From contig NZ_CP020867.1 in assembly GCF_002104335.1 (NCBI RefSeq), positions 744,001-808,000 on the forward strand: DNA of 64,000 nt, written 5' to 3'. This DNA comes from Campylobacter cuniculorum DSM 23162 = LMG 24588 (GTDB taxonomy: Bacteria; Campylobacterota; Campylobacteria; Campylobacterales; Campylobacteraceae). Under the pieces are notes generated by a model, which saw nothing but the letters and a program-made list of their open reading frames with translations, did not search any database and had not been told where the DNA came from. Position 1 is the stretch's first letter. Every line of letters begins with the position of its first letter. Made by a program: the position numbers and the translations under genes. This document shows, one piece after another, positions 1-64,000 of the stretch.

Positions 1-505
1 AGCTAAGAATTTAGGCAAACAAATCAGCATAGCCCAGCTCTTTATAGAAGTTAAAAATAACATTAAAACCTCTAAAGATAGCCTTTATCAAAGTGTAAAA
101 GACTTAGAAGATTCTTTTATGATACACAGCATTTTTCATGATGAAAAAAAGCTTAGAAAAATTTATTTTAGGGATTTTGCTTTAAAAAATGCTCTTTGCA
201 TTCAAAAGGATTTTAAACATTTATTTGAAAACCTCATTTTGAATGAGCTTTTTAAATTAAAACAAAATTTTTTTTATAATAAATTCTTTCATTTTTATTC
301 TAAAGATTCTAAAATTGCTTATATTTCAAGTCCTACTTTAGATCTTGATTTTATCAAACTTCGTGCGAAAAAAATTTTACCTAAAGCCCTTGAGCTTGGA
401 ATTTTTCATATTTTTTTTATCACCCTTTCAAATGATGAAAGTTTTTTTGAGCAAGGAGTAAAATTTGAGGTTTTACCTTTTGATAAATGGGCTTTAGGAT
501 TTTAA
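1..505 (+). CDS. ATPase-like protein, C-terminal part (5' end outside window)
   Basis: The reading frame is open from base 2, so this is the last ~167 residues of a larger protein; the first internal ATG (119) is not its start. The fragment has a winged-helix-like stretch (SIAQLFIEVKNN, SLYQSVKDLEDSF) followed by a block with LFENLILNEL and a late IAYISSPTLDLDF segment, the pattern of the DUF4143-type C-terminus of AAA_14 ATPases. In C. jejuni the gene in this position (Cj1533c, from memory) is annotated as an HTH-containing protein. It converges with the next gene, overlapping it by four bases. The ATPase domain itself is not visible here, so the call is tentative. Confidence 0.6.
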   Translation, partial: AKNLGKQISIAQLFIEVKNNIKTSKDSLYQSVKDLEDSFMIHSIFHDEKKLRKIYFRDFALKNALCIQKDFKHLFENLILNELFKLKQNFFYNKFFHFYSKDSKIAYISSPTLDLDFIKLRAKKILPKALELGIFHIFFITLSNDESFFEQGVKFEVLPFDKWALGF

Positions 506-1221
506 AACAAATTTTCTTTTTGAATTTCATCGTATTTTTCTAATTCATATTTTTTTATAACGCTTTCTAAGATTTTAATATAGTTCTTATTTTCAGAATA
601 AGAATGCATAGAGTGAATAGCGTCTAAACCTTTAATCTCTTTACCTTGTTCTAAAAATTTAGCCCTTGCTTCTCGAAAATCTTCATAGGCAAAATGACGA
701 TTTAAATTCAGTACATAAGAATCCACACTTTGTTGCAGATTATCAAAGATGCGAATTCTGTGATTTTTATTTGTGTGTCTTCTTTGAGGCAATAAGCCCT
801 CTCCGCTCCAAGTCCATTCTCCAAAAAGATTGTTTGCTTCTCTTGCAAAGCGACTTGTCCCAACAGCACTCTCAACCAAAGCTTGAGCCATACCTAAAGA
901 TTTTGGAATAAAATTAATTTTTTTTTGATATTCTGCTAAGTCAAAAAGATTTTCAATGCGGTATTTATTTTTAATTTCTATGAGTTTTTCTAAATTTTTT
1001 TGATTTTTAATTCTAAAAGCATTTTTAGCACTTTCATTTAAAAAAGCCTCCACGAAGGCTCTTTCTTGCTTAATATTTTCAAAAGAAACATCAAGCATTT
1101 CATTCATTTTAACGAAAAAAATTTGCTTTCTTTGCTCTGCGTCTAAATCATAATAATTTTCTCCAAATTCACTTGCAAAAATCAAAGACATAAAACTAAG
1201 AAAAATTATAATTTGCCTCAA
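502..1221 (-). CDS. Bax-like periplasmic N-acetylglucosaminidase
   Basis: A 239-residue protein with an N-terminal signal peptide (about residues 1-16, ending FAS). The GH73/Bax-type core is visible: MAQALVESAVGTSRFA, with E117 the likely catalytic glutamate, then NNLFGEWTW and a YVLNLNRH segment typical of Bax proteins. Family members cleave the glycan strand of peptidoglycan, so it probably acts on the cell wall in the periplasm. Its start overlaps the end of dapF by 26 bases, so it is the last gene of a coaE-dapF-bax operon. The C. jejuni neighbour Cj1532 is annotated only as a periplasmic protein. Confidence 0.75.
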   Translation of the reverse strand: MRQIIIFLSFMSLIFASEFGENYYDLDAEQRKQIFFVKMNEMLDVSFENIKQERAFVEAFLNESAKNAFRIKNQKNLEKLIEIKNKYRIENLFDLAEYQKKINFIPKSLGMAQALVESAVGTSRFAREANNLFGEWTWSGEGLLPQRRHTNKNHRIRIFDNLQQSVDSYVLNLNRHFAYEDFREARAKFLEQGKEIKGLDAIHSMHSYSENKNYIKILESVIKKYELEKYDEIQKENLF

Positions 1222-1945
1222 AACAATATCTCACCTTACCCTTAAAATAAATACAATCCTTTTGAAATCTAAAAAACACCTCTTCTTTGCTTTTAGGGAT
1301 GATTTTAACCTCATTTTGCACCATTTTTTTTAAAAAAGCCAGGTAAAAACAAGCCGCCATTCCTGTTCCACAAGCTAAGGTTTCATCTTCAACACCTCTT
1401 TCAAAGGTGCGAACTTTGATTGAATTCTTATTTATAATTTCGGCATAATTTACATTTGCATTATACTTTTTTCTTAAAAATTCACAAGTTTTTTTATCAA
1501 ATGCGTCTAAATTTTCACAAAAATGCACAAGATGAGGCACTCCACTATCACATTCTTGCCATGTTTTATTGTCAAATTCAAAGGCTTTTTTTGTGTATTT
1601 TATTTGACCTAAATTCACTTCTACAAAGTCTTTTTCAATTTCTGCTTCAATCACTCCTGCAGAGGTTAAAAAACGAAGTTTTACATCCATTCCTTTAATA
1701 TAATGTGCAAAATGTGCCACTGCTCTTGAAGCATTGCCGCACATTGAAGCTGTGCTTCCGTCTTTATTGTAAAATTCCCATTCAAAATCATAATCTTTAT
1801 GCGGCAAAAGCACGACAAGCCCATCCGCTCCTATACCTTTATAACGATTGCACACAATTTTTGCAAGCTCACTTCTGTCCGCCTTTTTGTCCGCACTAAA
1901 AATTACAAAATCATTGCCATTGGCATAATATTTATAAAATTTCAA
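1196..1945 (-). CDS. dapF: Diaminopimelate epimerase
   Basis: Converts LL- to meso-diaminopimelate in the cytoplasm, supplying lysine and peptidoglycan synthesis. The 249-residue length fits the family. Both catalytic cysteines are present in their signatures: C69 in DGSTASMCGNASR and C192 in ETLACGTGMAACF. The start overlaps the coaE stop by four bases (ATGA type), implying translational coupling. dapA, the earlier step of the same pathway, lies far away at 57.97 kb. Confidence 0.95.
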   Translation of the reverse strand: MKFYKYYANGNDFVIFSADKKADRSELAKIVCNRYKGIGADGLVVLLPHKDYDFEWEFYNKDGSTASMCGNASRAVAHFAHYIKGMDVKLRFLTSAGVIEAEIEKDFVEVNLGQIKYTKKAFEFDNKTWQECDSGVPHLVHFCENLDAFDKKTCEFLRKKYNANVNYAEIINKNSIKVRTFERGVEDETLACGTGMAACFYLAFLKKMVQNEVKIIPKSKEEVFFRFQKDCIYFKGKVRYCFEANYNFS

Positions 1946-2535
1946 ATTTCTCCCCTTGAAATTTTTTCTATAAATTTAATACACTCCGCCTTAAAATTCT
2001 CATAAGTGCTTGTATTGTAGATGACAAAATCTGCTAGAGGAATTTTTTTTTCAATATCCATTTGTGCTTCAATGCGTTTTAAAGCCTCTTCTTTGCTTAA
2101 ATTTTCTCTTTTCATCAATCTTTCTAAACTTTGTTCTTTGTTTGCATAAATGAGTATGCTTTTTCCAAGATTTGCGTAATTATTGTTTTCAAAAAAAAGC
2201 GGAAGTTCAACAAAAAAAGGCTTGTTTTTTTGCTCTAAAATGTGTATTTTTTCCAAAAGTCTTTCTTTGATTTTAGGATGCATAAAATTTTCGAGCTTTT
2301 TTTTAGCATTTTTATCGCTAAAAACTAAAGCCCCTAAGGCTTTGCGATTGATTTTACCATTGATAAGCAAAGCAGGATTTTCGAAAAGTCTTGCAAGTTC
2401 ATTTGAAAATTCATTTAAAATTTCATGGGCAATTTCATCAGCACTTAAACTTTCAAAACCCATAGAATGGGCAATTTTTATAAAAGTACTCTTTCCACAA
2501 GCTATGCTTGCACTCACAAAAAAAGTATGATTCAT
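1942..2535 (-). CDS. coaE: Dephospho-CoA kinase
   Basis: Last step of coenzyme A synthesis: phosphorylates the 3'-hydroxyl of dephospho-CoA. It has 197 residues, normal for the family. The P-loop reads ASIACGKST, with GKST intact but the leading glycines of the usual GGIGSGKS replaced; as far as I recall this variant is common in Campylobacter. The LSADEIAHEIL and HPKIKERL segments are characteristic of CoaE. First gene of the minus-strand operon coaE-dapF-bax and divergent from purM across a 61-base gap. Confidence 0.9.
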   Translation of the reverse strand: MNHTFFVSASIACGKSTFIKIAHSMGFESLSADEIAHEILNEFSNELARLFENPALLINGKINRKALGALVFSDKNAKKKLENFMHPKIKERLLEKIHILEQKNKPFFVELPLFFENNNYANLGKSILIYANKEQSLERLMKRENLSKEEALKRIEAQMDIEKKIPLADFVIYNTSTYENFKAECIKFIEKISRGEI

Positions 2536-2561
2536 CTTTATACCTTATTAAAATTTTTTTT

Positions 2562-2569
2562 GTTAAAAT
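2562..2569 (+). promoter_or_regulatory. Putative -10 element for purM
   Basis: GTTAAAAT lies 27 bases before the purM start and fits the extended -10 pattern common in Campylobacter (gnTAnAAT). No clear -35 box is expected in this genus. Called from the sequence pattern only. Confidence 0.4.
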
Positions 2570-2596
2570 ACCTTGTAAATTCTTAAAGGAAAATAA

Positions 2597-3586
2597 ATGA
2601 AAATTTCATATGAACAAGCTGGAGTCAGTATAGATAATGCAAATGCCTTTGTCAATGCCATTAAACCTCTTGTAAAACAAACTTTTAATGCAAATGTCTT
2701 AGGAGGCATAGGTTCTTTTTCTGGAGCCTATAAAATGCCTTCTCATTTTAAAAATCCTGTGATTTTAGGAGCAACAGACGGAGTTGGGACAAAATTGCGT
2801 CTTGCTATTGATGCAAAAAAATATGATACCATAGGGCAGGATTTGGTTGCAATGTGTGTGAATGATTTGATTTGTAATTTTGCTACACCTTTGTTTTTTT
2901 TGGATTATTATGCGAGTGCTAAACTTGAAATAGAAGTTGCAAAAAATGTTCTCTGTGGGATTGTAGAAGGTTGCAAGAAAGCTGGTTGTGCTTTAATCGG
3001 AGGCGAAACAGCTGAAATGCCCGGAATGTATGCTCAAGGTGATTTTGATTTGGCGGGTTTTGCAGTGGGAATGGCTGAAGAAGAGGAGATTGATAGAAGA
3101 GAATTTGTTAAAAATGGAGACATTTTACTCGCTTTGCCAAGTTCAGGGCTTCATTCTAATGGTTATTCTTTAGCCAGAAAGGTGCTTTTTGAAAGCTTAA
3201 AAATGAATTTTGAAGACAAAATAGGCGATGAAAAACTTATCGATATTTTGTTAAAACCAACAAGAATTTATGTGAAAGATTTTTTAAAACTTAAGCCTTA
3301 TATCAACGCTTTAGCTCATATTACAGGCGGAGGTTTGGTGGAAAATCTGCCCCGAATTTTCCCTCAAGGCATAGGTTGTATTATAAGAAAACATCATCTT
3401 AATACTCCCGAAATTTTTTATAAAATTGCTGAAGCTGTCGCAGAAAATGAAATGTATAAAAGCTTTAATATGGGCGTTGGAATGGTGCTTGTTGTGAGTG
3501 CTAAAAATGTCTCTAAAGTGCTTGAAAATTCTGACGCTTTCATCATAGGAGAGGTGGTTATTAATGAAGGAGTGAATTTAGAATGA
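2597..3586 (+). CDS. purM: Phosphoribosylformylglycinamidine cyclo-ligase (AIR synthetase)
   Basis: Fifth step of de novo purine synthesis: ATP-dependent closure of FGAM to aminoimidazole ribotide. The 329 residues start MKISYEQAGVSIDNANA, typical of PurM. Family signatures GATDGVGTKLRLA, GGETAEMPGMY and HSNGYSLAR are intact, as is ITGGGLVENLPR. An AAAGGA ribosome site lies just before the ATG. It is monocistronic here; the next gene starts ~480 bases on. Confidence 0.96.
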   Translation: MKISYEQAGVSIDNANAFVNAIKPLVKQTFNANVLGGIGSFSGAYKMPSHFKNPVILGATDGVGTKLRLAIDAKKYDTIGQDLVAMCVNDLICNFATPLFFLDYYASAKLEIEVAKNVLCGIVEGCKKAGCALIGGETAEMPGMYAQGDFDLAGFAVGMAEEEEIDRREFVKNGDILLALPSSGLHSNGYSLARKVLFESLKMNFEDKIGDEKLIDILLKPTRIYVKDFLKLKPYINALAHITGGGLVENLPRIFPQGIGCIIRKHHLNTPEIFYKIAEAVAENEMYKSFNMGVGMVLVVSAKNVSKVLENSDAFIIGEVVINEGVNLE

Positions 3587-4028
3587 TTGCGATGTGAATG
3601 GAAATTTTTAAAGATTTGCAAAAATGATTTAAACAATGTTTAAAATTGACTTTTTTATCTATAAAAATTTGCAATTTGTATAGATATTTAAAATTTTTAA
3701 AAACCAAGAATTAAATCATTGAAATTAAGCATAAAAAGACTTTTTTTAAAAATTTCAAAGACGTATTGTGTGAATCAAAGCAAAAATATTTTTATAAAAT
3801 CTTTAAAAAGATTATTTGTTTAATGAAAGTCAATAAAGAAATTAATCTTGTTCGTGTTTTAAAATATTATGTTCAATTGATTTTGATATATAGCAGTGTT
3901 AAAATTTATTAAAACTTAGATTTAGACAATTTAAGATTATATAAAATATATTCTAAAAAACTAAAATTCTTTTCTTTGCTTAACCCAAAATTTTTTTGAC
4001 AATTATAAACCCAAAATTGCTTTTTAAT
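3587..4028. other. AT-rich intergenic gap, nothing recognised
   Basis: About 440 bases between purM and the msrB promoter. It is strongly AT-rich, has no convincing ORF with a ribosome site, and I find no strong hairpin or RNA-gene signature. Short stretches could hide a small RNA, but the sequence shows nothing specific. Confidence 0.5.
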
Positions 4029-4036
4029 TGTATAAT
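4029..4036 (+). promoter_or_regulatory. Putative extended -10 promoter of msrB
   Basis: TGTATAAT (4029-4036) is a perfect TATAAT with an upstream TG, placed 29 bases before the msrB ATG, as expected for a sigma70 promoter in this genus. Confidence 0.5.
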
Positions 4037-4065
4037 ACGCATTAAATTTTGTATTTGGAAAAAAG

Positions 4066-4425
4066 ATGAGAAAATTAAACGATGAAGAAAAAAGAGTGAT
4101 TTTAGAAAAGGGCACAGAGGCTCCTTTTAGTGGAAAATATAATGATTTTTACGAAAAAGGTTTTTATCATTGTAAGCAATGTGGTGCTAAGCTTTATGAC
4201 TCTAAGGATAAATTTAAATCAGGTTGTGGATGGCCAAGTTTTGATGATGAGATTAAGGGTGCTGTGAAAAGATTGCCTGATAAAGATGGTATAAGAACGG
4301 AAATTTTGTGTGCAAAATGTGGGGGACATTTAGGGCATGTTTTTAAAGGGGAGGGTTTTTCACCTAAAAATATCAGACATTGTGTCAATTCTATCTCTTT
4401 AGAATTTGTTAAAAGTCAAGACTAA
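4066..4425 (+). CDS. msrB: Peptide-methionine (R)-S-oxide reductase
   Basis: Reduces the R-epimer of methionine sulfoxide in oxidised proteins, with electrons from thioredoxin. The 119 residues hold the whole MsrB fold: zinc cysteines C36/C39 (CKQC) and C82/C85 (CAKC), the GCGWPSF motif with resolving C54, and catalytic C106 in RHCVNSISLEF. There is no signal peptide, so it acts in the cytoplasm. The MarC-family gene follows ten bases later, as in C. jejuni (Cj1112c-Cj1111c, from memory). Confidence 0.95.
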   Translation: MRKLNDEEKRVILEKGTEAPFSGKYNDFYEKGFYHCKQCGAKLYDSKDKFKSGCGWPSFDDEIKGAVKRLPDKDGIRTEILCAKCGGHLGHVFKGEGFSPKNIRHCVNSISLEFVKSQD

Positions 4426-4434
4426 AAATACAAA

Positions 4435-5070
4435 ATGTTTGTGCATATGCAAGAAATTCACTTAATGTTTTTTTCAGCCATTACTCTACTTGCTGTATTG
4501 AATCCTTTTGGAAATCTCACTCAATTTTTAGCAATGAGCGAGGGCTTATCCTTAGAATTTAGAAAAAAACTTTTTAGGACTATTTTATATACTGCTTTTA
4601 TCATTGTTTTGGTCTTTTTGTTTTCAGGCTCTTTGTTTATGAACTATATCTTTCGTGTAACCCTTGATGATTTAAGGGTTTCTGGTGGATTAGTGCTTAT
4701 TATTATGTCTTTAAAAAATTTACTTTTTTCAACGAGAAACGCAACGAAGGATTTTTCACATTATCAAGAAATGGACGAAAAAGAGCTTTTAAGACAGAGT
4801 TTAATCCCTATGGCCTTTCCTATGCTTGTAGGACCTGGAACCTTAGCAACCATTGTTGTGCTTTCAGAAGATGGAGGACTTGAAATCGCATTGGGGGCTG
4901 TGATTATAGCCTTTATTTTTATGGGAATTTTATTTCATTTTGCTGCAATGATTGAAAGAATTGTTGGGAAACTCATTTTGCATGTTTTTTCTAGAATAGC
5001 CCTTGTTTTCATTGTCGCTATCGGTGTTAAGATTATGGTAACAGGTTTAAAGGGTATATTTAATTTATAA
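4435..5070 (+). CDS. MarC-family integral membrane protein
   Basis: A 211-residue protein with about six hydrophobic segments. The opening AITLLAVLNPFGNLTQF and the central SLIPMAFPMLVGPGTLATI are hallmark MarC/UAATP-family stretches. The family's transport role is unsettled; the old link to multiple antibiotic resistance was not upheld. The start at 4435 is ambiguous: an ATG at 4447 (MQEIHLMFF) is also possible. Likely cotranscribed with msrB. Confidence 0.85.
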   Translation: MFVHMQEIHLMFFSAITLLAVLNPFGNLTQFLAMSEGLSLEFRKKLFRTILYTAFIIVLVFLFSGSLFMNYIFRVTLDDLRVSGGLVLIIMSLKNLLFSTRNATKDFSHYQEMDEKELLRQSLIPMAFPMLVGPGTLATIVVLSEDGGLEIALGAVIIAFIFMGILFHFAAMIERIVGKLILHVFSRIALVFIVAIGVKIMVTGLKGIFNL

Positions 5071-5127
5071 ATTTAAGTTGCAAGAGTTAATTTTTTAGTA
5101 AAATAAAATCCTTAATCACATTCTAAT

Positions 5128-5185
5128 AGCGATTTTATCATAATTTATAAGCAATTTTTTCGCGTATTTAAATCATAAAATCGCT
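5128..5185. repeat. Inverted repeat with AGCGATTTTATCA arms
   Basis: The left arm AGCGATTTTATCAT (5128-5141) and right arm ATCATAAAATCGCT (5172-5185) are inverted copies with one mismatch around a 30-base spacer. The hairpin lies 58 bases after the MarC stop and may serve as a terminator. The same 12-mer core recurs at 59.7-59.85 kb. Confidence 0.45.
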
Positions 5186-5217
5186 TTATTTTTTTCAATT
5201 TTAAAAATTAAGACTTA

Positions 5218-5736
5218 TTAAACTTTAATATCCACACTTTTATGCTTGATATTGTTTAAATTCATTTGAGAAAGAATTTGATTTAAATTTGAGTGTTTGT
5301 CTTATCATTGATTTGAATGCTAAATAAAAGTTCTAATTGTTCTTTTAAAACAAATTGCTCTTTTAAAAGCTTTTTTAAAATTCGTTTGTGTCATAAGTTT
5401 TGCTCTTTTTTTAACTTGTATGGGGTGAAGGGTTTGTTTTCATCTTGTTTATTTTTATCAGCTTTGGTTATGACTTTTTTATTGTTAGATTGTTCTTGCA
5501 TTTCTTTTTGAATGTCTTTTTTGCTTTGTTCTGCAATTTTATGAAATTTTTCATCAATCCAATGCGTTGAAGCTTGATTTTTAGCTTTGAAATCATTAAG
5601 TGATTGAATCTGTTTTTGTGTCATTTTGTCGTTTAAAATTTTATTTTGTATAGAATCTTTGAGAATAAAAATTTCCTTTATAGGCTCATCATAAGCATTA
5701 TATGACAGATAAAAACAAAATGTTTAATTTTATCAT
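5218..5736 (-). pseudogene. Decayed gene for a small exported or periplasmic protein
   Basis: Minus-strand reading gives one protein-like path broken in three places. An ATG at 5736 begins MIKLNILFLSVI, signal-peptide-like. After a frame change near 5700 it continues YNAYDEPIKEIFILKDS and on through a hydrophilic stretch, of which 5624-5391 is the longest intact ORF (77 codons). An in-frame TGA at 5393-5391 interrupts it. The same frame then reads RILKKLLKEQFVLKEQLELL, and after a second frame change near 5288 it ends NLNQILSQMNLNNIKHKSV...DIKV-stop at 5218. Total is about 170 codons. I recognise no family. The residual 77-codon ORF has no good ribosome site. Confidence 0.55.
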
Positions 5737-5965
5737 ATTAAAAACAAGTTATTGATATATGCAGATTTAAAATCATTTGTTGAATTGATTAAAATATCTT
5801 TTTTTATATTAAAACGACAAAGATTGCGAGAATTTGAAATGAAATTAAGATTTTTGATATAAATAAAAATCTTTAAGAATATTGAGTTAATATTTAATAT
5901 AAAATCAATCATCATTAAAATTTTTTTCAACATATGATTTTGAAATATTTTTTATTTGAAAATGT
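5737..5965. other. AT-rich gap between pseudogene and hemN terminator
   Basis: This is the remainder of the ~930-base interval between marC and hemN. It is AT-rich with no supported gene. The short hydrophobic ORF on the minus strand (5733-5933) has biased AT composition and no ribosome site and was not accepted. Confidence 0.4.
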
Positions 5966-5997
5966 AAAAGTAAATACCTTAAAAAGGATTTACTTTT
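5966..5997 (-). terminator. Hairpin after hemN
   Basis: Arms AAAAGTAAATACCTT (5966-5980) and AAGGATTTACTTTT (5984-5997) pair with one bulged base and lie immediately after the hemN stop. Probable intrinsic terminator for the hemB-argF-hemN operon. Confidence 0.5.
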
Positions 5998-6001
5998 TAA
6001 C

Positions 6002-7357
6002 TCAAACGGTTTTAGAAAATACCTTTTTATCTTCGCTAATATTTCTAAAATAAGCATCAAAACACATAGCAATATTGCGGATAAGCAAAACTCCTGTTTC
6101 ATTAACCTTGATGAAATTCTCATCTTTACTTACAAAATCTTTGTATTCTTTTAAATCCTCTAAATCTTGCTTAAAATATTCCTCAAATTTAAGATTGAAT
6201 TTCTTTTCAATCTTTTTAATATCCAACTTAAAATTTGCCATCAAAGACATAATCACTTCTTTTCTAATTTTATCCTCTTCGCTTAAAAGCACACCCCTTT
6301 CAAAAGGCAAAAATCCCTCATCAATAGCTTTTTCATAGCTTGACATATCTTTAAAATTCTGTGCATAATGTCCAATTCCCTCACCAATGCTCGTAAGCCC
6401 AATTCCTATCAAATCCGCACCATCTTTTGTGGTATAACCTTGAAAATTGCGATGCAAGGTATTGTCTTGCAAAGCCTTAAAAAGTTCGTCATTTTCTTTT
6501 GCAAAATGGTCCATTCCTATCATTTTATAGCCATTTTGACTTAGAAATTTTTCACAAAATTCCAAAATTTGAAGTTTAACTTCGGGAGTTGGTAGTGTTT
6601 TTTCATCAAATTTTCTCATATTTTTTTTAAGCCAAGGAACATGAGCATAGTTAAAAATCGCTAAACGATCAGGATTTAAAAGCAAAATTTTTTCCAAAGT
6701 TTGAGAAAAACTTTCTAAACTTTGATAGGGCAAACCATAAATAAGGTCCATATTTAAGGATTTAATCTTTCTTTTTCTCACTCTATCTACTGCTTCTTTG
6801 GTGAGTTCAAAGGGCTGAATTCTATGGATTTCTTTTTGCACTCTTTCATCAAAATCTTGCACTCCAAAACTGATACGATTGAAACCATTTTGGGTTAAAA
6901 CATCGGCTTGTGCGTCATTTAAAAAACGTGGATCAATTTCACAACTTATTTCGGCATCTTCTGAAAAATTCCTAAAAACATCCTTAATCTTTAAAATGAG
7001 TCTTTCTAATTGCTTTGCACTAAAAAAAGTAGGAGTTCCGCCTCCAAAATGCATTTGCACAACCTCTCGCTTTGTGTCTAAAATTTTATCCAAAAGATTA
7101 AGCTCTTTAAAAAGATAGTCCAAATACCTTTCCTTACTCTCTTCTTTGGCTGTATATATAACATTACAGCCACAAAAATAGCAAGCACTTCTACAAAAAG
7201 GTAAGTGAAAATACAAAGAAAGATTTCTGCTTTGTTCTTTTAAAATTTGTATGTATTCTTCGTATTTAAATTTCGAGCTAAATTCCACAGCAGTGGGATA
7301 AGAAGTATAGCGGGGTCCTGCTTTAGAATACTTCACATAAGCCTTATAATCTTTCAT
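6002..7357 (-). CDS. hemN: Oxygen-independent coproporphyrinogen III dehydrogenase (radical SAM)
   Basis: Decarboxylates coproporphyrinogen III to protoporphyrinogen IX without oxygen, using SAM and a [4Fe-4S] cluster. It has 451 residues, standard for true HemN. The opening YSKAGPRYTSYPTAVEF and the cluster motif CRSACYFCGC (C55, C59, C62, then C64) match bona fide HemN and not the HemW heme chaperone. HFGGGTPTF and GFNRISFGVQDF follow as expected. The start overlaps the preceding gene by 14 bases, so it is the distal gene of the hemB-argF operon. Confidence 0.95.
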   Translation of the reverse strand: MKDYKAYVKYSKAGPRYTSYPTAVEFSSKFKYEEYIQILKEQSRNLSLYFHLPFCRSACYFCGCNVIYTAKEESKERYLDYLFKELNLLDKILDTKREVVQMHFGGGTPTFFSAKQLERLILKIKDVFRNFSEDAEISCEIDPRFLNDAQADVLTQNGFNRISFGVQDFDERVQKEIHRIQPFELTKEAVDRVRKRKIKSLNMDLIYGLPYQSLESFSQTLEKILLLNPDRLAIFNYAHVPWLKKNMRKFDEKTLPTPEVKLQILEFCEKFLSQNGYKMIGMDHFAKENDELFKALQDNTLHRNFQGYTTKDGADLIGIGLTSIGEGIGHYAQNFKDMSSYEKAIDEGFLPFERGVLLSEEDKIRKEVIMSLMANFKLDIKKIEKKFNLKFEEYFKQDLEDLKEYKDFVSKDENFIKVNETGVLLIRNIAMCFDAYFRNISEDKKVFSKTV

Positions 7358-7835
7358 CGTTTCTTGCCCTTTCTACCATAGCTTCCATATCTACAAATAG
7401 GTTAGGATGTTCTTTTTTTATATCTGCAATCAATTTTTCAAGGTCGATATTTACCTCCATTAAGCCATTTTTTGCTTTTTGTTTAATAGCGTCCATAGCG
7501 ACCGTCCAAGCATCGTTAAAATCAATGGGAATTTGTTGATAAATTGCCTTTTCGAGTCTGAGTTCAAAATTTTCTTTTTGGTTTTGTTTTAAATTCTCTA
7601 AAATATTTTTAAGACTTTTTAAAGACACTAAAGTATGAATTTCATCATTTTCATCGACGATAAACCAAGGTTCAGGTCCATCAAAACTACCATTTTTCAA
7701 AACCAAGAGTTTTTCATTTTCCTTTTGAGTTTTTTTGAGTTCTAAAATGGTTTGATCTTCTTTTTTTATCCCTAAATTTTGAGAAAATTCATTAATACGT
7801 TTTAAACAAGTATTGTATTTTTTTAATTCTTTCAT
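7344..7835 (-). CDS. UPF0763 (DUF2603) family protein
   Basis: A 163-residue soluble, lysine- and glutamate-rich protein with no signal peptide or membrane segment. It resembles the Campylobacter/Helicobacter-specific UPF0763 family, which includes Cj0993c at the same place between argF and hemN. Conserved-looking stretches are GPEPWFIVDENDEIHTL and NDAWTVAMDAIKQKAK. Function unknown. It lies three bases from argF and overlaps hemN, so it is cotranscribed with them. Confidence 0.75.
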   Translation of the reverse strand: MKELKKYNTCLKRINEFSQNLGIKKEDQTILELKKTQKENEKLLVLKNGSFDGPEPWFIVDENDEIHTLVSLKSLKNILENLKQNQKENFELRLEKAIYQQIPIDFNDAWTVAMDAIKQKAKNGLMEVNIDLEKLIADIKKEHPNLFVDMEAMVERARNDERL

Positions 7836-7838
7836 CTT

Positions 7839-8741
7839 CTATCCTTTTGTTTGATTTAAAAAGCAAAGCAGAGCTTTGACTACGTACAAGCGATTTCTTG
7901 CTTCTGTAAAAATCACTTCACTATGGGCTTCAAAAAGCTCTTCACTGACTTCATACCCTCGATAAGCTGGAAGACAATGGAGTAAAATCGCTCCTTCATT
8001 TGCCACACTCATTGCTTCTTTATCAACCATAAAGCCTTCAAAATCCTTAATCTTTCTGTCTTTATCCTCTTCTTGCCCCATAGAAATCCAAGTATCTGTA
8101 ATGACAACATCTTTATTTTCAATCGCTTCGAATTTATTATGTGTGATTGAAATTTTTGCCCCACTTTTGAGAGCTTTATCTCTAGCAAAACTTAGAATTT
8201 CAGGGTTAATCTCGTAATTTTTTGGAAGAGCTATACTGATTTCATAACCTAAAATTGCAGCAGCAATCAACCAAGAATTACACATATTGTTACTATCACC
8301 GATAAAAGCGATTTTTCCTTGCTTATTCCATTCTTGAATTGTCAATAAATCGCCTAAAACTTGAGTGGGATGACAAAGATCACTCAAAGCATTAATCACT
8401 GGAGCCTTTGAATACTTAGCAAATTCAACTAAATCCTCGTGGTTTTTAACCCTAAGCATGACAAAATCCACCATAGCTCCAATCACTCTTGCTGTATCTT
8501 TAATCAATTCACCACGATGAAGTTGCAAGTCATTTGCACTCAAAAACAAAGCCTTTCCTCCAAGCTCTGTGATAGCAAGTTCAAAAGCCATTCTTGTTCG
8601 TGTAGAGCTTTTTTCAAAAATCATGGCTAAGGTTTTATCAGGCAAAAGTTTTTGAGGATTTTTTTTAAGTTCAGCCGCATGAGTGATTAAAGCGTGAATT
8701 TCTTCTTTGCTAAAATCCTTTAAACTTAAAAAATGTCTCAT
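7839..8741 (-). CDS. argF: Ornithine carbamoyltransferase
   Basis: Makes citrulline from ornithine and carbamoyl phosphate in arginine synthesis. It has 300 residues. The carbamoyl-phosphate loop [11 protein letters not shown] is intact, as are CHPTQVLGD and the ornithine-binding HCLPAYRG. Its start overlaps the hemB stop by four bases, giving a hemB-argF-UPF0763-hemN operon that mixes haem and arginine steps. Confidence 0.96.
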
Positions 8742-9721
8742 AAACCCTCCTTTAACATTTTGGCTAATTCTTTAGCATGATAGGTAATGATAAGCTTTGC
8801 ACCCGCTCTTTTAAATGCTATCATTATCTCAAAAACCATTTTTTGATAATCAATCACCCCAGCCTTAGCCCCAGCTTTGAGTAAAGCATACTCTCCACTC
8901 ACATTATAAACACACAAAGGAAGTTTGGAATTTTGACTGATTTCTTTAACCACATCAAGATAGGCTAAAGCCGGCTTTACCATTAAAATATCCGCTCCTT
9001 GCAACTCATCTTCTAAACTCTCAAGCAGGGCTTCTTTTCCATTTCTAAAGTCCATTTGATAGCTTTTTCTATCCCCATAACTTGGAGTTGATTGTGCCAC
9101 GTCTCGAAAGGGTCCATAAAAACTTGAAGCAAATTTAGTAGAATACGCCATAAGCGGTAAATTTTCAAAACCATTTTCATCTAAGCTTTTTCTTAGAATT
9201 TCTATAATCCCGTCCATCATTCCGCTCGGTGCTATCATATCCGCTCCCGCTCTAGCTTGAATTAAAGCTTGTTTTGCTGAAATTTCTAAAGTGGCGTCAT
9301 TATCTACACTTTTAGTCTTAGGGTCTATAATGCCACAATGTCCGTGTTCTGTATATTCACAAAAACAAAGATCACAAATGACAATTAAATTTGGAAATTT
9401 CTCCTTAATCGCTCTAACACTTTTTGCTATAAGCCCCTCATCATCAAGACTATCGCTCCCACAGCTATCTTTTTTTGAATTTTCTAAGACTCCAAAAAGC
9501 ATAATGGCTTTTATGCCTAATTTTTCTAATTCTTTACATTCTTTTAAAAGTTCATCAAGACTCATTTGAAAAACATCGGGCATTGAAGAAATTTCTTTTT
9601 TGATTTTTTTTCCTTCAACCACAAAAAGCGGATAAATTAAATCACTGATTTCTAGGTGATTTTCGCTAACCATAGCCCTAATATTTTCATTCATTCTAAG
9701 TCTTCTAAACCTTTTAAACAT
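8738..9721 (-). CDS. hemB: Delta-aminolevulinic acid dehydratase (porphobilinogen synthase)
   Basis: Condenses two 5-aminolevulinate molecules to porphobilinogen. It has 327 residues. The metal-site region [15 protein letters not shown] is cysteine-rich, consistent with a zinc-type catalytic site. Active lysines lie in [15 protein letters not shown] and [11 protein letters not shown]. An AAGGAT ribosome site precedes the ATG. First gene of its operon and divergent from ribA. Confidence 0.96.
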
Positions 9722-9793
9722 AATTTTATCCTTTTTTTGACATAATTTTGAATTTTTAATAAAACTATAAAATTAGATTTTAGCATAAATTTA

Positions 9794-10375
9794 ATGATAA
9801 AGAGTAAGTCAATGGATATAAAAATTTCAGAAATTGCAAATTTGCCGAGCAAATGGGGAATGTTTAAAATTCAAAGTTTTGAAGAAAATAACAAAGAACA
9901 TCTTTGTATCTTTAAAGAACTTTCTCAAAATCCTATAAATTTAAGAATTCATTCAGAATGCTTAACAGGCGATGCCTTAGGAAGTTTAAAATGCGATTGT
10001 GGAGAGCAACTTGAATTTTCTTTAAAATACATAGAAAAATATGGTGGAATGGTCATTTATCTCAGACAAGAAGGAAGAGGCATAGGGCTTTTTAATAAGG
10101 TCAATGCCTATGCTTTGCAAGATAAGGGTTTAAATACCATAGAAGCAAATCATCAACTCGGCTTTAAGGCTGATGAACGTAGTTATGAAGTTGTAAATTT
10201 TATTCTTAAATATTATAAAATTTCGCAAATCAATCTTCTAACAAACAATCCTAAAAAACTTGAATGTATCAAAGATAAAATACTCACTCGTATCCCTATA
10301 CTCATAGAACCAAACCGCTTTAATGCTGAATATATTAATATCAAGCAAAGACAAATGGGGCATTTAAAAGAGTGA
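9794..10375 (+). CDS. ribA: GTP cyclohydrolase II
   Basis: Opens the imidazole ring of GTP, the first committed step of riboflavin synthesis. The 193-residue protein is the stand-alone RibA form, without a RibB domain. The zinc site [10 protein letters not shown] and the RQEGRGIGL motif are clear. An internal ATG at 9812 ([12 protein letters not shown]) is an alternative start. The stop overlaps the rsmG start by four bases. Confidence 0.94.
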
Positions 10376-10944
10376 ATTTTTTAGAGCATCTTGATTGTTT
10401 AAAAACTTGTGATATAAAAGATTTTGAAATGAAAGTGCAAAATTATAAAATTTTGCTTAAAAAATTTAATTCAACCCACAATCTCACAAGATTTAAAAAT
10501 ATCGATGAAAATATTATAGACAGCCTTAAAATTTTGGATTTTAAGGATTTAAGTTTTGCAAAAAATATCGTAGATATAGGAAGTGGAGCAGGATTTCCTG
10601 CCATATTTTTAGCCTTTATTTTAAAAGCTGATTTTTATCTTTTTGAACCAAATGCAAAAAAAGCCTCCTTTTTAAGAATGCTTAAAATAGAATGTGAGTT
10701 GCCTCATTTGCACATTTTTAAACAAAAAATTGAAGAATATCAAACCCCATTTAAAGCCGATATTATCACTTCAAGAGCCTTAATGAATGCTTCTTCATTA
10801 ATCAAACTTTGTCAAAATTTTATCGATGAACACACTCTTTTCTTACTCTATAAAGGGAGCGGGGTCGATGAAGAATTAAAAAATTTTAAACATTATGAAA
10901 TTTTCGCACGCGGTTTTAGGAGGTATTGTTTCATTAAACCTTGA
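10372..10944 (+). CDS. rsmG: 16S rRNA (guanine-527-N7) methyltransferase
   Basis: SAM-dependent methylation of G527 in 16S rRNA (older name gidB). It has 190 residues, slightly short but normal for Campylobacter. The SAM-binding motif [15 protein letters not shown] is intact, followed by a KKASFLRML helix. It uses a GTG start overlapping ribA (GTGA-type coupling). Confidence 0.93.
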
Positions 10945-11143
10945 TTTTGTTAAAAAGGGGTAAAAGTGAATAAAATATTATTTTTGATGATTTTTATATA
11001 TGAAGTAATGGTTATATTTAAAGATGAGTTAGAAAAGATTTTAAATGCCTTTATAGTGTTAAGTTTAATAAATTTTAAAATTAATTTATTGTATCATATC
11101 TGCTTTGTTATTTAGAAAATTTCGGATTTTAAGGAGAAAATTA

Positions 11144-13105
11144 ATGAGAAAAATTTTCATACAAATTCTTGTTTTTTATTCTTTATTTTTACTTGTTTTT
11201 AGTGCAATGCGTTTTGTGATGTCCTATTATTTTATCTTAAATCAAGCCTATGAAGAGCTTACAAAAATGTTTCTTGCAGGTTTAAGAATGGACTTAAAAA
11301 CATTGACTTATATCTTCTTGCCTTTATTGCTCGCAATGCTTTTAAGCCCCTTATTTAAATCGAAGTTAGCTAGGGGGGGGGATTCATTTGTAATTAGAAT
11401 TTATACTTTTGCTTCAAGCCTTTATCTTGCTATTACTTCTTTTCTTGTTTTGCTCTTTGTTTTTATCAATTTTTATTATTATCAAATGTATAAAAACAAA
11501 ATTGATATTTTTATTTTTGGCTTAAAAGACGATGACACTGCCGCGATTTTATCTATCATTTTTAGAGATTATCCCGTTTTATTTTTGACTTTTTTGCTTT
11601 TTGCTTTCAGTATCTTTTGTGTGTTTTTAAATCGCATTATTTTAAAAGCAAAAATCAAAAAATACTCCTTGAAAACTTCAACCATATTTGTCCTTAATGT
11701 TTGTTTGATTTGTTTGTGTTTTGCAAGTTTAAGGGGGCATAATTTAAGATATGATTATTATCAATTTTCAAGCAATAAAGCCATCAATGAACTTTCTACA
11801 AATCCTCTTTTGGCATTTTATTGGGCTTTGAAAAATTACAATAAAGACACCCTATCAAAGCAAATTTCTATGACTAAAGAACAAGGAGTGATTCTGCAAG
11901 AACAGCTTTTTCCTCTCTTTCAAAAAAGTCCTAAAAATGATTTGGCAAAAGAGATTAAGCCCCATGTTTATTTTAATCTTATGGAAAGTTTTGGCTTAAA
12001 TGTCCTTGAATTTAGCAATGAAAAATATAATTTTTTGGGGCATTTGGATAAACATTTTAAAGAAGATTTTGTTTTCAAGCGATTTTTATCAAGCACTAAT
12101 GGGACTTTAAATTCTATGATGAGTTTATTTTTTATTAGTCCTCTTACTAAAGAGCTTACGACTTCTAAATTTTCACTCACAAAGCTTGACTTTACTCCTT
12201 TGCAGCTCTACAAACAAGCAGGATATAAAATCGTTTTTGTCACTTCAGGGAAAAAAGATTTGTATAATTTTGGAGAATTTGCACAAGTAAATGGAGTGGA
12301 GCTTTTTATTGATGCAAATGTGCTTTTACAAGAATATCCCCAAGCAAAGGAGACAATCCATCGATACGGCGTTGCCGATGAATTTATGTATCAAAAGATT
12401 TTTAAACTCTTAAAGGACTCTAAACAACCCCTTTTTATAATGTCTCTAAGCGTCTCAAATCATCCACCTTTTACACATAAAATCAATGAAAATTTGCTTG
12501 ATTTTGAGAAAATTTCCAAAGATTTATTGAATAAATTTTCTAATCAAGCTCATAATACTTTAAAATATTATACTTATGCTAACGATGAATTTGGTCAATT
12601 TTTAGACGCAGTTAAAACAAGCTCCTTTAAAGATAGAATCATCATTGCTGCAACAGGGGACCATAGGGTAAGAAATTTTGACATTGATTTTGACAGAGAA
12701 AAAGCCTTTGCTTATAGTGTGCCTTTTTATCTTTACATCCCTAAAGATTTTCAAAAAGGATTGTATGTTGATAAAAATCGCATAGGCTCACACAAAGATA
12801 TTTTTCCCACTCTTTATCATTTGAGTTTAAGCGAGGTGGAATTTTTAAGTCTTGGCGGACGTAGCATGTTGCAAGCCCCTATGAATCCTAAGCTTGAATT
12901 TGGTTTTAACGACTCGGGAGTTTTGATTGATGAAAATGGCATATATCTTGCAAAAAGCCCTAAGGCATATTTCTATGAAAATAACACAACCCTTAAAAAC
13001 ACTCAACAAGATTTTGAGCCTGATGAATATCATCAAAACTTCTTTAAGTTTTACACAGAACTTAGTTTATGGCAGTTATATTGGAGGTTGAATCTTTTGC
13101 GTTAA
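11144..13105 (+). CDS. LtaS-like membrane phosphotransferase/sulfatase, phase-variable
   Basis: From the ATG at 11144 (strong AAGGAG seven bases upstream; the frame is open further upstream) the protein has 653 residues: about five membrane segments in the first ~190, then a periplasmic alkaline-phosphatase-fold domain. Active-site features of the LtaS/EptA class are present: E281 in NLMESFGLN, nucleophile T321 in TNGTLNSMMS, and D506/H507 in ATGDHRVRN. Such enzymes move phosphoglycerol or phosphoethanolamine from a phospholipid to a glycan. A run of nine G at 11373-11381 (residues ~77-80) keeps the frame ON as sequenced; a one-base slip would truncate it within the membrane region. Donor and acceptor are unknown. 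Confidence 0.85.
   Translation: MRKIFIQILVFYSLFLLVFSAMRFVMSYYFILNQAYEELTKMFLAGLRMDLKTLTYIFLPLLLAMLLSPLFKSKLARGGDSFVIRIYTFASSLYLAITSFLVLLFVFINFYYYQMYKNKIDIFIFGLKDDDTAAILSIIFRDYPVLFLTFLLFAFSIFCVFLNRIILKAKIKKYSLKTSTIFVLNVCLICLCFASLRGHNLRYDYYQFSSNKAINELSTNPLLAFYWALKNYNKDTLSKQISMTKEQGVILQEQLFPLFQKSPKNDLAKEIKPHVYFNLMESFGLNVLEFSNEKYNFLGHLDKHFKEDFVFKRFLSSTNGTLNSMMSLFFISPLTKELTTSKFSLTKLDFTPLQLYKQAGYKIVFVTSGKKDLYNFGEFAQVNGVELFIDANVLLQEYPQAKETIHRYGVADEFMYQKIFKLLKDSKQPLFIMSLSVSNHPPFTHKINENLLDFEKISKDLLNKFSNQAHNTLKYYTYANDEFGQFLDAVKTSSFKDRIIIAATGDHRVRNFDIDFDREKAFAYSVPFYLYIPKDFQKGLYVDKNRIGSHKDIFPTLYHLSLSEVEFLSLGGRSMLQAPMNPKLEFGFNDSGVLIDENGIYLAKSPKAYFYENNTTLKNTQQDFEPDEYHQNFFKFYTELSLWQLYWRLNLLR
11373..11381 (+). 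repeat. Poly-G tract (G9), ON phase
   Basis: Nine consecutive G encode the R-G-G-D junction after the second or third membrane segment of the LtaS-like protein. G tracts of eight or more in Campylobacter coding sequence are well-known slippage sites. Confidence 0.85.
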
Positions 13106-13126
13106 TAATTTGTTAATAAAAATTAT

Positions 13127-13134
13127 TATAGAAT
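13127..13134 (+). promoter_or_regulatory. Putative -10 element for sodC
   Basis: TATAGAAT lies 37 bases before the sodC ATG, inside an AT-rich block with spaced T runs upstream, the usual Campylobacter promoter look. Confidence 0.4.
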
Positions 13135-13171
13135 ATAACTTTTATTTTACAAAAATTAAGGAGAAAAATCA

Positions 13172-13711
13172 ATGAAAAAAATTATTCTTGCCTCTATGGC
13201 AGCAGCAAGTTTGCTTTTAGCAGCAAATACAGAGATTTTCGACCCAAAATCAGCTAAAGATCATTTAGTGGTTCAAGTTGAGCTTCTTGGAAAAGATGGC
13301 AATAAACCAGCAGGTGAAGTTATCGCAGTGCAAACTGAATACGGAGTGGCATTTTTCCCTAATCTATCGGGCTTAGAGCCGGGAATTCATGGCTTTCATA
13401 TTCACGAAAATGGAGATTGTGGTGCAAACGATAAAGGTTTAGGAATGAAAGCGGGCGGACATTGGGATCCTAAAAAAACCGGCGGACATTCTTTACCTTG
13501 GGATGATAATGGACATATGGGAGATTTACCAGCACTTTATGTTGATAAAGATGGCAAAGCTACAAATCCTGTTTTAGCTCCTAAAATTAAAAATCTTAGT
13601 GATATTAAAAATCACGCTTTAATGGTTCATATCGGTGGAGATAATCACAGCGATACACCAGCAGCACTTGGCGGTGGCGGTGCTAGAATGGCTTGTGGCG
13701 TTTTTAAATAA
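13172..13711 (+). CDS. sodC: Periplasmic Cu/Zn superoxide dismutase
   Basis: Dismutates superoxide in the periplasm. It has 179 residues with a signal peptide (about 1-18). Copper ligands lie in [11 protein letters not shown] (H76, H78; C83 is the disulfide cysteine), followed by GGHWDP, GHMGDLP, a second copper-site [14 protein letters not shown], and the C-terminal [11 protein letters not shown] that supplies the partner cysteine and active-site arginine. An AAGGAG ribosome site precedes the start and a strong terminator follows, so it is a single-gene unit. The reference C. jejuni strains I know lack sodC. Confidence 0.96.
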
Positions 13712-13718
13712 AAATTTT

Positions 13719-13750
13719 CTATCCTCAATTTTGAGGATAGTTTTATTTTT
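13719..13750 (+). terminator. Intrinsic terminator of sodC
   Basis: A perfect 10-bp stem, CTATCCTCAA / TTGAGGATAG (13719-13740), with a two-base apical spacer is followed directly by TTTTATTTTT. This is the clearest rho-independent terminator in the window. Confidence 0.9.
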
Positions 13751-14234
13751 AAAATTTAAAAAATCTTAAGCATTAGAGCTTTTGGTTTTTAAGTCGGTTT
13801 GAATTTTTTAAAAAATATAGAAAATCATCATTTTAATCCATAATTGTCTTTAAATAGGTCAAATATCTAAAATATATTTAAGTTTTTATCAAATTTATAT
13901 GCAAATAAAGTGTTACTTATATTTTAAATTCTTTATATAATTTAAAATATATATTCATAAAATATAAATAAATTTTTGTAAATAAAGTGTCTTTGTTTTT
14001 TACTCTATGTATAAAAATATAATCTAAAAAAATAGGCTAAAAATAGATTTAAGGATTGAGTTTTAAAATAAATTATCATAGTTGAAAAAGATTAAATTTT
14101 TAAACTATATTTTTATAATTTTATAGTGTTTTTTGTCAATTTTTATTTTGAAATTTCTTAAAAATTTATTTTATTGAGGTGAGATATTAAATTAAAAATT
14201 TAGTTAAAATTGATTATATTTTTATAATGGAATT
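13751..14234. other. AT-rich intergenic gap
   Basis: About 480 bases of extreme AT content between the sodC terminator and the next gene. TAAATAAAGTGT-like words occur near 13905 and again near 13979 as an imperfect direct repeat. No ORF, RNA gene or strong hairpin was found. Confidence 0.4.
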
Positions 14235-14249
14235 TTGGATTTAAAGACT

Positions 14250-14861
14250 ATGTTGCTTACTATACTCTATATTATCGGTATTTCAGCTGAAGGAATGAGC
14301 GGAGCTTTAGCAGCGGGAAGACATAAAATGGATCTTTTTGGGGTTATATTTATCGCTCTTGTTACAGCAATTGGAGGTGGAAGTATAAGAGATATGCTTC
14401 TTGGGCATTATCCTTTGACTTGGGTGAAGCACCCTGAATATGTTCTTTTAGTTTGTTTTTGTGCTTTAATCGCAACGAAAATTCCTCGCATGGTGAGCAA
14501 ACTTGAAAATTTATTTTTAACTTTAGATGCAATAGGACTCGTTGTTTTTAGCATACTTGGAGCACAAATTGCGGTTGAGCAAGATTATGGCTTGATTATT
14601 GCTATAGTTGCGGCTGTAATTACAGGCGTTTCGGGCGGAATTTTAAGAGATGTTTTGTGTATGAGAATTCCTTTAGTGTTTCAAAAAGAAATTTATGCGG
14701 GTATTGCTATAATTGCCGGAGGACTTTATTATACCTTGATAGTTTGGCTTCATCTTCATACCTTGCTTTGCACACTGATTACGCTTTTCATAGGTGTTCT
14801 AGCAAGACTTTTAGCGATAAAATACCGCTGGTCTTTGCCTGTATTTTCTTATGATGAATGA
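14250..14861 (+). CDS. TRIC/UPF0126 (YadS-type) membrane protein
   Basis: About 203 residues from the ATG at 14250; an in-frame TTG at 14235 would add five. It has seven hydrophobic segments built as two similar halves, each with a glycine-rich G-G-x-x-R-D motif: [13 protein letters not shown] in the first and [12 protein letters not shown] in the second. The family is related to trimeric intracellular cation channels, so a cation-channel role in the inner membrane is plausible but unproven. It overlaps the ribosome-site region of the lipoprotein gene that follows. Confidence 0.8.
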
Positions 14862-14871
14862 AGGATTTATG

Positions 14872-15084
14872 ATGAGGATTAAAATATTTTTTTTGTGTTT
14901 TTTTGGATTTTTCTTAAATGCTTGTGAAGAAACAAAGTCTGTCGAATACTATAGAGAACACCCTGAAGAAGCAAGAGAAAAATCTTTACAATGTCGTGCT
15001 TCTCGCAAAATTTCTCAAGATTGCATCAATGCTTATAAAATAGGCTTTCCTACTGATAATGATGAGAATTTAAGCATAAAATAA
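14872..15084 (+). CDS. EexN-like small lipoprotein
   Basis: The start is taken at 14872 because AAGGA (14861-14865) sits six bases upstream; ATGs at 14851 and 14869 are alternatives. The 70-residue product has a signal peptide ending in a lipobox (FFLNAC) and a short cysteine-containing domain, EETKSVEYYREHPEEA then CRASRKISQDCINA. This resembles the EexN entry-exclusion lipoprotein family of IncN-type conjugative systems. No conjugation genes are nearby, so exclusion is not supported by context. Probably translated with the TRIC-like gene. Confidence 0.7.
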   Translation: MRIKIFFLCFFGFFLNACEETKSVEYYREHPEEAREKSLQCRASRKISQDCINAYKIGFPTDNDENLSIK

Positions 15085-15122
15085 ACTTTGAAAATTTAAT
15101 AAAATAAAAAGATAAACTAAGA

Positions 15123-15128
15123 TATAAT
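15123..15128 (+). promoter_or_regulatory. Putative -10 of the capsule operon
   Basis: TATAAT 36 bases before the kpsM ATG, within an A/T-periodic upstream region. It is the most likely promoter for the kpsM-to-24007 operon, in which every later gene abuts or overlaps its neighbour. Confidence 0.5.
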
Positions 15129-15163
15129 CAAAAAATCGTTCATTTTAAATTTTTAGGAATTTA

Positions 15164-15946
15164 ATGTTAAATGTAATCTATGCTTTATTCTTTAGAGAGT
15201 TAAAAACAAGATTTGGGGCAAATAAATATTTAGGCTATATTTGGGTTGTTGGTGAGCCTATGTCTGTGGTTTTGACTATTACGATTATTGTTACAATCAT
15301 TAGAGAATATCATCATCAAGTCATGCCCGATGGAATTTCCATTTTTATGTTTTTAATCTCTGGAATTGTGCCTTATTTTATGTTTAGAAGTATCGTAACG
15401 CAACTTATGCATGGCATAGGAGCAAATTTAGCCCTTTTTGCCTATAAACCTGTTAAACCCATACATGTTTTTATTGCTAGGACCTTGTTAGAATTTTGTA
15501 TCTATTTTACAATTTTTGTTGTTGTGCTTTTTATATCGGCTTGGTTTTTAAATTTAAATTCCATTCCCAGACATTTTATGGAGGTCATGTTTAGTATCTT
15601 TTTGCTTTTATGTTCAGGGTTTTCTTTGGGGCTTTGTTTTGCAATCATTTGGCACTTTGTGGAGCCTTTGAGGACTTTATTGAATTATTTTAGTATTATT
15701 TTTTATTGGAGTTCGGGAGTTATTTTTCCAACTTGGCTTATGCCAAAACCTTTGCTTGATATATTTTATTATAATCCTTTACTCCATATTATGGAACTCT
15801 TAAGATACAATTTTTTCGAACATTATCCCTTGCAAGATGATTATAATTATATTTACCCTATATTTTGTATAGCCGTTGTCCTTTTTATAGGGCTTTTTAT
15901 ATATTATTATAACAGACAAGCTTTAACGGCGGCTCGAAGAAAATGA
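15164..15946 (+). CDS. kpsM: Capsule export ABC transporter permease KpsM
   Basis: Inner-membrane permease that, with KpsT, moves lipid-linked capsule polymer across the inner membrane. The 260 residues have six hydrophobic segments with the ABC-2 layout. The start (ALFFRELKTRFGANKYLGYIW) and the late GVIFPTWLMPKPLLDIFYYNP match KpsM/Wzm proteins. The stop overlaps kpsT by four bases. Confidence 0.94.
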   Translation: MLNVIYALFFRELKTRFGANKYLGYIWVVGEPMSVVLTITIIVTIIREYHHQVMPDGISIFMFLISGIVPYFMFRSIVTQLMHGIGANLALFAYKPVKPIHVFIARTLLEFCIYFTIFVVVLFISAWFLNLNSIPRHFMEVMFSIFLLLCSGFSLGLCFAIIWHFVEPLRTLLNYFSIIFYWSSGVIFPTWLMPKPLLDIFYYNPLLHIMELLRYNFFEHYPLQDDYNYIYPIFCIAVVLFIGLFIYYYNRQALTAARRK

Positions 15947-16605
15947 TAAAGCTTGTGAATTTAACTAAATCTTATCCTTTATTTAATGGCAAAAGACATT
16001 ATGTTTTCAAAGATTTTACCTTTGAATTTCCTGAAAATTGTAGTATAGGACTTATGGGATATAATGGAGCGGGTAAATCTACGCTTATGAGACTTTTGAG
16101 TGGTTCAGAGCTTCCTGATAAAGGCAAGATTCTTACTAATAAAAAGCTTTCATGGCCTTTGGGTTTAAATGGAGCCTTTCAAGGCTCACTCACTGCAAGA
16201 GATAATGCTAAATTTGTTGCAAGGGTGTATGGTTATAAGGGTGAAGAATTAAGAGAAAAAGTGCAATTTGTCGAGGATTTTGCAGAGCTTGGAAAATTTT
16301 TTGATGAACCGATGAAGACCTATTCTTCGGGAATGAGTGCAAGAATCGCTTTTGGACTTAGCATGGCTTTTGAATTTGATTATTATCTGATTGATGAAGC
16401 TGGAGCGGTTGGAGACCCTAAATTTAGGGAAAAAAGCATAAAACTTTACAAAGAAAGACTTTCAAAATCAAAGGTCATTATGGTTTCTCACAATGTTGCT
16501 GAAATTAAGGAATGGTGTGATAAAATTATTTTTATGCAAGATGGCAAAGTGAGTGTTTATGATGATGTCGATGAAGGTATAGCTGTCTATCAAGGAAAAA
16601 AATGA
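15943..16605 (+). CDS. kpsT: Capsule export ABC transporter ATPase KpsT
   Basis: ATPase partner of KpsM. It has 220 residues. Walker A is GYNGAGKST (39-47), the ABC signature region is YSSGMSARIAF (127-137), and Walker B is YYLIDEAGAVGD (148-159). The truncated signature and short C-terminus, with no carbohydrate-binding extension, are typical of KpsT and not Wzt. Overlaps kpsM and kpsE by four bases each. Confidence 0.95.
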   Translation: MIKLVNLTKSYPLFNGKRHYVFKDFTFEFPENCSIGLMGYNGAGKSTLMRLLSGSELPDKGKILTNKKLSWPLGLNGAFQGSLTARDNAKFVARVYGYKGEELREKVQFVEDFAELGKFFDEPMKTYSSGMSARIAFGLSMAFEFDYYLIDEAGAVGDPKFREKSIKLYKERLSKSKVIMVSHNVAEIKEWCDKIIFMQDGKVSVYDDVDEGIAVYQGKK

Positions 16606-17738
16606 TTGTTAAAAAATATGCAAAAGAATATAAAAATGTATTAGAAAAGATTAAAGATTTAAGCCTATTTGATTCTTTTAAAATTGTTTGGTTTTTGATG
16701 ATTTTTGTGGCGATTTATTATTTTTTGATTGCCACAGATAGATATGTAAGCACTATGACTTTAAGTGTGCGTTCAACTAATGGAGAAACAGCAGATACAA
16801 ACGGGGTGCTTTCTTTATTGACTGATACTTCAAATACAAGCGAAGATTTAAAATATTTACAAGGTTATATTTATTCTTTAGATATGTTAAAAATTTTAGA
16901 TGAAAAAATAGGGCTTAGAAAGCTTTATCAAGAGCAGTTTATTGATTTATTTTTTAAAATTTGGGATTTTAGTTCTATGGAAAGTTTTTTAAAATATTAT
17001 CAAAATCGCGTTAAAATCTACACTGATGATAAAACAGGACTTTTGAATGTCGATGTGGAAGGTTTTACTCCAGAATCTGCTCATTTGATTGCTCAAAATA
17101 TTATGGAAGAGAGTGAAAAATTTATCAATGAAATTTCACATGCTGCAGCAAGAGAACAAATGGCTTTTGCTGAAAATGAAATTGTAAAATATAAAGAAAG
17201 ATATAAAAAAGCTCAAAATGATTTGATTGCGTTTCAAAATAAATATGGAGTTTTTGATCCCCTTAAACAAGCTGAAAATCGAGTCGGTTTAGTCGCACAA
17301 CTTGAAGGCAATTTGGCTCAAAAAGAAGCCACTCTTTTGACCTTACAAAGCTATATGAATGATTCAGCACCCGAAATTGTAACTTTAAAAGCAGAAATTG
17401 AAGCGATAAAAAGACAACTTCAAAGAGAAATAGCAAAAATTTCATCGAGCAATTCTTCGCAAAAACTTAACGATTTGGTGGCTCAATTTCAAGATTTAAG
17501 TATAGAAGCGAGTTTTGCACAAAGTGCCTATGAAGCAGCTTTGAAAGCTTATGAAACTGCCAGAATTGAAGCAGCAAGGAAGATTAAACAACTTGTGGTG
17601 ATTCAAAATCCTGATTTACCTCAAAGTGCAGAATACCCTAAAAGAATTTATAGTGTTATCACTGCTTTTATGATATTATCTTTAATTTTTGGTATTATTA
17701 AATTCATTAAAATGATTATAGAGGAGCATAAATACTGA
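16602..17738 (+). CDS. kpsE: Capsule export inner-membrane/periplasmic protein KpsE
   Basis: Polysaccharide co-polymerase-type protein linking KpsMT to the outer-membrane export channel. It has 378 residues with a membrane segment near residues 30-45, a long coiled coil (about 170-320), and a second membrane segment near the C-terminus. The IQNPDLPQSAEYPKRIY motif just before it is the proline-rich signature of the PCP-3 class. Shares one base with the kpsD start. Confidence 0.93.
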   Translation: MIVKKYAKEYKNVLEKIKDLSLFDSFKIVWFLMIFVAIYYFLIATDRYVSTMTLSVRSTNGETADTNGVLSLLTDTSNTSEDLKYLQGYIYSLDMLKILDEKIGLRKLYQEQFIDLFFKIWDFSSMESFLKYYQNRVKIYTDDKTGLLNVDVEGFTPESAHLIAQNIMEESEKFINEISHAAAREQMAFAENEIVKYKERYKKAQNDLIAFQNKYGVFDPLKQAENRVGLVAQLEGNLAQKEATLLTLQSYMNDSAPEIVTLKAEIEAIKRQLQREIAKISSSNSSQKLNDLVAQFQDLSIEASFAQSAYEAALKAYETARIEAARKIKQLVVIQNPDLPQSAEYPKRIYSVITAFMILSLIFGIIKFIKMIIEEHKY

Positions 17739-19405
17739 TGAAAAACATATTAATTTTATTATTAGGTTTTATTTTTTGTTTTGGAGCGGTTGATATTTCG
17801 CAAATTGTTTCACCTGAAAACAATGCTCCAAGTTATGAACAAAATATGAGCTCGTCATATCCAGCTCAAAATACAGAAAATTCAGAAAATAATGTAACTT
17901 ATATGAGAAATTCCAGCACAATCGCTGTTTTTGGTTCTCATCTTTTTAATGGAAATTTTAGAAATTTTACTCAAAAACTTTATAATCCTGATTATAAAAT
18001 TGCGGTTGGAGATCAAATCAGTCTTAAAATTTGGGGAGCCGTAGAATTCACTCAAGTTTTAGTTGTGGATTCTCAAGGCAATATTTTTATCCCAAAGGTT
18101 GGAGCCATTAATTTATTAGGCGTGAAAAATAGTGCTTTGGTTTCAGTGATTAAGGCTCAAGTTAATAAAATTTATAAAAACAATGTCTTTGTTTATGCGG
18201 ATATGAATGCTTATCAAAATGTCAGTGTTTTTGTAACAGGAAGCGTCAATGCTCCCGGACTTTATGAGGGTTTAAGCTCGGATTCTATCATTCAGTATTT
18301 AGACAAAGCAGGGGGAATTAATTTAGAATATGGAAGTTTTAGGGATATTAAAATTTTAAGAAATAATGCAGTGGTTAAAAAAATCGATTTGTATGATTTT
18401 TTACTCAAAGGACAAATGGAACTTTTTGCTTTTAGAAGCGGAGATGTGGTTTTAGTGGGCAATGTGCAAAAATACGCCTTTGTGAGCGGAGATGTGCAAA
18501 AGCCTTTTAGATTTGAATTGGGTGAAGATATAAAAACTTTAAGTGATTTGGCTGTGGTTTGTGGAGCAAAGCCCATAGTAACAAATGCCGTGGTGAGAAC
18601 TTACGCACCTAATCACAAGCTTGATGTTGTTGCCTATAATAAAATTGATTTTTCAAAAGCACTTTTAAGGACAGGCGATGAGGTTGAATTCAGACCCGAA
18701 TATGTTTCACAAAATATTAGCGTTATCGTAGATGGGGAGCATGATGGTTTAAAAACCTTAGTGGTAAAAAAAGGGACGACTTTAGAAGATGTTTCAAATC
18801 TTATCATGCCAAATGCAAGATCGGATATGAATGCCTTGCAAATTTATCGAAAAAGCGTCGCAAAAACTCAAAAAGAGCTTATTGCTGCACAGCTTAGAGA
18901 GCTTGAAACCTTAGCTTTAACAAGTTCAGCGGTTAATTCAGAACAAGCCGCCATTCGTGCAACTCAAGCAAAGACCATTTTAGAATTTATAGAAAGAGCC
19001 AAACAAGTTGAACCTAAAGGACAAATCGTTATTGATAACACAAAGGCTTATAAAAGCATTGTCTTAGAAGATGGAGATATTATCAATGTGCCGAGTAAAA
19101 ACAATCTTGTCATTGTGCAAGGCGAGGTTTCATTACCCGGTGCTTTTGTTTATATGAATAAGGAAAATTTGAAATATTATATTGATTTAGCAGGAGGATA
19201 CAGCGAAAGGGCTGACACTTCAAAAATTTTAGTCATACGCATTAATGGTAAGGCTGAAAAATATCGTGGAAGTATTGACATGAAGCCCGGAGATTCCATA
19301 CTTGTTTTACCAAAAGTTGATAGTCAAAACTTGCAAATTTTTGGTATGATTACGCAAATTCTCTATCAAATTGCAATCGCAACAAATGTTGTGCTTAATA
19401 TATAA
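17738..19405 (+). CDS. kpsD: Capsule export outer-membrane/periplasmic protein KpsD
   Basis: Outer-membrane polysaccharide export (OPX) component. It has 555 residues with a signal peptide (about 1-16), the export domain YKIAVGDQISLKIWGAVEF, and SLBB-like repeats such as VFVTGSVNAPGLYEG and VIVQGEVSLPGAFVYMN. A hydrophobic C-terminal tail (QILYQIAIATNVVL) is present. Positioned between kpsE and kpsF as in C. jejuni. Confidence 0.93.
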   Translation: MKNILILLLGFIFCFGAVDISQIVSPENNAPSYEQNMSSSYPAQNTENSENNVTYMRNSSTIAVFGSHLFNGNFRNFTQKLYNPDYKIAVGDQISLKIWGAVEFTQVLVVDSQGNIFIPKVGAINLLGVKNSALVSVIKAQVNKIYKNNVFVYADMNAYQNVSVFVTGSVNAPGLYEGLSSDSIIQYLDKAGGINLEYGSFRDIKILRNNAVVKKIDLYDFLLKGQMELFAFRSGDVVLVGNVQKYAFVSGDVQKPFRFELGEDIKTLSDLAVVCGAKPIVTNAVVRTYAPNHKLDVVAYNKIDFSKALLRTGDEVEFRPEYVSQNISVIVDGEHDGLKTLVVKKGTTLEDVSNLIMPNARSDMNALQIYRKSVAKTQKELIAAQLRELETLALTSSAVNSEQAAIRATQAKTILEFIERAKQVEPKGQIVIDNTKAYKSIVLEDGDIINVPSKNNLVIVQGEVSLPGAFVYMNKENLKYYIDLAGGYSERADTSKILVIRINGKAEKYRGSIDMKPGDSILVLPKVDSQNLQIFGMITQILYQIAIATNVVLNI

Positions 19406-19416
19406 GGAAGTGAAAA

Positions 19417-20367
19417 ATGTTTGATGGAGTTGAGATTGCTAAGAGAGTTTTTGAGATTGAATCTAAGGTTATAGCTGATTTAGCTAAGAATTTAAACGAG
19501 GATTTTAATAAAACTATAGAACTTATTTTGAGTATTAAGGGACGTTGCATATTAAGCGGTATGGGAAAATCAGGACATATTGCGACAAAAATCGCTGCAA
19601 CCTTAGCAAGCACGGGAACTCCAAGCTTTTTTATGCATCCAAGTGAAGCCTTGCATGGGGATTTGGGTATGCTTACTTCTAATGATATTTTAATCGCTAT
19701 TTCAAATTCAGGTGAAACTGAAGAGCTTTTAAGAATCATTCCAGCGATTAAAAGATGTAAAATTCCCCTTGTAGTGATGAGTGGAAACAATCAATCCACT
19801 TTAGCAAAACAAGCCGATGCCTTTTTGAATATTTTTGTTGAAAAAGAAGCTTGCCCCTTGCAACTTGCTCCGATGTCCTCTACAACAGCGACTTTAGCAA
19901 TGGGAGATGCCATTGCAGCTGCCTTGATGAAAATAAGGAAATTTAAACCTAAAGATTTTGCTTTGTTTCATCCGGGGGGAAGTTTGGGACGCAAACTTTT
20001 AACTAAGGTTGAAGATTTGATGGTTTCATCTCATTTGCCCATCGTCAATCCTCAAACCGAATTCAATGATTTAATCAGCATAATGACAAGTGGAAAATTA
20101 GGACTTTGTATAGTTTTAGAACAGGATAAACTTGTGGGTATTATCACAGACGGGGACTTAAGAAGAGCTTTAAAATCAAATAATAAACCAAGATTTGATT
20201 TTAAAGCCAAAGAAATTATGAGCACAAATCCTAAGATTGTCGATGCAAATTCTATGTTGAGTGAAGCAGAAGAGATTATGCTTAAACATAATATCAAAGA
20301 AATTGTCGTGCAAAAAGAAGACAAGGTCGTTGGTGTCATACAGCTTTATGCGATAGGAAAAATATAG
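19417..20367 (+). CDS. kpsF: Arabinose-5-phosphate isomerase
   Basis: Interconverts ribulose-5-P and arabinose-5-P, feeding Kdo synthesis; the KpsF copy supplies Kdo for the capsule lipid linker. It has 316 residues: an SIS sugar-isomerase domain (SGMGKSGHIATKIAATLAS, SNSGETEELLR) then two CBS domains (about 200-316). The stop shares a base with the GTG start of the next gene. Confidence 0.93.
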   Translation: MFDGVEIAKRVFEIESKVIADLAKNLNEDFNKTIELILSIKGRCILSGMGKSGHIATKIAATLASTGTPSFFMHPSEALHGDLGMLTSNDILIAISNSGETEELLRIIPAIKRCKIPLVVMSGNNQSTLAKQADAFLNIFVEKEACPLQLAPMSSTTATLAMGDAIAAALMKIRKFKPKDFALFHPGGSLGRKLLTKVEDLMVSSHLPIVNPQTEFNDLISIMTSGKLGLCIVLEQDKLVGIITDGDLRRALKSNNKPRFDFKAKEIMSTNPKIVDANSMLSEAEEIMLKHNIKEIVVQKEDKVVGVIQLYAIGKI

Positions 20368-21347
20368 TGAAATATAGTATTGCAATTCCTTTAGACCTTA
20401 AATTACGTCCATTCGATATACTTAGGAAAGTTAAAGATATTATTAAAAGAGCGAGTGATGATATTGAAATTGTTTTTGGACATAATGATAGAAATTGTTG
20501 GTTTGATAAATATTTAAAAAGGCTTATTAAAAATAAAGACAATGTCAAGCTTGCATCTGGAAATTTTTATACAAAACTTGTGAATATGAGTTTATTAAGA
20601 AATAAAGCTGTAGAGCTTTGTTCTTGTGAATTTATTTATCTTATGGATGTAGATTGTTTGTTTGATAAAGAATTAAGCGATTCTTGTATAGAAGAGCTTA
20701 AGAGTGAAAAAAAAACTTTTATTATTTTGCCTTGTTTGTATCTTACTCCTAAGGGCTCAAGAGCAATTTTTCATCATAGCAGAGAAGAGATGTTTGAAAA
20801 ATTTATTTCTTTTAGAAAAGATTTATTTTCAAGCATTGCTTCGCCGAGCGGAGGGACGATATTTTTGAAAAAAAAGGATTATTTAAAACTCGGTGGTTTT
20901 GATGAAGATTTTGTAGGTAGAGGTGGAGAGGACTTCGAATTTATGATAAAACTTGCACTTTTTCATAAAGCCATAGAGCCTACGAAAGACTTAATGCTGA
21001 ATAAATTTTATAAAGCCCCCCTTTTAAGTGAGGGTTTTAGAAAGTATTTAAGTTTTATTTGTTTGCCTTATTTTTTTGAAAAAAAGGTTGCGTTTCATAT
21101 ATATCATAGTAGAAATAGACTTTTAGGTTATTACAGACAATATGATAAAAATTCAAATTTGCTTCAAGAAAAAATTGCATTTAAAGATGACAATTTAAAA
21201 GCCTATGGAGCGTCTTTAATGGCATTTTATGAGGAACTTTGTCATAAATATGAGATTCCTTTAGATAAATATGCCATTCTTTTTGATTCTAATAAACCTA
21301 AGATATTGAGTTTATCTTGGTTTATACTTTTTTTGAAAAGACTTTAA
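20367..21347 (+). CDS. Capsule glycosyltransferase, GT2 family
   Basis: A GTG start overlaps the kpsF stop by one base. The 326-residue protein has a GT-A fold with a metal-binding LMDVDCLFD and the late GGFDEDFVGRGGEDFEFM motif typical of capsule galactosyltransferase-like GT2 enzymes (Glyco_tranf_2_2 type). The sugar and linkage cannot be read from sequence. It lies where C. jejuni has Cj1442c, directly after kpsF. The stop and the next ATG overlap as TAATG, so the two GT genes are translationally coupled and probably act as a pair. Confidence 0.8.
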   Translation: MKYSIAIPLDLKLRPFDILRKVKDIIKRASDDIEIVFGHNDRNCWFDKYLKRLIKNKDNVKLASGNFYTKLVNMSLLRNKAVELCSCEFIYLMDVDCLFDKELSDSCIEELKSEKKTFIILPCLYLTPKGSRAIFHHSREEMFEKFISFRKDLFSSIASPSGGTIFLKKKDYLKLGGFDEDFVGRGGEDFEFMIKLALFHKAIEPTKDLMLNKFYKAPLLSEGFRKYLSFICLPYFFEKKVAFHIYHSRNRLLGYYRQYDKNSNLLQEKIAFKDDNLKAYGASLMAFYEELCHKYEIPLDKYAILFDSNKPKILSLSWFILFLKRL

Positions 21348-24007
21348 TGTTAAGACTTTCAAGAGAAAATAAAAAACAAATTAAAATTATCCTTGATGGT
21401 ATCTTTAAAATTTATCTTAAAATCTTTTTAAACCGCTTTAAACCCAAAAAATATCAAGCCTATCAAAAATATGTTGTCATTTCAGCTGTGTATAATGTAG
21501 AAAAATATCTCAAAGATTATTTTAATTCTATAATCCATCAAAGACTTGATTTTAAAAACAATATTCTTTTAATCTTAGTCGATGATGGTTCAACGGATAA
21601 AAGTGCAACAATTATCAAAGCCTATCAAAAAAAATATCCTAAGAATATCATTTATCTGTATAAAGAAAATGGAGGACAAGCAAGTGCTAGAAATTTAGGT
21701 TTAAAATATTTAGAACAAAATTTAAAAGAAAGTTTTAAATTCCTTTCAAAATCAAATAATAAAAATTTAGATTCAATTGACTCTTCAAAGTTAAATACAA
21801 CTTCACTCAATTCTTTAAATTCAACATTACCTTTTATACCTACTTGGGTGAGTTTTACTGACCCTGATGATTTCTTGGATAGAGATTGTTTTTATAAAGT
21901 CGATAAGTTTTTAAATAAAAATAAGAATGAAAATTTGGTTATGATTGCTTGCAATATCATATTTTATTTTGAAAAATTTAAAATATATAAAGATAATCAT
22001 CCTTTAAATTTTAAATTTAAAAAAACCAGCATACTTACTAATCAAAATTTAAATGATTTTATACAGCTTCATTGTGCATCAGCCTTTTTTTTTGTGCAAA
22101 AAATTCTCAAACAGAATATAAAATTCGATGAGGATTTAAAACCAAATTTTGAAGATGCAAAATTTGTTAATGAATTTTTACTTGAAAACTTAAAATCACA
22201 AAGTGTTTTTCTTAAAACAGCAAAATATTTTTATAGAAAAAGAAAGGATAAAAGCTCAACTTTAGACAATAAAAAAGAATCAGATTTAAAGCAAGTTTTG
22301 AAATTAGGTTATCTTCTTCTTCTTCTTCTTGCAGAAAAAAAATGCTTTAATATTCCAAATTTCATTCAAAATACTATAATCTATGATTTATATTGGGTTA
22401 TTAAAGACACAATCAATAATCCAAATAAATTTAATTTTCATACCATTGAAGAAAGGAAAAAATTTTTTAAACTTTTTGATAAAATTTTTTCTTTAATTGA
22501 TGCTGAAAATATTTTAAATTTTAATGTGGCAGGATTTTCTTTCTTTTATAAAGTAGGAATTCTTCATTGTTTTAAAAATGAATATCCTTCTTTTCATATC
22601 GCCTATATAGAAGATTTAGATGATAAAAACGAACAGATTTTAATAAGATATTTTACTCCTAATGATAAAGATACAGAAAGTATCAAATTTGATGGTGTGG
22701 AAATTTATGCGGATTATAAGAAGATTGTTAAACATTGTTTTTTAAATAGAGTGTTTTGCTATGAAAAAAGACTTTGGGTAAAGATGCCTCAAAACGCACA
22801 GAAGCTCGAAATTTTTATAAAAAAAGAAAAGAGTAAAATTTATTTTGAAGAAAAAGAGCTTGAGGGTTTAACTCAAATTGACCAAAGAATGCAAGAATCT
22901 AAGGTGCAAAGAAGTAAAAATGATGATTTGTGGCTTTTTGTAGATATGGCTTTTAAGGCTGATGATAATGCCGAACATCTTTATCGATATATTGCTAAAA
23001 ATCATCCAGAGCAAAATATAATTTTTGCATTAAGGAAAAATTCAAAAGATTATGAAAGACTTCAAAAAGAAGGATTTAAGCTTATAGACCCTAAAGGTTT
23101 GAAATTTAAATATTGTCTTCATAAAGCGGATAAAGTCATTTCTTCTCATATCGATAAATATATTTTTAATGCTTTTGGTGGGGATACTTTAAAGACTAAA
23201 GATTTTATTTTTCTTCAACATGGGGTTACTAAAGATAATCTTTCAGCTTGGTTTAATAAACGCAAGATTGATTGTTTTATCACTGCAACAAAAGCAGAAT
23301 ATAAAAGCATAGCTAAGGATTACAATGAATACAAATTTAGCTCTAAAGAGGTTGTTTTAACAGGATTTGCAAGACATGATAATCTTTTAAAAAACAATAC
23401 AACTCCTTTAAAACAAATTCTTATTATGCCAACTTGGAGGCAATATTTAGTCGGTGAAATACAAAGTTTTGGAAAAAGAAAAAAGAGAGACAATTTTGTC
23501 CAAAGCAAATATTATAGACATTGGAAAGCTTTTTTAGACAGCAAAATTTTAAGAGATTTAATGCAAAAATATCATTATCAAATCATTTTTAATCCTCATC
23601 CTCAAATTCAACCTTATTTTAAAGATTTTGAGCTCGATTCTTATATTAGATTAAGTGAAGGTTCTTGTTTGCAGAAGCTTTTTATAGAAAGTGCTTTGTT
23701 GATAACTGATTATTCTAGTGTGGCTTTTGAAATGGCATATTTAAAAAAACCCGTGCTGTATTATCAATTTGACAAAGAAGAATTTTTTGCAAATCATATT
23801 TACCAACAAGGTTATTTTTCCTATGAAAAAGATGGTTTTGGAGCAGTGTCTTATACAGAAGAGGAGCTGCTTAAAGAGCTTGAAAATTTACTTGCAAAAG
23901 ATTGTAAGAGTGATGAGCCTTATAAAAGCAGGATAGAAAATACCTTTGAATTTAGAGATGGTAAATGTTGTGAGAGAATTTATAAAAAAATCAAAGATTT
24001 ATCATAA
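21347..24007 (+). CDS. Fused GT2 glycosyltransferase / CDP-glycerol glycerophosphotransferase-type capsule polymerase
   Basis: The start is taken at 21347 (TAATG overlap); the frame is open ten codons further upstream from a TTG. The 886-residue protein has an N-terminal GT2 domain (VISAVYNVEKYL, VDDGSTDKS at ~78-86, TDPDDFLD at ~171-178) split by a Ser/Asn/Leu-rich insert (~131-163). After a middle region comes a C-terminal Glyphos_transf domain (~535-885) with FLQHGVTKDN, FNPHPQIQPYF and TDYSSVAFEMAYLKKPVLYY, as in TagF/TagB teichoic-acid enzymes. It probably alternates a sugar and an alditol phosphate. No tagD-like CDP-glycerol synthase is visible in the window. Confidence 0.85.
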   Translation: MLRLSRENKKQIKIILDGIFKIYLKIFLNRFKPKKYQAYQKYVVISAVYNVEKYLKDYFNSIIHQRLDFKNNILLILVDDGSTDKSATIIKAYQKKYPKNIIYLYKENGGQASARNLGLKYLEQNLKESFKFLSKSNNKNLDSIDSSKLNTTSLNSLNSTLPFIPTWVSFTDPDDFLDRDCFYKVDKFLNKNKNENLVMIACNIIFYFEKFKIYKDNHPLNFKFKKTSILTNQNLNDFIQLHCASAFFFVQKILKQNIKFDEDLKPNFEDAKFVNEFLLENLKSQSVFLKTAKYFYRKRKDKSSTLDNKKESDLKQVLKLGYLLLLLLAEKKCFNIPNFIQNTIIYDLYWVIKDTINNPNKFNFHTIEERKKFFKLFDKIFSLIDAENILNFNVAGFSFFYKVGILHCFKNEYPSFHIAYIEDLDDKNEQILIRYFTPNDKDTESIKFDGVEIYADYKKIVKHCFLNRVFCYEKRLWVKMPQNAQKLEIFIKKEKSKIYFEEKELEGLTQIDQRMQESKVQRSKNDDLWLFVDMAFKADDNAEHLYRYIAKNHPEQNIIFALRKNSKDYERLQKEGFKLIDPKGLKFKYCLHKADKVISSHIDKYIFNAFGGDTLKTKDFIFLQHGVTKDNLSAWFNKRKIDCFITATKAEYKSIAKDYNEYKFSSKEVVLTGFARHDNLLKNNTTPLKQILIMPTWRQYLVGEIQSFGKRKKRDNFVQSKYYRHWKAFLDSKILRDLMQKYHYQIIFNPHPQIQPYFKDFELDSYIRLSEGSCLQKLFIESALLITDYSSVAFEMAYLKKPVLYYQFDKEEFFANHIYQQGYFSYEKDGFGAVSYTEEELLKELENLLAKDCKSDEPYKSRIENTFEFRDGKCCERIYKKIKDLS
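22312..22329 (+). repeat. (TCT)6 trinucleotide repeat
   Basis: Six tandem TCT units inside the GT2/TagF fusion encode a run of leucines (GYLLLLLLAEKK). Length changes would add or remove leucines without breaking frame, so this is not an on/off switch. Confidence 0.6.
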
Positions 24008-24022
24008 AATATTTTATGATAA
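23999..24022 (+). terminator. Palindrome overlapping the capsule operon stop codon
   Basis: A perfect 24-base palindrome, arm TTATCATAAAAT (23999-24010), contains the TAA stop of the polymerase gene. It is AT-only apart from one C/G pair, followed by GCTTTTAAAA. Probable weak terminator. Confidence 0.5.
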
Positions 24023-24119
24023 GCTTTTAAAAAATTGCTAAATTTGATAAAATACCGATAAAAATCAAAAATATTTTACAAATAATTTTTTAGAAAATAC
24101 AGACCTTAAGGAGAAAAAC

Positions 24120-25697
24120 TTGTTTTTTAATTTTCTTAAAAAATCCAAACAAAATACCGCAGTTTCAAAAGATTTTTCAAAACAAAACACTCAAAATTCA
24201 AATGATTTTTTAGCAAACAAAGAGGAAAATACTTCAAATAAAGAATTTTTAAATGATGAAAACAAGGAAGAAAATTTAATCAAAAAAGATGAAAATTCAG
24301 ACTCTATAAAAGTCTTAAATTCGGCTTATTCTTTCAAAAAAATCGCTTTAGGATTAGTATTTGCTATGATTTTAGGCATTATTTGTGCTTTTTTGGCAAG
24401 TTTTTATCTCGGAGCGTCTTTTAAAGTTTCTGCTTTGATAGGCATCATCGCTTTGCTTGTAACACTTTGGACAAATAAGGCTTTGCCTTTAGGCGTTGTA
24501 TCGCTTTTGCCTATCATTTTGTTTCCAAGTTTTGGAATTTTAGACACGAAAACTGCAACAGCAAATTATGGCAATCCTATTATTTTTCTATTTTTAGGAG
24601 GTTTTATGCTTGCCACAGCAACGGAAAAAATCGGTTTGCATAAAATCATCGCTAAAAAATTTTTATCCTTTTTTCCTAAAACCCCTAAAGGAGTGATTTC
24701 TGCTTTAGGATTTGCTTCAGCAGCCTTAGGAACAGCTTTGTCAAATTCTACGGTTGCAATCTTACTCTTACCCATTGCACTTTCTATCACAAAAGATTAT
24801 TTTTTAAAACTTAGATTTTTACTTGCTGTAGCTTTTGGAGCAAGTATTAGCGGTATCACCACGCCCATAGGCTCTCCGCCAAATCTCATATTTTTAGGAT
24901 TTTTAGAAAATCTTGGTTTTGAAGGCATCAGTTTTACAACTTGGATTTTTATGATGTTGCCGCTTACTTTGCTTATGCTTTATGCGATGATTAAAATCCT
25001 TTCATTCAATACAAAAAGTCATTCTATGGAAGTGAATCTTTTTGAAAATGAGGAATTTACTTTTGCACACAAACGTTTGACATTTTTTCTCCTTGTGCTT
25101 TTGGTGATACTTTTTATCAATTCTCCTATTAAACCTTTTTATAGTGGTTTGGGTTTAAATGAAAATGTCATACTTTTAGCCTTTGGTTTGCTGATGTTTG
25201 TGCCTAAAATTGGCTTTTTGGATTGGGACGATTCTAAGTCTATACCCTATGAATTGATATTTTTATTTGGAGCAGGATTTTGTATTGCAAAAGCCTTTGC
25301 AGGAACTGAATTGAGCAAAGCATTTGAGGGATTTTTTTCCCAATTTTCCTCTTTACCTTTTATTGTCTTTTTATTTTTAGCTTGTGTGAGTGCGATTATA
25401 GCGACAGGATTTTTAAGCACCACAGCCCTTATTGCTATTTTACTCCCTATCGTTTATACAGCCACGCAGTCCTTTTTAGAAGGTAAAGAACCCACAATCA
25501 CTATGCTTGCGATTACAATTTGTGCGAGTTTTTCATTTATGATACCCATCAGCACACCTCCTAACGCCATTGTTTTTGCTAAAGGTAATATCAAGGCGTG
25601 GGATATGATACGTTTTGGTTTTATGCTAAGCGTTGTAGGGATAGTAGCTGTAACGCTTTTTTCATATGTGTATTGGCGTTGGTTTTTAGGAGTTTAA
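24120..25697 (+). CDS. DASS-family (SLC13) anion/dicarboxylate transporter
   Basis: Starts with TTG at 24120, supported by AAGGAG six bases upstream. The 525 residues comprise a ~70-residue hydrophilic, Asn/Lys/Glu-rich cytoplasmic extension, then about 11-12 membrane segments. Family motifs are LGTALSNSTVAILLLPIAL, GITTPIGSPPNLIFLGFL and ISTPPNAIVFAKGNIKAWD. It probably takes up a di- or tricarboxylate or sulfate with sodium. The long N-terminal extension is unusual for the family. It lies alone between the two capsule-linked modules and converges with the methyltransferase gene. Confidence 0.88.
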   Translation: MFFNFLKKSKQNTAVSKDFSKQNTQNSNDFLANKEENTSNKEFLNDENKEENLIKKDENSDSIKVLNSAYSFKKIALGLVFAMILGIICAFLASFYLGASFKVSALIGIIALLVTLWTNKALPLGVVSLLPIILFPSFGILDTKTATANYGNPIIFLFLGGFMLATATEKIGLHKIIAKKFLSFFPKTPKGVISALGFASAALGTALSNSTVAILLLPIALSITKDYFLKLRFLLAVAFGASISGITTPIGSPPNLIFLGFLENLGFEGISFTTWIFMMLPLTLLMLYAMIKILSFNTKSHSMEVNLFENEEFTFAHKRLTFFLLVLLVILFINSPIKPFYSGLGLNENVILLAFGLLMFVPKIGFLDWDDSKSIPYELIFLFGAGFCIAKAFAGTELSKAFEGFFSQFSSLPFIVFLFLACVSAIIATGFLSTTALIAILLPIVYTATQSFLEGKEPTITMLAITICASFSFMIPISTPPNAIVFAKGNIKAWDMIRFGFMLSVVGIVAVTLFSYVYWRWFLGV

Positions 25698-25848
25698 ACG
25701 AAGTTCGCTTTTAAATTCTGCTTTTTTTGTAAGATATAAATATTTAATTTTTATATCAATTTAAAGAGAAAATTTATAATTTTTAGTGTATGTAAGAAAA
25801 TCGCTTTTAATAAAAATTCATAATGGTTTGCTAATAAAGGGGGAGATA

Positions 25849-26975
25849 TTACTCCAAAAAATTTATTTTTGCAGTAATATTCATCAAACCCGCTTTAATT
25901 TCTTCATTATATATGCTAGGGCTTAAAATTATAAAAGAATTGTTTTGATTTTTTAGAATTTGGGGATTTTTTACAAATAAAGGAGTTCCATAAAGTCTTT
26001 TATCCCATTTATTTGGATTATTATCTAAAATTCCTTTAATTTTAGAGAGTTCTAAACCATTATAAATCAAAACTTGAGAGAAAAGATGAGCCCCAAAGAG
26101 ATAAAAAGAAGCATTTGTATTTTTTAAAATTTCATTAAGTTTTTTAACTCGGTTTTTGTAATATTCTTTATAATCTAAAAATAACTTTTTGTTCTTTTCA
26201 TATTCATTTTTTAGTTGAATGTAAGGGGCGTTTTTATCTTTTATTACTTTGTAGAATATACTATGTTCTTTAAAGTATTTTTTATCTAATATCTTAAATC
26301 CACTTTTAGAAAGGATAAATTCAAGCACATTTTCATTTAAAAAAATTGTATGTTCAAAACACAAACAATTTGCACTTTTTAGTTCAAGACTCTTTTGCAA
26401 ATTTGGGAGAGAAAAAATCATAATCCCCCCCCCCCCGTCAGTACTTCAAAGCAATCTTGTAGAAAATCCAAAGGTTTATAGATGTGTTCAAAGGTATGAG
26501 AATGCACAATGCAATCAAAATTTTGTTCAATATTTTCTTTTTTGAAAAATGAGTCAATATAATTTATATTATTGTGTTTTTTTGTAGAATTTGGCTCTAT
26601 GATTGTATATTTTAATTCAGGATTAATTTCAAGGCAGTTTTGAGAAAGTTTTCCATGTCCCCCGCCGATTTCTAAGATATTCTTAGGGTGATTTTGCATA
26701 ATAAAATTTGCAAATTCTTTGTGATGTTCTTCCCATAATGCCCCGATAGCACCGGCATCATGTCCATTCTTATAGAGCAAATCAAGCGGTATAAGTTTTT
26801 TTAATTGCAATACTCCTTCTTTGGATATAGCAATTTCTTCTTCGCAAATCAAATCTTTATCACTTTCTTTTTCAGTGCAACCACAAAATAAAGGAAATTT
26901 TTCCTTACTTATGATTTCAAGCTCACTTTGATTGATAACGCATTGTTTTCTTTCAAGATAATTAATCTTTTGCAT
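25849..26975 (-). CDS. Phase-variable C-methyltransferase (OFF as sequenced)
   Basis: Two abutting ORFs form one gene split by a 12-base G tract. The upstream part (26975-26418) has the SAM motif ILEIGGGHGKLSQN and HSHTFEHIYKPLDFL, and ends EVLTGGGGL-stop. The downstream part (26421-25849) resumes IMIFSLPNLQKSLEL and ends with the Rossmann-like C-terminal domain of sugar C-methyltransferases (FYLFGAHLFSQVLIYNG, GILDNNPNKWDKRLYGTPL). With G10 or G13 the frames join into ~375 residues of the TylCIII-type layout. The N-terminus has only a remnant FCGC instead of the usual zinc-binding cysteine set. Last gene of the seven-gene operon. Confidence 0.85.
26425..26436 (-). repeat. Poly-G tract (G12 on the minus strand), OFF phase
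   Basis: Twelve consecutive C on the plus strand fall exactly where the two halves of the methyltransferase meet. Frame arithmetic shows that 10 or 13 G restore the full protein. Confidence 0.9.
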
Positions 26976-27699
26976 TCTTTTTAAACTCCAAATATTTTTT
27001 TAAATCCTGCGGCGTGCCGATGCCATGCATTTTTTCTTCTTCTATATTATAAATTCCAAATTTTAACCCTTTCTTAATGGCATAATTATAAACAGGAGCG
27101 GTATAAAATTCATTATTAATTCTGTCATTTTCTAAAATCATTTGTAAGGCATTATCTACAAAAAATTTACCTTTAGAAAAAAGATAAATTCCAACGGTGG
27201 CAAATTTTGAGATGACTTGTTTTTCTCTCACCTCTACAACAAGATTATGTTCAATTTTGACAAAAGACCATTTATTGTCTTTTTTACTATCAATAAAGCA
27301 AAGTAAAGACCCATCAAGCTTTCTTATTTTACAATCTTCAATAAAATCCTTTAGATTTAAATCAACAATCTGGTCAGAATTTGCAATAATCAAAGGTGTG
27401 TCGTTATTGATAAATTCCCTTGCAAAAAGCACTGTGCAAGCTGTGCCTTCGGTAAGTTTATCAATACCTATAAATAACACATTGAAATCCTTTTTTATTT
27501 GTTCGCAAAGAATTTTTTCAGATTCTAAATGTTCTTTTCTTAAAATAATAATAAATCTCGCATCATCACAGGCGAGATTTTCTAAAACCCTAACAATCAT
27601 AGCTTTTCCTAAGACATCAATAAAAGGCTTAGCTTTTTTAAATCCTTCTTTGGCGAAGCGACTTCCAAGTCCTGCGGCAGGGATAACAATATTTATCAT
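26962..27699 (-). CDS. Sugar-type nucleotidyltransferase 1
   Basis: A 245-residue single-domain enzyme of the RmlA/GlmU/LicC nucleotidyltransferase fold. The signature reads IPAAGLGSRFAKEGFKKAKPF, with the GxGSR loop and following lysine, and the metal aspartate lies in IANSDQIVDLN. It should activate a sugar- or alditol-phosphate (or another phospho-compound) with an NTP; the substrate is unknown. It overlaps the cupin gene by four bases and the methyltransferase gene by 14. Confidence 0.8.
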   Translation of the reverse strand: MINIVIPAAGLGSRFAKEGFKKAKPFIDVLGKAMIVRVLENLACDDARFIIILRKEHLESEKILCEQIKKDFNVLFIGIDKLTEGTACTVLFAREFINNDTPLIIANSDQIVDLNLKDFIEDCKIRKLDGSLLCFIDSKKDNKWSFVKIEHNLVVEVREKQVISKFATVGIYLFSKGKFFVDNALQMILENDRINNEFYTAPVYNYAIKKGLKFGIYNIEEEKMHGIGTPQDLKKYLEFKKNAKD

Positions 27700-28025
27700 T
27701 CTTTTTCTCCTAAGTATTTATCATTTTTGGCACAAGGAAGTTTGACAACAACATTTATAGTATTTTCTAAAGCTTTAAAATCTGTGGATTCATTAGGTTC
27801 TATTACAATAATATCACCCTTTGAGTAAATTTTATCATTCATTAAGACCTTGCCTTCTATGATAGCCGTAATTTCAGTAGCTATTCTATGATGATGTCTT
27901 TGTTCATAGTCTCCTTTTTTATATCTTTTTACACCCACTTCAACGGCTTCTGTGTTAAAGACACTTGGATTAAAATCTCCTATAAACCAACCTCTAATCA
28001 TATCATCGAGTTTGAAAATTTTCAT
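27696..28025 (-). CDS. Cupin-domain protein
   Basis: A 109-residue single-domain cupin. Metal-binding pattern: YKKGDYEQRHHHRIATEI (the HxH region with later glutamate) and KGDIIVIEPNEST for the second motif. Small cupins in glycan loci can be epimerases or isomerases or bind the small-molecule substrate; which applies here is unknown. One base separates it from the SnoaL-like gene upstream. Confidence 0.7.
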   Translation of the reverse strand: MKIFKLDDMIRGWFIGDFNPSVFNTEAVEVGVKRYKKGDYEQRHHHRIATEITAIIEGKVLMNDKIYSKGDIIVIEPNESTDFKALENTINVVVKLPCAKNDKYLGEKE

Positions 28026-28026
28026 C

Positions 28027-28356
28027 TTAAAACTCGTAAAGATAAGCTCTAAGTTTTACAATTTTTTTATTTTTCCATTCAATAATATCCACTCCTTTTA
28101 AATTTGTTTCATCGAGCTTTAGAATGAATTCTATGAAACTTGTATCATCATCTTGATAAATTTTATTTGCTTCAAAGCTTAGTTTTGAATGTTTTTCAAA
28201 AAGCTCATTTATAGCATTAAGACATATTTGTTTTCCTTCTAGATGTTTAACAGCAGGATCTTCTAGAATAAAATTTTCATCAAGTAAAGAAGAAATTGTT
28301 TTCAAATCTTTGTCATTAAAGGCTTTGATATAATTTTGAGTGAGTTTTTTAAGCAT
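28027..28356 (-). CDS. SnoaL/NTF2-like protein
   Basis: A 109-residue protein with the SnoaL opening YIKAFNDKDLKTISSLLDENF, then LEDPAVKHLEGKQ and a later FIEFILKLDETNLKGVDIIEW strand region, the NTF2-like cone fold. Such folds occur as isomerases, dehydratases or binding proteins, so the reaction cannot be assigned. It overlaps the next nucleotidyltransferase gene by eight bases and belongs to the same operon. Confidence 0.7.
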   Translation of the reverse strand: MLKKLTQNYIKAFNDKDLKTISSLLDENFILEDPAVKHLEGKQICLNAINELFEKHSKLSFEANKIYQDDDTSFIEFILKLDETNLKGVDIIEWKNKKIVKLRAYLYEF

Positions 28357-29074
28357 TTTTTATCCTTTCAAATTCTTTAATTTTTTCTGGGCTATAAAAA
28401 GTATGATACAAATTTTTGTCGATTCTTATATTTAAGATTTTTTTATTTTCTAAAATGAGTTCATTTAAAATGGGAGCAACAAAGTATTTTCCTTGATAAT
28501 TCACATCTTTTCTAATCATATTTTTAGCCCCATTTATAAAGAATTTTCCATGTTTAAAATAGTAAAATCCTGCAATGGCATCTTTGCTAACAGGTTTTTT
28601 TTCAAAGGCTTCTAAAACTATATTTGAAGAGTTACATTTTACATAAGCCCAACGCGGATGTATATTTTCAAAACTTAGAATTCCAGCATCATAAGCAGAA
28701 AATTTTTCAATCATTTCATTTAAATCAAATTCAAAAAATTGGTCTATATTGACAATAAGCAGAGGCTCATCGTTGTCAATAAAATCAATTGCCAACATAC
28801 AAGAACAAGCCATTCCACCTGTTTCTTTTTCTGTGAAGATATTTTTAGCTTTTTGATTTGTAAGAGTATGGATAGCATCATCAATATGAAAACGAAATGC
28901 TTCATCTTTCTTAAGTATAAAAATCAATTGTTTATTTTTAATATTTTCAAAATTTTTGATAAAAATCTCTAACATTGTTTTTCCGCAAATTTCAACAAAA
29001 GGCTTGGGAAAACCTTGTTTTGATTCATCAAAAAAATAACTCTTACCAGCTATTGGAACGAGGATGTTTAACAT
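28349..29074 (-). CDS. Sugar-type nucleotidyltransferase 2, variant signature
   Basis: A 241-residue paralogue-like relative of the 26962-27699 product: both have a PxAG opening, a D-x-P-L-I/L-I-x-N-x-D-Q metal site (here LLIVNIDQFFEFD), and a W-[SA]-[FY]-V-K strand. The canonical GxGxR loop is absent, reading VPIAGKSYFFDESKQGFPKPF. It may bind a different nucleotide or substrate, or be a non-catalytic or altered enzyme. Adjacent to the HAD gene with no intervening base. Confidence 0.75.
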   Translation of the reverse strand: MLNILVPIAGKSYFFDESKQGFPKPFVEICGKTMLEIFIKNFENIKNKQLIFILKKDEAFRFHIDDAIHTLTNQKAKNIFTEKETGGMACSCMLAIDFIDNDEPLLIVNIDQFFEFDLNEMIEKFSAYDAGILSFENIHPRWAYVKCNSSNIVLEAFEKKPVSKDAIAGFYYFKHGKFFINGAKNMIRKDVNYQGKYFVAPILNELILENKKILNIRIDKNLYHTFYSPEKIKEFERIKNA

Positions 29075-29704
29075 TTAATCCCTTTCAAATTTTTCTATGT
29101 GATTTTTGATATTTTCATAATTAACCTCTTCAACTTCTTTAACAATCATAACATTTGCTCCGCTTGCTTTTGCTGCTTTAATGCCATTTTCATTGTCTTC
29201 AATTATCATACATTGCTTAGGTTCTAAGTTAAATTTTAAAATTGCTTTAGAATACATTTGTGGATGGGGTTTAGGCTTTTCTACATCTTCATTTGAAAGG
29301 CAAAAATCTAAATACGACTCCAGAGCTGCTTTTTGCATCATTACATCAATAGTATGTCGTATGGAATTTGAACAAACAGCTAATTTATACCCTTCATTTT
29401 TGAGTTTTGAAAGGGCAAATTCGTGATGAAATCTAGGTTTGCAATAATTATAAACCATTTCCATAGTGTATTGTTGTTTAAGTTCATTAATGAATTCGTG
29501 CAAATTGTTACTTAATTTTTTATCAATTGAAAGCATCTTAAGTTTTTCTTTAGTTGGAAGTCCATCGAAAGTTGTTAAGTGTTCATACCTTGAAATTTCT
29601 GTGCCAAAAAGCCTTAAAGCTTTATTTAATGCTTCATAATGCCATTCTTTTGCTTCTATTAAAACTCCATCCATATCAAAAATAATTGCTTTAATCTTAG
29701 ACAT
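29075..29704 (-). CDS. HAD-superfamily hydrolase (beta-phosphoglucomutase-like)
   Basis: A 209-residue enzyme with motif I IIFDMDGVLIEAKEWHYEAL, motif II VCSNSIRHT, and motif III/IV KPKPHPQMY plus MIIEDNENGIKAAKASGA, the subfamily I arrangement with a small helical cap. It is probably a phosphatase or phosphomutase for a sugar- or alditol-phosphate, producing or trimming the substrate of the neighbouring nucleotidyltransferases. Overlaps the GDPD-like gene by eight bases. Confidence 0.82.
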   Translation of the reverse strand: MSKIKAIIFDMDGVLIEAKEWHYEALNKALRLFGTEISRYEHLTTFDGLPTKEKLKMLSIDKKLSNNLHEFINELKQQYTMEMVYNYCKPRFHHEFALSKLKNEGYKLAVCSNSIRHTIDVMMQKAALESYLDFCLSNEDVEKPKPHPQMYSKAILKFNLEPKQCMIIEDNENGIKAAKASGANVMIVKEVEEVNYENIKNHIEKFERD

Positions 29705-30335
29705 TGAAAAAATCCTTTGCTTTTTGAGGATAATCTGTGCAAAGCATTAAATTTTCTCTAGGATTTAATTCTAAGTCAATTTTTTTATATTCTTCCCATT
29801 CTTTTATGAAATCTCTACAATGAAGTTCAGGGGAAACAATGCACACTTTCTTTCCTTGTTTTAAATGATTTTTAATAATTTCTTTATCAATCCAATGAGT
29901 ATAGAATTCATCAAGCCATATTCCATCTGCTTTTTCATATAAGCAAGGCTTAGGTTCTAATTCACTTTGTCTTACAAAAACTTTAAAATTTAAATCAATA
30001 TAAGCCAAAGTATCCGGGATAGACATATCGAAAACGAAATAGTTTGTAATTTTATATTCTTCTAAAACTTGTTTGAGGGCAAACTGAAGCCCGTCAGCCT
30101 TAATATTTAAAGCAAGTGGGCATTCTAAAGGGTATTTTTTATAAAGAGCAAGGAGATTTTTTAAATTTAAAGCATTTTTATCAGCTATATCATGCGATAC
30201 AACTAAATCCCCCCCCCCATAATCTCTTATATCTGTTTCTATTCCATAATTATTTTCAAAACTCTTTTTAAAGGCTTTTAGAGTATTTTTTTCAATATTT
30301 TCTTGCCAAAAACCTCGATGAGCAAGCAAAAGCAT
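29697..30335 (-). CDS. Glycerophosphodiester phosphodiesterase-like protein, phase-variable
   Basis: A 212-residue TIM-barrel GDPD-like enzyme. Catalytic pair H6-R7 (AHRGFW), the N-T of the usual ENT motif at 17-18, metal-binding E33 and D35 (GIETDIRD), and H48 in VVSHD are present. A G10 tract encodes G40-G42 and starts D43, exactly where the family's D-G loop lies; the gene is ON as sequenced. No signal peptide, so it is cytoplasmic. It may hydrolyse or transfer a glycerophosphodiester for the capsule module. First gene of the minus-strand operon. Confidence 0.82.
   Translation of the reverse strand: MLLLAHRGFWQENIEKNTLKAFKKSFENNYGIETDIRDYGGGDLVVSHDIADKNALNLKNLLALYKKYPLECPLALNIKADGLQFALKQVLEEYKITNYFVFDMSIPDTLAYIDLNFKVFVRQSELEPKPCLYEKADGIWLDEFYTHWIDKEIIKNHLKQGKKVCIVSPELHCRDFIKEWEEYKKIDLELNPRENLMLCTDYPQKAKDFFNV
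30209..30218 (-). repeat. Poly-G tract (G10 on the minus strand), ON phase
   Basis: Ten C on the plus strand inside the GDPD-like gene. Codons TAT-GGG-GGG-GGG-GAT continue in frame, so G10 is the ON length. Slippage to 9 or 11 would truncate the protein after about 45 residues. Confidence 0.9.
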
Positions 30336-30377
30336 TTTTCTTATTGTATCCTCTCTATTTAAAATTTATGCTACAAT

Positions 30378-30393
30378 ATTAGCATATGCTAAT
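30378..30393. promoter_or_regulatory. 16-bp palindrome upstream of the GDPD-led operon
   Basis: ATTAGCATATGCTAAT is perfectly symmetric and lies 43-58 bases upstream of the first gene of the operon. It could be a repressor or activator site; no matching regulator gene is recognised nearby. Confidence 0.35.
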
Positions 30394-30527
30394 TTAAAAT
30401 GTTTTGAAATTTTTTGAGAATAGCAAACGTTTTAATTATTTATCAATAAAAAATACTTACTTTATTTAAATGTTTTATGCAAAATTTAGGGTTAAAATAA
30501 AATTTTAAATTGATTTGATGGTATTCG

Positions 30528-30558
30528 TTCAAAGCAAGTTATTTGACCTTGCTTTGAA
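30528..30558 (-). terminator. Hairpin after the DUF262 gene
   Basis: Perfect 11-bp arms TTCAAAGCAAG / CTTGCTTTGAA around a 9-base loop lie directly after the DUF262 stop codon. There is no U run, so termination may be partial or the hairpin may protect the RNA end. Confidence 0.5.
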
Positions 30559-30559
30559 T

Positions 30560-32263
30560 TTATTCTTTGAAACTCCAAGTGTCTTTGATGAATTGCATTA
30601 GTTTGTTGTATCTTTTATCAATAGCTTTTTTATCCCATTTGTCTTTAGCAAATTGTGAAATTTCTCTTTGTTGCAAGAGAGAGTTTTTATAACTTTCGCG
30701 TTTAACTTTAAAGGGTTTGTTTCCAAGTGAGCTATTGTGTCGTTTAGAAATCAGTAAAAGATTGCCTATGCAATCCACATACATTTCTCTAAAATGATCA
30801 TTATATGTTTCATACCCACTTTTTGCTTTTTCGCCTTTTTCAGTTCGCGGAGCAATGTGTTCAAGTTCTGGATTTTCGATAGAATCTTTTGTTGCTTTAT
30901 AGCCTCTTGTTTTAGCATCATCTTTTCTTAAATAATTTTCATAACGCATCAAAATATAAAGAGCAATCTTTGAATTTTCTCTGTAAATATACCTAAGACT
31001 ATTTTCATCCTCATCATCAGCCCCAAATAGTTTTTTATCGCTCCAATATTGATTTTTACAAATTTCTTTTAAAGAATTTGTAAGATTTTCTACATCTTTT
31101 TTTTCTTTAAATTTTTTTAAAACACCATTGAGTCTTGAAGATAAATCCGCTCTAGTTCGTGCAAGTTTATCCCTAAAAGCAATGATTTCTAAAGCTTTGA
31201 AAATTTCTTCTAAATTTTTTTTATCTTCTCTAAAAAATTCATAAGCTTTGATGATAAAAGGATACACTTCCCACACATTTAAATCAAGTAAATAATCCTT
31301 ATAATCACTCTTTAGTTGCCCAAAATTTTTCATATCAATAAAGGCTTGTTTAAGCTCTTCCATATAGTCTTCAATCCAAATAACCTTATCCTTAGGCTCT
31401 TTTGCTTTTTTTAGTTCTTTTTTATAATTTTTCTCATCATCGTTTTCGCGATAATTAAAATCAAATTTTGCAATATTAAAATAATTCAAAATTCTATCTT
31501 CATCAAGAAAATTTATATCCTTTAGTAAACGATAAATATCTTCAAAAATTTTTGTGATTTTTCGTAATTTTTCCTCACAGGATTCTTTTTCACAATAAGT
31601 ATAAATTTGATAGCTAAGATAAGACTTGAGTTTCTCTAAATTTGTGAGTTCTTTACCACGATTGTTTTGAAGTTCAAACATTAGGATAGAATCTTTTTTA
31701 TTATTAAAAGCTATGCTTAGAATTTGAGCTTTTTTCAAGGATTTAAAAAGTTTTAAGATTTCTTCTGTGCTTTTGCTTTCTAATTTTTTATTAAAAAATT
31801 CTTTCGCCTTTTTAATGCGGTCTTGAGAGAGTGTTTGAGCAGGATAGCTGTTGCTATTTTTGATGATATAATTTTCGAAATATCCATCATCATATTCTAC
31901 GGTTTTAAGTTTTGCTTTTGGGTTAAGATAAATTTCTTTGAACTTACTAAGAATTTCTTGCTTTTTTGTCTGATTTTCATTAAATTCTTTCTTTTCTAAG
32001 ATATTGTATAAAGCACGGATAAAAATTATAATGGTTGTGATTCTTTGCTGTCCATCGATAATTTCAGCAGTATTATTTTCAGACTCTTCAAGTAAGATAT
32101 TGCCAAAAAAATAGCAATTTTCACTTCTTGTTGCCTCTTCTAAATCTTCTAAAAATATATTCCATTGTTTTTCTTCCCAAGAATATGCCCTTTGATAAAT
32201 AGGAATTTTGTATTGTTTTTCGCGTTGAAAAAATTCCTCAATGGTCTGCTTTTTTGGAGTCAT
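30560..32263 (-). CDS. DUF262/DUF1524 protein (single-chain GmrSD-like restriction nuclease)
   Basis: A 567-residue protein. The N-terminal DUF262 domain shows YKIPIYQRAYSWEEKQW and the NTP-site motif EIIDGQQRITT. The C-terminal DUF1524 HNH-type nuclease shows LEHIAPR and CIGNLLLISKRHNSSLGNKPF. This layout is that of type IV modification-dependent restriction enzymes (GmrSD, BrxU, SspE relatives), which cut foreign, usually base- or backbone-modified, DNA. It is intact, solitary, has its own AAGGAAA ribosome site, and lies in an accessory junction. A 14-base T run (minus strand) lies 48 bases before its start. Confidence 0.85.
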   Translation of the reverse strand: MTPKKQTIEEFFQREKQYKIPIYQRAYSWEEKQWNIFLEDLEEATRSENCYFFGNILLEESENNTAEIIDGQQRITTIIIFIRALYNILEKKEFNENQTKKQEILSKFKEIYLNPKAKLKTVEYDDGYFENYIIKNSNSYPAQTLSQDRIKKAKEFFNKKLESKSTEEILKLFKSLKKAQILSIAFNNKKDSILMFELQNNRGKELTNLEKLKSYLSYQIYTYCEKESCEEKLRKITKIFEDIYRLLKDINFLDEDRILNYFNIAKFDFNYRENDDEKNYKKELKKAKEPKDKVIWIEDYMEELKQAFIDMKNFGQLKSDYKDYLLDLNVWEVYPFIIKAYEFFREDKKNLEEIFKALEIIAFRDKLARTRADLSSRLNGVLKKFKEKKDVENLTNSLKEICKNQYWSDKKLFGADDEDENSLRYIYRENSKIALYILMRYENYLRKDDAKTRGYKATKDSIENPELEHIAPRTEKGEKAKSGYETYNDHFREMYVDCIGNLLLISKRHNSSLGNKPFKVKRESYKNSLLQQREISQFAKDKWDKKAIDKRYNKLMQFIKDTWSFKE

Positions 32264-32310
32264 TTCGCTTTCCTTTGCATACTAAAGAATTAAAAGAGAG
32301 CTTATTTTAC

Positions 32311-32324
32311 AAAAAAAAAAAAAA
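32311..32324. repeat. Poly-A/T tract (14 bases) upstream of the DUF262 gene
   Basis: Fourteen A on the plus strand, i.e. T14 in the putative promoter region of the minus-strand DUF262 gene. Such runs may bend DNA or vary in length and change promoter spacing. Confidence 0.6.
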
Positions 32325-32439
32325 TAAATCAAGCTCAATTAAGAATATTACAAAGACGATTAAGCAAATTTTTACTTTTCTAAAAATACCTTTTGACAAG
32401 GTTATTTTTAGATTTTTCTTAAAACTAAGAGATGCAAAT

Positions 32440-33153
32440 TTAATCTTTGATGATTGTTGGCACAGATTTTAAGCCCAAACTTCTATATTTTTCATAAAGC
32501 TTAAAAGCTTCTGCAAGTTCTTTTTCACTAACTTTTGGAAGGGTTTTGATGTTTTCATCGTAGTATTTGTTGAGTATAGCGATTTTTTCTTCATCGTTTT
32601 TAGCTTTTTGAGTTTCTTTGTAAATGAGGGCAGATTTTTCAAACGCACTCTTTCCATGCACAGGGGTTAAAATATAATTGACTTGATAATCTTTAAGCTC
32701 ATCTTTAATCTCTTTTAAATGTTCCCTGCAGAAAGGGCATTCTGGGTCTGAAAACACATAAATAGCGGGTTTGTTTTTATCTCCCATACGAATCACCTTG
32801 TCTTCTTTTTGAATTGTGGTTTTAGCATTTTGAATGAAATTTTCTCTTGCCTCTTCGAATTTTTTTACTTCATAGGCTTGACGATAAGAAATTTTGGATT
32901 TGATATCAATAAGATCAGGGACGATGAGATTGTCCTTTGTAAAAAGAATTTCTTCTTGTTTTTTTCCATCGATTTCTACATTTAAAACAACACTTTCAAA
33001 ATCTGTATTTGCAACTTTTTGTCTTTGTGAAACACTGATTTTTGCGTCCGGAAACCGCGTCTTAATAGAATCTGAATAAAATGCAATAATTTGTTCATTA
33101 CTTGCACCAAATAGGACATTTGCACAAATTAAAGCTAAATAAATCTTTTTCAT
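32440..33153 (-). CDS. Periplasmic DsbC/DsbG-like thiol-disulfide protein
   Basis: A 237-residue protein with a signal peptide (about 1-17), an N-terminal dimerisation-like domain, and a thioredoxin-fold C-terminal half with the redox site DPECPFCREHL (C139, C142) and the cis-proline loop SVPTII near the end. DsbC-type proteins isomerise wrong disulfides in the periplasm. The position beside selB matches Cj1380 in C. jejuni (from memory). A 40-base gap separates it from selB; both read the same way. Confidence 0.85.
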   Translation of the reverse strand: MKKIYLALICANVLFGASNEQIIAFYSDSIKTRFPDAKISVSQRQKVANTDFESVVLNVEIDGKKQEEILFTKDNLIVPDLIDIKSKISYRQAYEVKKFEEARENFIQNAKTTIQKEDKVIRMGDKNKPAIYVFSDPECPFCREHLKEIKDELKDYQVNYILTPVHGKSAFEKSALIYKETQKAKNDEEKIAILNKYYDENIKTLPKVSEKELAEAFKLYEKYRSLGLKSVPTIIKD

Positions 33154-33193
33154 TTTTACCCCTTAAAAATTTTTACTTTTTTATTTTATACTT

Positions 33194-35005
33194 TTAATCC
33201 AAACAATTTGTTTTTAAAAATCTTTTTTCTTCTTTTTTTATCACAGCCTCTTGTTTGTCGAGGTATTCTAAATATGCGATTGCGTATTTTCTAGAAAGTT
33301 TAAAATTTTTCTTAATGATTTGAACATCAAGACTTTGCGTGTTGAGTAGGGTAAGAAATTCTTGCATTAAATTTTCAAGAGCATTTTTTTCTATGAAAAG
33401 ATTATGAGTGAGTCTTATAACCAAACCATTTTTGGTTAATTTTTTTAAAATTTCATCTCCGCTTTTTCTATCAAGACCTAAATTATCATAAAGATTATAA
33501 GGAGAATCGGGTTTTATACCTTGTTTTTTTAGAATTTGATAGAGTGCGTTATTGTTTTTTTCTTTGAGTTTTTCAAAATTCATACCCTTTTTAAAATACA
33601 CACCTCTTTCAAAGTCTAAAAAATCACTCATTTGTTTTAAAAGCAATTCGCAAAGACTTTCACTCGCCCAAGCAATCCTTAAGGCTAAAAAATGAGCTGA
33701 AAGCATGGCGTAAGGATTTTTTTCTAAAACAAAAAATACAAAGTTTTTAAGCTCATCTAAAACCCAAAGATGATAAACATTGAGTTCTTTTTCATCGACA
33801 AAAACCTCTCGTAAATCTTTTGCAAGGGCTAAAGCCTCTTTGTGATTGAGTTTAAATCTTTGATAGCTAGAAAGTAAGCCAAAGCCGTATTTATGAGTGT
33901 TTTTTAAGAATTCAAAAACTTCTTGAAAATTCTTTTTTTCAAGCAAATGCAAAAGCTTATTTTTTTGTTCCTTTTTCAAAGGTTCATTGACAGGATTTAA
34001 AATCCTGCCACCGCCGATTAAGCGATTGTTTTGAAGAAGTATGAATTTTTCATCAAAGCTTAAAAAAAGCTTTTTCTCAAATTTAAAATGCACGAAAAAT
34101 TTATCTTTTGCGAGTTTTTTTAAGATGAAACTTCTGCATTCTATTTGCCTTGTTCCTACGCAAAAAATCATTTTTTCATTTTTAAGATCTCCATTAACCA
34201 CGCCATCGCATTCAAAAAAGCCTTTAAAAAAACCTTTTTTGCTCAGCAAAAAACCTTTTTTGAGTTCTTTATAATTGCAATTTAAACTCAAAGCAACGCG
34301 GTTAAAGGCGCTCATACTTTCATAGTTTTTTTCGTGATTTTGTATATTTTTAACCAAAAGTTCTTTTTGATTGTCAAGGCAAATGATTTTTTCTCCCACT
34401 GAAATTTTACCCTCATTAAGACTACCCGTAACCACAGTTCCTATACCCTTTAAAGAAAAAATTCTATCGATATAATAATGAAAAACAAGATTTTCATCAG
34501 CATTTTTAGGCTTTAAACTAAAAAGATATTGTTTAAGCTCCTCAATGCCTAAATTTGTCAAGCTGCTTGTATAAAAAATTTTTAGAGGTTTTAATTCTAA
34601 ATTTTCAAATTCTTTTAAGAGAAATGCAGCCCTTTGTAAAAAATCTTTGCAAAGGTCGCATTTGCTAAAAACCAAGATGATTTTTTCTATTTCTAAAAGT
34701 TTTAAAATCCTTAAATGCTCGATACTTTGTTCCTTAAAACCTTCATTAATATCCACAACAAACAAGCAAGCACTAAAGGCAAATGCTCCGCTTATCATTG
34801 TTTTAACCAAGTCTTTATGTCCGGGAACATCGATAAAAGAAATATTTTTATCCTCTTTGCTTAAATTTGAAAAACTTAGATTTATAGTAATTTTTCTTTC
34901 TTTTTCTTCTTCTAAAGTGTCGCCTTCAAAACCATTGATGGCACGAATGAGTGAGGTTTTTCCATGATCAATATGCCCTGCTGTGCCGATGATGAGTGAA
35001 TTCAT
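33194..35005 (-). CDS. selB: Selenocysteine-specific elongation factor
   Basis: Carries Sec-tRNA to UGA codons marked by a SECIS hairpin. It has 603 residues: a GTPase domain (GTAGHIDHGKTSL, DVPGHKDLVKTM, FSKCDL), EF-Tu-like domains 2-3, then C-terminal winged-helix domains that bind the mRNA hairpin. Overlaps selA by four bases. No tRNA-Sec or selenoprotein gene is in the window; formate dehydrogenase is the expected client. Confidence 0.95.
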   Translation of the reverse strand: MNSLIIGTAGHIDHGKTSLIRAINGFEGDTLEEEKERKITINLSFSNLSKEDKNISFIDVPGHKDLVKTMISGAFAFSACLFVVDINEGFKEQSIEHLRILKLLEIEKIILVFSKCDLCKDFLQRAAFLLKEFENLELKPLKIFYTSSLTNLGIEELKQYLFSLKPKNADENLVFHYYIDRIFSLKGIGTVVTGSLNEGKISVGEKIICLDNQKELLVKNIQNHEKNYESMSAFNRVALSLNCNYKELKKGFLLSKKGFFKGFFECDGVVNGDLKNEKMIFCVGTRQIECRSFILKKLAKDKFFVHFKFEKKLFLSFDEKFILLQNNRLIGGGRILNPVNEPLKKEQKNKLLHLLEKKNFQEVFEFLKNTHKYGFGLLSSYQRFKLNHKEALALAKDLREVFVDEKELNVYHLWVLDELKNFVFFVLEKNPYAMLSAHFLALRIAWASESLCELLLKQMSDFLDFERGVYFKKGMNFEKLKEKNNNALYQILKKQGIKPDSPYNLYDNLGLDRKSGDEILKKLTKNGLVIRLTHNLFIEKNALENLMQEFLTLLNTQSLDVQIIKKNFKLSRKYAIAYLEYLDKQEAVIKKEEKRFLKTNCLD

Positions 35006-36318
35006 AAGTCAAGCTCGTTGATTTTTAAAATAAGAGTATCTAATTCATTTTCTCTGATACTTCTAAAATCTAGCACAAAAGAGTCTTTTTCTATGCGTCC
35101 TATAATGTTTTTTTCTCTAAATTTTTTTTGTAAAATCAAGGCATTTCCTTCAAAACATAAAACCACACTTTCTAAATTTTTATCAGGCATAGAACCTCCT
35201 CCTACAAGGCTCTTGCTTGTTTTTAAAAGACTTTTGAATTTGATATTTTTTTGTACTTTTAAGGCTTTGTCTTCAATGTGCGAAAGTTTATCGTTTAAAA
35301 GCCTTAAGGTCGTGATTTTATCATAGTTTTTTTCAAGATAAGCCCTTGTTGTTTCATTGAGAAATGCAAGGGTGAGTTTATCCACTCTTAGCATTCTTAA
35401 GAGCTGATTTTGTCTTAATTTTTCAATGAATTGTTTTTTTCCAAGTATGATTCCAGCTTGCACAGAACCAAAAAGTTTATCCGCACTAAAGCTTAAAATA
35501 TCACAATGTTTGAGAATTTTTTTTACTTGTGGTTCATTTTTTGTTAGTTTTTCGTTTAAATTTTCACACCAGCCCGAACCTAGATCATAATAACTTATAA
35601 GGCGATTTTTTTGAGCCAAAATACCCAAATTTTCGATACTGACCTCACTATGAAAACCTTGAATGCTAAAATTTGAACGATGAGTTTTTAGAATAAGGAT
35701 TGAGTTTTCATTGAGTGCGTTTTCATAGTCTCTAAGATGAGTTTTATTGCTTGTGCCAACCTCGCAAAGCCTAACTCCTGCTGCCTTAATAACCTCAGGC
35801 ATTCTAAATCCTCCACCAATCTCGACAAGTTCACCCCTAGAGCTAATGACTTCTTTGTTAAAAGCAAGAGAATTCAATACAAGAAAAACCGCAGCAGCAT
35901 TGTTATTGACAATTAAAGCATCTTCGCACTCAAAAAGAATTTTCAATTTATCAAGCAAACTTGTATATCTTGAGCCTCTTTTGCCATTTTGAAGATTAAA
36001 TTCTAGATTAGAATAAGAACAAATGCTTTTTTTGCAAGATTCATACAAATTTTCATCAATCACACTTCTGCCTAAATTTGTATGAATGATAACTCCGGTG
36101 GCGTTAATAACGCTTTGTAAATCTTTGTGCATAAAATTTTCAAGCTCTTTTTTAATGTGCATCAAAAGAGTTTTTTTATCAATGCGTCCTTGAAAATTTT
36201 TCTTAAAATCTGCCACGACGATTTTAGAAAAATAAGCCTTGAGATAAAAAGGATATTTTTTAAGACTTTCATCTGTGATTAAATTTTGAATTTGTGGAAA
36301 AGCTCTTAGCGGATTCAT
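35002..36318 (-). CDS. selA: L-seryl-tRNA(Sec) selenium transferase
   Basis: PLP enzyme converting Ser-tRNA(Sec) to Sec-tRNA(Sec) with selenophosphate. It has 438 residues. The N-terminal NATGVIIHTNLGRS and the PLP-lysine region LSFSADKLFGSVQAGIILG are diagnostic. It starts the selA-selB operon and is divergent from the polyferredoxin gene with a 72-base gap. Confidence 0.95.
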   Translation of the reverse strand: MNPLRAFPQIQNLITDESLKKYPFYLKAYFSKIVVADFKKNFQGRIDKKTLLMHIKKELENFMHKDLQSVINATGVIIHTNLGRSVIDENLYESCKKSICSYSNLEFNLQNGKRGSRYTSLLDKLKILFECEDALIVNNNAAAVFLVLNSLAFNKEVISSRGELVEIGGGFRMPEVIKAAGVRLCEVGTSNKTHLRDYENALNENSILILKTHRSNFSIQGFHSEVSIENLGILAQKNRLISYYDLGSGWCENLNEKLTKNEPQVKKILKHCDILSFSADKLFGSVQAGIILGKKQFIEKLRQNQLLRMLRVDKLTLAFLNETTRAYLEKNYDKITTLRLLNDKLSHIEDKALKVQKNIKFKSLLKTSKSLVGGGSMPDKNLESVVLCFEGNALILQKKFREKNIIGRIEKDSFVLDFRSIRENELDTLILKINELDL

Positions 36319-36390
36319 TTTTTACCTTAAGAAAAGATTTGGTTATTTTAACATAAAATTGAGTAAAATTTTTAATTTTTAAGGATAAAA

Positions 36391-38043
36391 ATGCGAAGTT
36401 TTGTTTATATAAAAAACGATGAGGTTTTGCCTTTGCCGGATGAGATTGAAATTTTGGATACTCCTTTAGATGAAGAGGTTTTAATCAGTAATGATAAAAA
36501 ACAAAAAGCACTAATTTTTGCTCCTGAAATTAATTTTTATCTCAAAAATTCTAAAGACAACACTCTTCAAAAAAGCAAAAATATTTTAAAACTCTATGAA
36601 GCAAGAGAGCATATTTATAATTTTGGACTTGATTTAGAGCAAGAAAAAAACATAGGAAATAAAATCATTCTTGCGGACATAAATGAAAATTTAGCTTCTT
36701 TTTTGAAACAACATAATTTTGAAGTGCTTTGTCTTAAAGAAGATGAAATTTTAGCAATTTTTGGTTGTGTGGGTGAGCTTTGTGCTATAGTAAAAAACGC
36801 AAACGAGGAGTATGAATTAGATTTTGATATTTTACTTTTTAAAACCAAAGAAAGAGCTGATTTTTTAAGACAAAGTGGATGTTATAATTATGAAAATTTT
36901 AAAGATGAAGTTGAGCTTTTGGAATTTTTACAGAGCAAAAGTCCTCGTTATTTTTATAAAAATTATATTATGTATGATTCAAATATTTGTCAATATCATC
37001 AAAGACGCACAGAGCATTGTGCAAAATGCGCTGAACTTTGTCCAACAACAGCAATTTTAAAAAATGATGAAAAGAAAGAATTAGAATTTTCTCAAATTGA
37101 TTGTTTGGGTTGTGGAGCCTGTATCAGCGTTTGTCCAAGTGGTTCTCTTGATTATGCACCTTTGCCAAGAGAGAGTTTTTTTAAGCTTACAACCTTGTAT
37201 CAAAAACAAAAAATTCTCATCATTCCTAAAAAAATGGACTTAGAAAATTTAGTACTTGATTTGCCCGAAGATGTTTTACCTTTGATGATAGAGGGCGAAA
37301 AAGTACTTAGTGCTTTGCATTTTTTAACCCTTTTACAAAGCTCTGGAGCGAATTTGGTTTTTTATACGGATGTTGTTTCAGAAGGGAGTGGGGAGGCGAT
37401 TTTTCTTTTAAACGCAATTTTTAAAAGAAAATTTAATCAAACAGCCGTGTGGGTTGCAAAGGATAAAATAGAACTTCAAAACGCTTTGCAAAAACTTGAA
37501 TTTATAGAAAATTTAAGTTTTGATTTCCATAACAACACCTTAACAACAAGGGAAAATTTTGCTAAGGGGTTAGAGCATTTAATCGATAAAGATGATTTGG
37601 GTGTAGTGCCAAGCGGAGAATGGTTAAGATATGGAGAAATAAAAATCAATCCAAACACCTGCACTCTTTGTCTTTCTTGTGTGGGTGCTTGTAACGTGGG
37701 AGCCTTAATCGCAGACAGCAAAGAAAATGCTTTGAAATTCAATGCAAGTTTATGCACAACTTGTGGGTATTGTGAAACAAGCTGTGCTGAAAAAGATACT
37801 TTGGAGCTTTTAAGGAATGGCATAAAGCTTAATTCTTCGTATTTTAACTTTCACACTTTAGCTAAAGATGAGCTTTTTAAATGCATTGAATGCGGAAAAG
37901 AATTTGCGACCTCTAAAGCAGTCCAAAAGATAGCAAACCTAATGAAACCTCGATTTTTAGGTGATGAAACCAAGATTAAAAGTCTTTATTGCTGTGCGGA
38001 TTGCAAGGCTAAGGTGATGATAGCAGCGATGAGAAAAATTTAA
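36391..38043 (+). CDS. Multi-cluster 4Fe-4S ferredoxin-type protein
   Basis: A 550-residue cytoplasmic iron-sulfur protein. Four cysteine clusters are visible: CAKCAELCPTTAIL, CLGCGACISVCPSGSL, CTLCLSCVGACNVGAL and CTTCGYCETSCAEKDTL; the C-terminus adds two CxxC pairs (CIECG, CCADC) that could bind zinc. It lies divergent from selAB, like Cj1377c in C. jejuni, suggesting a link with formate dehydrogenase or its maturation. The electron partner is unknown. Confidence 0.85.
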   Translation: MRSFVYIKNDEVLPLPDEIEILDTPLDEEVLISNDKKQKALIFAPEINFYLKNSKDNTLQKSKNILKLYEAREHIYNFGLDLEQEKNIGNKIILADINENLASFLKQHNFEVLCLKEDEILAIFGCVGELCAIVKNANEEYELDFDILLFKTKERADFLRQSGCYNYENFKDEVELLEFLQSKSPRYFYKNYIMYDSNICQYHQRRTEHCAKCAELCPTTAILKNDEKKELEFSQIDCLGCGACISVCPSGSLDYAPLPRESFFKLTTLYQKQKILIIPKKMDLENLVLDLPEDVLPLMIEGEKVLSALHFLTLLQSSGANLVFYTDVVSEGSGEAIFLLNAIFKRKFNQTAVWVAKDKIELQNALQKLEFIENLSFDFHNNTLTTRENFAKGLEHLIDKDDLGVVPSGEWLRYGEIKINPNTCTLCLSCVGACNVGALIADSKENALKFNASLCTTCGYCETSCAEKDTLELLRNGIKLNSSYFNFHTLAKDELFKCIECGKEFATSKAVQKIANLMKPRFLGDETKIKSLYCCADCKAKVMIAAMRKI

Positions 38044-38310
38044 GAGGAATGCGAGTGAGATTTTAAAACTTTGAGTTGATTTGAAAAGATAAAAAGATAA
38101 ATTGTTTATGATAAAATCAGCTTTGATTGTATTTGATAAAATATTTTAAAATATAAATTTTTAAATGAAATTTTTAAAGTATTGATATTAAATTTTTTAA
38201 ATTCTAAAATTTAAATAAAGATTGAAAAAGATAATTTTATCTTGTTTTAAAGATTTCTAAAAATATATAAAAATTGAAAGCTTTGATGATAATCAAATCC
38301 TAACGCAATT
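38044..38310. other. AT-rich gap, nothing recognised
   Basis: Between the polyferredoxin stop and the bidirectional terminator there are ~270 AT-rich bases without a supported ORF. TGATAAAATCAGC at ~38109 is a near relative of the intergenic TGATAAAATCGC word seen elsewhere. Confidence 0.35.
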
Positions 38311-38346
38311 TAAACTTATTTTGGTTTGCAAACCAAAATAAGTTTA
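38311..38346. terminator. Perfect 36-base palindrome between convergent genes
   Basis: Left arm TAAACTTATTTTGGTTTG (38311-38328) and its exact complement (38329-38346) form an 18-bp stem. It lies between the stop of the polyferredoxin gene (+) and the stop of ackA (-), 21 bases from the latter, so it is best read as a terminator for ackA and possibly a bidirectional one. Confidence 0.75.
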
Positions 38347-38367
38347 GAAATATAAATTTATTTGTAT

Positions 38368-39552
38368 TTAAGAGATGAGGCTTTCTGTGATTTTAGCGAT
38401 TTCTAATTCTTCATCTGTAGGAATGACAAAAATTTTTGTTTTAGAATTTTTTGTGCTGATTTCTTTTTCACCAGAAGAATTTTCTTCGTTTAATTGTTCA
38501 TCAATTTCTATGCCAAGATGTTTGAGTTTTTCACAGGTCAATTTTCTTACTGCAGCAGCATTTTCTCCCACTCCAGCGGTAAAAATCAAGGCATCAGTAT
38601 AAGGCAGAATCGCAAAATAAGAACCTATATATTTAGCCAAACGATAACAATACATTTCAAAAGCAAGTCTTGCGAGATTGTTTCCATTTTGAATTTCGCT
38701 GATAATATCCCTAAAATCATTGTATCCGCAAATTCCATACAAACCACTTTGCTTATTCATCATTGTATCGAGCTTATCCGGATTTAAATCCTTAGCCTTA
38801 GCAATAAAAGGTATGGTTGCAGGGTCTATATCTCCGCATCTTGTCCCCATTATAAGACCTTCTAATGGGGTAAATCCCATTGAAGTGTCAATGCTTTTTC
38901 CATTTTCAATGGCACAAACACTTGCTCCATTTCCAAGATGAGCACTGATGGCGTTGATTTCTTCGTTTTTTTTACCCATAAGTTTAGCAACTCTTTGACT
39001 GACATAAGAATGAGAAGTGCCATGAAAACCATATTTGCGGATATTGTATTCGGTATAATAATCATAGGGCAGGGCATACATATAAGCATAATCAGGTATG
39101 GTTTTATGAAAAGCTGTATCAAAGATTGTCGCATTGGGCACTTTTGGTGCAGCTTTCATCATCGTTTTAATCCCAGCTAGATGTGCAGGATTATGCAAAG
39201 GTGCAATGGAGCTTACTCTGTGGATTTCTTCAAGCACAAAATCATTAACCAAACAATGCTCTGTTAAATTTTTACCTCCATGGACAATGCGATGTCCGCA
39301 ACCATCAAGCTCATTGAGGTCTTTTAAAATTCCAGATTCTTCAAAAAGCTCATTGACAAGCTTAAGTCCTTTTTCATGGTCGCCTATATGAGTATCGCGT
39401 CTCATTTTAGTTCCGGTTTTTAATATTTTAAGCTCAATTTTAGACTGATGATTGCCGATTTTTTCAACCAAACCACTACAAACAGCCTTTTGATTTTCAA
39501 AAAGTTTAAATTTAATTGACGATGAACCAGAATTTAAGACTAAAATTTTCAT
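38368..39552 (-). CDS. ackA: Acetate kinase
   Basis: Interconverts acetyl phosphate + ADP and acetate + ATP. It has 394 residues. Family signatures VLNSGSSSIKFKLF at the N-terminus, GHRIVHGG, and YGFHGTSHSYVSQR are intact, as are AHLGNGASVCAI and FTAGVGENAAAVR. It follows pta by nine bases; together they form the acetate overflow/ATP-yielding pair and control acetyl-phosphate levels. Confidence 0.97.
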   Translation of the reverse strand: MKILVLNSGSSSIKFKLFENQKAVCSGLVEKIGNHQSKIELKILKTGTKMRRDTHIGDHEKGLKLVNELFEESGILKDLNELDGCGHRIVHGGKNLTEHCLVNDFVLEEIHRVSSIAPLHNPAHLAGIKTMMKAAPKVPNATIFDTAFHKTIPDYAYMYALPYDYYTEYNIRKYGFHGTSHSYVSQRVAKLMGKKNEEINAISAHLGNGASVCAIENGKSIDTSMGFTPLEGLIMGTRCGDIDPATIPFIAKAKDLNPDKLDTMMNKQSGLYGICGYNDFRDIISEIQNGNNLARLAFEMYCYRLAKYIGSYFAILPYTDALIFTAGVGENAAAVRKLTCEKLKHLGIEIDEQLNEENSSGEKEISTKNSKTKIFVIPTDEELEIAKITESLIS

Positions 39553-39561
39553 AATGTATCC

Positions 39562-41067
39562 TTATGCTTGTGCTTGAATGGCACTTAAAATAACCGTATC
39601 AACTATATCATTGATAGAACAACCGCGACTTAAATCATTGACAGGTTTTTTAAGCCCTTGTAAAATAGGTCCTATGGCTAGAGCATTAGCTGTTCTTTGC
39701 ACAGCTTTATAGCAAATATTTGCAGAGTCTAGATTAGGAAAGATATAGATTGTCGCTTTTCCTGCAATTTTAGAATCTGGCATTTTTTTAGTTCCTGTTT
39801 TCATATCATAGGCACAATCAAATTGCATAGGTCCATCAATTTGAAGTTCGGGGTATTTTTCTTTAGCGATTTTTACAGCTTCATTTACAAGATCAACGCT
39901 TTCACCCTTGCCACTATCTCCGCTAGAATAAGAAAGCATAGCGATTCTTGTTTCAAGTCCAAAAGATTTTGCAGTTTGAGCACTGATATAAGCTGTTTCA
40001 GCGAGTTCTTTTGCGTTTGGATTAGGATTAACAGCACAATCCGCAAAGGCTAGAATTTTATCCTCAAGCCCCATAAAATATATCCCTGAAACGCAGCCTA
40101 TGCCTTCTTTGGTTTTGATGAGTTGAAGAGCAGGGCGTATAGTTTGAGCTGTCGTTGTTGAAGCCCCGCTTACCATAGCATCTGCTTTTTGATTATAGAC
40201 AAGTAAAGTGCCAAAATAAGTTCTATCCTTGACTAAATTTTGAGCTTCTTCTAAACTCATTCCTTTCGATTTTCTTGCTTCATAGAGTGAATTTGCAAAT
40301 TCGGAACTCAAACTTGAATTTTGAGGATTTATGATTTTTGCATCATTTAAATTTAATCCTAAATTTTTAGCCCTTTGTTTGATTTCATTTTCATCACCAA
40401 GTAAAATCAATTTAACCAAAGCATTTTTAAGCAAAATATCACTTGCTTTTAAAATTCTCTCATCATCACTTTCAGGTAAAACCACGATTTTTTTATCTTT
40501 TTTTGCTTTTTCATTGAGTTCAAATTTAAAGCGATAGGTTGTTTTAAAATCGTAATTTTTAAGACTTAAAAGCTCTTTAAAATCAAAATTTTCATCGATT
40601 AAAGCATAAGGGCGTCCGTCTAAGCTTTGGTTTAGATAATTCTTAATCAATGCTTCGTTTTCTTTTTCATTTATCACAACAAGAGGAGTGTTTAAAATTT
40701 TAGCAAGTTTAACATTGCTTTCAAAACCATCTAAAATTCCAAGTTTGTGAAAACCTTCGACGAAAATAAAATCATATTGAGCCTTTAAATTTTCAAAATC
40801 TTGTATGATTTTATAAAAAAAGAAATTTGAATCTTCACTCAATTGTTTCAAAGCATTCTTAAGTGTAAAACTATAAGTGCTTTCCAAATTTTGTTTGATG
40901 TTAAAGTGCTTAAGATTTTTTTCTACCCTTAAAATAGCATTCTCACAGGCTACTGCACGATAAATTGCAATATTTTTGTAAGTTTTAACACATTCTTCTA
41001 AAAGCCTTGCACCGATTTTAGTGTCTGGCTCAACATTTTTTGATTGAATCAAATAAAAACTAGCCAT
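39562..41067 (-). CDS. pta: Phosphate acetyltransferase
   Basis: Converts acetyl-CoA to acetyl phosphate. The 501 residues have a shortened N-terminal P-loop-like/DRTGG-type region (about 1-170) and a C-terminal catalytic domain (VVLPESDDERILKASDIL, DAMVSGASTTTAQTIRPAL, LDSANICYKAVQR). It begins the pta-ackA operon and diverges from flgH. Confidence 0.95.
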   Translation of the reverse strand: MASFYLIQSKNVEPDTKIGARLLEECVKTYKNIAIYRAVACENAILRVEKNLKHFNIKQNLESTYSFTLKNALKQLSEDSNFFFYKIIQDFENLKAQYDFIFVEGFHKLGILDGFESNVKLAKILNTPLVVINEKENEALIKNYLNQSLDGRPYALIDENFDFKELLSLKNYDFKTTYRFKFELNEKAKKDKKIVVLPESDDERILKASDILLKNALVKLILLGDENEIKQRAKNLGLNLNDAKIINPQNSSLSSEFANSLYEARKSKGMSLEEAQNLVKDRTYFGTLLVYNQKADAMVSGASTTTAQTIRPALQLIKTKEGIGCVSGIYFMGLEDKILAFADCAVNPNPNAKELAETAYISAQTAKSFGLETRIAMLSYSSGDSGKGESVDLVNEAVKIAKEKYPELQIDGPMQFDCAYDMKTGTKKMPDSKIAGKATIYIFPNLDSANICYKAVQRTANALAIGPILQGLKKPVNDLSRGCSINDIVDTVILSAIQAQA

Positions 41068-41093
41068 AATAAATCCTTTAGAATTTTAAAAAT

Positions 41094-41109
41094 TGGAACA
41101 CTCTTTGCT
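41094..41109 (+). promoter_or_regulatory. Candidate sigma54 (RpoN) promoter of flgH
   Basis: TTGGAACACTCTTTGCTT holds the -24 GG (41095-41096) and -12 GC (41107-41108) exactly 12 bases apart, as in TGGCAC-N5-TTGCW; only the fourth base of the -24 box differs (A for C). It lies 88 bases before flgH. In Campylobacter, rod/hook/ring genes are known RpoN/FlgR targets. Confidence 0.65.
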
Positions 41110-41140
41110 TTTAAGTGTTTAATCGGAATTTATTTTAACG

Positions 41141-41168
41141 AATAAATAATAAATAAATAAATAATAAA
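41141..41168. repeat. AATA-type tetranucleotide repeat in the flgH leader
   Basis: An imperfect array of AATA/AAATA units lies between the sigma54 site and the flgH ribosome site. The tract length could vary by slippage and change the untranslated leader. Confidence 0.5.
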
Positions 41169-41196
41169 TGTAAAATTTTTATATAATGGAGGCAAA

Positions 41197-41895
41197 ATGA
41201 AAAAAAAATTAATTTATGTGTTACCATTTGTATTTTTTGGTTGCAGTGCTGTGGTTGATCCACAAATTTCTATGAAACCGCCCGCTTATGTTGAAGAACT
41301 TGCACCTAAACAAAGTAACAATATAGAAAGTGCTCCGGGTTCGCTTTTTGGTAAGGGAGATAATCCTTTGTTTTCTGATAAAAAGGCTATGAATGTTAAT
41401 GACCTTGTAACCGTTGTCATACAAGAAAACACAACGCAAAGCACTCAAGCTAATAAAGCTACAACGAGGACTAATACAGCTAATTTAGGCGGAGGAACTA
41501 TCACGGGAAGCACAGGAGTGGTTTCAAGTGTGATTGATAAGGTGAATTCCTATTCTAATATAGGTTTTCAAACTAATAGCACAAATAATTATCAAGGCAC
41601 AGGTACTCAAAGCAGAAATGAAAGTTTTAATACAACCATTTCTACAAGGGTGATTAAAATTTTATCAAATGGAAATTATTTTATCGAAGGTTCAAGGGAA
41701 CTTTTAATCAACGGAGAAAAGCAGATTATTCAACTTAGTGGAGTCATTCGTCCCTATGATATAGGGCAAGATAATACCATAGATAGTCGCTATATCGCTG
41801 ATGCAAAGATACTTTATAAAACTGAAGGTGAAGTCGATAGAAGCACTAGAAAGCCTTGGGGTAGCAAATTTATAGAGGCAATTTGGCCTTTCTAA
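41197..41895 (+). CDS. flgH: Flagellar L-ring protein FlgH
   Basis: Outer-membrane L-ring lipoprotein, the bushing for the flagellar rod. It has 232 residues with signal and lipobox (PFVFFGCSAV), then NDLVTVVIQENTTQSTQANK and the conserved C-terminal region NYFIEGSRELLINGEKQIIQ...GVIRPYDI. A strong GGAGG ribosome site precedes the ATG. Reads away from pta behind a candidate sigma54 promoter. Confidence 0.96.
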   Translation: MKKKLIYVLPFVFFGCSAVVDPQISMKPPAYVEELAPKQSNNIESAPGSLFGKGDNPLFSDKKAMNVNDLVTVVIQENTTQSTQANKATTRTNTANLGGGTITGSTGVVSSVIDKVNSYSNIGFQTNSTNNYQGTGTQSRNESFNTTISTRVIKILSNGNYFIEGSRELLINGEKQIIQLSGVIRPYDIGQDNTIDSRYIADAKILYKTEGEVDRSTRKPWGSKFIEAIWPF

Positions 41896-42399
41896 ACATA
41901 GAAATTTATAGGCTGGTTTTAATGAGACTAGCCTTAAATTGATTTTTAACAAATTTTTTAATTTTGCGATGAAACGAAATATTTTTGCTTAAAACGGGAA
42001 AATTTCTTAAACCTAACTTAGCATAGCTTACACAAAGGGTTTTATATTCTAAAATTCTCATTTAAATAACTTAAGGCACCCTCAATCCATTTTATATTTG
42101 AATTGATTTTGTATGTGATGAATTTTAGATTTAAAACAGAAAATTAGACTGATAAAACCTTGATTTTATTCAATGATTTTGTAATTTAGGGGTTAAAATC
42201 GTTAAAATTGCAGTGAGTGAAAACAATAAACTAAAAAGTAAATTTAAAACACATTTGAGTTAAAGGCTAAAGAAATGTTTTTCCATTTTTAATTCATTTT
42301 AATAGTGTTTAACACTCAAAAAATTTATATTTTTAAATTTCACATTAGCTTCACACATTTTATTTAAAATATCACTTAAAATTTTTAAAAGGATAAAAC
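41896..42399. other. Intergenic gap after flgH
   Basis: About 500 AT-rich bases. A weak hairpin (41911-41933, arms GGCTGGTT / GACTAGCC with G-T pairs) directly follows flgH and may terminate it. Around 42189-42260 a 21-codon stretch reads KIAVSENNKLKSKFKTHLS, which looks protein-like, but it has no start signal and is too short to call. Confidence 0.35.
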
Positions 42400-42930
42400 A
42401 TGCAAAAATCTTTTATGACCGAACTTCCTTCAAAAGCAAATATGCTTAAAGGGCAAGGACTTAGTTTTTTCGAAGCTTATCGAAATTTAAAGAAAGAATA
42501 CAAAACTTTTTTAAGTTTGAGGGAAAAATTTTTAGAATTTTTAGCTTTTTTGATGTTTGCTCTAACTCTTGTTTTGGGAATTGCAGTGTATTATATTTTC
42601 TTACAAATTGATTCTCATATGGGTGCATATATGGCCTTTGATTATGGAAATATCATTTTCTTTTTTGTGCTTTCTGTTTTAGTATTTTTGGGAATTTTAT
42701 TTCTCATTCGTGAGAAAATTTATGATTTTTTTAGCTTCAATCAAACCCTACTTAAGACATATGATGAAAATTCTTTAAAATTTTATTTTAAATATATTTT
42801 CTTATCTCTCTTTGTCTTTTTAGTTATAAGTGTTGTGTTGATAGGATTTATCGCTTATCATTATGCTTTAGAAACAAATTCATCTTTAGGGTATTCTTTT
42901 TCTTTAATATTAATGGAAATTTTTGATTGA
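42400..42930 (+). CDS. Predicted inner-membrane protein, unknown function
   Basis: I do not recognise this 176-residue protein. A ~45-residue charged N-terminus (with GQGLSFFEAYRNLKKEYKTF) precedes about four hydrophobic segments in two pairs (roughly 47-68, 84-104, 130-155). An AAAAGGATAAAAC ribosome region supports the start. It stands alone between flgH and a chemoreceptor gene with its own flanking gaps. Confidence 0.7.
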   Translation: MQKSFMTELPSKANMLKGQGLSFFEAYRNLKKEYKTFLSLREKFLEFLAFLMFALTLVLGIAVYYIFLQIDSHMGAYMAFDYGNIIFFFVLSVLVFLGILFLIREKIYDFFSFNQTLLKTYDENSLKFYFKYIFLSLFVFLVISVVLIGFIAYHYALETNSSLGYSFSLILMEIFD

Positions 42931-43002
42931 TTTATAGATTTGCAAGATGGAAAAATTTCTTATTTTAAAAATCTTTCTTGTGAAGTTATATTAAATTTTT
43001 TA

Positions 43003-43043
43003 AAGAAGTTTTTGTTATTCTTACATATATAACAAGACTTCTT
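43003..43043. terminator. Hairpin downstream of the 42.4 kb membrane-protein gene
   Basis: Arms AAGAAGTTTTTGTTAT (43003-43018) and ATAACAAGACTTCTT (43029-43043) pair with one bulge around a 10-base loop, 70 bases after the stop. Likely a terminator, but no U run follows. Confidence 0.4.
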
Positions 43044-43144
43044 CAATGCTTCCATTAACTCCATTAATTTTTTATATTATTATACAGAACTTAAATTTAT
43101 GTATTTTTAAGTTTTTAAAATTGTTACTAAAAGTATCAAAAAAC

Positions 43145-43158
43145 AAAAAAAAAAAAAA
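43145..43158. repeat. Poly-A tract (14 bases) upstream of the chemoreceptor gene
   Basis: Fourteen consecutive A about 100 bases before the chemoreceptor ATG, within the AT-rich leader/promoter region. The rest of this 327-base gap shows only the hairpin at 43.0 kb. Confidence 0.55.
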
Positions 43159-43257
43159 CAATTTTTATCTTTTATTAATTTTTCTTGACTTTATAATTTT
43201 TGTTTATATATTATTATTAAAATATATACTTAAAAAATTATGTAAAAGGATTTTATT

Positions 43258-45012
43258 ATGCTAAAGAGAATATCTTTAAAGTTTAAAATAATTACTTTAA
43301 TCATAGTTTGTTTTTTGTCTTTATTTACCACAGCTGCGTTGATTGGAATTAAAGCGAATATGATTAATGCAATGGTTTTTGAAAATACAAAAGAGAGTGT
43401 AACAGCAGAAAAAAAGACTCAACTCAAATTATCTGTTGATGCTATGGCGACTTCTTTAGGGAATTTAGTTGCTTCACTCGATGAAAAAGAGCAAATAAGA
43501 ATCATTCAAAAAGCGATTGAAAATTTTTATTTTGAAGAGGATAAAAGTGGATATTTTTTCGCTTATAAAGGCACAATTAATATTGCTCATCCTATTAAAA
43601 AAACATTTATTGGTCAAGATTTAGCTCATATAAAAGATGATAATGGAGTGTATTATATCAAAGAACTTTACGCAGTTTCTAAAGATAATAGTAAGGAAGT
43701 AAAATTTGTCAATTATAATTTTTTAAAGCCAAATGGTAATTTTCAACCAAAAGAAACTCCAAAAATTGCCTATGCTGCAGCTATTCCAAATACAAATAAT
43801 ATGTGGATAGGAACGGGGGTTTATACAGACACTTTAGAAGAACATATTCGCAATATCTCTTCAAATATTGCAGATGAAATTGAAGATATTTTATATAATT
43901 CAATAGGACTTTGTATTTTTATTACAACAATGATTTTAATTGTTTTGCTCTGTATGTTTTATTTAGATATTATAAAATCTCTTAAAGTTGTGAGTTTAAA
44001 TTTAAATTTATTTTTTGATTATCTGAGTCATAAAATTAATTCTATTAATCTTAAGCATCTTGATAAAGAAGATGAATTAGGAAAAATAAGCCTTATGATA
44101 GAGGATAATATAAAAAATGCACAATTAGGTCAAGAACAAGATAAAAAACTTGTTGAAAATTCTTTAGAGGTGTTAAATTATCTCAAACAAGGCTTTATAT
44201 CTCAAAGAATAGACCAAAATGCTACAAATCCAAGACTCAATGAACTCAAAAATTCAGTCAATGAATGTCTTAATGTGCTTTCAAATCAAATTTGTAATGA
44301 TATTAATGAGCTTAATAGGGTTTTTGATTCTTATATTAAACTCGATTTTACAACTCGTTTAAAAGATAGTGATGGTAAAATCGCATCAATAGCAAATTCT
44401 TTAGGAAATGAAATTTCAAAAATGCTTTCTAATTCTTCACAATTTGCACACTCTTTAAATATTACAAGCGATAAACTTAAACAAGTTGTGCAAGATTTAA
44501 ATCATAGCTCACAAACGCAAGTTAATTCTTTAAAAAAGACAGCGACTTTAATGAATGCAAGTGCAAATGCTATGCAAGATGTTAATAATCGCTCTTCTGA
44601 AGTGATTCATCAAACAGAAGATATTAGGAGCATAGTTGGGGTGATTAAAGAAATTGCTGAACAAACTAACCTTTTGGCTCTCAATGCTGCCATTGAAGCG
44701 GCTCGTGCGGGAGAACATGGACGCGGTTTTGCTGTGGTGGCTGATGAGGTGAGAAAATTAGCCGAAAGAACGACGAGATCTTTGACTGAAATTGAAGCTA
44801 ATATTAATTTATTGATTCAATCCATCAATGAAATTACAAAAATTATCTCTAATCAAACTTCAAATTTTATGAGTATCAATGAATCGGTTGGAGATTTAGA
44901 AAACACAATGCACGAAAATGTTAAGATAGCAAATTCTTCTCTTGAAGCTTCAAATGAGGTTTCAGAAATTGCAAAATTAATCCTTGATGATGCAAGTAAA
45001 AAGAAATTTTAA
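43258..45012 (+). CDS. Methyl-accepting chemotaxis protein with periplasmic Cache domain
   Basis: A 584-residue receptor: membrane segment (~8-30), a periplasmic single-Cache-type sensor (~45-200, with [23 protein letters not shown] and [15 protein letters not shown]), a second membrane segment (~215-238), a weakly conserved HAMP-like linker, and the signalling hairpin [20 protein letters not shown] / [18 protein letters not shown]. It senses a small periplasmic ligand and signals through CheW/CheA. sCache_2 domains often bind short organic acids, but the ligand is not readable here. AAAAGGA precedes the start. Confidence 0.92.
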
Positions 45013-45021
45013 CATTGAAAA

Positions 45022-45075
45022 AATTTGCGAAAACCTTAGTTTAGAGATTAAATTTCACTAAAGTTTTAGCAAATT
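45022..45075. terminator. Bidirectional hairpin between chemoreceptor gene and murF
   Basis: Arms 45022-45040 (AATTTGCGAAAACCTTAGT) and 45057-45075 pair at 17 of 19 positions around a 16-base loop. It lies in the 81-base gap between convergent genes, a typical place for a shared terminator. Confidence 0.6.
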
Positions 45076-45093
45076 ACTTGAAAATAACATCTA

Positions 45094-46533
45094 CTACAGA
45101 TAACTCGGTGCGTCATTTGAAAACAAAATTAAATCCCCATTTTGAGTGTATTGAGCTAAAGTTTCTACAAGTTCTGCTTTATTTTTGAGGATAAGAGTTT
45201 GAATTTTAAGCTCGTTTTTGAAAATTTCAGCATTGATTGAAGCCGTAATGATAGCCAAATCAAAGCATTCATTGATGATTTTACAAAGTTTGATGTTCTC
45301 TTCTTCATTCACTTCAACAATGCCCGGAGTGACTAGAATTTTGCGTCCTTTATAATGCTTACAAAGTTCATAACTTGCACTCATACCCTTAAAATTCCCA
45401 TTAAAACCATCATCAATGATAAATTTTGGTTCTTTGGAAATAAGCTCTAAACGATGCTCTACGGATTTGATTTGACTCATTTGCTTTTGAATTTTAGAAT
45501 TCTCAACCCCTAAAAAACTTGCACAAAGCACACAGACACAAAGATTTTCCGCATTAAAAGCTCCTAAAATTTTACATTCAAAATCTTGCTCTTTTTCTTT
45601 TAAAAGCATTTGAAATTTCAAACCCTCAAGAGTAGAATGGACTTTTAAAAGCTTTTCATCATAAAGCTCTATGAATTCGTTTGATTTTTTTCCTGTGCTC
45701 GTGTGTAAAAAAGCCTTTTGCAATCTTTTAGAATTGAGGGCTTCTAATTTGGTATTTTTTATATTTTCTCTATTTTTAAAATACTCCAAATGAGCGTTTC
45801 CAATTTCACCGATGATGCAAATTTGAGGTTCTAAAAAACGCGTGATTTCTAAAATATCGCCTTTGTTTCTAGCCCCTGCTTCAGCAATATAAATTTGCGT
45901 ATGAGCTACTAAATTTTCGTTAATGTCTTTGACAATTCCCATTAAGGTATTAACACTTCTTGGAGTTTTGTAGGTGATAAAATCATCTTTTAACAGCTCA
46001 TAAAGAAAATTTTTAATGCTTGTTTTTCCAAAACTTGCTGTAATGAGTATGATTTTTAAGTTTTTATTAGAAAAAATTTTTGTTTTTGCTTTGCGTTTAA
46101 AATACCCAGCTTGTAAAATTTCATAAATTTTTAAGGCAAATAAAGCAAAAGGAAGGCTTAAAAAATTAAAAAGAAAACTGAATTTCCAAGAAAGTATAGA
46201 AAATAAAATGCTGAAGATAAAAACAAAAAGAAAAAAAATCTTAATTTTTGCAGTAAAAACAAGTTTTTTGTCAATTTTTTTGTTCCAAAAATATAAAAAT
46301 GCTGTGTGAATAAAAATGAAATAAGGCAAAGAATACAAAGGAAAAATCAAAAATAAAAGATAAGGAATGGCTAAAAAATATAAATGCCATAAGGGCTTAT
46401 GATAATGAAAAATAATGCGTTTAAATTTGTAAGAATACCATTGTAAGGCACTCATAAGATAAAAAGCAATGCAGAAATTAAAAATCAAAGCATTTAAAAA
46501 ATACAATGAAGTTTTTATAAAATCAATAGTCAT
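45094..46533 (-). CDS. murF: MurF-type UDP-MurNAc-tripeptide:D-Ala-D-Ala ligase with membrane N-terminus
   Basis: Adds D-Ala-D-Ala to the cell-wall precursor. It has 479 residues. The C-terminal two thirds is a Mur ligase: ATP loop ITASFGKTS (residues ~165-173), EAGARNKGDIL, GNAHLEYFKNRENI, and DDGFNGNFKGMSASYEL. The N-terminal ~150 residues are not the usual substrate-binding domain but four or five hydrophobic segments, as in the C. jejuni ortholog as I recall. The neighbouring ddl makes its substrate. Overlaps the hydrolase gene by 11 bases. Confidence 0.85.
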   Translation of the reverse strand: MTIDFIKTSLYFLNALIFNFCIAFYLMSALQWYSYKFKRIIFHYHKPLWHLYFLAIPYLLFLIFPLYSLPYFIFIHTAFLYFWNKKIDKKLVFTAKIKIFFLFVFIFSILFSILSWKFSFLFNFLSLPFALFALKIYEILQAGYFKRKAKTKIFSNKNLKIILITASFGKTSIKNFLYELLKDDFITYKTPRSVNTLMGIVKDINENLVAHTQIYIAEAGARNKGDILEITRFLEPQICIIGEIGNAHLEYFKNRENIKNTKLEALNSKRLQKAFLHTSTGKKSNEFIELYDEKLLKVHSTLEGLKFQMLLKEKEQDFECKILGAFNAENLCVCVLCASFLGVENSKIQKQMSQIKSVEHRLELISKEPKFIIDDGFNGNFKGMSASYELCKHYKGRKILVTPGIVEVNEEENIKLCKIINECFDLAIITASINAEIFKNELKIQTLILKNKAELVETLAQYTQNGDLILFSNDAPSYL

Positions 46534-47269
46534 TCTCTTGCCTTAATTTTTCTAAAGTTTGTGCTATAAATTCTGCATTTTTAGGGGAGGTTAAAAAGAA
46601 AAAATGCTCCCCTTCGAGAGGATAAAATTCACTTTTTTCTATGAGTTTGTGAATTATTTCTCCGCTTTGTAAAGGGGTGGCTTTATCATCTTTACCCCAA
46701 AAAATTAAAGTTTTAGCCCTTTGATTTTTAAAAATCTCATTAAAATTTTCATCGACTACTTTTTTAAAAATTTCATACATTAAAGGCGAGAGTTTGGCTC
46801 CATCTTCACTTGCAAAATAACGATAAAATTTTCCAAAGCCTAAAAATTTAAGCATTTTAAACAGGCGAATTTTAAAGAGGACTTTCAAGGATTTTTTTAC
46901 AATAATCCCCGCACTTGAAAGTAAAATTAAAATTGCTTTATCATCACAGAGTAGAGTGCTTACCTTGCCACCAAAGGAATGTCCCATAAAAAAATGGACC
47001 TTAAAATTCTTAGCTTTTAAAAATTCTTTAATCACTTGTGCATAATCCTTAGTTTCTAAAAGATCTTCAACGCTTGAATTTCCAAAGCCGGGTAAATCCA
47101 CATAAATTTGATAAAAATTTGTTAAATGCTTTTCAAAAGCTTGTTTCATCAATTCTTTATGAGCTCCCCAGCCGTGTAAAATAAGGATTTGAGGATTTGC
47201 ATCAATGCCTAAAAGTTCATAAGAAATTTTATAAATTTTTCCTTTATAGCTGATTTTTGCTAGAGCCAT
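46523..47269 (-). CDS. Alpha/beta-fold hydrolase
   Basis: A 248-residue cytoplasmic hydrolase. The oxyanion region ILHGWGAHKELM, the nucleophile elbow FMGHSFGGK (serine nucleophile), FWGKDDKATPLQ with the acid, and LEGEHFFFLTSP with the catalytic histidine are all present. Substrate unknown. Located between murF and an antitoxin-like gene, as Cj0796c in C. jejuni. Confidence 0.85.
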   Translation of the reverse strand: MALAKISYKGKIYKISYELLGIDANPQILILHGWGAHKELMKQAFEKHLTNFYQIYVDLPGFGNSSVEDLLETKDYAQVIKEFLKAKNFKVHFFMGHSFGGKVSTLLCDDKAILILLSSAGIIVKKSLKVLFKIRLFKMLKFLGFGKFYRYFASEDGAKLSPLMYEIFKKVVDENFNEIFKNQRAKTLIFWGKDDKATPLQSGEIIHKLIEKSEFYPLEGEHFFFLTSPKNAEFIAQTLEKLRQENDY

Positions 47270-47271
47270 TT

Positions 47272-47487
47272 TTAAGCCTTTTGATTGTTGTAAATATTTT
47301 CCAAAAGTTCTACGGCATTTTGCAAACGTTCAAATTCCTCTACGCTAAGTATTACAGCTTCGAATTTATTGTTTTTCAAAACGACAATTTTTTCAGACTC
47401 ATTTTTTTTGAGCCTATCAATAATCGCACTAAAATTTCTTACCACTTCCGTTGCAGTGTAAATTTCATTTTGTTTAAAAGAAAGCAT
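47272..47487 (-). CDS. Phd/YefM-family antitoxin-like protein, no toxin partner
   Basis: The start is set at 47487 because AGGA lies six bases upstream; the frame is open six more codons to 47505. The 71-residue product has the Phd/YefM opening YTATEVVRNFSAIIDRLKKN, then IVVLKNNKFEAVILSVEEFERL, the DNA-binding fold of type II antitoxins. The adjacent gene is a hydrolase, not a RelE/Doc toxin, so it is an orphan antitoxin or a stand-alone regulator. Confidence 0.78.
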   Translation of the reverse strand: MLSFKQNEIYTATEVVRNFSAIIDRLKKNESEKIVVLKNNKFEAVILSVEEFERLQNAVELLENIYNNQKA

Positions 47488-47546
47488 AAAAATCCTAGAA
47501 TACACAAAATTTTATGTAAAATTAATCATATTTTATCTTAAAAAAG

Positions 47547-48587
47547 TTATAATTTTCCTTTTTGTCCATTTATAGAATGTAAAAAACTATAAGTGATAGA
47601 AATTTTTTTCTCATTTTTTACATCTTTGCTTAATTTGTTGATGATTTGATTAAAATCCTTAAAGAGATAATGAGCCAAAGAACCCGGATTTGGATTGATT
47701 TCATTGAGATAAACCTCTTCATCTAAAATAAAAAAATCACAACGAATCAAAGCACCTTTAAATAAAGGATTATAAATTTTTTTAAAATTTTCTTTAAGTT
47801 TTTCTTTTAAATCTTCGCTTAAATTCGCTTCGGTAAGTTGATTGTGCCGTGAAAAACTAAGATATTTTTGCTCAAAATCTAAAAAATCTTTTTTTTGAGG
47901 CTCTTCTATAATAGAAAAGATGAATTCATCTTCAATCATACAACCCGCTAGATTGTATTCTTTGATATTGTTTTTAAATTCTTCAATCAAAAGATCTTCA
48001 TCAAATTCAAAGCCTATATCTTTAGCGTATGCGAGTTCTTTTAAATCTTTAACCACGCTAATTCCTATGCTGCTGCCTAATCTTGCTGGTTTTAAAATGC
48101 AAGGAAAATTTGGTATAAAATCTTTATTTTCATAGCTTCTAAGCATAGTATAGGGCAAAGTTTTCACTCCTATACTTTGAGCATAAAGTTTTGTCCATTC
48201 TTTGTTAAAAGAAAGCACACTTGCTTCGAGTCTAGGTCCTATGAATTTCACCCCATAAAATTCAAATAAAGCGGCGATTTTTCCATCTTCTCCATCGCGT
48301 CCATGTATGAGATTGATGATGCAATCACATTCAAGTTTGTTTTCACTTAAAAAACTCTTAAAATAAAATCCACCTTGCTTAAGATAAAGCTTTTTTTCCT
48401 TTTTAAAGGCTTGTGAGCTGAAAGTTTTAGCATTGAGTTTTATGCTTGGAATTGCGTAAAATTCTCTATTTTCATCGCAAAATATAAAACTCAAATCAGC
48501 TTTTAAAATTTTTTTTAAGACCACAGCACTCACTATGCTGATTTCGTGTTCGTAAGAATTTCCACCAAAGAGTATAGCGTATTTCAT
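47547..48587 (-). CDS. ddl: D-alanine--D-alanine ligase
   Basis: Makes the D-Ala-D-Ala dipeptide of peptidoglycan. The start is taken at 48587 ([17 protein letters not shown]), with AAAGG upstream; the open frame continues 23 unlikely codons further and would overlap ruvA. The 346 residues include [21 protein letters not shown]-grasp [18 protein letters not shown] and [19 protein letters not shown]. Works with murF downstream. Confidence 0.94.
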
Positions 48588-48598
48588 TATGATAACCT

Positions 48599-49150
48599 TT
48601 AAGCAAGTTTTTGAAGAGCTTCTTTGACGAGTTCGCTCGTGCTTGAGCTTTTGCAAGTACTTAAAACATTTAAAATTTTATCCTGCTTAAAACCTAAAGA
48701 AAGTAAAGCTGCTAAAGCCTCGCTTTTATCATCGCTGATACTATCAAGCTGCATTTTTGCGTCGCTAAGCTCTATAATAATACGTTTAGCACTTTTTGCT
48801 CCTATGCCCGGCACCTTTTTTAAAGCATTTTCATCGCCTTGATTTAAGGCTTTGTAAAAAGAACTTGTATCTAAGCTTGAACAAACCGCCATAGCTGTTG
48901 TAGCACCCACGCCATTAACTTTTAAAAGCATTTCAAAAATTCTTTGCTCGTCTTTATCTAAAAAACCATAGAATTTATTAGAATCTTCTTTGAGAATTTG
49001 AGTGATTAAAAGTTCAATTTTTTGCCCTTTTTCAAGTTTTGTTGCACTAAAAAGAGAGATAAAAATTCCATAACTTACTCCACTAGCACATTTAAGCACG
49101 ACAAAGGTGGGTTCTTTTTTTGTGATTATTCCTTCGATTGCGACAACCAC
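48599..49150 (-). CDS. ruvA: Holliday junction DNA helicase subunit RuvA
   Basis: Binds four-way junctions and loads RuvB for branch migration. It has 183 residues, GTG start with AAGGAT upstream. The opening [19 protein letters not shown]-fold strand, the helix-hairpin-helix motifs [15 protein letters not shown] and [17 protein letters not shown], and a short C-terminal RuvB-binding domain are present. Overlaps the FapA-like gene end by 25 bases. Confidence 0.95.
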
Positions 49151-50988
49151 TGCGTATCCTTTTCGTCATAATTTGGTTTTTTATCAATTTCTATAATTTC
49201 TTCATTATTTTGTATATCTTTTTTAAGCCCGATAAATTTTATATCCTCATCTTTAGAGCTTGAGTAAAAAAGCTCTTTTTTCGGTTCAATTAAAGTAAAA
49301 CGCACTTCATTCATATTTGTCCATTTTCCACTTTTATTGATAAATTTTGCTTCCAAAAGGATTTGTTGAAGTTCTAAGAGCTTTTTATGTATCGCATTTT
49401 CTTCATCCAAAAGTTCTTTTCTTTTATTTTGTAATTTTGTTAATTGTTGGTTGTGAAGATTGTATTCTCGTATGATTTTTTCATATTGAAGCGGAATGTT
49501 TTTTTGGGAATTTTTAAGTTCGCTCACTTTTTTTTCTATGGCAACGACCCCGCTTTTACTAGAAATAATGTGCTGTTTGATGATATGAATTTTTTTGCTG
49601 ATATTAAACTCTTCATTTTTAAGAGCCATCAATTTTTTATCATAATCTTCATCCAAGATTCTGATTTTAGCACAAAATTTATTATTATCCCCCTCGATAT
49701 TTTGAATGATTGCATTTTCATAAAAGATTAAAAAATTATTGCTTGTTACATTTTCTATATAGATTTTATCTGCTTCTATATTGCCTCCTAAGCTTTTTTT
49801 AATCTTTACAACTTTAGCTTTGATTGTGCCATTTTCAAGAAGGTCAATGTCAATATTTTCTCCTTCTATATAGCCTCGATGGGTTTTGATATAAGCATTT
49901 TTAGCATAAATTTTTGATTTTGAATTTGTCATACCTTCAATTCTTAAATTTGTAGCTTTAAGGTCTGTATTTCCTGCAACACTTCCAGAAATATTTAACT
50001 CTTCGCATTCTATACCAACTCCAGAATTAACAGCATCTTGCATATCGGATAAAAATTTAATATTAATCTTAACATTTTTATCAAGCCCCGCACGAATGAC
50101 ACCTATGCTTTTAAAATCCACACTCCCATTGAATTCAAGAACATTTGAAATATCGTATTTATCGGCATTTTCAACGATAAAACCTTTTTTAAGTGCTATA
50201 TAATTTGTGCCGTTTTCATTTTCTACAGCTTTAAAAGCATCTGTGCAAGAAAAATTAAATTTATGTTCTTTAGGTTCTAAAGCTTCTAAAATATGCAGGT
50301 TTAAATCCTTTCCCTCTTTCCCTTTTTTAGCCTTAAGATGTGTGAAAACGAGTTCATTTTCATCGACGGAAATGATTCCTGATCTTTTTTCATCTAAAGT
50401 ATAATTTTTAGCCTTATCTTTATAATTAAAAATCAAGGCTTCATTTTGAGTTGCAATAGGTTCAACACCTCTTGCAACAACAAGCTGCACAGGTTTTTTT
50501 AAGGCATTAGTTTTATGCTGGGTTACTAGAGAAATGAGTTCTTTTTTAAAATCAAAAATTCGAATTCCTATAAGAAATTTTAATTTAAGCATTTTTTTAT
50601 AGATATTTTGCAAAAGTTCTAGAGCAAGTTTGTCATGGTATTTTAATTTATTAAACTCAATTTGAGCGACAATTTTTGTTAAAGTTTTATTTGCTACAAG
50701 TTTGATTGCATTAAAACTTGTATTTATGTTTGCATTGTGAAAAATTTCAATTTTGTATTCTTGTTTGATTTGTAAATTTTCTTTTAAGAAATTTTCATCC
50801 TCATCAAATAAATTCAAATCTTTTTCACTGATTTTATTCCATTCTGAATCACTATTGAAACGATATTGAGTTGAAAAAGAGAGTAAATTAAAATCAAGTT
50901 CATTAATGTTGATATTTGTTCTTTGAGCAACACTCAATAATTCTTGATAAGGATTTTGGGTATAAGATATAATTTTTTCTTCTAACAA
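49126..50988 (-). CDS. FapA/DUF342-family protein
   Basis: A TTG start with GGAGAG five bases upstream gives 620 residues. The centre is a DUF342 (FapA) beta-helix ([19 protein letters not shown], then repeated [19 protein letters not shown] and [18 protein letters not shown] strands), followed by a coiled coil (~470-540). Family members are soluble polymer-like proteins of unclear role; some link to flagella or cell polarity. Corresponds to Cj0800c. Divergent from murJ. Confidence 0.8.
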
Positions 50989-51068
50989 AACTCTCTCCGC
51001 AGTTAAATTTTAAGACATTATAGTCAAATTTTAATCAAATTTAGTTAAAATAAGACATAAATTTTATA

Positions 51069-52535
51069 ATGAATTATCTTTTAATGAAAAGTTTAGTGTT
51101 TAAAAATTTTATTATCAATGCCTTAGGAATTTTATTTTCTAGAATTTTAGGTTTAGCAAGAGATGTTTTAATCGCCCTTTTTTTAGGGGCGGGGCTTTAT
51201 AGCGATATATTTTTTGTTGCTTTAAAAATGCCTGCTTTTTTTAGGAGAATTTTTGCTGAAGGTGCTTTTGGGCAATCTTTTTTGCCTAATTTTGTCAAAG
51301 CAAGAAAAAAGGGTGCTTTTTGTGTGAGTGTTTTATTGCAATTTGGCTTTGTAGTCTTTTTATTTTGTATGTTTGTAAGTTTTTTTGCTTCTTTTTTTAC
51401 AAAAATTTTTGCCTTTGGCTTTGATGAGAAAACCATAGCTTTAGCCTCTCCTTTGGTGGCGATTAATTTTTGGTATTTATTTTTTATTTTTATTGTAACC
51501 TTTCTTGGAGCGATTTTAAATTATAAGCAAAAATTTTTTATCACTTCTTTTTCGGCAGCTTTGTTCAATCTAGCCATAGTGATTGCAGCCTTTTTTGTGG
51601 ATAAAAACACGCCTCAAACCACTCTTTATTATTTTTCTTATGCAACGGTTTTAAGTGGAGTGGCACAGCTTATTTTGCATATTTTAGTGCTTTGGAGAAA
51701 TCCTGTGATTAAAGCCATGACTCTTTCTATAAAATTAAAAAGATTTAGAGTTAAACTCAAATCTTTTTATCATAATTTTTTCCACGGGGTTTTGGGTTCA
51801 AGTGCTACGCAATTGAGCTCACTTTTAGATACAAGCATTGCAAGTTTTTTAATCACCGGAAGCATTTCTTATCTTTATTATGCTAATCGTGTCTTTCAAC
51901 TCCCTTTGGCTCTATTTGCCATAGCTTTAACGCAAGTTAGTTTTCCTAAAATTTTAAAACATCTTAAAAGCAATCAAGAAAATTTGGCTTTAAATTTTAT
52001 GCGTAAAGCCTTAGGAGTTTTAGCGATATTCTTGCTCCTTGCAATGATTATTGGAATGGTATTTTCTGTTGAAATTTCACAGCTTTTATTTCAAAGAGGA
52101 AATTTCACAAAAGAAGATACCTTAATCACAGCTTATGTTTTAATCGCTTATCTTGTCGGACTCTTGCCTTTTGGTCTGCAAAAACTTCTCTCCCTTTGGC
52201 TCTATGCAAAATTCAAGCAAAAAATCGCCGCTTCAATTGCGTTTAAATCCTTAATCCTAAGTGCTTTTTGTTCCATTGCTTTAATCTTTGTCATTGAGGA
52301 TGAAAATTTAAAAGTTTTAGCCGTTGCTCTATCGAGTTCTTTAAGTGCTTTTTATCTGCTTTTTGCTAATATTAAAGAATTTGGTTTGAGACGTTTTTTT
52401 GACCTAATTTCTTGGAAATTGAGTGTTTTAACGTGTTTGTTTTTAAGTCTTTTTGGAATTTTATTGTTTGAATTTAAAGGACTGATGATTGGTATTTTAA
52501 TAGAAATTTTTATAAAAATTAAAGGAATATTTTAA
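51069..52535 (+). CDS. murJ: Lipid II flippase MurJ (MviN)
   Basis: Flips lipid II across the inner membrane. It has 488 residues and about 13-14 membrane segments. The family opening FIINALGILFSRILGLARDV and the FRRIFAEGAFGQSFLPNF loop are diagnostic. The ATG at 51084 (MKSLVFKN) is an alternative start. The stop and the cysS ATG share a base, starting the murJ-cysS-msbA-pyrD operon. Confidence 0.94.
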   Translation: MNYLLMKSLVFKNFIINALGILFSRILGLARDVLIALFLGAGLYSDIFFVALKMPAFFRRIFAEGAFGQSFLPNFVKARKKGAFCVSVLLQFGFVVFLFCMFVSFFASFFTKIFAFGFDEKTIALASPLVAINFWYLFFIFIVTFLGAILNYKQKFFITSFSAALFNLAIVIAAFFVDKNTPQTTLYYFSYATVLSGVAQLILHILVLWRNPVIKAMTLSIKLKRFRVKLKSFYHNFFHGVLGSSATQLSSLLDTSIASFLITGSISYLYYANRVFQLPLALFAIALTQVSFPKILKHLKSNQENLALNFMRKALGVLAIFLLLAMIIGMVFSVEISQLLFQRGNFTKEDTLITAYVLIAYLVGLLPFGLQKLLSLWLYAKFKQKIAASIAFKSLILSAFCSIALIFVIEDENLKVLAVALSSSLSAFYLLFANIKEFGLRRFFDLISWKLSVLTCLFLSLFGILLFEFKGLMIGILIEIFIKIKGIF

Positions 52536-53917
52536 TGAAACTTTTAGATAGTATTTTAAAAGAAAAAATCAAACTTGAAAAAACACAGCTTAATATTTAT
52601 CTTTGCGGACCCACAGTTTATGATGATGCCCATTTAGGACATGCAAGAAGTAGCGTTTGTTTTGACCTTTTAAGACGCACTTTAAAGGCTCTAGGATACA
52701 AAGTTAAATTTGCTAGAAATTACACAGATATTGATGATAAAATTCTTAAAAAAATGCAAGAAAGTGGCAAGAATTTAGAGGAACTTAGTGAATTTTATAT
52801 TTTAAATTATGAAAAAGATATGGAGGCTTTAAATGTTTTAGATCCTGATTTTAAACCTCGAGCCACGCATTATATTAAAGAAATGTTAATCTTAATCACA
52901 AAGCTTTACAATCAAGGCTTTGCTTATATTTTAGAAGATGGAATTTATTTTGATACAAGCAAAGATAAAGAATATTTGAGTCTTTCAAAAAGAACTTTAG
53001 AGCAAAATCAAAGCCGCTTAGAGAATTTTGCAAACAAAAAAAATGAGAGCGATTTTGTGCTGTGGAAATTTGATGAAAATTTTTATGAAAGCGAATTTGG
53101 CAAGGGAAGACCGGGTTGGCATACAGAATGCGTTGCGATGATTGAAGCTTTGTTTAAGAATCAATGTGATATCCACGCGGGGGGAGCTGATCTTTTATTT
53201 CCTCATCATGAAAATGAAGCTTCTCAATGCCGTTGTGCAAATCATTATCGCTTGGCTAAAATTTGGCTTCATAATGGTTTTGTGAATATCAATGGTGAAA
53301 AAATGAGTAAAAGTTTAAATAATAGTTTTTTTGTAAAAGATGCTTTAAAAGAAGTGAGCGGAGAGCATTTAAGATTTTATCTTTTAAGTGTGCATTATAG
53401 GGCTAATTTTAATTATTCTTTAGAAGATTTAAGGGCTTGTAAGAAAAGACTTGATAAATTTTATCGTCTTAAAAAGCGGCTTGTTATGGGAGAAATTAGG
53501 GATTTTAATCAGCAAAATATAAGTTTTCAAAGTGAAATTGCAAAAGAAATTTTGGAAATTTTAAGTGATGATTTAAACATTTCTAAAGCCTTAGCTGTGC
53601 TTGATGAATTTATCATCAATGCGAATTTAAAACTTGACGCACAGACTAAAAATAAGTTTTTAAAACAAGAGCTTAAGCAAGGACTCTGTGAGCTTTCGCA
53701 AATTTTTGGTTTTGGTTTTTTAGATGAAAATTTATATTTTCAATGGGGGATTAGTGAGGAGCAAAAGGCTATGATTGAGGAGAAAATTCAAGCAAGATAT
53801 AAGGCTAAAAAGAATAAAGATTTCAAACAAGCCGATGCGATTCGCAATGATTTAGCTGAACTTGGAATTTCACTTTTAGATACCCCAAATGGGACGCTCT
53901 GGGAGTGTATAAATTAA
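52535..53917 (+). CDS. cysS: Cysteinyl-tRNA synthetase
   Basis: Charges tRNA-Cys. It has 460 residues. LYICGPTVYDDAHLGHARS holds the class I HIGH-like motif (HLGH) and a zinc cysteine; WHTECVAM and DIHAGGADLLFPHHENE are typical zinc/active-site stretches; the KMSKS loop is EKMSKSLNN. The stop overlaps the msbA ATG (TAATG). Confidence 0.97.
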   Translation: MKLLDSILKEKIKLEKTQLNIYLCGPTVYDDAHLGHARSSVCFDLLRRTLKALGYKVKFARNYTDIDDKILKKMQESGKNLEELSEFYILNYEKDMEALNVLDPDFKPRATHYIKEMLILITKLYNQGFAYILEDGIYFDTSKDKEYLSLSKRTLEQNQSRLENFANKKNESDFVLWKFDENFYESEFGKGRPGWHTECVAMIEALFKNQCDIHAGGADLLFPHHENEASQCRCANHYRLAKIWLHNGFVNINGEKMSKSLNNSFFVKDALKEVSGEHLRFYLLSVHYRANFNYSLEDLRACKKRLDKFYRLKKRLVMGEIRDFNQQNISFQSEIAKEILEILSDDLNISKALAVLDEFIINANLKLDAQTKNKFLKQELKQGLCELSQIFGFGFLDENLYFQWGISEEQKAMIEEKIQARYKAKKNKDFKQADAIRNDLAELGISLLDTPNGTLWECIN

Positions 53918-55638
53918 TGAATTTAAGAGAAGTTTTAATCCGCTTTAAGCCCTTTTATATCAAATATTGGAAGCATTTTTTCATTGCAATCATCGGTATG
54001 ATTTTAGCAAGTGTTGGGACGGCTGGAAGTTTTTCTGCCATCAAGCCTATTATTGATAAAATTTTTATTGAAAAAAATGAAACTATGCTTTATATAGTGC
54101 CTTTTTTTCTTGTTTTTGCGTATTTGTTAAAAAATTGCGGAATGTATTTGCAAACTTATTATGTTTCTTATATTGGGACAAATATACTAAGAACTTTACG
54201 CTCTCTTGTCTTAGAAAATCTTTTGCGTTTGGATATATTATTTTTTAAAAAACACAGAAGCGGAGAGCTTATTAGTCGTTGCACTAATGATATTAACGCT
54301 CTTCAAATGATTGTTTCAAGTATCATTCCTGATTTTTTAAGAGAATTTTTTACAGCTTTGGGGCTCTTAATTGTGGTGATTTATCATAGTCCAAAACTTT
54401 CTTTTTTTGCTTTAATTGTGTTGCCATTAGTTGTTTTTCCTTTGATATGGTTTGCAAGAAAACTTAAAAAATATGCAAAAAGAGGACAGGAAAAAAACGC
54501 AGATTTACTCTCACGTTTGAGTGAAATTTTTTCTAATATTGAGCTGGTTAAAGCAAACAATACAGAAAAAAAAGAAAAGGCAAAATTTGATGTTGAAAAT
54601 AGTGAGCTTTGTAAAATTCAGCTCAAAAACACTCGCGTCGATGCACTCATAAGCCCTTTAATAGAAATTTTTGGTTCTTTTGGAGTTGCGATAGTGATTA
54701 TTATTGGGGGAAAAGAAGTGATACAAGGTGTTATGACTCCGGGAGATTTTTTCACCTTTGTTTCAGCCCTTTTTGCCATCTATAATCCTTTAAAAAGAAT
54801 GACTTCTTTATATGGTAAATTGCAAATTGCAGTGGTAGCGAGTGAGAGGACTTTTTATTTGCTGGATTTAAAACCACAAATTCAAGGGGGTGCAAAGGAG
54901 CTTGAAAATATCAATCACTTAGAATTCAAACAAGTAAAATTTGCTTATGATGAGCATAAAGAGGTTTTAAAAGGCATTGATTTTGCTTTTAAAAAGGGTG
55001 AAATTTTAGCCTTTGTTGGTCCAAGCGGAGGGGGAAAAACTTCGATTATTGGACTGATTTTACATTTTTTTCAAAAAAAATCAGGGCAGATTTTAATCAA
55101 TGGTGAAGAACTTGATAATTTTTCTTTAGAATCTTTACGCTCTAAAATCGCTTTGGTGACTCAAGATATTTATATTTTTAATGATACCATTGCACAAAAT
55201 ATCGCTTATAGTGGGGAAATTGATGAAGAAAAAATCATAGAGGTTTTAAAACTTGCAAATGCTTATGATTTTGTGATGCAAATGGGTGGAATTCATACAG
55301 AAATTTTTGAACACGGAAAAAATTTAAGCGGAGGGCAAAAACAAAGGATAGCTATTGCAAGAGCCTTGTATAAAAAGCCTGATTTGCTTATCTTTGATGA
55401 ATCCACTTCAGCACTTGATAATGCAAGTGAGAGGGCTATCGTCCAAACCATAGAAAAACTTAAAAAAGAACATTTGATTTTAATGATAGCCCATCGTTTA
55501 AGCACGATTGAAAATGCGGATAAAATTGCCTTGCTTGATGAAGGAAAGATTGTTGCCATAGGAAGTGATGAGGAGCTTATGAGATTTTCTTCTGTTTATC
55601 AGAATTTTAAAAATCAAAAAGACAAAGCCGAACTTTAG
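53917..55638 (+). CDS. msbA: Lipid A export ATP-binding/permease protein MsbA
   Basis: Half-size ABC exporter flipping lipid A-core. The start is taken at 53917, overlapping the cysS stop; the frame is open four codons further. It has 573 residues: six membrane segments (to ~320), then an ATPase domain with Walker A GPSGGGKTS, signature LSGGQKQRIAIARAL, and Walker B LLIFDESTSALD. The cotranscribed murJ and nearby lpxK point to an envelope cluster. Confidence 0.9.
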   Translation: MNLREVLIRFKPFYIKYWKHFFIAIIGMILASVGTAGSFSAIKPIIDKIFIEKNETMLYIVPFFLVFAYLLKNCGMYLQTYYVSYIGTNILRTLRSLVLENLLRLDILFFKKHRSGELISRCTNDINALQMIVSSIIPDFLREFFTALGLLIVVIYHSPKLSFFALIVLPLVVFPLIWFARKLKKYAKRGQEKNADLLSRLSEIFSNIELVKANNTEKKEKAKFDVENSELCKIQLKNTRVDALISPLIEIFGSFGVAIVIIIGGKEVIQGVMTPGDFFTFVSALFAIYNPLKRMTSLYGKLQIAVVASERTFYLLDLKPQIQGGAKELENINHLEFKQVKFAYDEHKEVLKGIDFAFKKGEILAFVGPSGGGKTSIIGLILHFFQKKSGQILINGEELDNFSLESLRSKIALVTQDIYIFNDTIAQNIAYSGEIDEEKIIEVLKLANAYDFVMQMGGIHTEIFEHGKNLSGGQKQRIAIARALYKKPDLLIFDESTSALDNASERAIVQTIEKLKKEHLILMIAHRLSTIENADKIALLDEGKIVAIGSDEELMRFSSVYQNFKNQKDKAEL

Positions 55639-55677
55639 TTAATTTTAGTTAAAATGTCTGTAAAAAAAGGAAAAAAG

Positions 55678-56730
55678 ATGACTTATGATTTGATAAAACC
55701 TTTGCTTTTTAGACTTGAAGCTGAAAAGGCTCATTGTTTGGTTGAATTTTCTTTAAGGACTTTAAATATACTTTTACCGGGTGCTTTAAGCTTTTTAGCC
55801 CATCGATATATTGTCAATGATGAGAGTTTAAAGCAAAATTTACTAGGACTTCAATTTTATAATCCCATAGGTCTTGCAGGAGGTTTTGATAAAAATGCGA
55901 CAATGATTAAGCCATTGAGTGCTTTAGGTTTTGGTTTTTTGGAATTTGGAACCTTTACACCAAAGGCTCAAAAGGGTAATGAAAAGCCTAGATTGTTTCG
56001 TTTAAGCCGACAAGAAAGTCTGCAAAATGCTATGGGTTTTAATAATCAAGGCAGTGATAAAATCACTTCAAGACTCTCTCAAATTTATCCTTTTGTCTTG
56101 CCTTTAGGTGCAAATATCGGTAAAAACGCCTTGAGTGAAGAGGCTTTAGAGGATTATCTTTATTTGTTAAGAAATTTTAAGGATTTGTGTGATTATTTTA
56201 CTATCAATATTTCTTCACCAAATACTAAAAATTTAAGGGATTTGCAAAATGCAGAATTTTTAAGTACTTTGCTTGAAGAAGCCTTAAAAATTACTTCAAA
56301 GCCGATTTTGATTAAAATTGCACCCGATATGAAAATCAAATATGCTTTAGAGCTTTGCGAAAATGCTATAAACAAAGGTGCTAAAGGTTTTATCATCGCA
56401 AATACAAGCACGGATTATTCTTTGCTTGATAATCAACGCACTTTTGGGGGGATTAGCGGTAAGCTTATCACTCAAAAAAATGGAATCTTTTTTGAAAAAC
56501 TTGCTAAGGAGCTTTTTGGAAAAGCGATTTTGATTGCAAGTGGAGGGGTTGATAGTGCTGAAATTGCGTATGAACGTATTAAAAAGGGTGCTAATTTGGT
56601 TCAAATTTACACAGCCCTTGTTTTTAAAGGTCCATCTTTGATTAAAACTATCAATGAAAAATTAAGCCTTTTACTCAAAGAAGATGGTTTTGTAAATATT
56701 TGTGAAGCAGTGGGAGCGGATTTAAAATGA
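55678..56730 (+). CDS. pyrD: Dihydroorotate dehydrogenase (quinone), class 2
   Basis: Oxidises dihydroorotate to orotate, passing electrons to quinone at the inner membrane. The start is taken at 55678 (AAGGAAAAAAG upstream). The 350 residues include the N-terminal membrane-associating helix, GLQFYNPIGLAGGFDKNA, LGANIGKNA, FTINISSPNTKNLRDLQ and ISGKLITQ, class 2 signatures. Overlaps the protease gene by four bases. Confidence 0.95.
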   Translation: MTYDLIKPLLFRLEAEKAHCLVEFSLRTLNILLPGALSFLAHRYIVNDESLKQNLLGLQFYNPIGLAGGFDKNATMIKPLSALGFGFLEFGTFTPKAQKGNEKPRLFRLSRQESLQNAMGFNNQGSDKITSRLSQIYPFVLPLGANIGKNALSEEALEDYLYLLRNFKDLCDYFTINISSPNTKNLRDLQNAEFLSTLLEEALKITSKPILIKIAPDMKIKYALELCENAINKGAKGFIIANTSTDYSLLDNQRTFGGISGKLITQKNGIFFEKLAKELFGKAILIASGGVDSAEIAYERIKKGANLVQIYTALVFKGPSLIKTINEKLSLLLKEDGFVNICEAVGADLK

Positions 56731-57968
56731 TACATTATGAAAAAACAATTCTTAAAAACAAACTCGAGGTTTATAGCTTTGCTGTCAATAAAAACAGCAA
56801 GGTCATTAGCGTAGATATTTTTTATAAGGTCGGTTCAAGAAATGAAACTATGGGAAAAAGCGGGATAGCTCATATGCTTGAACATCTTAATTTCAAAAGC
56901 ACAAAAAACCTTAGGGCAGGTGAATTTGATGAGATTGTCAAGGGCTTTGGAGGAGTGGATAATGCAAGTACCGGTTTTGATTATACGCATTATTATATCA
57001 AATGTGCTCAGCAGCATTTAGATAAAGCTTTGGGGCTTTTTGCTGAACTTATGAGTCATTTGAGCCTAAAAGATGAGGAATTTCAACCTGAAAGAAAGGT
57101 TGTTTTAGAAGAAAGACGATGGAGAACTGATAACAATCCTTTAGGATATTTATATTTTAGACTTTTTAATCACGCTTTTATCCACCACCCCTATCATTGG
57201 ACTCCGATTGGTTTTTTAAAGGATATTGAAAATTGGAGCATTGAGGACATTAAAGATTTTCATCAAACCTTTTATCAACCTAAAAATGCCATTTTAGTTG
57301 TGAGCGGGGACATTGAGAGTGAAGAAGTTTTTGAGTGTGCAAAAAAGCATTTTGAAAAGATTAAAAACCGCAAATCCATTCCAAAAATTCACACTAAAGA
57401 GCCTAAACAAGATGGGGCAAAGAGAGTGGAGCTTAAAAAAAATTCGGACACCGAACTTTTAGCTTTAGCCTTTAAAATTCCAAATTATAAACACAAGGAT
57501 ATTCCAGCTCTTAATGTTTTAGCCGAGCTTTTAGGAAATGGAAAAAGCTCTTTAATCAGCGAAATTTTAGTCGATAAACTCAATCTTGTCAATGATTATT
57601 ATTCTTTTGTCAATGATAGCATTGATGAAAATTTATTTATTTTTATCTGCAATTGCAATCCTCAAATCAAGGCTGAAATGGTCGAAAAAGAATTGCTTAA
57701 AATTTTAACCTCTCTCAAGCAAGGTAAAATTTCAAACAAAGCCTTGCAAAAAGTGAAAAATAATATAAAAAGTGATTTTATTTTTTCTCTAAATACCGCA
57801 AGTGCTGTTTCTAATACCTATGGTTCTTTCCTTGCAAGAGGAGATTTAAAACCGCTTTTAAATTATGAAAAAGATACGCAGAATTTGCAAATTAAAGATT
57901 TAATAAGATGTGCAAATGAATATTTTGTGAAAGAAAATTCCACAACTATAATTTTAAGAAAGGATTAA
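56727..57968 (+). CDS. M16-family zinc protease
   Basis: A 413-residue insulinase/PqqL-type peptidase. The inverted zinc motif HxxEH is present as H49-MLE-H53 in GIAHMLEHLNFKST, and VVLEERRWRTDNNP supplies the downstream glutamate. There is no clear signal peptide, suggesting a cytoplasmic or membrane-associated enzyme. Corresponds to Cj0805. Lies between pyrD (overlap) and dapA (three-base gap). Confidence 0.9.
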   Translation: MIHYEKTILKNKLEVYSFAVNKNSKVISVDIFYKVGSRNETMGKSGIAHMLEHLNFKSTKNLRAGEFDEIVKGFGGVDNASTGFDYTHYYIKCAQQHLDKALGLFAELMSHLSLKDEEFQPERKVVLEERRWRTDNNPLGYLYFRLFNHAFIHHPYHWTPIGFLKDIENWSIEDIKDFHQTFYQPKNAILVVSGDIESEEVFECAKKHFEKIKNRKSIPKIHTKEPKQDGAKRVELKKNSDTELLALAFKIPNYKHKDIPALNVLAELLGNGKSSLISEILVDKLNLVNDYYSFVNDSIDENLFIFICNCNPQIKAEMVEKELLKILTSLKQGKISNKALQKVKNNIKSDFIFSLNTASAVSNTYGSFLARGDLKPLLNYEKDTQNLQIKDLIRCANEYFVKENSTTIILRKD

Positions 57969-57971
57969 GAT

Positions 57972-58868
57972 ATGGATAAGAATGTCATTATCGGTGCTAT
58001 GACAGCACTTATAACCCCTTTTAAGAATGGCAAACTTGACGAGCAAACTTATATCAAGCTCATTCAAAGACAAATTGCCCATGGTATTGATGCGGTTATT
58101 CCTGTCGGAACAACGGGTGAAAGTGCAACTTTAACGCATAATGAACATAAAACTTGCATAGAACTTGCCGTGCAAACTTGTAAAAATACAAAGGTTAAGG
58201 TTTTAGCAGGAGCTGGGAGCAATGCAACTCATGAGGCAGAGGATTTAGCAAAATTTGCACAAGAGCAAGGAGCTGATGGAATTTTAAGCGTAACGCCTTA
58301 TTACAACAAACCCACTCAAACAGGACTTTTTGAACATTATAAGGCTATTGCAAAGAGTGTGGATATTCCGGTGCTTTTGTATAATGTTCCGAGCAGGACA
58401 GCTTGTGAAATTGCTACAAATACAGCAATTAAGCTTTTTAGGGAGTGTGAAAATATTTATGGGATTAAAGAAGCGAGTGGAAGTATAGATAAATGTGTGG
58501 ATTTACTTGCAAATGAGCCTAGAATGATTGTCATTAGCGGAGATGATGCGATTAATTATCCTATACTTTCAAATGGTGGCAAGGGCGTTATTTCTGTAAC
58601 TTCAAATTTATTGCCCGATAAAATCAGCCTTTTAACGCATCAAGCTATGGAAGAAAATTTTAAAGAGGCGAAAAAAATCAATGACGCACTTTATCAAATC
58701 AATAAAATTTTATTTTGTGAAAGCAATCCAATCCCTATAAAAACAGCAATGTATATCGCAGGACTCATTGAAAAATTAGAATTAAGGCTTCCGCTTTGTC
58801 CTCCAAGTAAAGAAAATTTTGATAAAATTGAACAAACAATGAAAAAATATGAAATAAAAGGATTTTAA
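57972..58868 (+). CDS. dapA: 4-hydroxy-tetrahydrodipicolinate synthase
   Basis: Condenses pyruvate with aspartate semialdehyde, the first step towards diaminopimelate and lysine. It has 298 residues. Schiff-base lysine K166 is in YGIKEASGS, Tyr137 in LLYNVPSRT, and [11 protein letters not shown] is the substrate loop. Overlaps the reductase gene at the stop (TAATG). Confidence 0.96.
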
Positions 58869-59647
58869 TGAAGAGTGAATTTCAAGGAAAAACTTTAGTC
58901 ATTAGTGGCGGGACTCGTGGTATAGGAAAGGCTATTGTTTATGAATTTGCTAAAGAGGGTGTGAATATAGCTTTTACTTATAATTCTAATGAAAATTTGG
59001 CTAAAGAAATTGTCGAGGATTTAGAAAACAAATACCAAATTAAAGCAAGGGCTTATGAATTTAATATCTTAGAACCAGAAACCTACAAAGAGCTTTTTGA
59101 AAAAATTGATAGGGATTTTGAACGTATAGATTATTTTATTTCTAATGCGATTATTTCGGGAAGAGCTGTCGTGGGCGGTTATACTAAATTTATGAAATTA
59201 AAACCTAAGGGCATTAATAATATCTTTACCGCAACCGTCAATGCTTTTGTCGTAGGGGCTCAAGAAGCTGCAAAAAGAATGGAGAGGATAGGGGGTGGAA
59301 GTATTATTTCTATCTCATCAACAGGAAATTTAGTCTATATAGAAAATTATGCAGGACATGGCACGGCAAAAGCAGCCGTTGAAACTATGGTAAGATATGC
59401 GGCTACCGAGCTTGGTGAAAAAAATATACGCGTTAATGTTGTCAGCGGAGGCCCTATTGAAACTGATGCTTTAAGAGCTTTTACAAATTATGAAATGGTT
59501 AAAAATGCTACAATCGAGCTTAGTCCTTTAAATCGTATGGGACAGCCCGAAGATTTAGCTGGTGCTTGTCTTTTTCTGTGTTCTTCAAAGGCTGGTTGGG
59601 TAACAGGACATAGTTTTATCATTGATGGTGGAACAACTTTTAAGTAA
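58868..59647 (+). CDS. SDR-family reductase resembling enoyl-ACP reductase FabL
   Basis: A 259-residue short-chain dehydrogenase. The NADP-binding loop is ISGGTRGIGKAIV. The catalytic site is Y161-x6-K168 (NYAGHGTAKAA), the spacing of enoyl-ACP reductases FabI/FabL, and not the usual Y-x3-K. SNAIISGRAVVGGYTKFM and ENYAGHGTAKAAVETMVRY closely resemble Bacillus FabL. It may be a second enoyl-ACP reductase; C. jejuni has the equivalent Cj0807 beside dapA and a separate fabI. Substrate is inferred, not shown. Confidence 0.75.
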   Translation: MKSEFQGKTLVISGGTRGIGKAIVYEFAKEGVNIAFTYNSNENLAKEIVEDLENKYQIKARAYEFNILEPETYKELFEKIDRDFERIDYFISNAIISGRAVVGGYTKFMKLKPKGINNIFTATVNAFVVGAQEAAKRMERIGGGSIISISSTGNLVYIENYAGHGTAKAAVETMVRYAATELGEKNIRVNVVSGGPIETDALRAFTNYEMVKNATIELSPLNRMGQPEDLAGACLFLCSSKAGWVTGHSFIIDGGTTFK

Positions 59648-60149
59648 AATTGCGAAAGAAAATTTTGAATAAAATGTATTTTAAGGTAAATGATAATTTA
59701 TATTTTTAAAAGAAGTGATAAAATCGCGTTTATTTGAGTTTAAAAATTTATTTTTGTAAAAAATGCTTAGTGTAAATTTTAGGAAAAATAAGAGTTTTTT
59801 ATTAAAAATTTGAAAAATTGCTGTGTTTTGCAAAAAGCGATTTTATCAAGATTTTTTAACTAATTTTATTTGGAGTAATTCAGTCTAAATTTAAACTTTT
59901 AAAACAAAAAATTAAGCAAAAAGGGGATTGTAAATTTTTATTGATTGTTTGCAAAATAGTCTTTTAATTATAAAATTTAAGAATAAATGAATTTTTCATT
60001 TTACTTTTAAAGATATTATAAAGTAATTTTTTATTTCAAAATTAAATCTTATTTTTTTAAGAAGTGATTTAAAATATCCCCCTAAGGGGCTTCTCAAATC
60101 TTTTTCTTTGTGTTAAAATACAAAAAAATTCTTAAGAAAAGGAGAAAAA
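59648..60149. other. Intergenic gap with inverted TGATAAAATCGC repeats
   Basis: About 500 AT-rich bases. TGATAAAATCGC (59716-59727) and its exact inverse GCGATTTTATCA (59837-59848) bracket ~110 bases. A short CCCC/GGGG hairpin near 60078-60089 precedes a T-rich run (60101-60109). A GTTAAAAT-type -10 (near 60112) and an AAGGAG ribosome site lead into the next gene. No ORF is supported. Confidence 0.4.
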
Positions 60150-60518
60150 ATGGCGTGTTTTACAGCGGCTATTGCAGAACTTGCTGTTGTGGCGGTGATT
60201 AAAAAAAGAGTGGAGAAGAAAGAAAAACTTATGGGCGTTAAAGAAGGTAAAATTGCTTTAAGTGTAAAACTTTCTTGGCTCATGAATTTGCTTTGGGGTG
60301 GAATTTTTTTACTCGCAATCGAACATATTTGGCACGGAGAAATCGTTCCTTGGTTTCCTTTCTTAACTGCTATGCAAAATCCTCAAGATACAAAGATGAT
60401 GTTAGAAGAAATTCTAACTATAGGCGGTTGTATTGATTTATTTATCCCTTTTGTATGGTTTATAGCTTGTGTTTTCATAGATAAAATGACATTCCATAAA
60501 GGCTTAAAATGTGCCTAA
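60150..60518 (+). CDS. Small conserved membrane protein, unknown function (A)
   Basis: A 122-residue protein with three hydrophobic segments (roughly 2-18, 42-58, 92-112). The stretch EHIWHGEIVPWFPFLTAMQNP is strikingly like a motif I recall from unannotated small membrane proteins of clostridia and methanogens. Strong AAGGAG ribosome site. Its stop overlaps the next small membrane gene by ten bases, so the two are translationally coupled and probably form a complex. Confidence 0.8.
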   Translation: MACFTAAIAELAVVAVIKKRVEKKEKLMGVKEGKIALSVKLSWLMNLLWGGIFLLAIEHIWHGEIVPWFPFLTAMQNPQDTKMMLEEILTIGGCIDLFIPFVWFIACVFIDKMTFHKGLKCA

Positions 60519-60805
60519 TACTTACCTGCTTTGCGGCTGTGGCAGCTTCTATTTTATGGTATTTTAAAGATGAGAAAAATCTTTATAAACTCGGCACACT
60601 TGCTCTTATGTATTGGGGAGCTTGTTTGATGTGGTTTGTGGATTGTTTTTTTGCTTTGATGCAAGAGGAGGCTTTTTTGGATTTAAGTCTTAATGATACC
60701 TTACTTGGAATTTTAATCATACTTTGTGGTGTGTTAATGTGGTTTGCAATTCTCATCTATAATGATCCCAGAAAGGTTTTAAATCACAAAAAAAATTTCG
60801 CTTAA
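60509..60805 (+). CDS. Small conserved membrane protein, unknown function (B)
   Basis: A 98-residue protein with three hydrophobic segments (about 1-18, 28-50, 64-85) and a short basic tail. The middle MYWGACLMWFVDCFFA is Trp/Cys-rich. I recognise no family. It overlaps the start of its partner's stop region and the pair is closed by a hairpin. Confidence 0.75.
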   Translation: MCLILTCFAAVAASILWYFKDEKNLYKLGTLALMYWGACLMWFVDCFFALMQEEAFLDLSLNDTLLGILIILCGVLMWFAILIYNDPRKVLNHKKNFA

Positions 60806-60808
60806 ATC

Positions 60809-60839
60809 AAACTTCAAGGTCAATCATACCTTGAGGTTT
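60809..60839. terminator. Hairpin between convergent genes
   Basis: Arms AAACTTCAAGGT (60809-60820) and ACCTTGAGGTTT (60828-60839) pair over 12 bp (one G-T) around a 7-base loop, just after the small membrane pair and before the convergent membrane gene. Confidence 0.65.
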
Positions 60840-60844
60840 AAAAT

Positions 60845-61156
60845 TCATTCAAGTTTGAGTTTCCAGCCTAAAATTGCACATAAGAGTGAAAATGCAAGAA
60901 TGAGATTAAAATACAATTCCCCAAATCCCACAAGACTTATAGAACTTGTGCTGTATAAAAATCCTCCCATAGCACTATACATACAAATAAGGCTTAAACT
61001 TCCACTTTCAGCCATTTTTTTACAGGGACAAATTCTATAAATTTTTTTTTCATTTAAAGAAGGATTTTTTCCGCTTTTTTTTCTTAGCATTAATCCTAAA
61101 AACGAAAAGGCATTTAAAAAAATCAAATAATAAAGCAAAAATTTATTTAAACTCAA
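60845..61156 (-). CDS. Small membrane protein, DUF1294-like
   Basis: A TTG start with AAGGAA six bases upstream gives 103 residues with three hydrophobic segments. The layout (N-terminal membrane helix with L-N-x-x-S-F, a basic cytoplasmic linker with YRICPCKKMAESGSLSLICM, then YSAMGGFLYS) resembles the DUF1294 family, though its usual DK and RIPE residues are degenerate. It lies nine bases after the MBL gene and is likely cotranscribed with it. Confidence 0.6.
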   Translation of the reverse strand: MSLNKFLLYYLIFLNAFSFLGLMLRKKSGKNPSLNEKKIYRICPCKKMAESGSLSLICMYSAMGGFLYSTSSISLVGFGELYFNLILAFSLLCAILGWKLKLE

Positions 61157-61165
61157 TCAACTTCC

Positions 61166-61762
61166 TTAAAAATATCTCAACCAACTCGGCAAGTGTTTTT
61201 GCTCTTCTTTTAAAGAAGTTTCTCCGCCATGTCCGGGAAAAAGACGATAATCTTCTTTATAAGTCATAATTTTTTCTAAACTTTGTTTCATTAAATTCGC
61301 ATCTGAATAAGGCAAATCCCATCTTCCTATGCTTTTAAAAAATAAAAAATCCCCGCTAAACATTAAATTTTCACCTACAAATTCTATCATCGTACAACCG
61401 GGTGTATGTCCGGGAAGAAAATGAAATTTAAATTTCAATCCAAAAAGCTCGATTTCATTTTCATTATCAATTAAAAAATCCGCCTTATGTTTTTCAAAAC
61501 CTTGATTATATGGGTCTTGAAGGAAAAATTCATCATTTTTATGGATATAAATAGGAATATTAAATTCACTTCTAATTTTAGCATTATCCCATACATGATC
61601 AAAATGTCCATGAGTGTTGAGTATGGCTAAGGGTTTTTTAACATGAAGTTTGACAAAATCGTAAGCATTCACACCCGGATCTATGATAAATTCACCTTTA
61701 TGTGTATTTAAAATATAACAATTTGTTTCATACGCCCCGCAAGCTTGTTTTAAAATTTGCAT
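61166..61762 (-). CDS. Metallo-beta-lactamase-fold hydrolase (glyoxalase II-like)
   Basis: A 198-residue enzyme. The zinc motif THGHFDHVWD (HxHxDH), LPGHTPGCTMIEF, FSGDFLFFKSIGRWDLP and LFPGHGGETSL supply the metal ligands in glyoxalase II order. It probably hydrolyses a thioester or acts on a persulfide; the C-terminal glutathione-binding domain of GloB is absent. AAGGAT precedes the start. Corresponds to Cj0809c. Confidence 0.88.
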   Translation of the reverse strand: MQILKQACGAYETNCYILNTHKGEFIIDPGVNAYDFVKLHVKKPLAILNTHGHFDHVWDNAKIRSEFNIPIYIHKNDEFFLQDPYNQGFEKHKADFLIDNENEIELFGLKFKFHFLPGHTPGCTMIEFVGENLMFSGDFLFFKSIGRWDLPYSDANLMKQSLEKIMTYKEDYRLFPGHGGETSLKEEQKHLPSWLRYF

Positions 61763-61844
61763 TTATATCCTTAAATTTTTTCGTTATTATATATTTTTTT
61801 GTTAAATTTTTTAAACTTTAATTTTCATATAGCTAAAATTTTAT

Positions 61845-61850
61845 TATAAT
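61845..61850 (+). promoter_or_regulatory. Putative -10 of the nadE operon
   Basis: TATAAT 26 bases before the nadE ATG in the divergent gap with the MBL gene. Confidence 0.45.
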
Positions 61851-61875
61851 TTCAAAAATAAGCACAAGGGTCAAT

Positions 61876-62628
61876 ATGGATTATGAAAAAATTTTAGAAA
61901 TTACGTGCAATTTTATCAAGCAAAAGGTTAAAGATGCAAGAGCAGAAGGTGTGGTTTTAGGACTAAGCGGAGGGATTGATTCAGCACTTGTGGCTCATCT
62001 TTGTAAAAAAGCTTTAAAGGATAAAATTTTTGCCCTTTTAATGCCTAGTTCTTCATCAAACAAAGACAATCTCAAAGATGCTTTAGAGCTTTGTGAAGAG
62101 CTTAAAATCGCATACAAAATTCTATCCATACAAGAAATTTTAACTTCTTTTTTAGAAAGATGCGAACAAGCGGACAAGATACGCATTGGCAATCTTTCTG
62201 CTCGAATTCGTATGGCTTTGCTCTATGATTTTTCTATGTTAAAAAATTTTTTAGTCATCGGCACTTCAAATAAAAGTGAATTACTCTTAGGTTATGGCAC
62301 GATTTATGGCGATTTAGCCTGTGCTTTTAATCCTATAGGGGACTTGTATAAGAGTGAAATTTATGAATTCGCTCGCTTCTTAAAACTCAATGAAAAATTC
62401 ATTCAAAAATCTCCTTCAGCAGATTTGTGGGAGGGACAGAGTGATGAATCGGACTTAGGTTTTTCTTATGATGCGATTGATAAGGGTTTACAAGCCTTAG
62501 AAAAAAATGATAAAGAAGAGCTTTTAAAACTTGATAAAAAGTTGATTCAAATGCTTAAAGAAAGAAGTTTAAAAAATGCTTTTAAAAGAAAAATGCCTGA
62601 AATTTTATCGCTTAAGAATTTTCAATGA
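61876..62628 (+). CDS. nadE: NAD synthetase (ammonia-dependent)
   Basis: Amidates nicotinate adenine dinucleotide to NAD. The 250 residues lack a glutaminase domain, so it uses ammonia. The PP-loop LGLSGGIDSALVAH, GTSNKSELLLGYGTIYGD and SPSADLWEGQSDESDLG are diagnostic. Overlaps lpxK by four bases. Confidence 0.96.
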   Translation: MDYEKILEITCNFIKQKVKDARAEGVVLGLSGGIDSALVAHLCKKALKDKIFALLMPSSSSNKDNLKDALELCEELKIAYKILSIQEILTSFLERCEQADKIRIGNLSARIRMALLYDFSMLKNFLVIGTSNKSELLLGYGTIYGDLACAFNPIGDLYKSEIYEFARFLKLNEKFIQKSPSADLWEGQSDESDLGFSYDAIDKGLQALEKNDKEELLKLDKKLIQMLKERSLKNAFKRKMPEILSLKNFQ

Positions 62629-63542
62629 CTTGGCTTGATTGTTATTTTTTTAAACCTAATCTTTTTCAAAAAATTCTTGCTTTCTTACTCTTGCCTTTGA
62701 GTTTGGTTTATGTTGTATTTGCAATTTTAAATTTTCATTTGAGAAAAAAAGTGGATTTTCAAAAACCTATCATTAGCGTTGGAAATTTGAGTTTTGGTGG
62801 AAATAGTAAAACCCCTTTTTGTAAGGCTGTGGCAAAGGAATTTGAGGGAAGTTTTATTGTGCTTAGGGGTTATAAAAGAAAAAGTAAGGGTTTAGTCATT
62901 GTAAAAAATGATACAAAAATTCTATGCAGCGTCAAAGAAAGTGGAGATGAGGCGATGGAATATGCTTATGAGGAGCATATAAAGGGCGTGATTGTCAGTA
63001 AAAACAGAGAACTTGGAATCACAAAAGCCTTTGAGCTTGGGGCTAAGATTGTGATTTTAGACGATGCTTTTTCTAAATTTCATATTAAAAAATTTGATAT
63101 TTTGCTTCAGAGTCAAGTCAAGCCTTATTTTAATTTTGTTTTACCAAGCGGTGCTTATCGTTTGCCAAAATTTTATGAAAAAAAGGCAAATTTGATTGCA
63201 GAAGAGGGACGAGATTTTTACACTCATTCTTTTACGAAAGAAAATCCTAATGCCATTCTCGTAACAGCCATTGCAAAGCCTTTTCGTCTGTATGAGCATT
63301 TTATCAAGGCAAGGGCTTGTTATTTTTTTTCTGATCATTATGAATTTAAAAAAGAAGAATTACAAGCTTTGCTTCAAAAGCATAATTGTGATACACTTAT
63401 GCTTACTTTTAAGGATTTTGTAAAAATTAAAGATTTTGGTTTTAAATGTCAAGTGATAGAACTTCATATCGAGCTTAAGGAGCATTTAAAACAAGAATTA
63501 AGAAAATATATAGGGAGTTTTTATGCTTTTAGTGGAAAGTAG
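62625..63542 (+). CDS. lpxK: Tetraacyldisaccharide 4'-kinase
   Basis: Phosphorylates the lipid A disaccharide precursor at 4'. It has 305 residues with an N-terminal membrane-associating helix (~15-38) and an ATP loop SVGNLSFGGNSKTPF (51-65; NSKT replaces the usual TGKT). VILDDAFSKFHIKK holds the metal-binding aspartates where most family members have DDGFQH. Overlaps thrC by 20 bases. Confidence 0.9.
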   Translation: MTWLDCYFFKPNLFQKILAFLLLPLSLVYVVFAILNFHLRKKVDFQKPIISVGNLSFGGNSKTPFCKAVAKEFEGSFIVLRGYKRKSKGLVIVKNDTKILCSVKESGDEAMEYAYEEHIKGVIVSKNRELGITKAFELGAKIVILDDAFSKFHIKKFDILLQSQVKPYFNFVLPSGAYRLPKFYEKKANLIAEEGRDFYTHSFTKENPNAILVTAIAKPFRLYEHFIKARACYFFSDHYEFKKEELQALLQKHNCDTLMLTFKDFVKIKDFGFKCQVIELHIELKEHLKQELRKYIGSFYAFSGK

Positions 63543-64000
63543 AAATGCAAACAATCAAGTGGATTTTAAAGAAGCTATTTTACACCCAAATGCTAAGGAA
63601 GGAGGACTTTATACTCCTTTGGAGCTGCCACAATTTGATGGATTAAAATATGCGGATTTAAATTATAAAGATTTTGCTTTAGAATTGATTAAAAGTTTTG
63701 ATTTTGGTTCTGAAGAGCTTTTTGAAAAAGCTTTGCAAAGTTATGAAAATTTCGATGATAAATTTTGCCCGATTTTTTTAAGAAAAATTGATGATAAACT
63801 TTTTATCAACGAGCTTTATCACGGACCTACAAGAGCCTTTAAAGATATGGCTTTACAGCCTTTTGGAGTGCTTTTAAGGGAATTTTCTAAAGATAAAAAA
63901 ATTCTTATCATCTGTGCTACAAGCGGAGATACAGGACCTGCGACCTTAAAGAGTTTTGAAAATTCTAAAAATATCAAAGTTGTTTGTATGTATCCACAAG
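63523..64000 (+). CDS. thrC: Threonine synthase, N-terminal part (3' end outside window)
   Basis: PLP enzyme turning O-phosphohomoserine into threonine. The ATG at 63523 follows an AGGGAG ribosome site and starts MLLVESRNANNQVDFKEA. The PLP lysine stretch ELYHGPTRAFKDMALQPFG and the phosphate loop CATSGDTGPATLKSF are present. The frame is open to the window end (about 159 codons seen). Overlaps lpxK by 20 bases. Confidence 0.94.
   Translation, partial: MLLVESRNANNQVDFKEAILHPNAKEGGLYTPLELPQFDGLKYADLNYKDFALELIKSFDFGSEELFEKALQSYENFDDKFCPIFLRKIDDKLFINELYHGPTRAFKDMALQPFGVLLREFSKDKKILIICATSGDTGPATLKSFENSKNIKVVCMYPQ

Follow-up and report, generated by a model that had tools for sequence, protein, structure and literature searches.

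Seven genes on the minus strand of the 64-kb stretch of DNA analysed here (the window), at positions 25849 to 30335, probably encode an undescribed pathway for a nucleotide-activated surface-glycan unit. The operon is a recurring module, not a local oddity, and genome comparisons show that five of its products, a GDPD-like protein, a HAD hydrolase, two nucleotidyltransferases (NT-A and NT-B) and a small cupin, behave as one inherited unit. More tentatively, the module may define a new class of activated glycan unit, GDPD-initiated, built on a catalytic/pseudocatalytic pair of nucleotidyltransferases, delivered by a GQPR/WavE superfamily, spread horizontally over at least three bacterial phyla, partly borne by cyanophages and phase-gated at the GDPD gene. 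Against the pathway stands the lack of a characterised close homologue for any enzyme of the set. The public annotations of these genes are 'hypothetical protein', 'GT2', 'HAD phosphatase' and 'cupin', and a widespread sugar-surface pathway may hide behind such generic terms.

Organisation of the operon

The operon adjoins a Campylobacteraceae capsule cluster and each of its genes overlaps or abuts the next, a single nucleotide being the sole spacing. The seven-gene opposite-strand arrangement described in an earlier note on this DNA is present, and its reading as a coherent biosynthetic operon is supported. The first gene (29697-30335) encodes a GDPD-fold, phosphodiesterase-like protein of 212 residues and overlaps by 8 nt the gene for a beta-phosphoglucomutase-like HAD class IA hydrolase (209 residues, 29075-29704; HAD_2, E=5e-38), which directly abuts that for NT-A (241 residues, 28349-29074), which has a nucleotidyltransferase fold and lacks the GxG[ST]R loop. 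An 8-nt overlap leads to a SnoaL/NTF2-fold protein (109 residues, 28027-28356; SnoaL_2, E=7e-11), the 1-nt gap to the small cupin (109 residues, 27696-28025; a weak Pfam match, E=0.0025, together with a predicted cupin fold), and a 4-nt overlap to NT-B (245 residues, 26962-27699), in which the GxGSR and KP motifs are intact. The two nucleotidyltransferases match NTP_transferase with E=8e-13 and 1e-12. The last gene (25849-26975, overlapping NT-B by 14 nt) encodes a SAM-dependent methyltransferase and is broken here into two ORFs (26418-26975 and 25849-26421). The enzyme is a candidate for the sugar C-methyltransferase type and may methylate either C or O.

The first gene product falls below the PF03009 gathering score (16.2 against 23.6 bits, E=0.011), and any match to that family is found in only two of 12 homologues, with a divergent copy in one locus (L102) passing at 58.7 bits. 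Its predicted structure (pLDDT 91.6) nevertheless matches glycerophosphodiester phosphodiesterases (Foldseek E=5e-10) and superposes on solved GDPDs with Z 20.1 over 201 residues, the top matches being nearly all GDPDs. On this model the protein has a GDPD fold, sharing with the PF03009 enzymes the TIM barrel and the catalytic HR...E.D...H set (H6, R7, E33, D35, H48 and K79 are invariant in the homologue alignment), and glycerophosphodiester hydrolysis is its putative activity. It differs from those enzymes in being shorter, in carrying Asn77 for a metal-ligand Glu of classical GDPDs and in being tied to a biosynthetic operon.

The HAD protein keeps the catalytic residues of beta-phosphoglucomutase type (D8, D10, S114, K145, E169 and D170) in all 29 homologues, as numbered against a beta-phosphoglucomutase reference sequence, and is similar to, among other enzymes, hexitol and mannitol phosphatases. 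The fold search for the cupin returned generic small cupins, the closest including KdgF and TM1459, and gave no functional hint. The SnoaL gene, present in 20 of 25 Campylobacterota loci and also in Tropicibacter, and the methyltransferase gene, present in seven of the 25, are accessories. The methyltransferase halves score above the cut-off for Methyltransf_23 and just below it for the C-terminal domain PF08484 (22.2 against 23.5 bits), which an intact homologue of 377 residues (L038:7283-8416) clears at 29.6 bits.

Distribution and natural fusions

Among 397 Campylobacterota genomes the cupin occurs in 24, always in single copy. All 24 hold NT-B (two of them on a separate contig, which counts against the pathway), 23 hold NT-A, the exception having one intermediate nucleotidyltransferase, and 23 hold the GDPD gene, the exception having a divergent GDPD. 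The earlier note had proposed looking for the gene set in other genomes, and there the core recurs in several phyla and partly in cyanophages. The module gene set is found in Alpha- and Gammaproteobacteria, including plasmids of Pseudomonas, Azospirillum, Rhizobium, Sinorhizobium, Ruegeria and others, and in Selenomonadaceae (Selenomonas) and Moraxellaceae, these last copies coming from a contig scan with a single query sequence that gave five loci. Genes for erythritol-like catabolism lie beside the R. tumorigenes copy; they are absent next to the other inspected copies and we read them as coincidence. A DNA search of E. coli genomes with the Scandinavium HAD and NT-B genes gave no match, and the structure of the product could therefore not be read from any typed E. 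coli antigen.

Three natural fusions, of NT-A to NT-B in Alphaproteobacteria, of HAD to NT-B in cyanophages and of NT-B to the methyltransferase in one locus (L037), tie the enzymes into one route. Weak matches of the NT-B profile in methyltransferases were dropped as artefacts, the profile having taken in the last of these fusions.

The paired nucleotidyltransferases

The signature GxG[ST]R pyrophosphorylase loop is kept in all 39 NT-B sequences, together with the KP lysine and the DQ metal Asp motifs, which complete the motif set of PF00483 sugar nucleotidyltransferases, whereas it is lost in all 34 NT-A sequences, which thus lack a loop required of a PF00483 catalyst. This makes two activations less likely, and on sequence grounds NT-A is better read as an altered partner of NT-B than as a second activator. 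The earlier suggestion that two related compounds are activated is accordingly weakened, and the alternative that it offered, an altered second copy, fits better. That NT-A is instead an enzyme active in its own right, its nucleotide-binding loop having changed, and handles another compound so that two activated compounds result, we consider possible but rather unlikely: NT-A does form its own clade (support 100/99) across Campylobacterota, Pseudomonadota and Bacillota, with conserved motifs in its central and C-terminal half (HPR(W/Y), EKxPIS, FYYF and LNE) and the DQ motif in 30 of 34 sequences, but besides the universal loss of the loop it has lost the KP lysine motif in 10 of 34 and occurs fused to NT-B, and one genome and the cyanophages manage with a single nucleotidyltransferase in place of the pair.

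One feature of NT-B counts against its reading as the activating enzyme: it has a MHGxGTP motif in place of WxDxGTP and would thus lack the usual second metal-binding Asp. The best solved match to both nucleotidyltransferase profiles, near full length, is 4evw from V. cholerae, titled 'nucleoside-diphosphate-sugar pyrophosphorylase' and itself without known function, which likewise counts against the reading. Weak matches to NT-B include HddC structures.

Proposed pathway and delivery to the surface

In the pathway that we propose, the GDPD protein would release or process a phosphodiester to give a phosphomonoester, and the HAD enzyme would prepare the compound for activation by moving or removing a phosphate; the HAD::NT-B fusions of cyanophages suggest that the HAD product passes to NT-B. 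This enzyme would then attach the nucleotide, with NT-A, fused to it in Alphaproteobacteria, as a partner that is altered or has no catalytic role. Isomerisation or epimerisation of the compound would fall to the cupin, either by itself or together with the SnoaL protein, although cupins and SnoaL proteins may also be non-enzymatic, which counts against this step. The methyltransferase would be an optional tailoring enzyme; since it is confined to a minority of loci, the C-methylation suggested in the earlier note cannot belong to the core. With its natural fusions and its clean pairing of a catalytic with a degenerate enzyme, the pathway lends itself directly to tests on purified proteins.

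In several genomes the core lies within about 20 kb of kpsC/kpsS, and GQPR or WavE proteins adjoin most loci. These neighbour genes suggest that the unit is transferred by a GQPR- or WavE-family protein, the likely transferase of the pathway, and not by TagF. Homology between the two families is only suggestive, at an hhalign probability of 34% and E=4e-4 against 0.07 or more for control pairs. Counting against this model, the GQPR proteins of the window genome are distant from the operon and some rhizobial copies have no adjoining glycan genes; a WavE search of the window genome gave no match, but neither did its controls.

The GQPR proteins also bear on a reading by analogy, unlikely in our view, in which the pathway would make, instead of a sugar, a small phospho-group of MeOPN-like kind carried on a CDP-linked donor. 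Those adjoining the core carry at their end a module that recurs at the N-terminus of the MeOPN transferase family NF058596, the core has no enzymes that build a sugar skeleton, and the GDPD points to phosphodiester chemistry. However, the shared part covers about 118 of 596 positions, and the cyanophage and Moraxellaceae GQPR proteins are too short to contain it. In the MeOPN pathway (Cj1415-Cj1418 type) the cytidylyltransferase is accompanied by genes for a glutamine kinase, an amidotransferase and a kinase, and the known MeOPN enzymes are all absent from the operon, none of their domains being found in its eight ORFs.

Phase variation

The activated glycan unit that we favour would be switched at two points. 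The window contains three G/C runs of at least 7 nt against 0.19 expected, and two of the three lie inside the operon: a G10 tract (30209-30218) in the GDPD gene, which is in frame, and a G12 tract (26425-26436) in the methyltransferase gene, which in this assembly breaks it into its two ORFs. Within the module such tracts are confined to these two genes. They occur in four of seven methyltransferase genes and in 13 of 24 GDPD genes, at the same or a neighbouring site in several related loci, whereas the other core genes, about 120 in number, have none (p=2e-12 treating genes as independent, a value weakened by their phylogenetic non-independence). Seven of the 13 tract-bearing GDPD copies are out of frame, and every frameshifted GDPD has a tract. 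The independent phase variation of the first and last genes put forward in the earlier note is thus borne out and recurs in related genomes. By slippage the GDPD tract would switch the entire branch on or off, and the methyltransferase tract would vary the methyl group alone. Because the tracts fall on GDPD genes and on no other core gene, sequence comparison identifies GDPD as the gate of the module. Strains able to shut the unit off can be predicted from the GDPD switch, and this bears on capsule variation and phage receptors.

It is improbable, given this preferred switch site and the near-universal presence of GDPD in module loci, neither of which a mere proofreader explains, that GDPD and HAD only recycle or proofread activated intermediates while the cupin and NT-B alone make the product; the Asn in place of a metal-ligand Glu does suggest altered chemistry, and one genome has a divergent GDPD, but cyanophages carry HAD and NT-B as one protein.

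Relation to known pathways

The claimed mismatch to the MeOPN, heptose, legionaminic acid and pseudaminic acid pathways holds, the operon matching none of them. GDP-heptose synthesis resembles the operon in having a HAD phosphatase step followed by a PF00483 nucleotidyltransferase, but the operon genes include neither the sedoheptulose isomerase (SIS) nor the sugar kinase, the HAD is of another class, and GDPD, cupin and NT-A are additional. The CDP-6-D-glucitol pathway of C. jejuni HS:5, which relies on a PF01128 cytidylyltransferase together with a PF01370 reductase (PMC10918830), likewise has a capsule-locus nucleotidyltransferase making an activated unit but, unlike the operon, no GDPD, HAD, cupin or second nucleotidyltransferase. 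The operon genes give no PF01370 match with which to place them in the CDP-6-D-glucitol or CDP-mannitol pathways, and NT-B matches PF01128 below the cut-off (E=7e-4).

The earlier proposal, in which the TagF-like polymerase of the adjoining capsule cluster would use a nucleotide-activated alditol or small sugar bearing a C-methyl group, is accordingly very improbable and was rejected as the main reading: a TagF/glycosyltransferase fusion does lie 1.8 kb away (21317-24007), 12 of 18 genomes with the module have TagF polymerases (PF04464) and the HAD has the hexitol and mannitol phosphatase likeness noted above, but the operon has no reductase and no convincing PF01128 (IspD-type) cytidylyltransferase, the methyltransferase is not general, and PF04464 is missing from the other six genomes, which separates the module from TagF-dependent polyol-phosphate polymers.

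For the preferred pathway, word matching in the openly licensed literature, which is weak evidence of absence, found no matching pathway, either for the module gene set or for WavE. One Campylobacter paper mentions a SnoaL-like capsule-locus gene, listing it with a methyltransferase, a radical-SAM protein and a glycosyltransferase (PMC8743553); that set differs from the module and was not retained as a match. Five further loci (L106, L107, L108, L110 and L111) carry a sister system, for which no description was found as far as the literature is searchable. It resembles the module in having GDPD-like and HAD-type proteins in the neighbourhood of a protein with two tandem nucleotidyltransferase domains, and differs in lacking a matching cupin, in a HAD that is a weak match or a HAD::kinase fusion, and in the addition of a class II aldolase, joined in L111 by a kinase domain.

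The operon and its surroundings

The seven genes proposed in an earlier note are present on the minus strand at 25849-30335, abutting or overlapping throughout. Pfam analysis of the operon ORFs supports the HAD domain, two NTP_transferase domains, SnoaL, and a methyltransferase whose C-terminal domain is of the C-methyltransferase type; the cupin assignment is weak. The first gene scores 16.2 bits, below the Pfam GDPD cut-off of 23.6. Its AlphaFold2 model (pLDDT 91.6) resembles solved glycerophosphodiester phosphodiesterases in structure comparison (E=5e-10; Z 20 across 201 residues), and its catalytic-type residues are unchanged across homologues with one exception, an Asn at the Glu of EIK, a motif of classical GDPDs.

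Preceding the operon in window order are kpsM, T, E, D and F (15164-20367, plus strand) and, directly past them with one plus-strand glycosyltransferase gene between, an 896-aa fusion that joins a family 2 glycosyltransferase with a TagF-type glycerophosphotransferase (21317-24007, plus strand), followed by a citrate/sulfate-type transporter (24120-25697). On the opposite flank, directly upstream of the minus-strand operon, is a GmrSD-type restriction gene (30560-32263), beyond which lie a gene judged by eye to be DsbC-like, then selB and selA. The capsule export genes of this genome are split, with kpsMTEDF in the window and kpsC/kpsS about 0.7 Mb off (G000:C1:1478868-1480945).

A conserved module and its spread

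A search of relatives with NT-A, the 241-aa nucleotidyltransferase-fold protein of the operon, found its gene in many of their genomes, with NT-B, the 245-aa second nucleotidyltransferase, nearby. The order GDPD-HAD-NT-A-(SnoaL)-cupin-NT-B is retained in most of 25 loci; HAD, NT-A and cupin are each present in all 25, GDPD in 24 (the remaining locus is a contig fragment), SnoaL in 20 and the methyltransferase in 7. Among 397 Campylobacterota genomes the cupin occurs in 24, in single copy every time. NT-B accompanies it in 24/24 (on a separate contig in two), GDPD at E<1e-60 in 23 (in the 24th the GDPD is longer and scores above the Pfam cut-off) and a distinct NT-A in 23 (the 24th has one intermediate nucleotidyltransferase). 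The co-occurrence thus shows the module to be one heritable unit, with the patchy distribution expected for horizontally moved surface-glycan genes. It lies at most about 20 kb from kpsC/kpsS in several genomes.

Outside the phylum, homologues (HAD and NT-B identity 45-59%) are plasmid-borne in Pseudomonas aeruginosa PA83, P. alcaligenes, Azospirillum, Rhizobium, Sinorhizobium, Tropicibacter, Ruegeria, Scandinavium and Acetobacter, and occur too in Selenomonas ruminantium, further Selenomonadaceae and one Moraxellaceae MAG. PGAP labels them 'phosphodiesterase', 'HAD family phosphatase', 'glycosyltransferase family 2', 'cupin' or 'hypothetical protein'. E. coli genomes gave no DNA-level match to the HAD or NT-B gene of Scandinavium. 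The complete module sits on Pseudomonas megaplasmids (L060, L061) beside an ABC exporter, a GMC oxidoreductase and a WavE protein; the PA83 megaplasmid is conjugative and comes from a human blood isolate.

Natural fusions join several of the enzymes: NT-A::NT-B in Azospirillum, Rhizobium, Sinorhizobium and Tropicibacter (loci without a matching cupin, where a third, degenerate NT-like protein comes next), HAD::NT-B in cyanophages and NT-B::methyltransferase in locus L037. Fusions of such a kind usually unite proteins of one route, and we infer that the module's fused enzymes do so. The Synechococcus phage HAD::NT fusions are 457-461 aa long, in some cases with a short GDPD-like gene nearby; at L073, L074 and L077 they stand amid genes of the GQPR family (a transferase-like family named here) and others resembling glycosyltransferases, which may together form a glycan pathway carried by phage.

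Phase-variable switches

The 64-kb window contains three G/C runs of at least 7 (0.19 expected), two of them inside the operon: G10 in the GDPD gene, which is in frame, and G12 in the methyltransferase gene, which in this assembly is out of frame and split into two ORFs; unbroken homologues of the latter occur. The sole long G run outside the operon is a G9 tract (11373-11381) near the start of a sulfatase-family membrane-type gene (11105-13105; PF00884, by family of the LTA-synthase or the phosphoethanolamine-transferase type).

Across Campylobacterota, 13/24 GDPD copies carry a coding-region poly-G tract, just past the ETDxRD motif in the window, L036, L037, L039, L040, L044 and probably L101, about 11 nt ahead of it in L045, L046, L048, L098 and L100, and near the HRG motif in L047; L043 has an extra tract upstream of the gene, outside the 13. 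Seven of the 13 tract-bearing copies are out of frame, and none of the tract-free ones. The remaining core genes and SnoaL, five genes in all, have tracts in 0/120 copies (Fisher p=2e-12 assuming independent copies, which these are not fully), and the methyltransferase gene in 4/7. This distribution across genes and sites thus indicates that switches have been set repeatedly by selection in the same gene, GDPD, at varying positions. The earlier view that pathway entry and methylation switch independently fits a GDPD gate with a separate methyltransferase switch, and is extended here to the relatives.

The nucleotidyltransferases and a predicted route

All 39 NT-B proteins retain GxG[ST]R, KP and DQ; in NT-A the GxG[ST]R loop is found in 0/34, KP in 24/34 and DQ in 30/34. 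The closest solved relative common to both profiles is 4evw, a protein without assigned function. NT-A forms a single clade (support 100/99) covering Campylobacterota, Pseudomonadota and Bacillota, so loop loss is old and has been maintained. This loss, the NT-B fusion and the forms with one NT are most simply explained if NT-A is an altered, perhaps non-catalytic partner of NT-B; independent catalysis by NT-A is less likely.

The core holds no reductase, dehydrogenase, aminotransferase or kinase, so a phosphorylated metabolite or phosphodiester already present in the cell probably supplies the carbon skeleton. GDPD would release a phosphomonoester, the HAD protein (catalytic residues intact in 29/29 homologues) would shift or take off a phosphate, the cupin would isomerise the product, NT-B partnered by NT-A would attach the nucleotide, and a GQPR or WavE protein would transfer the unit. 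A GQPR-family protein (SGALR/GQPR...HxW...RxD), a WavE-family protein (PF07507) or both adjoin most loci; in the window genome GQPR genes are far from the operon. TagF is absent in 6/18 module genomes. Profile comparison (34% probability, E=4e-4; controls 0.07 or more) hints that the GQPR and WavE families are related, and the C-terminal module of Campylobacter GQPR proteins is homologous to the first 118 residues of MeOPN transferase family NF058596. Proteins with this end (L040:10282-11631, L041:12247-14190, L045, L046) often have their own poly-G run.

The MeOPN and heptose gene sets are both absent from the operon ORFs by Pfam, and the operon does not match the C. jejuni CDP-glucitol route, which employs PF01128 and a PF01370 reductase (PMC10918830). 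A word-based search of a collection of openly licensed papers found no described pathway with this gene set. We rate the module as a predicted new form of nucleotide-activated glycan precursor pathway.

A sister system (L106, L107, L108, L110, L111) combines tandem NT domains in one protein with a GDPD-like protein, a HAD-type domain and a class II aldolase, and its existence suggests that the GDPD and double-NT design serves more than one compound; at L111 there are also a HAD::PRK-type kinase fusion and a methyltransferase of the operon's type. A different module, at L052 (G000:C1:334000-353500) and also at L036, L039, L041, L043, L053 and L054, has an EcbF/BcbF-type HAD phosphatase and an APH-like protein (a single fusion protein in L052), together with a third nucleotidyltransferase paralogue in which SSR replaces the GxGSR loop.
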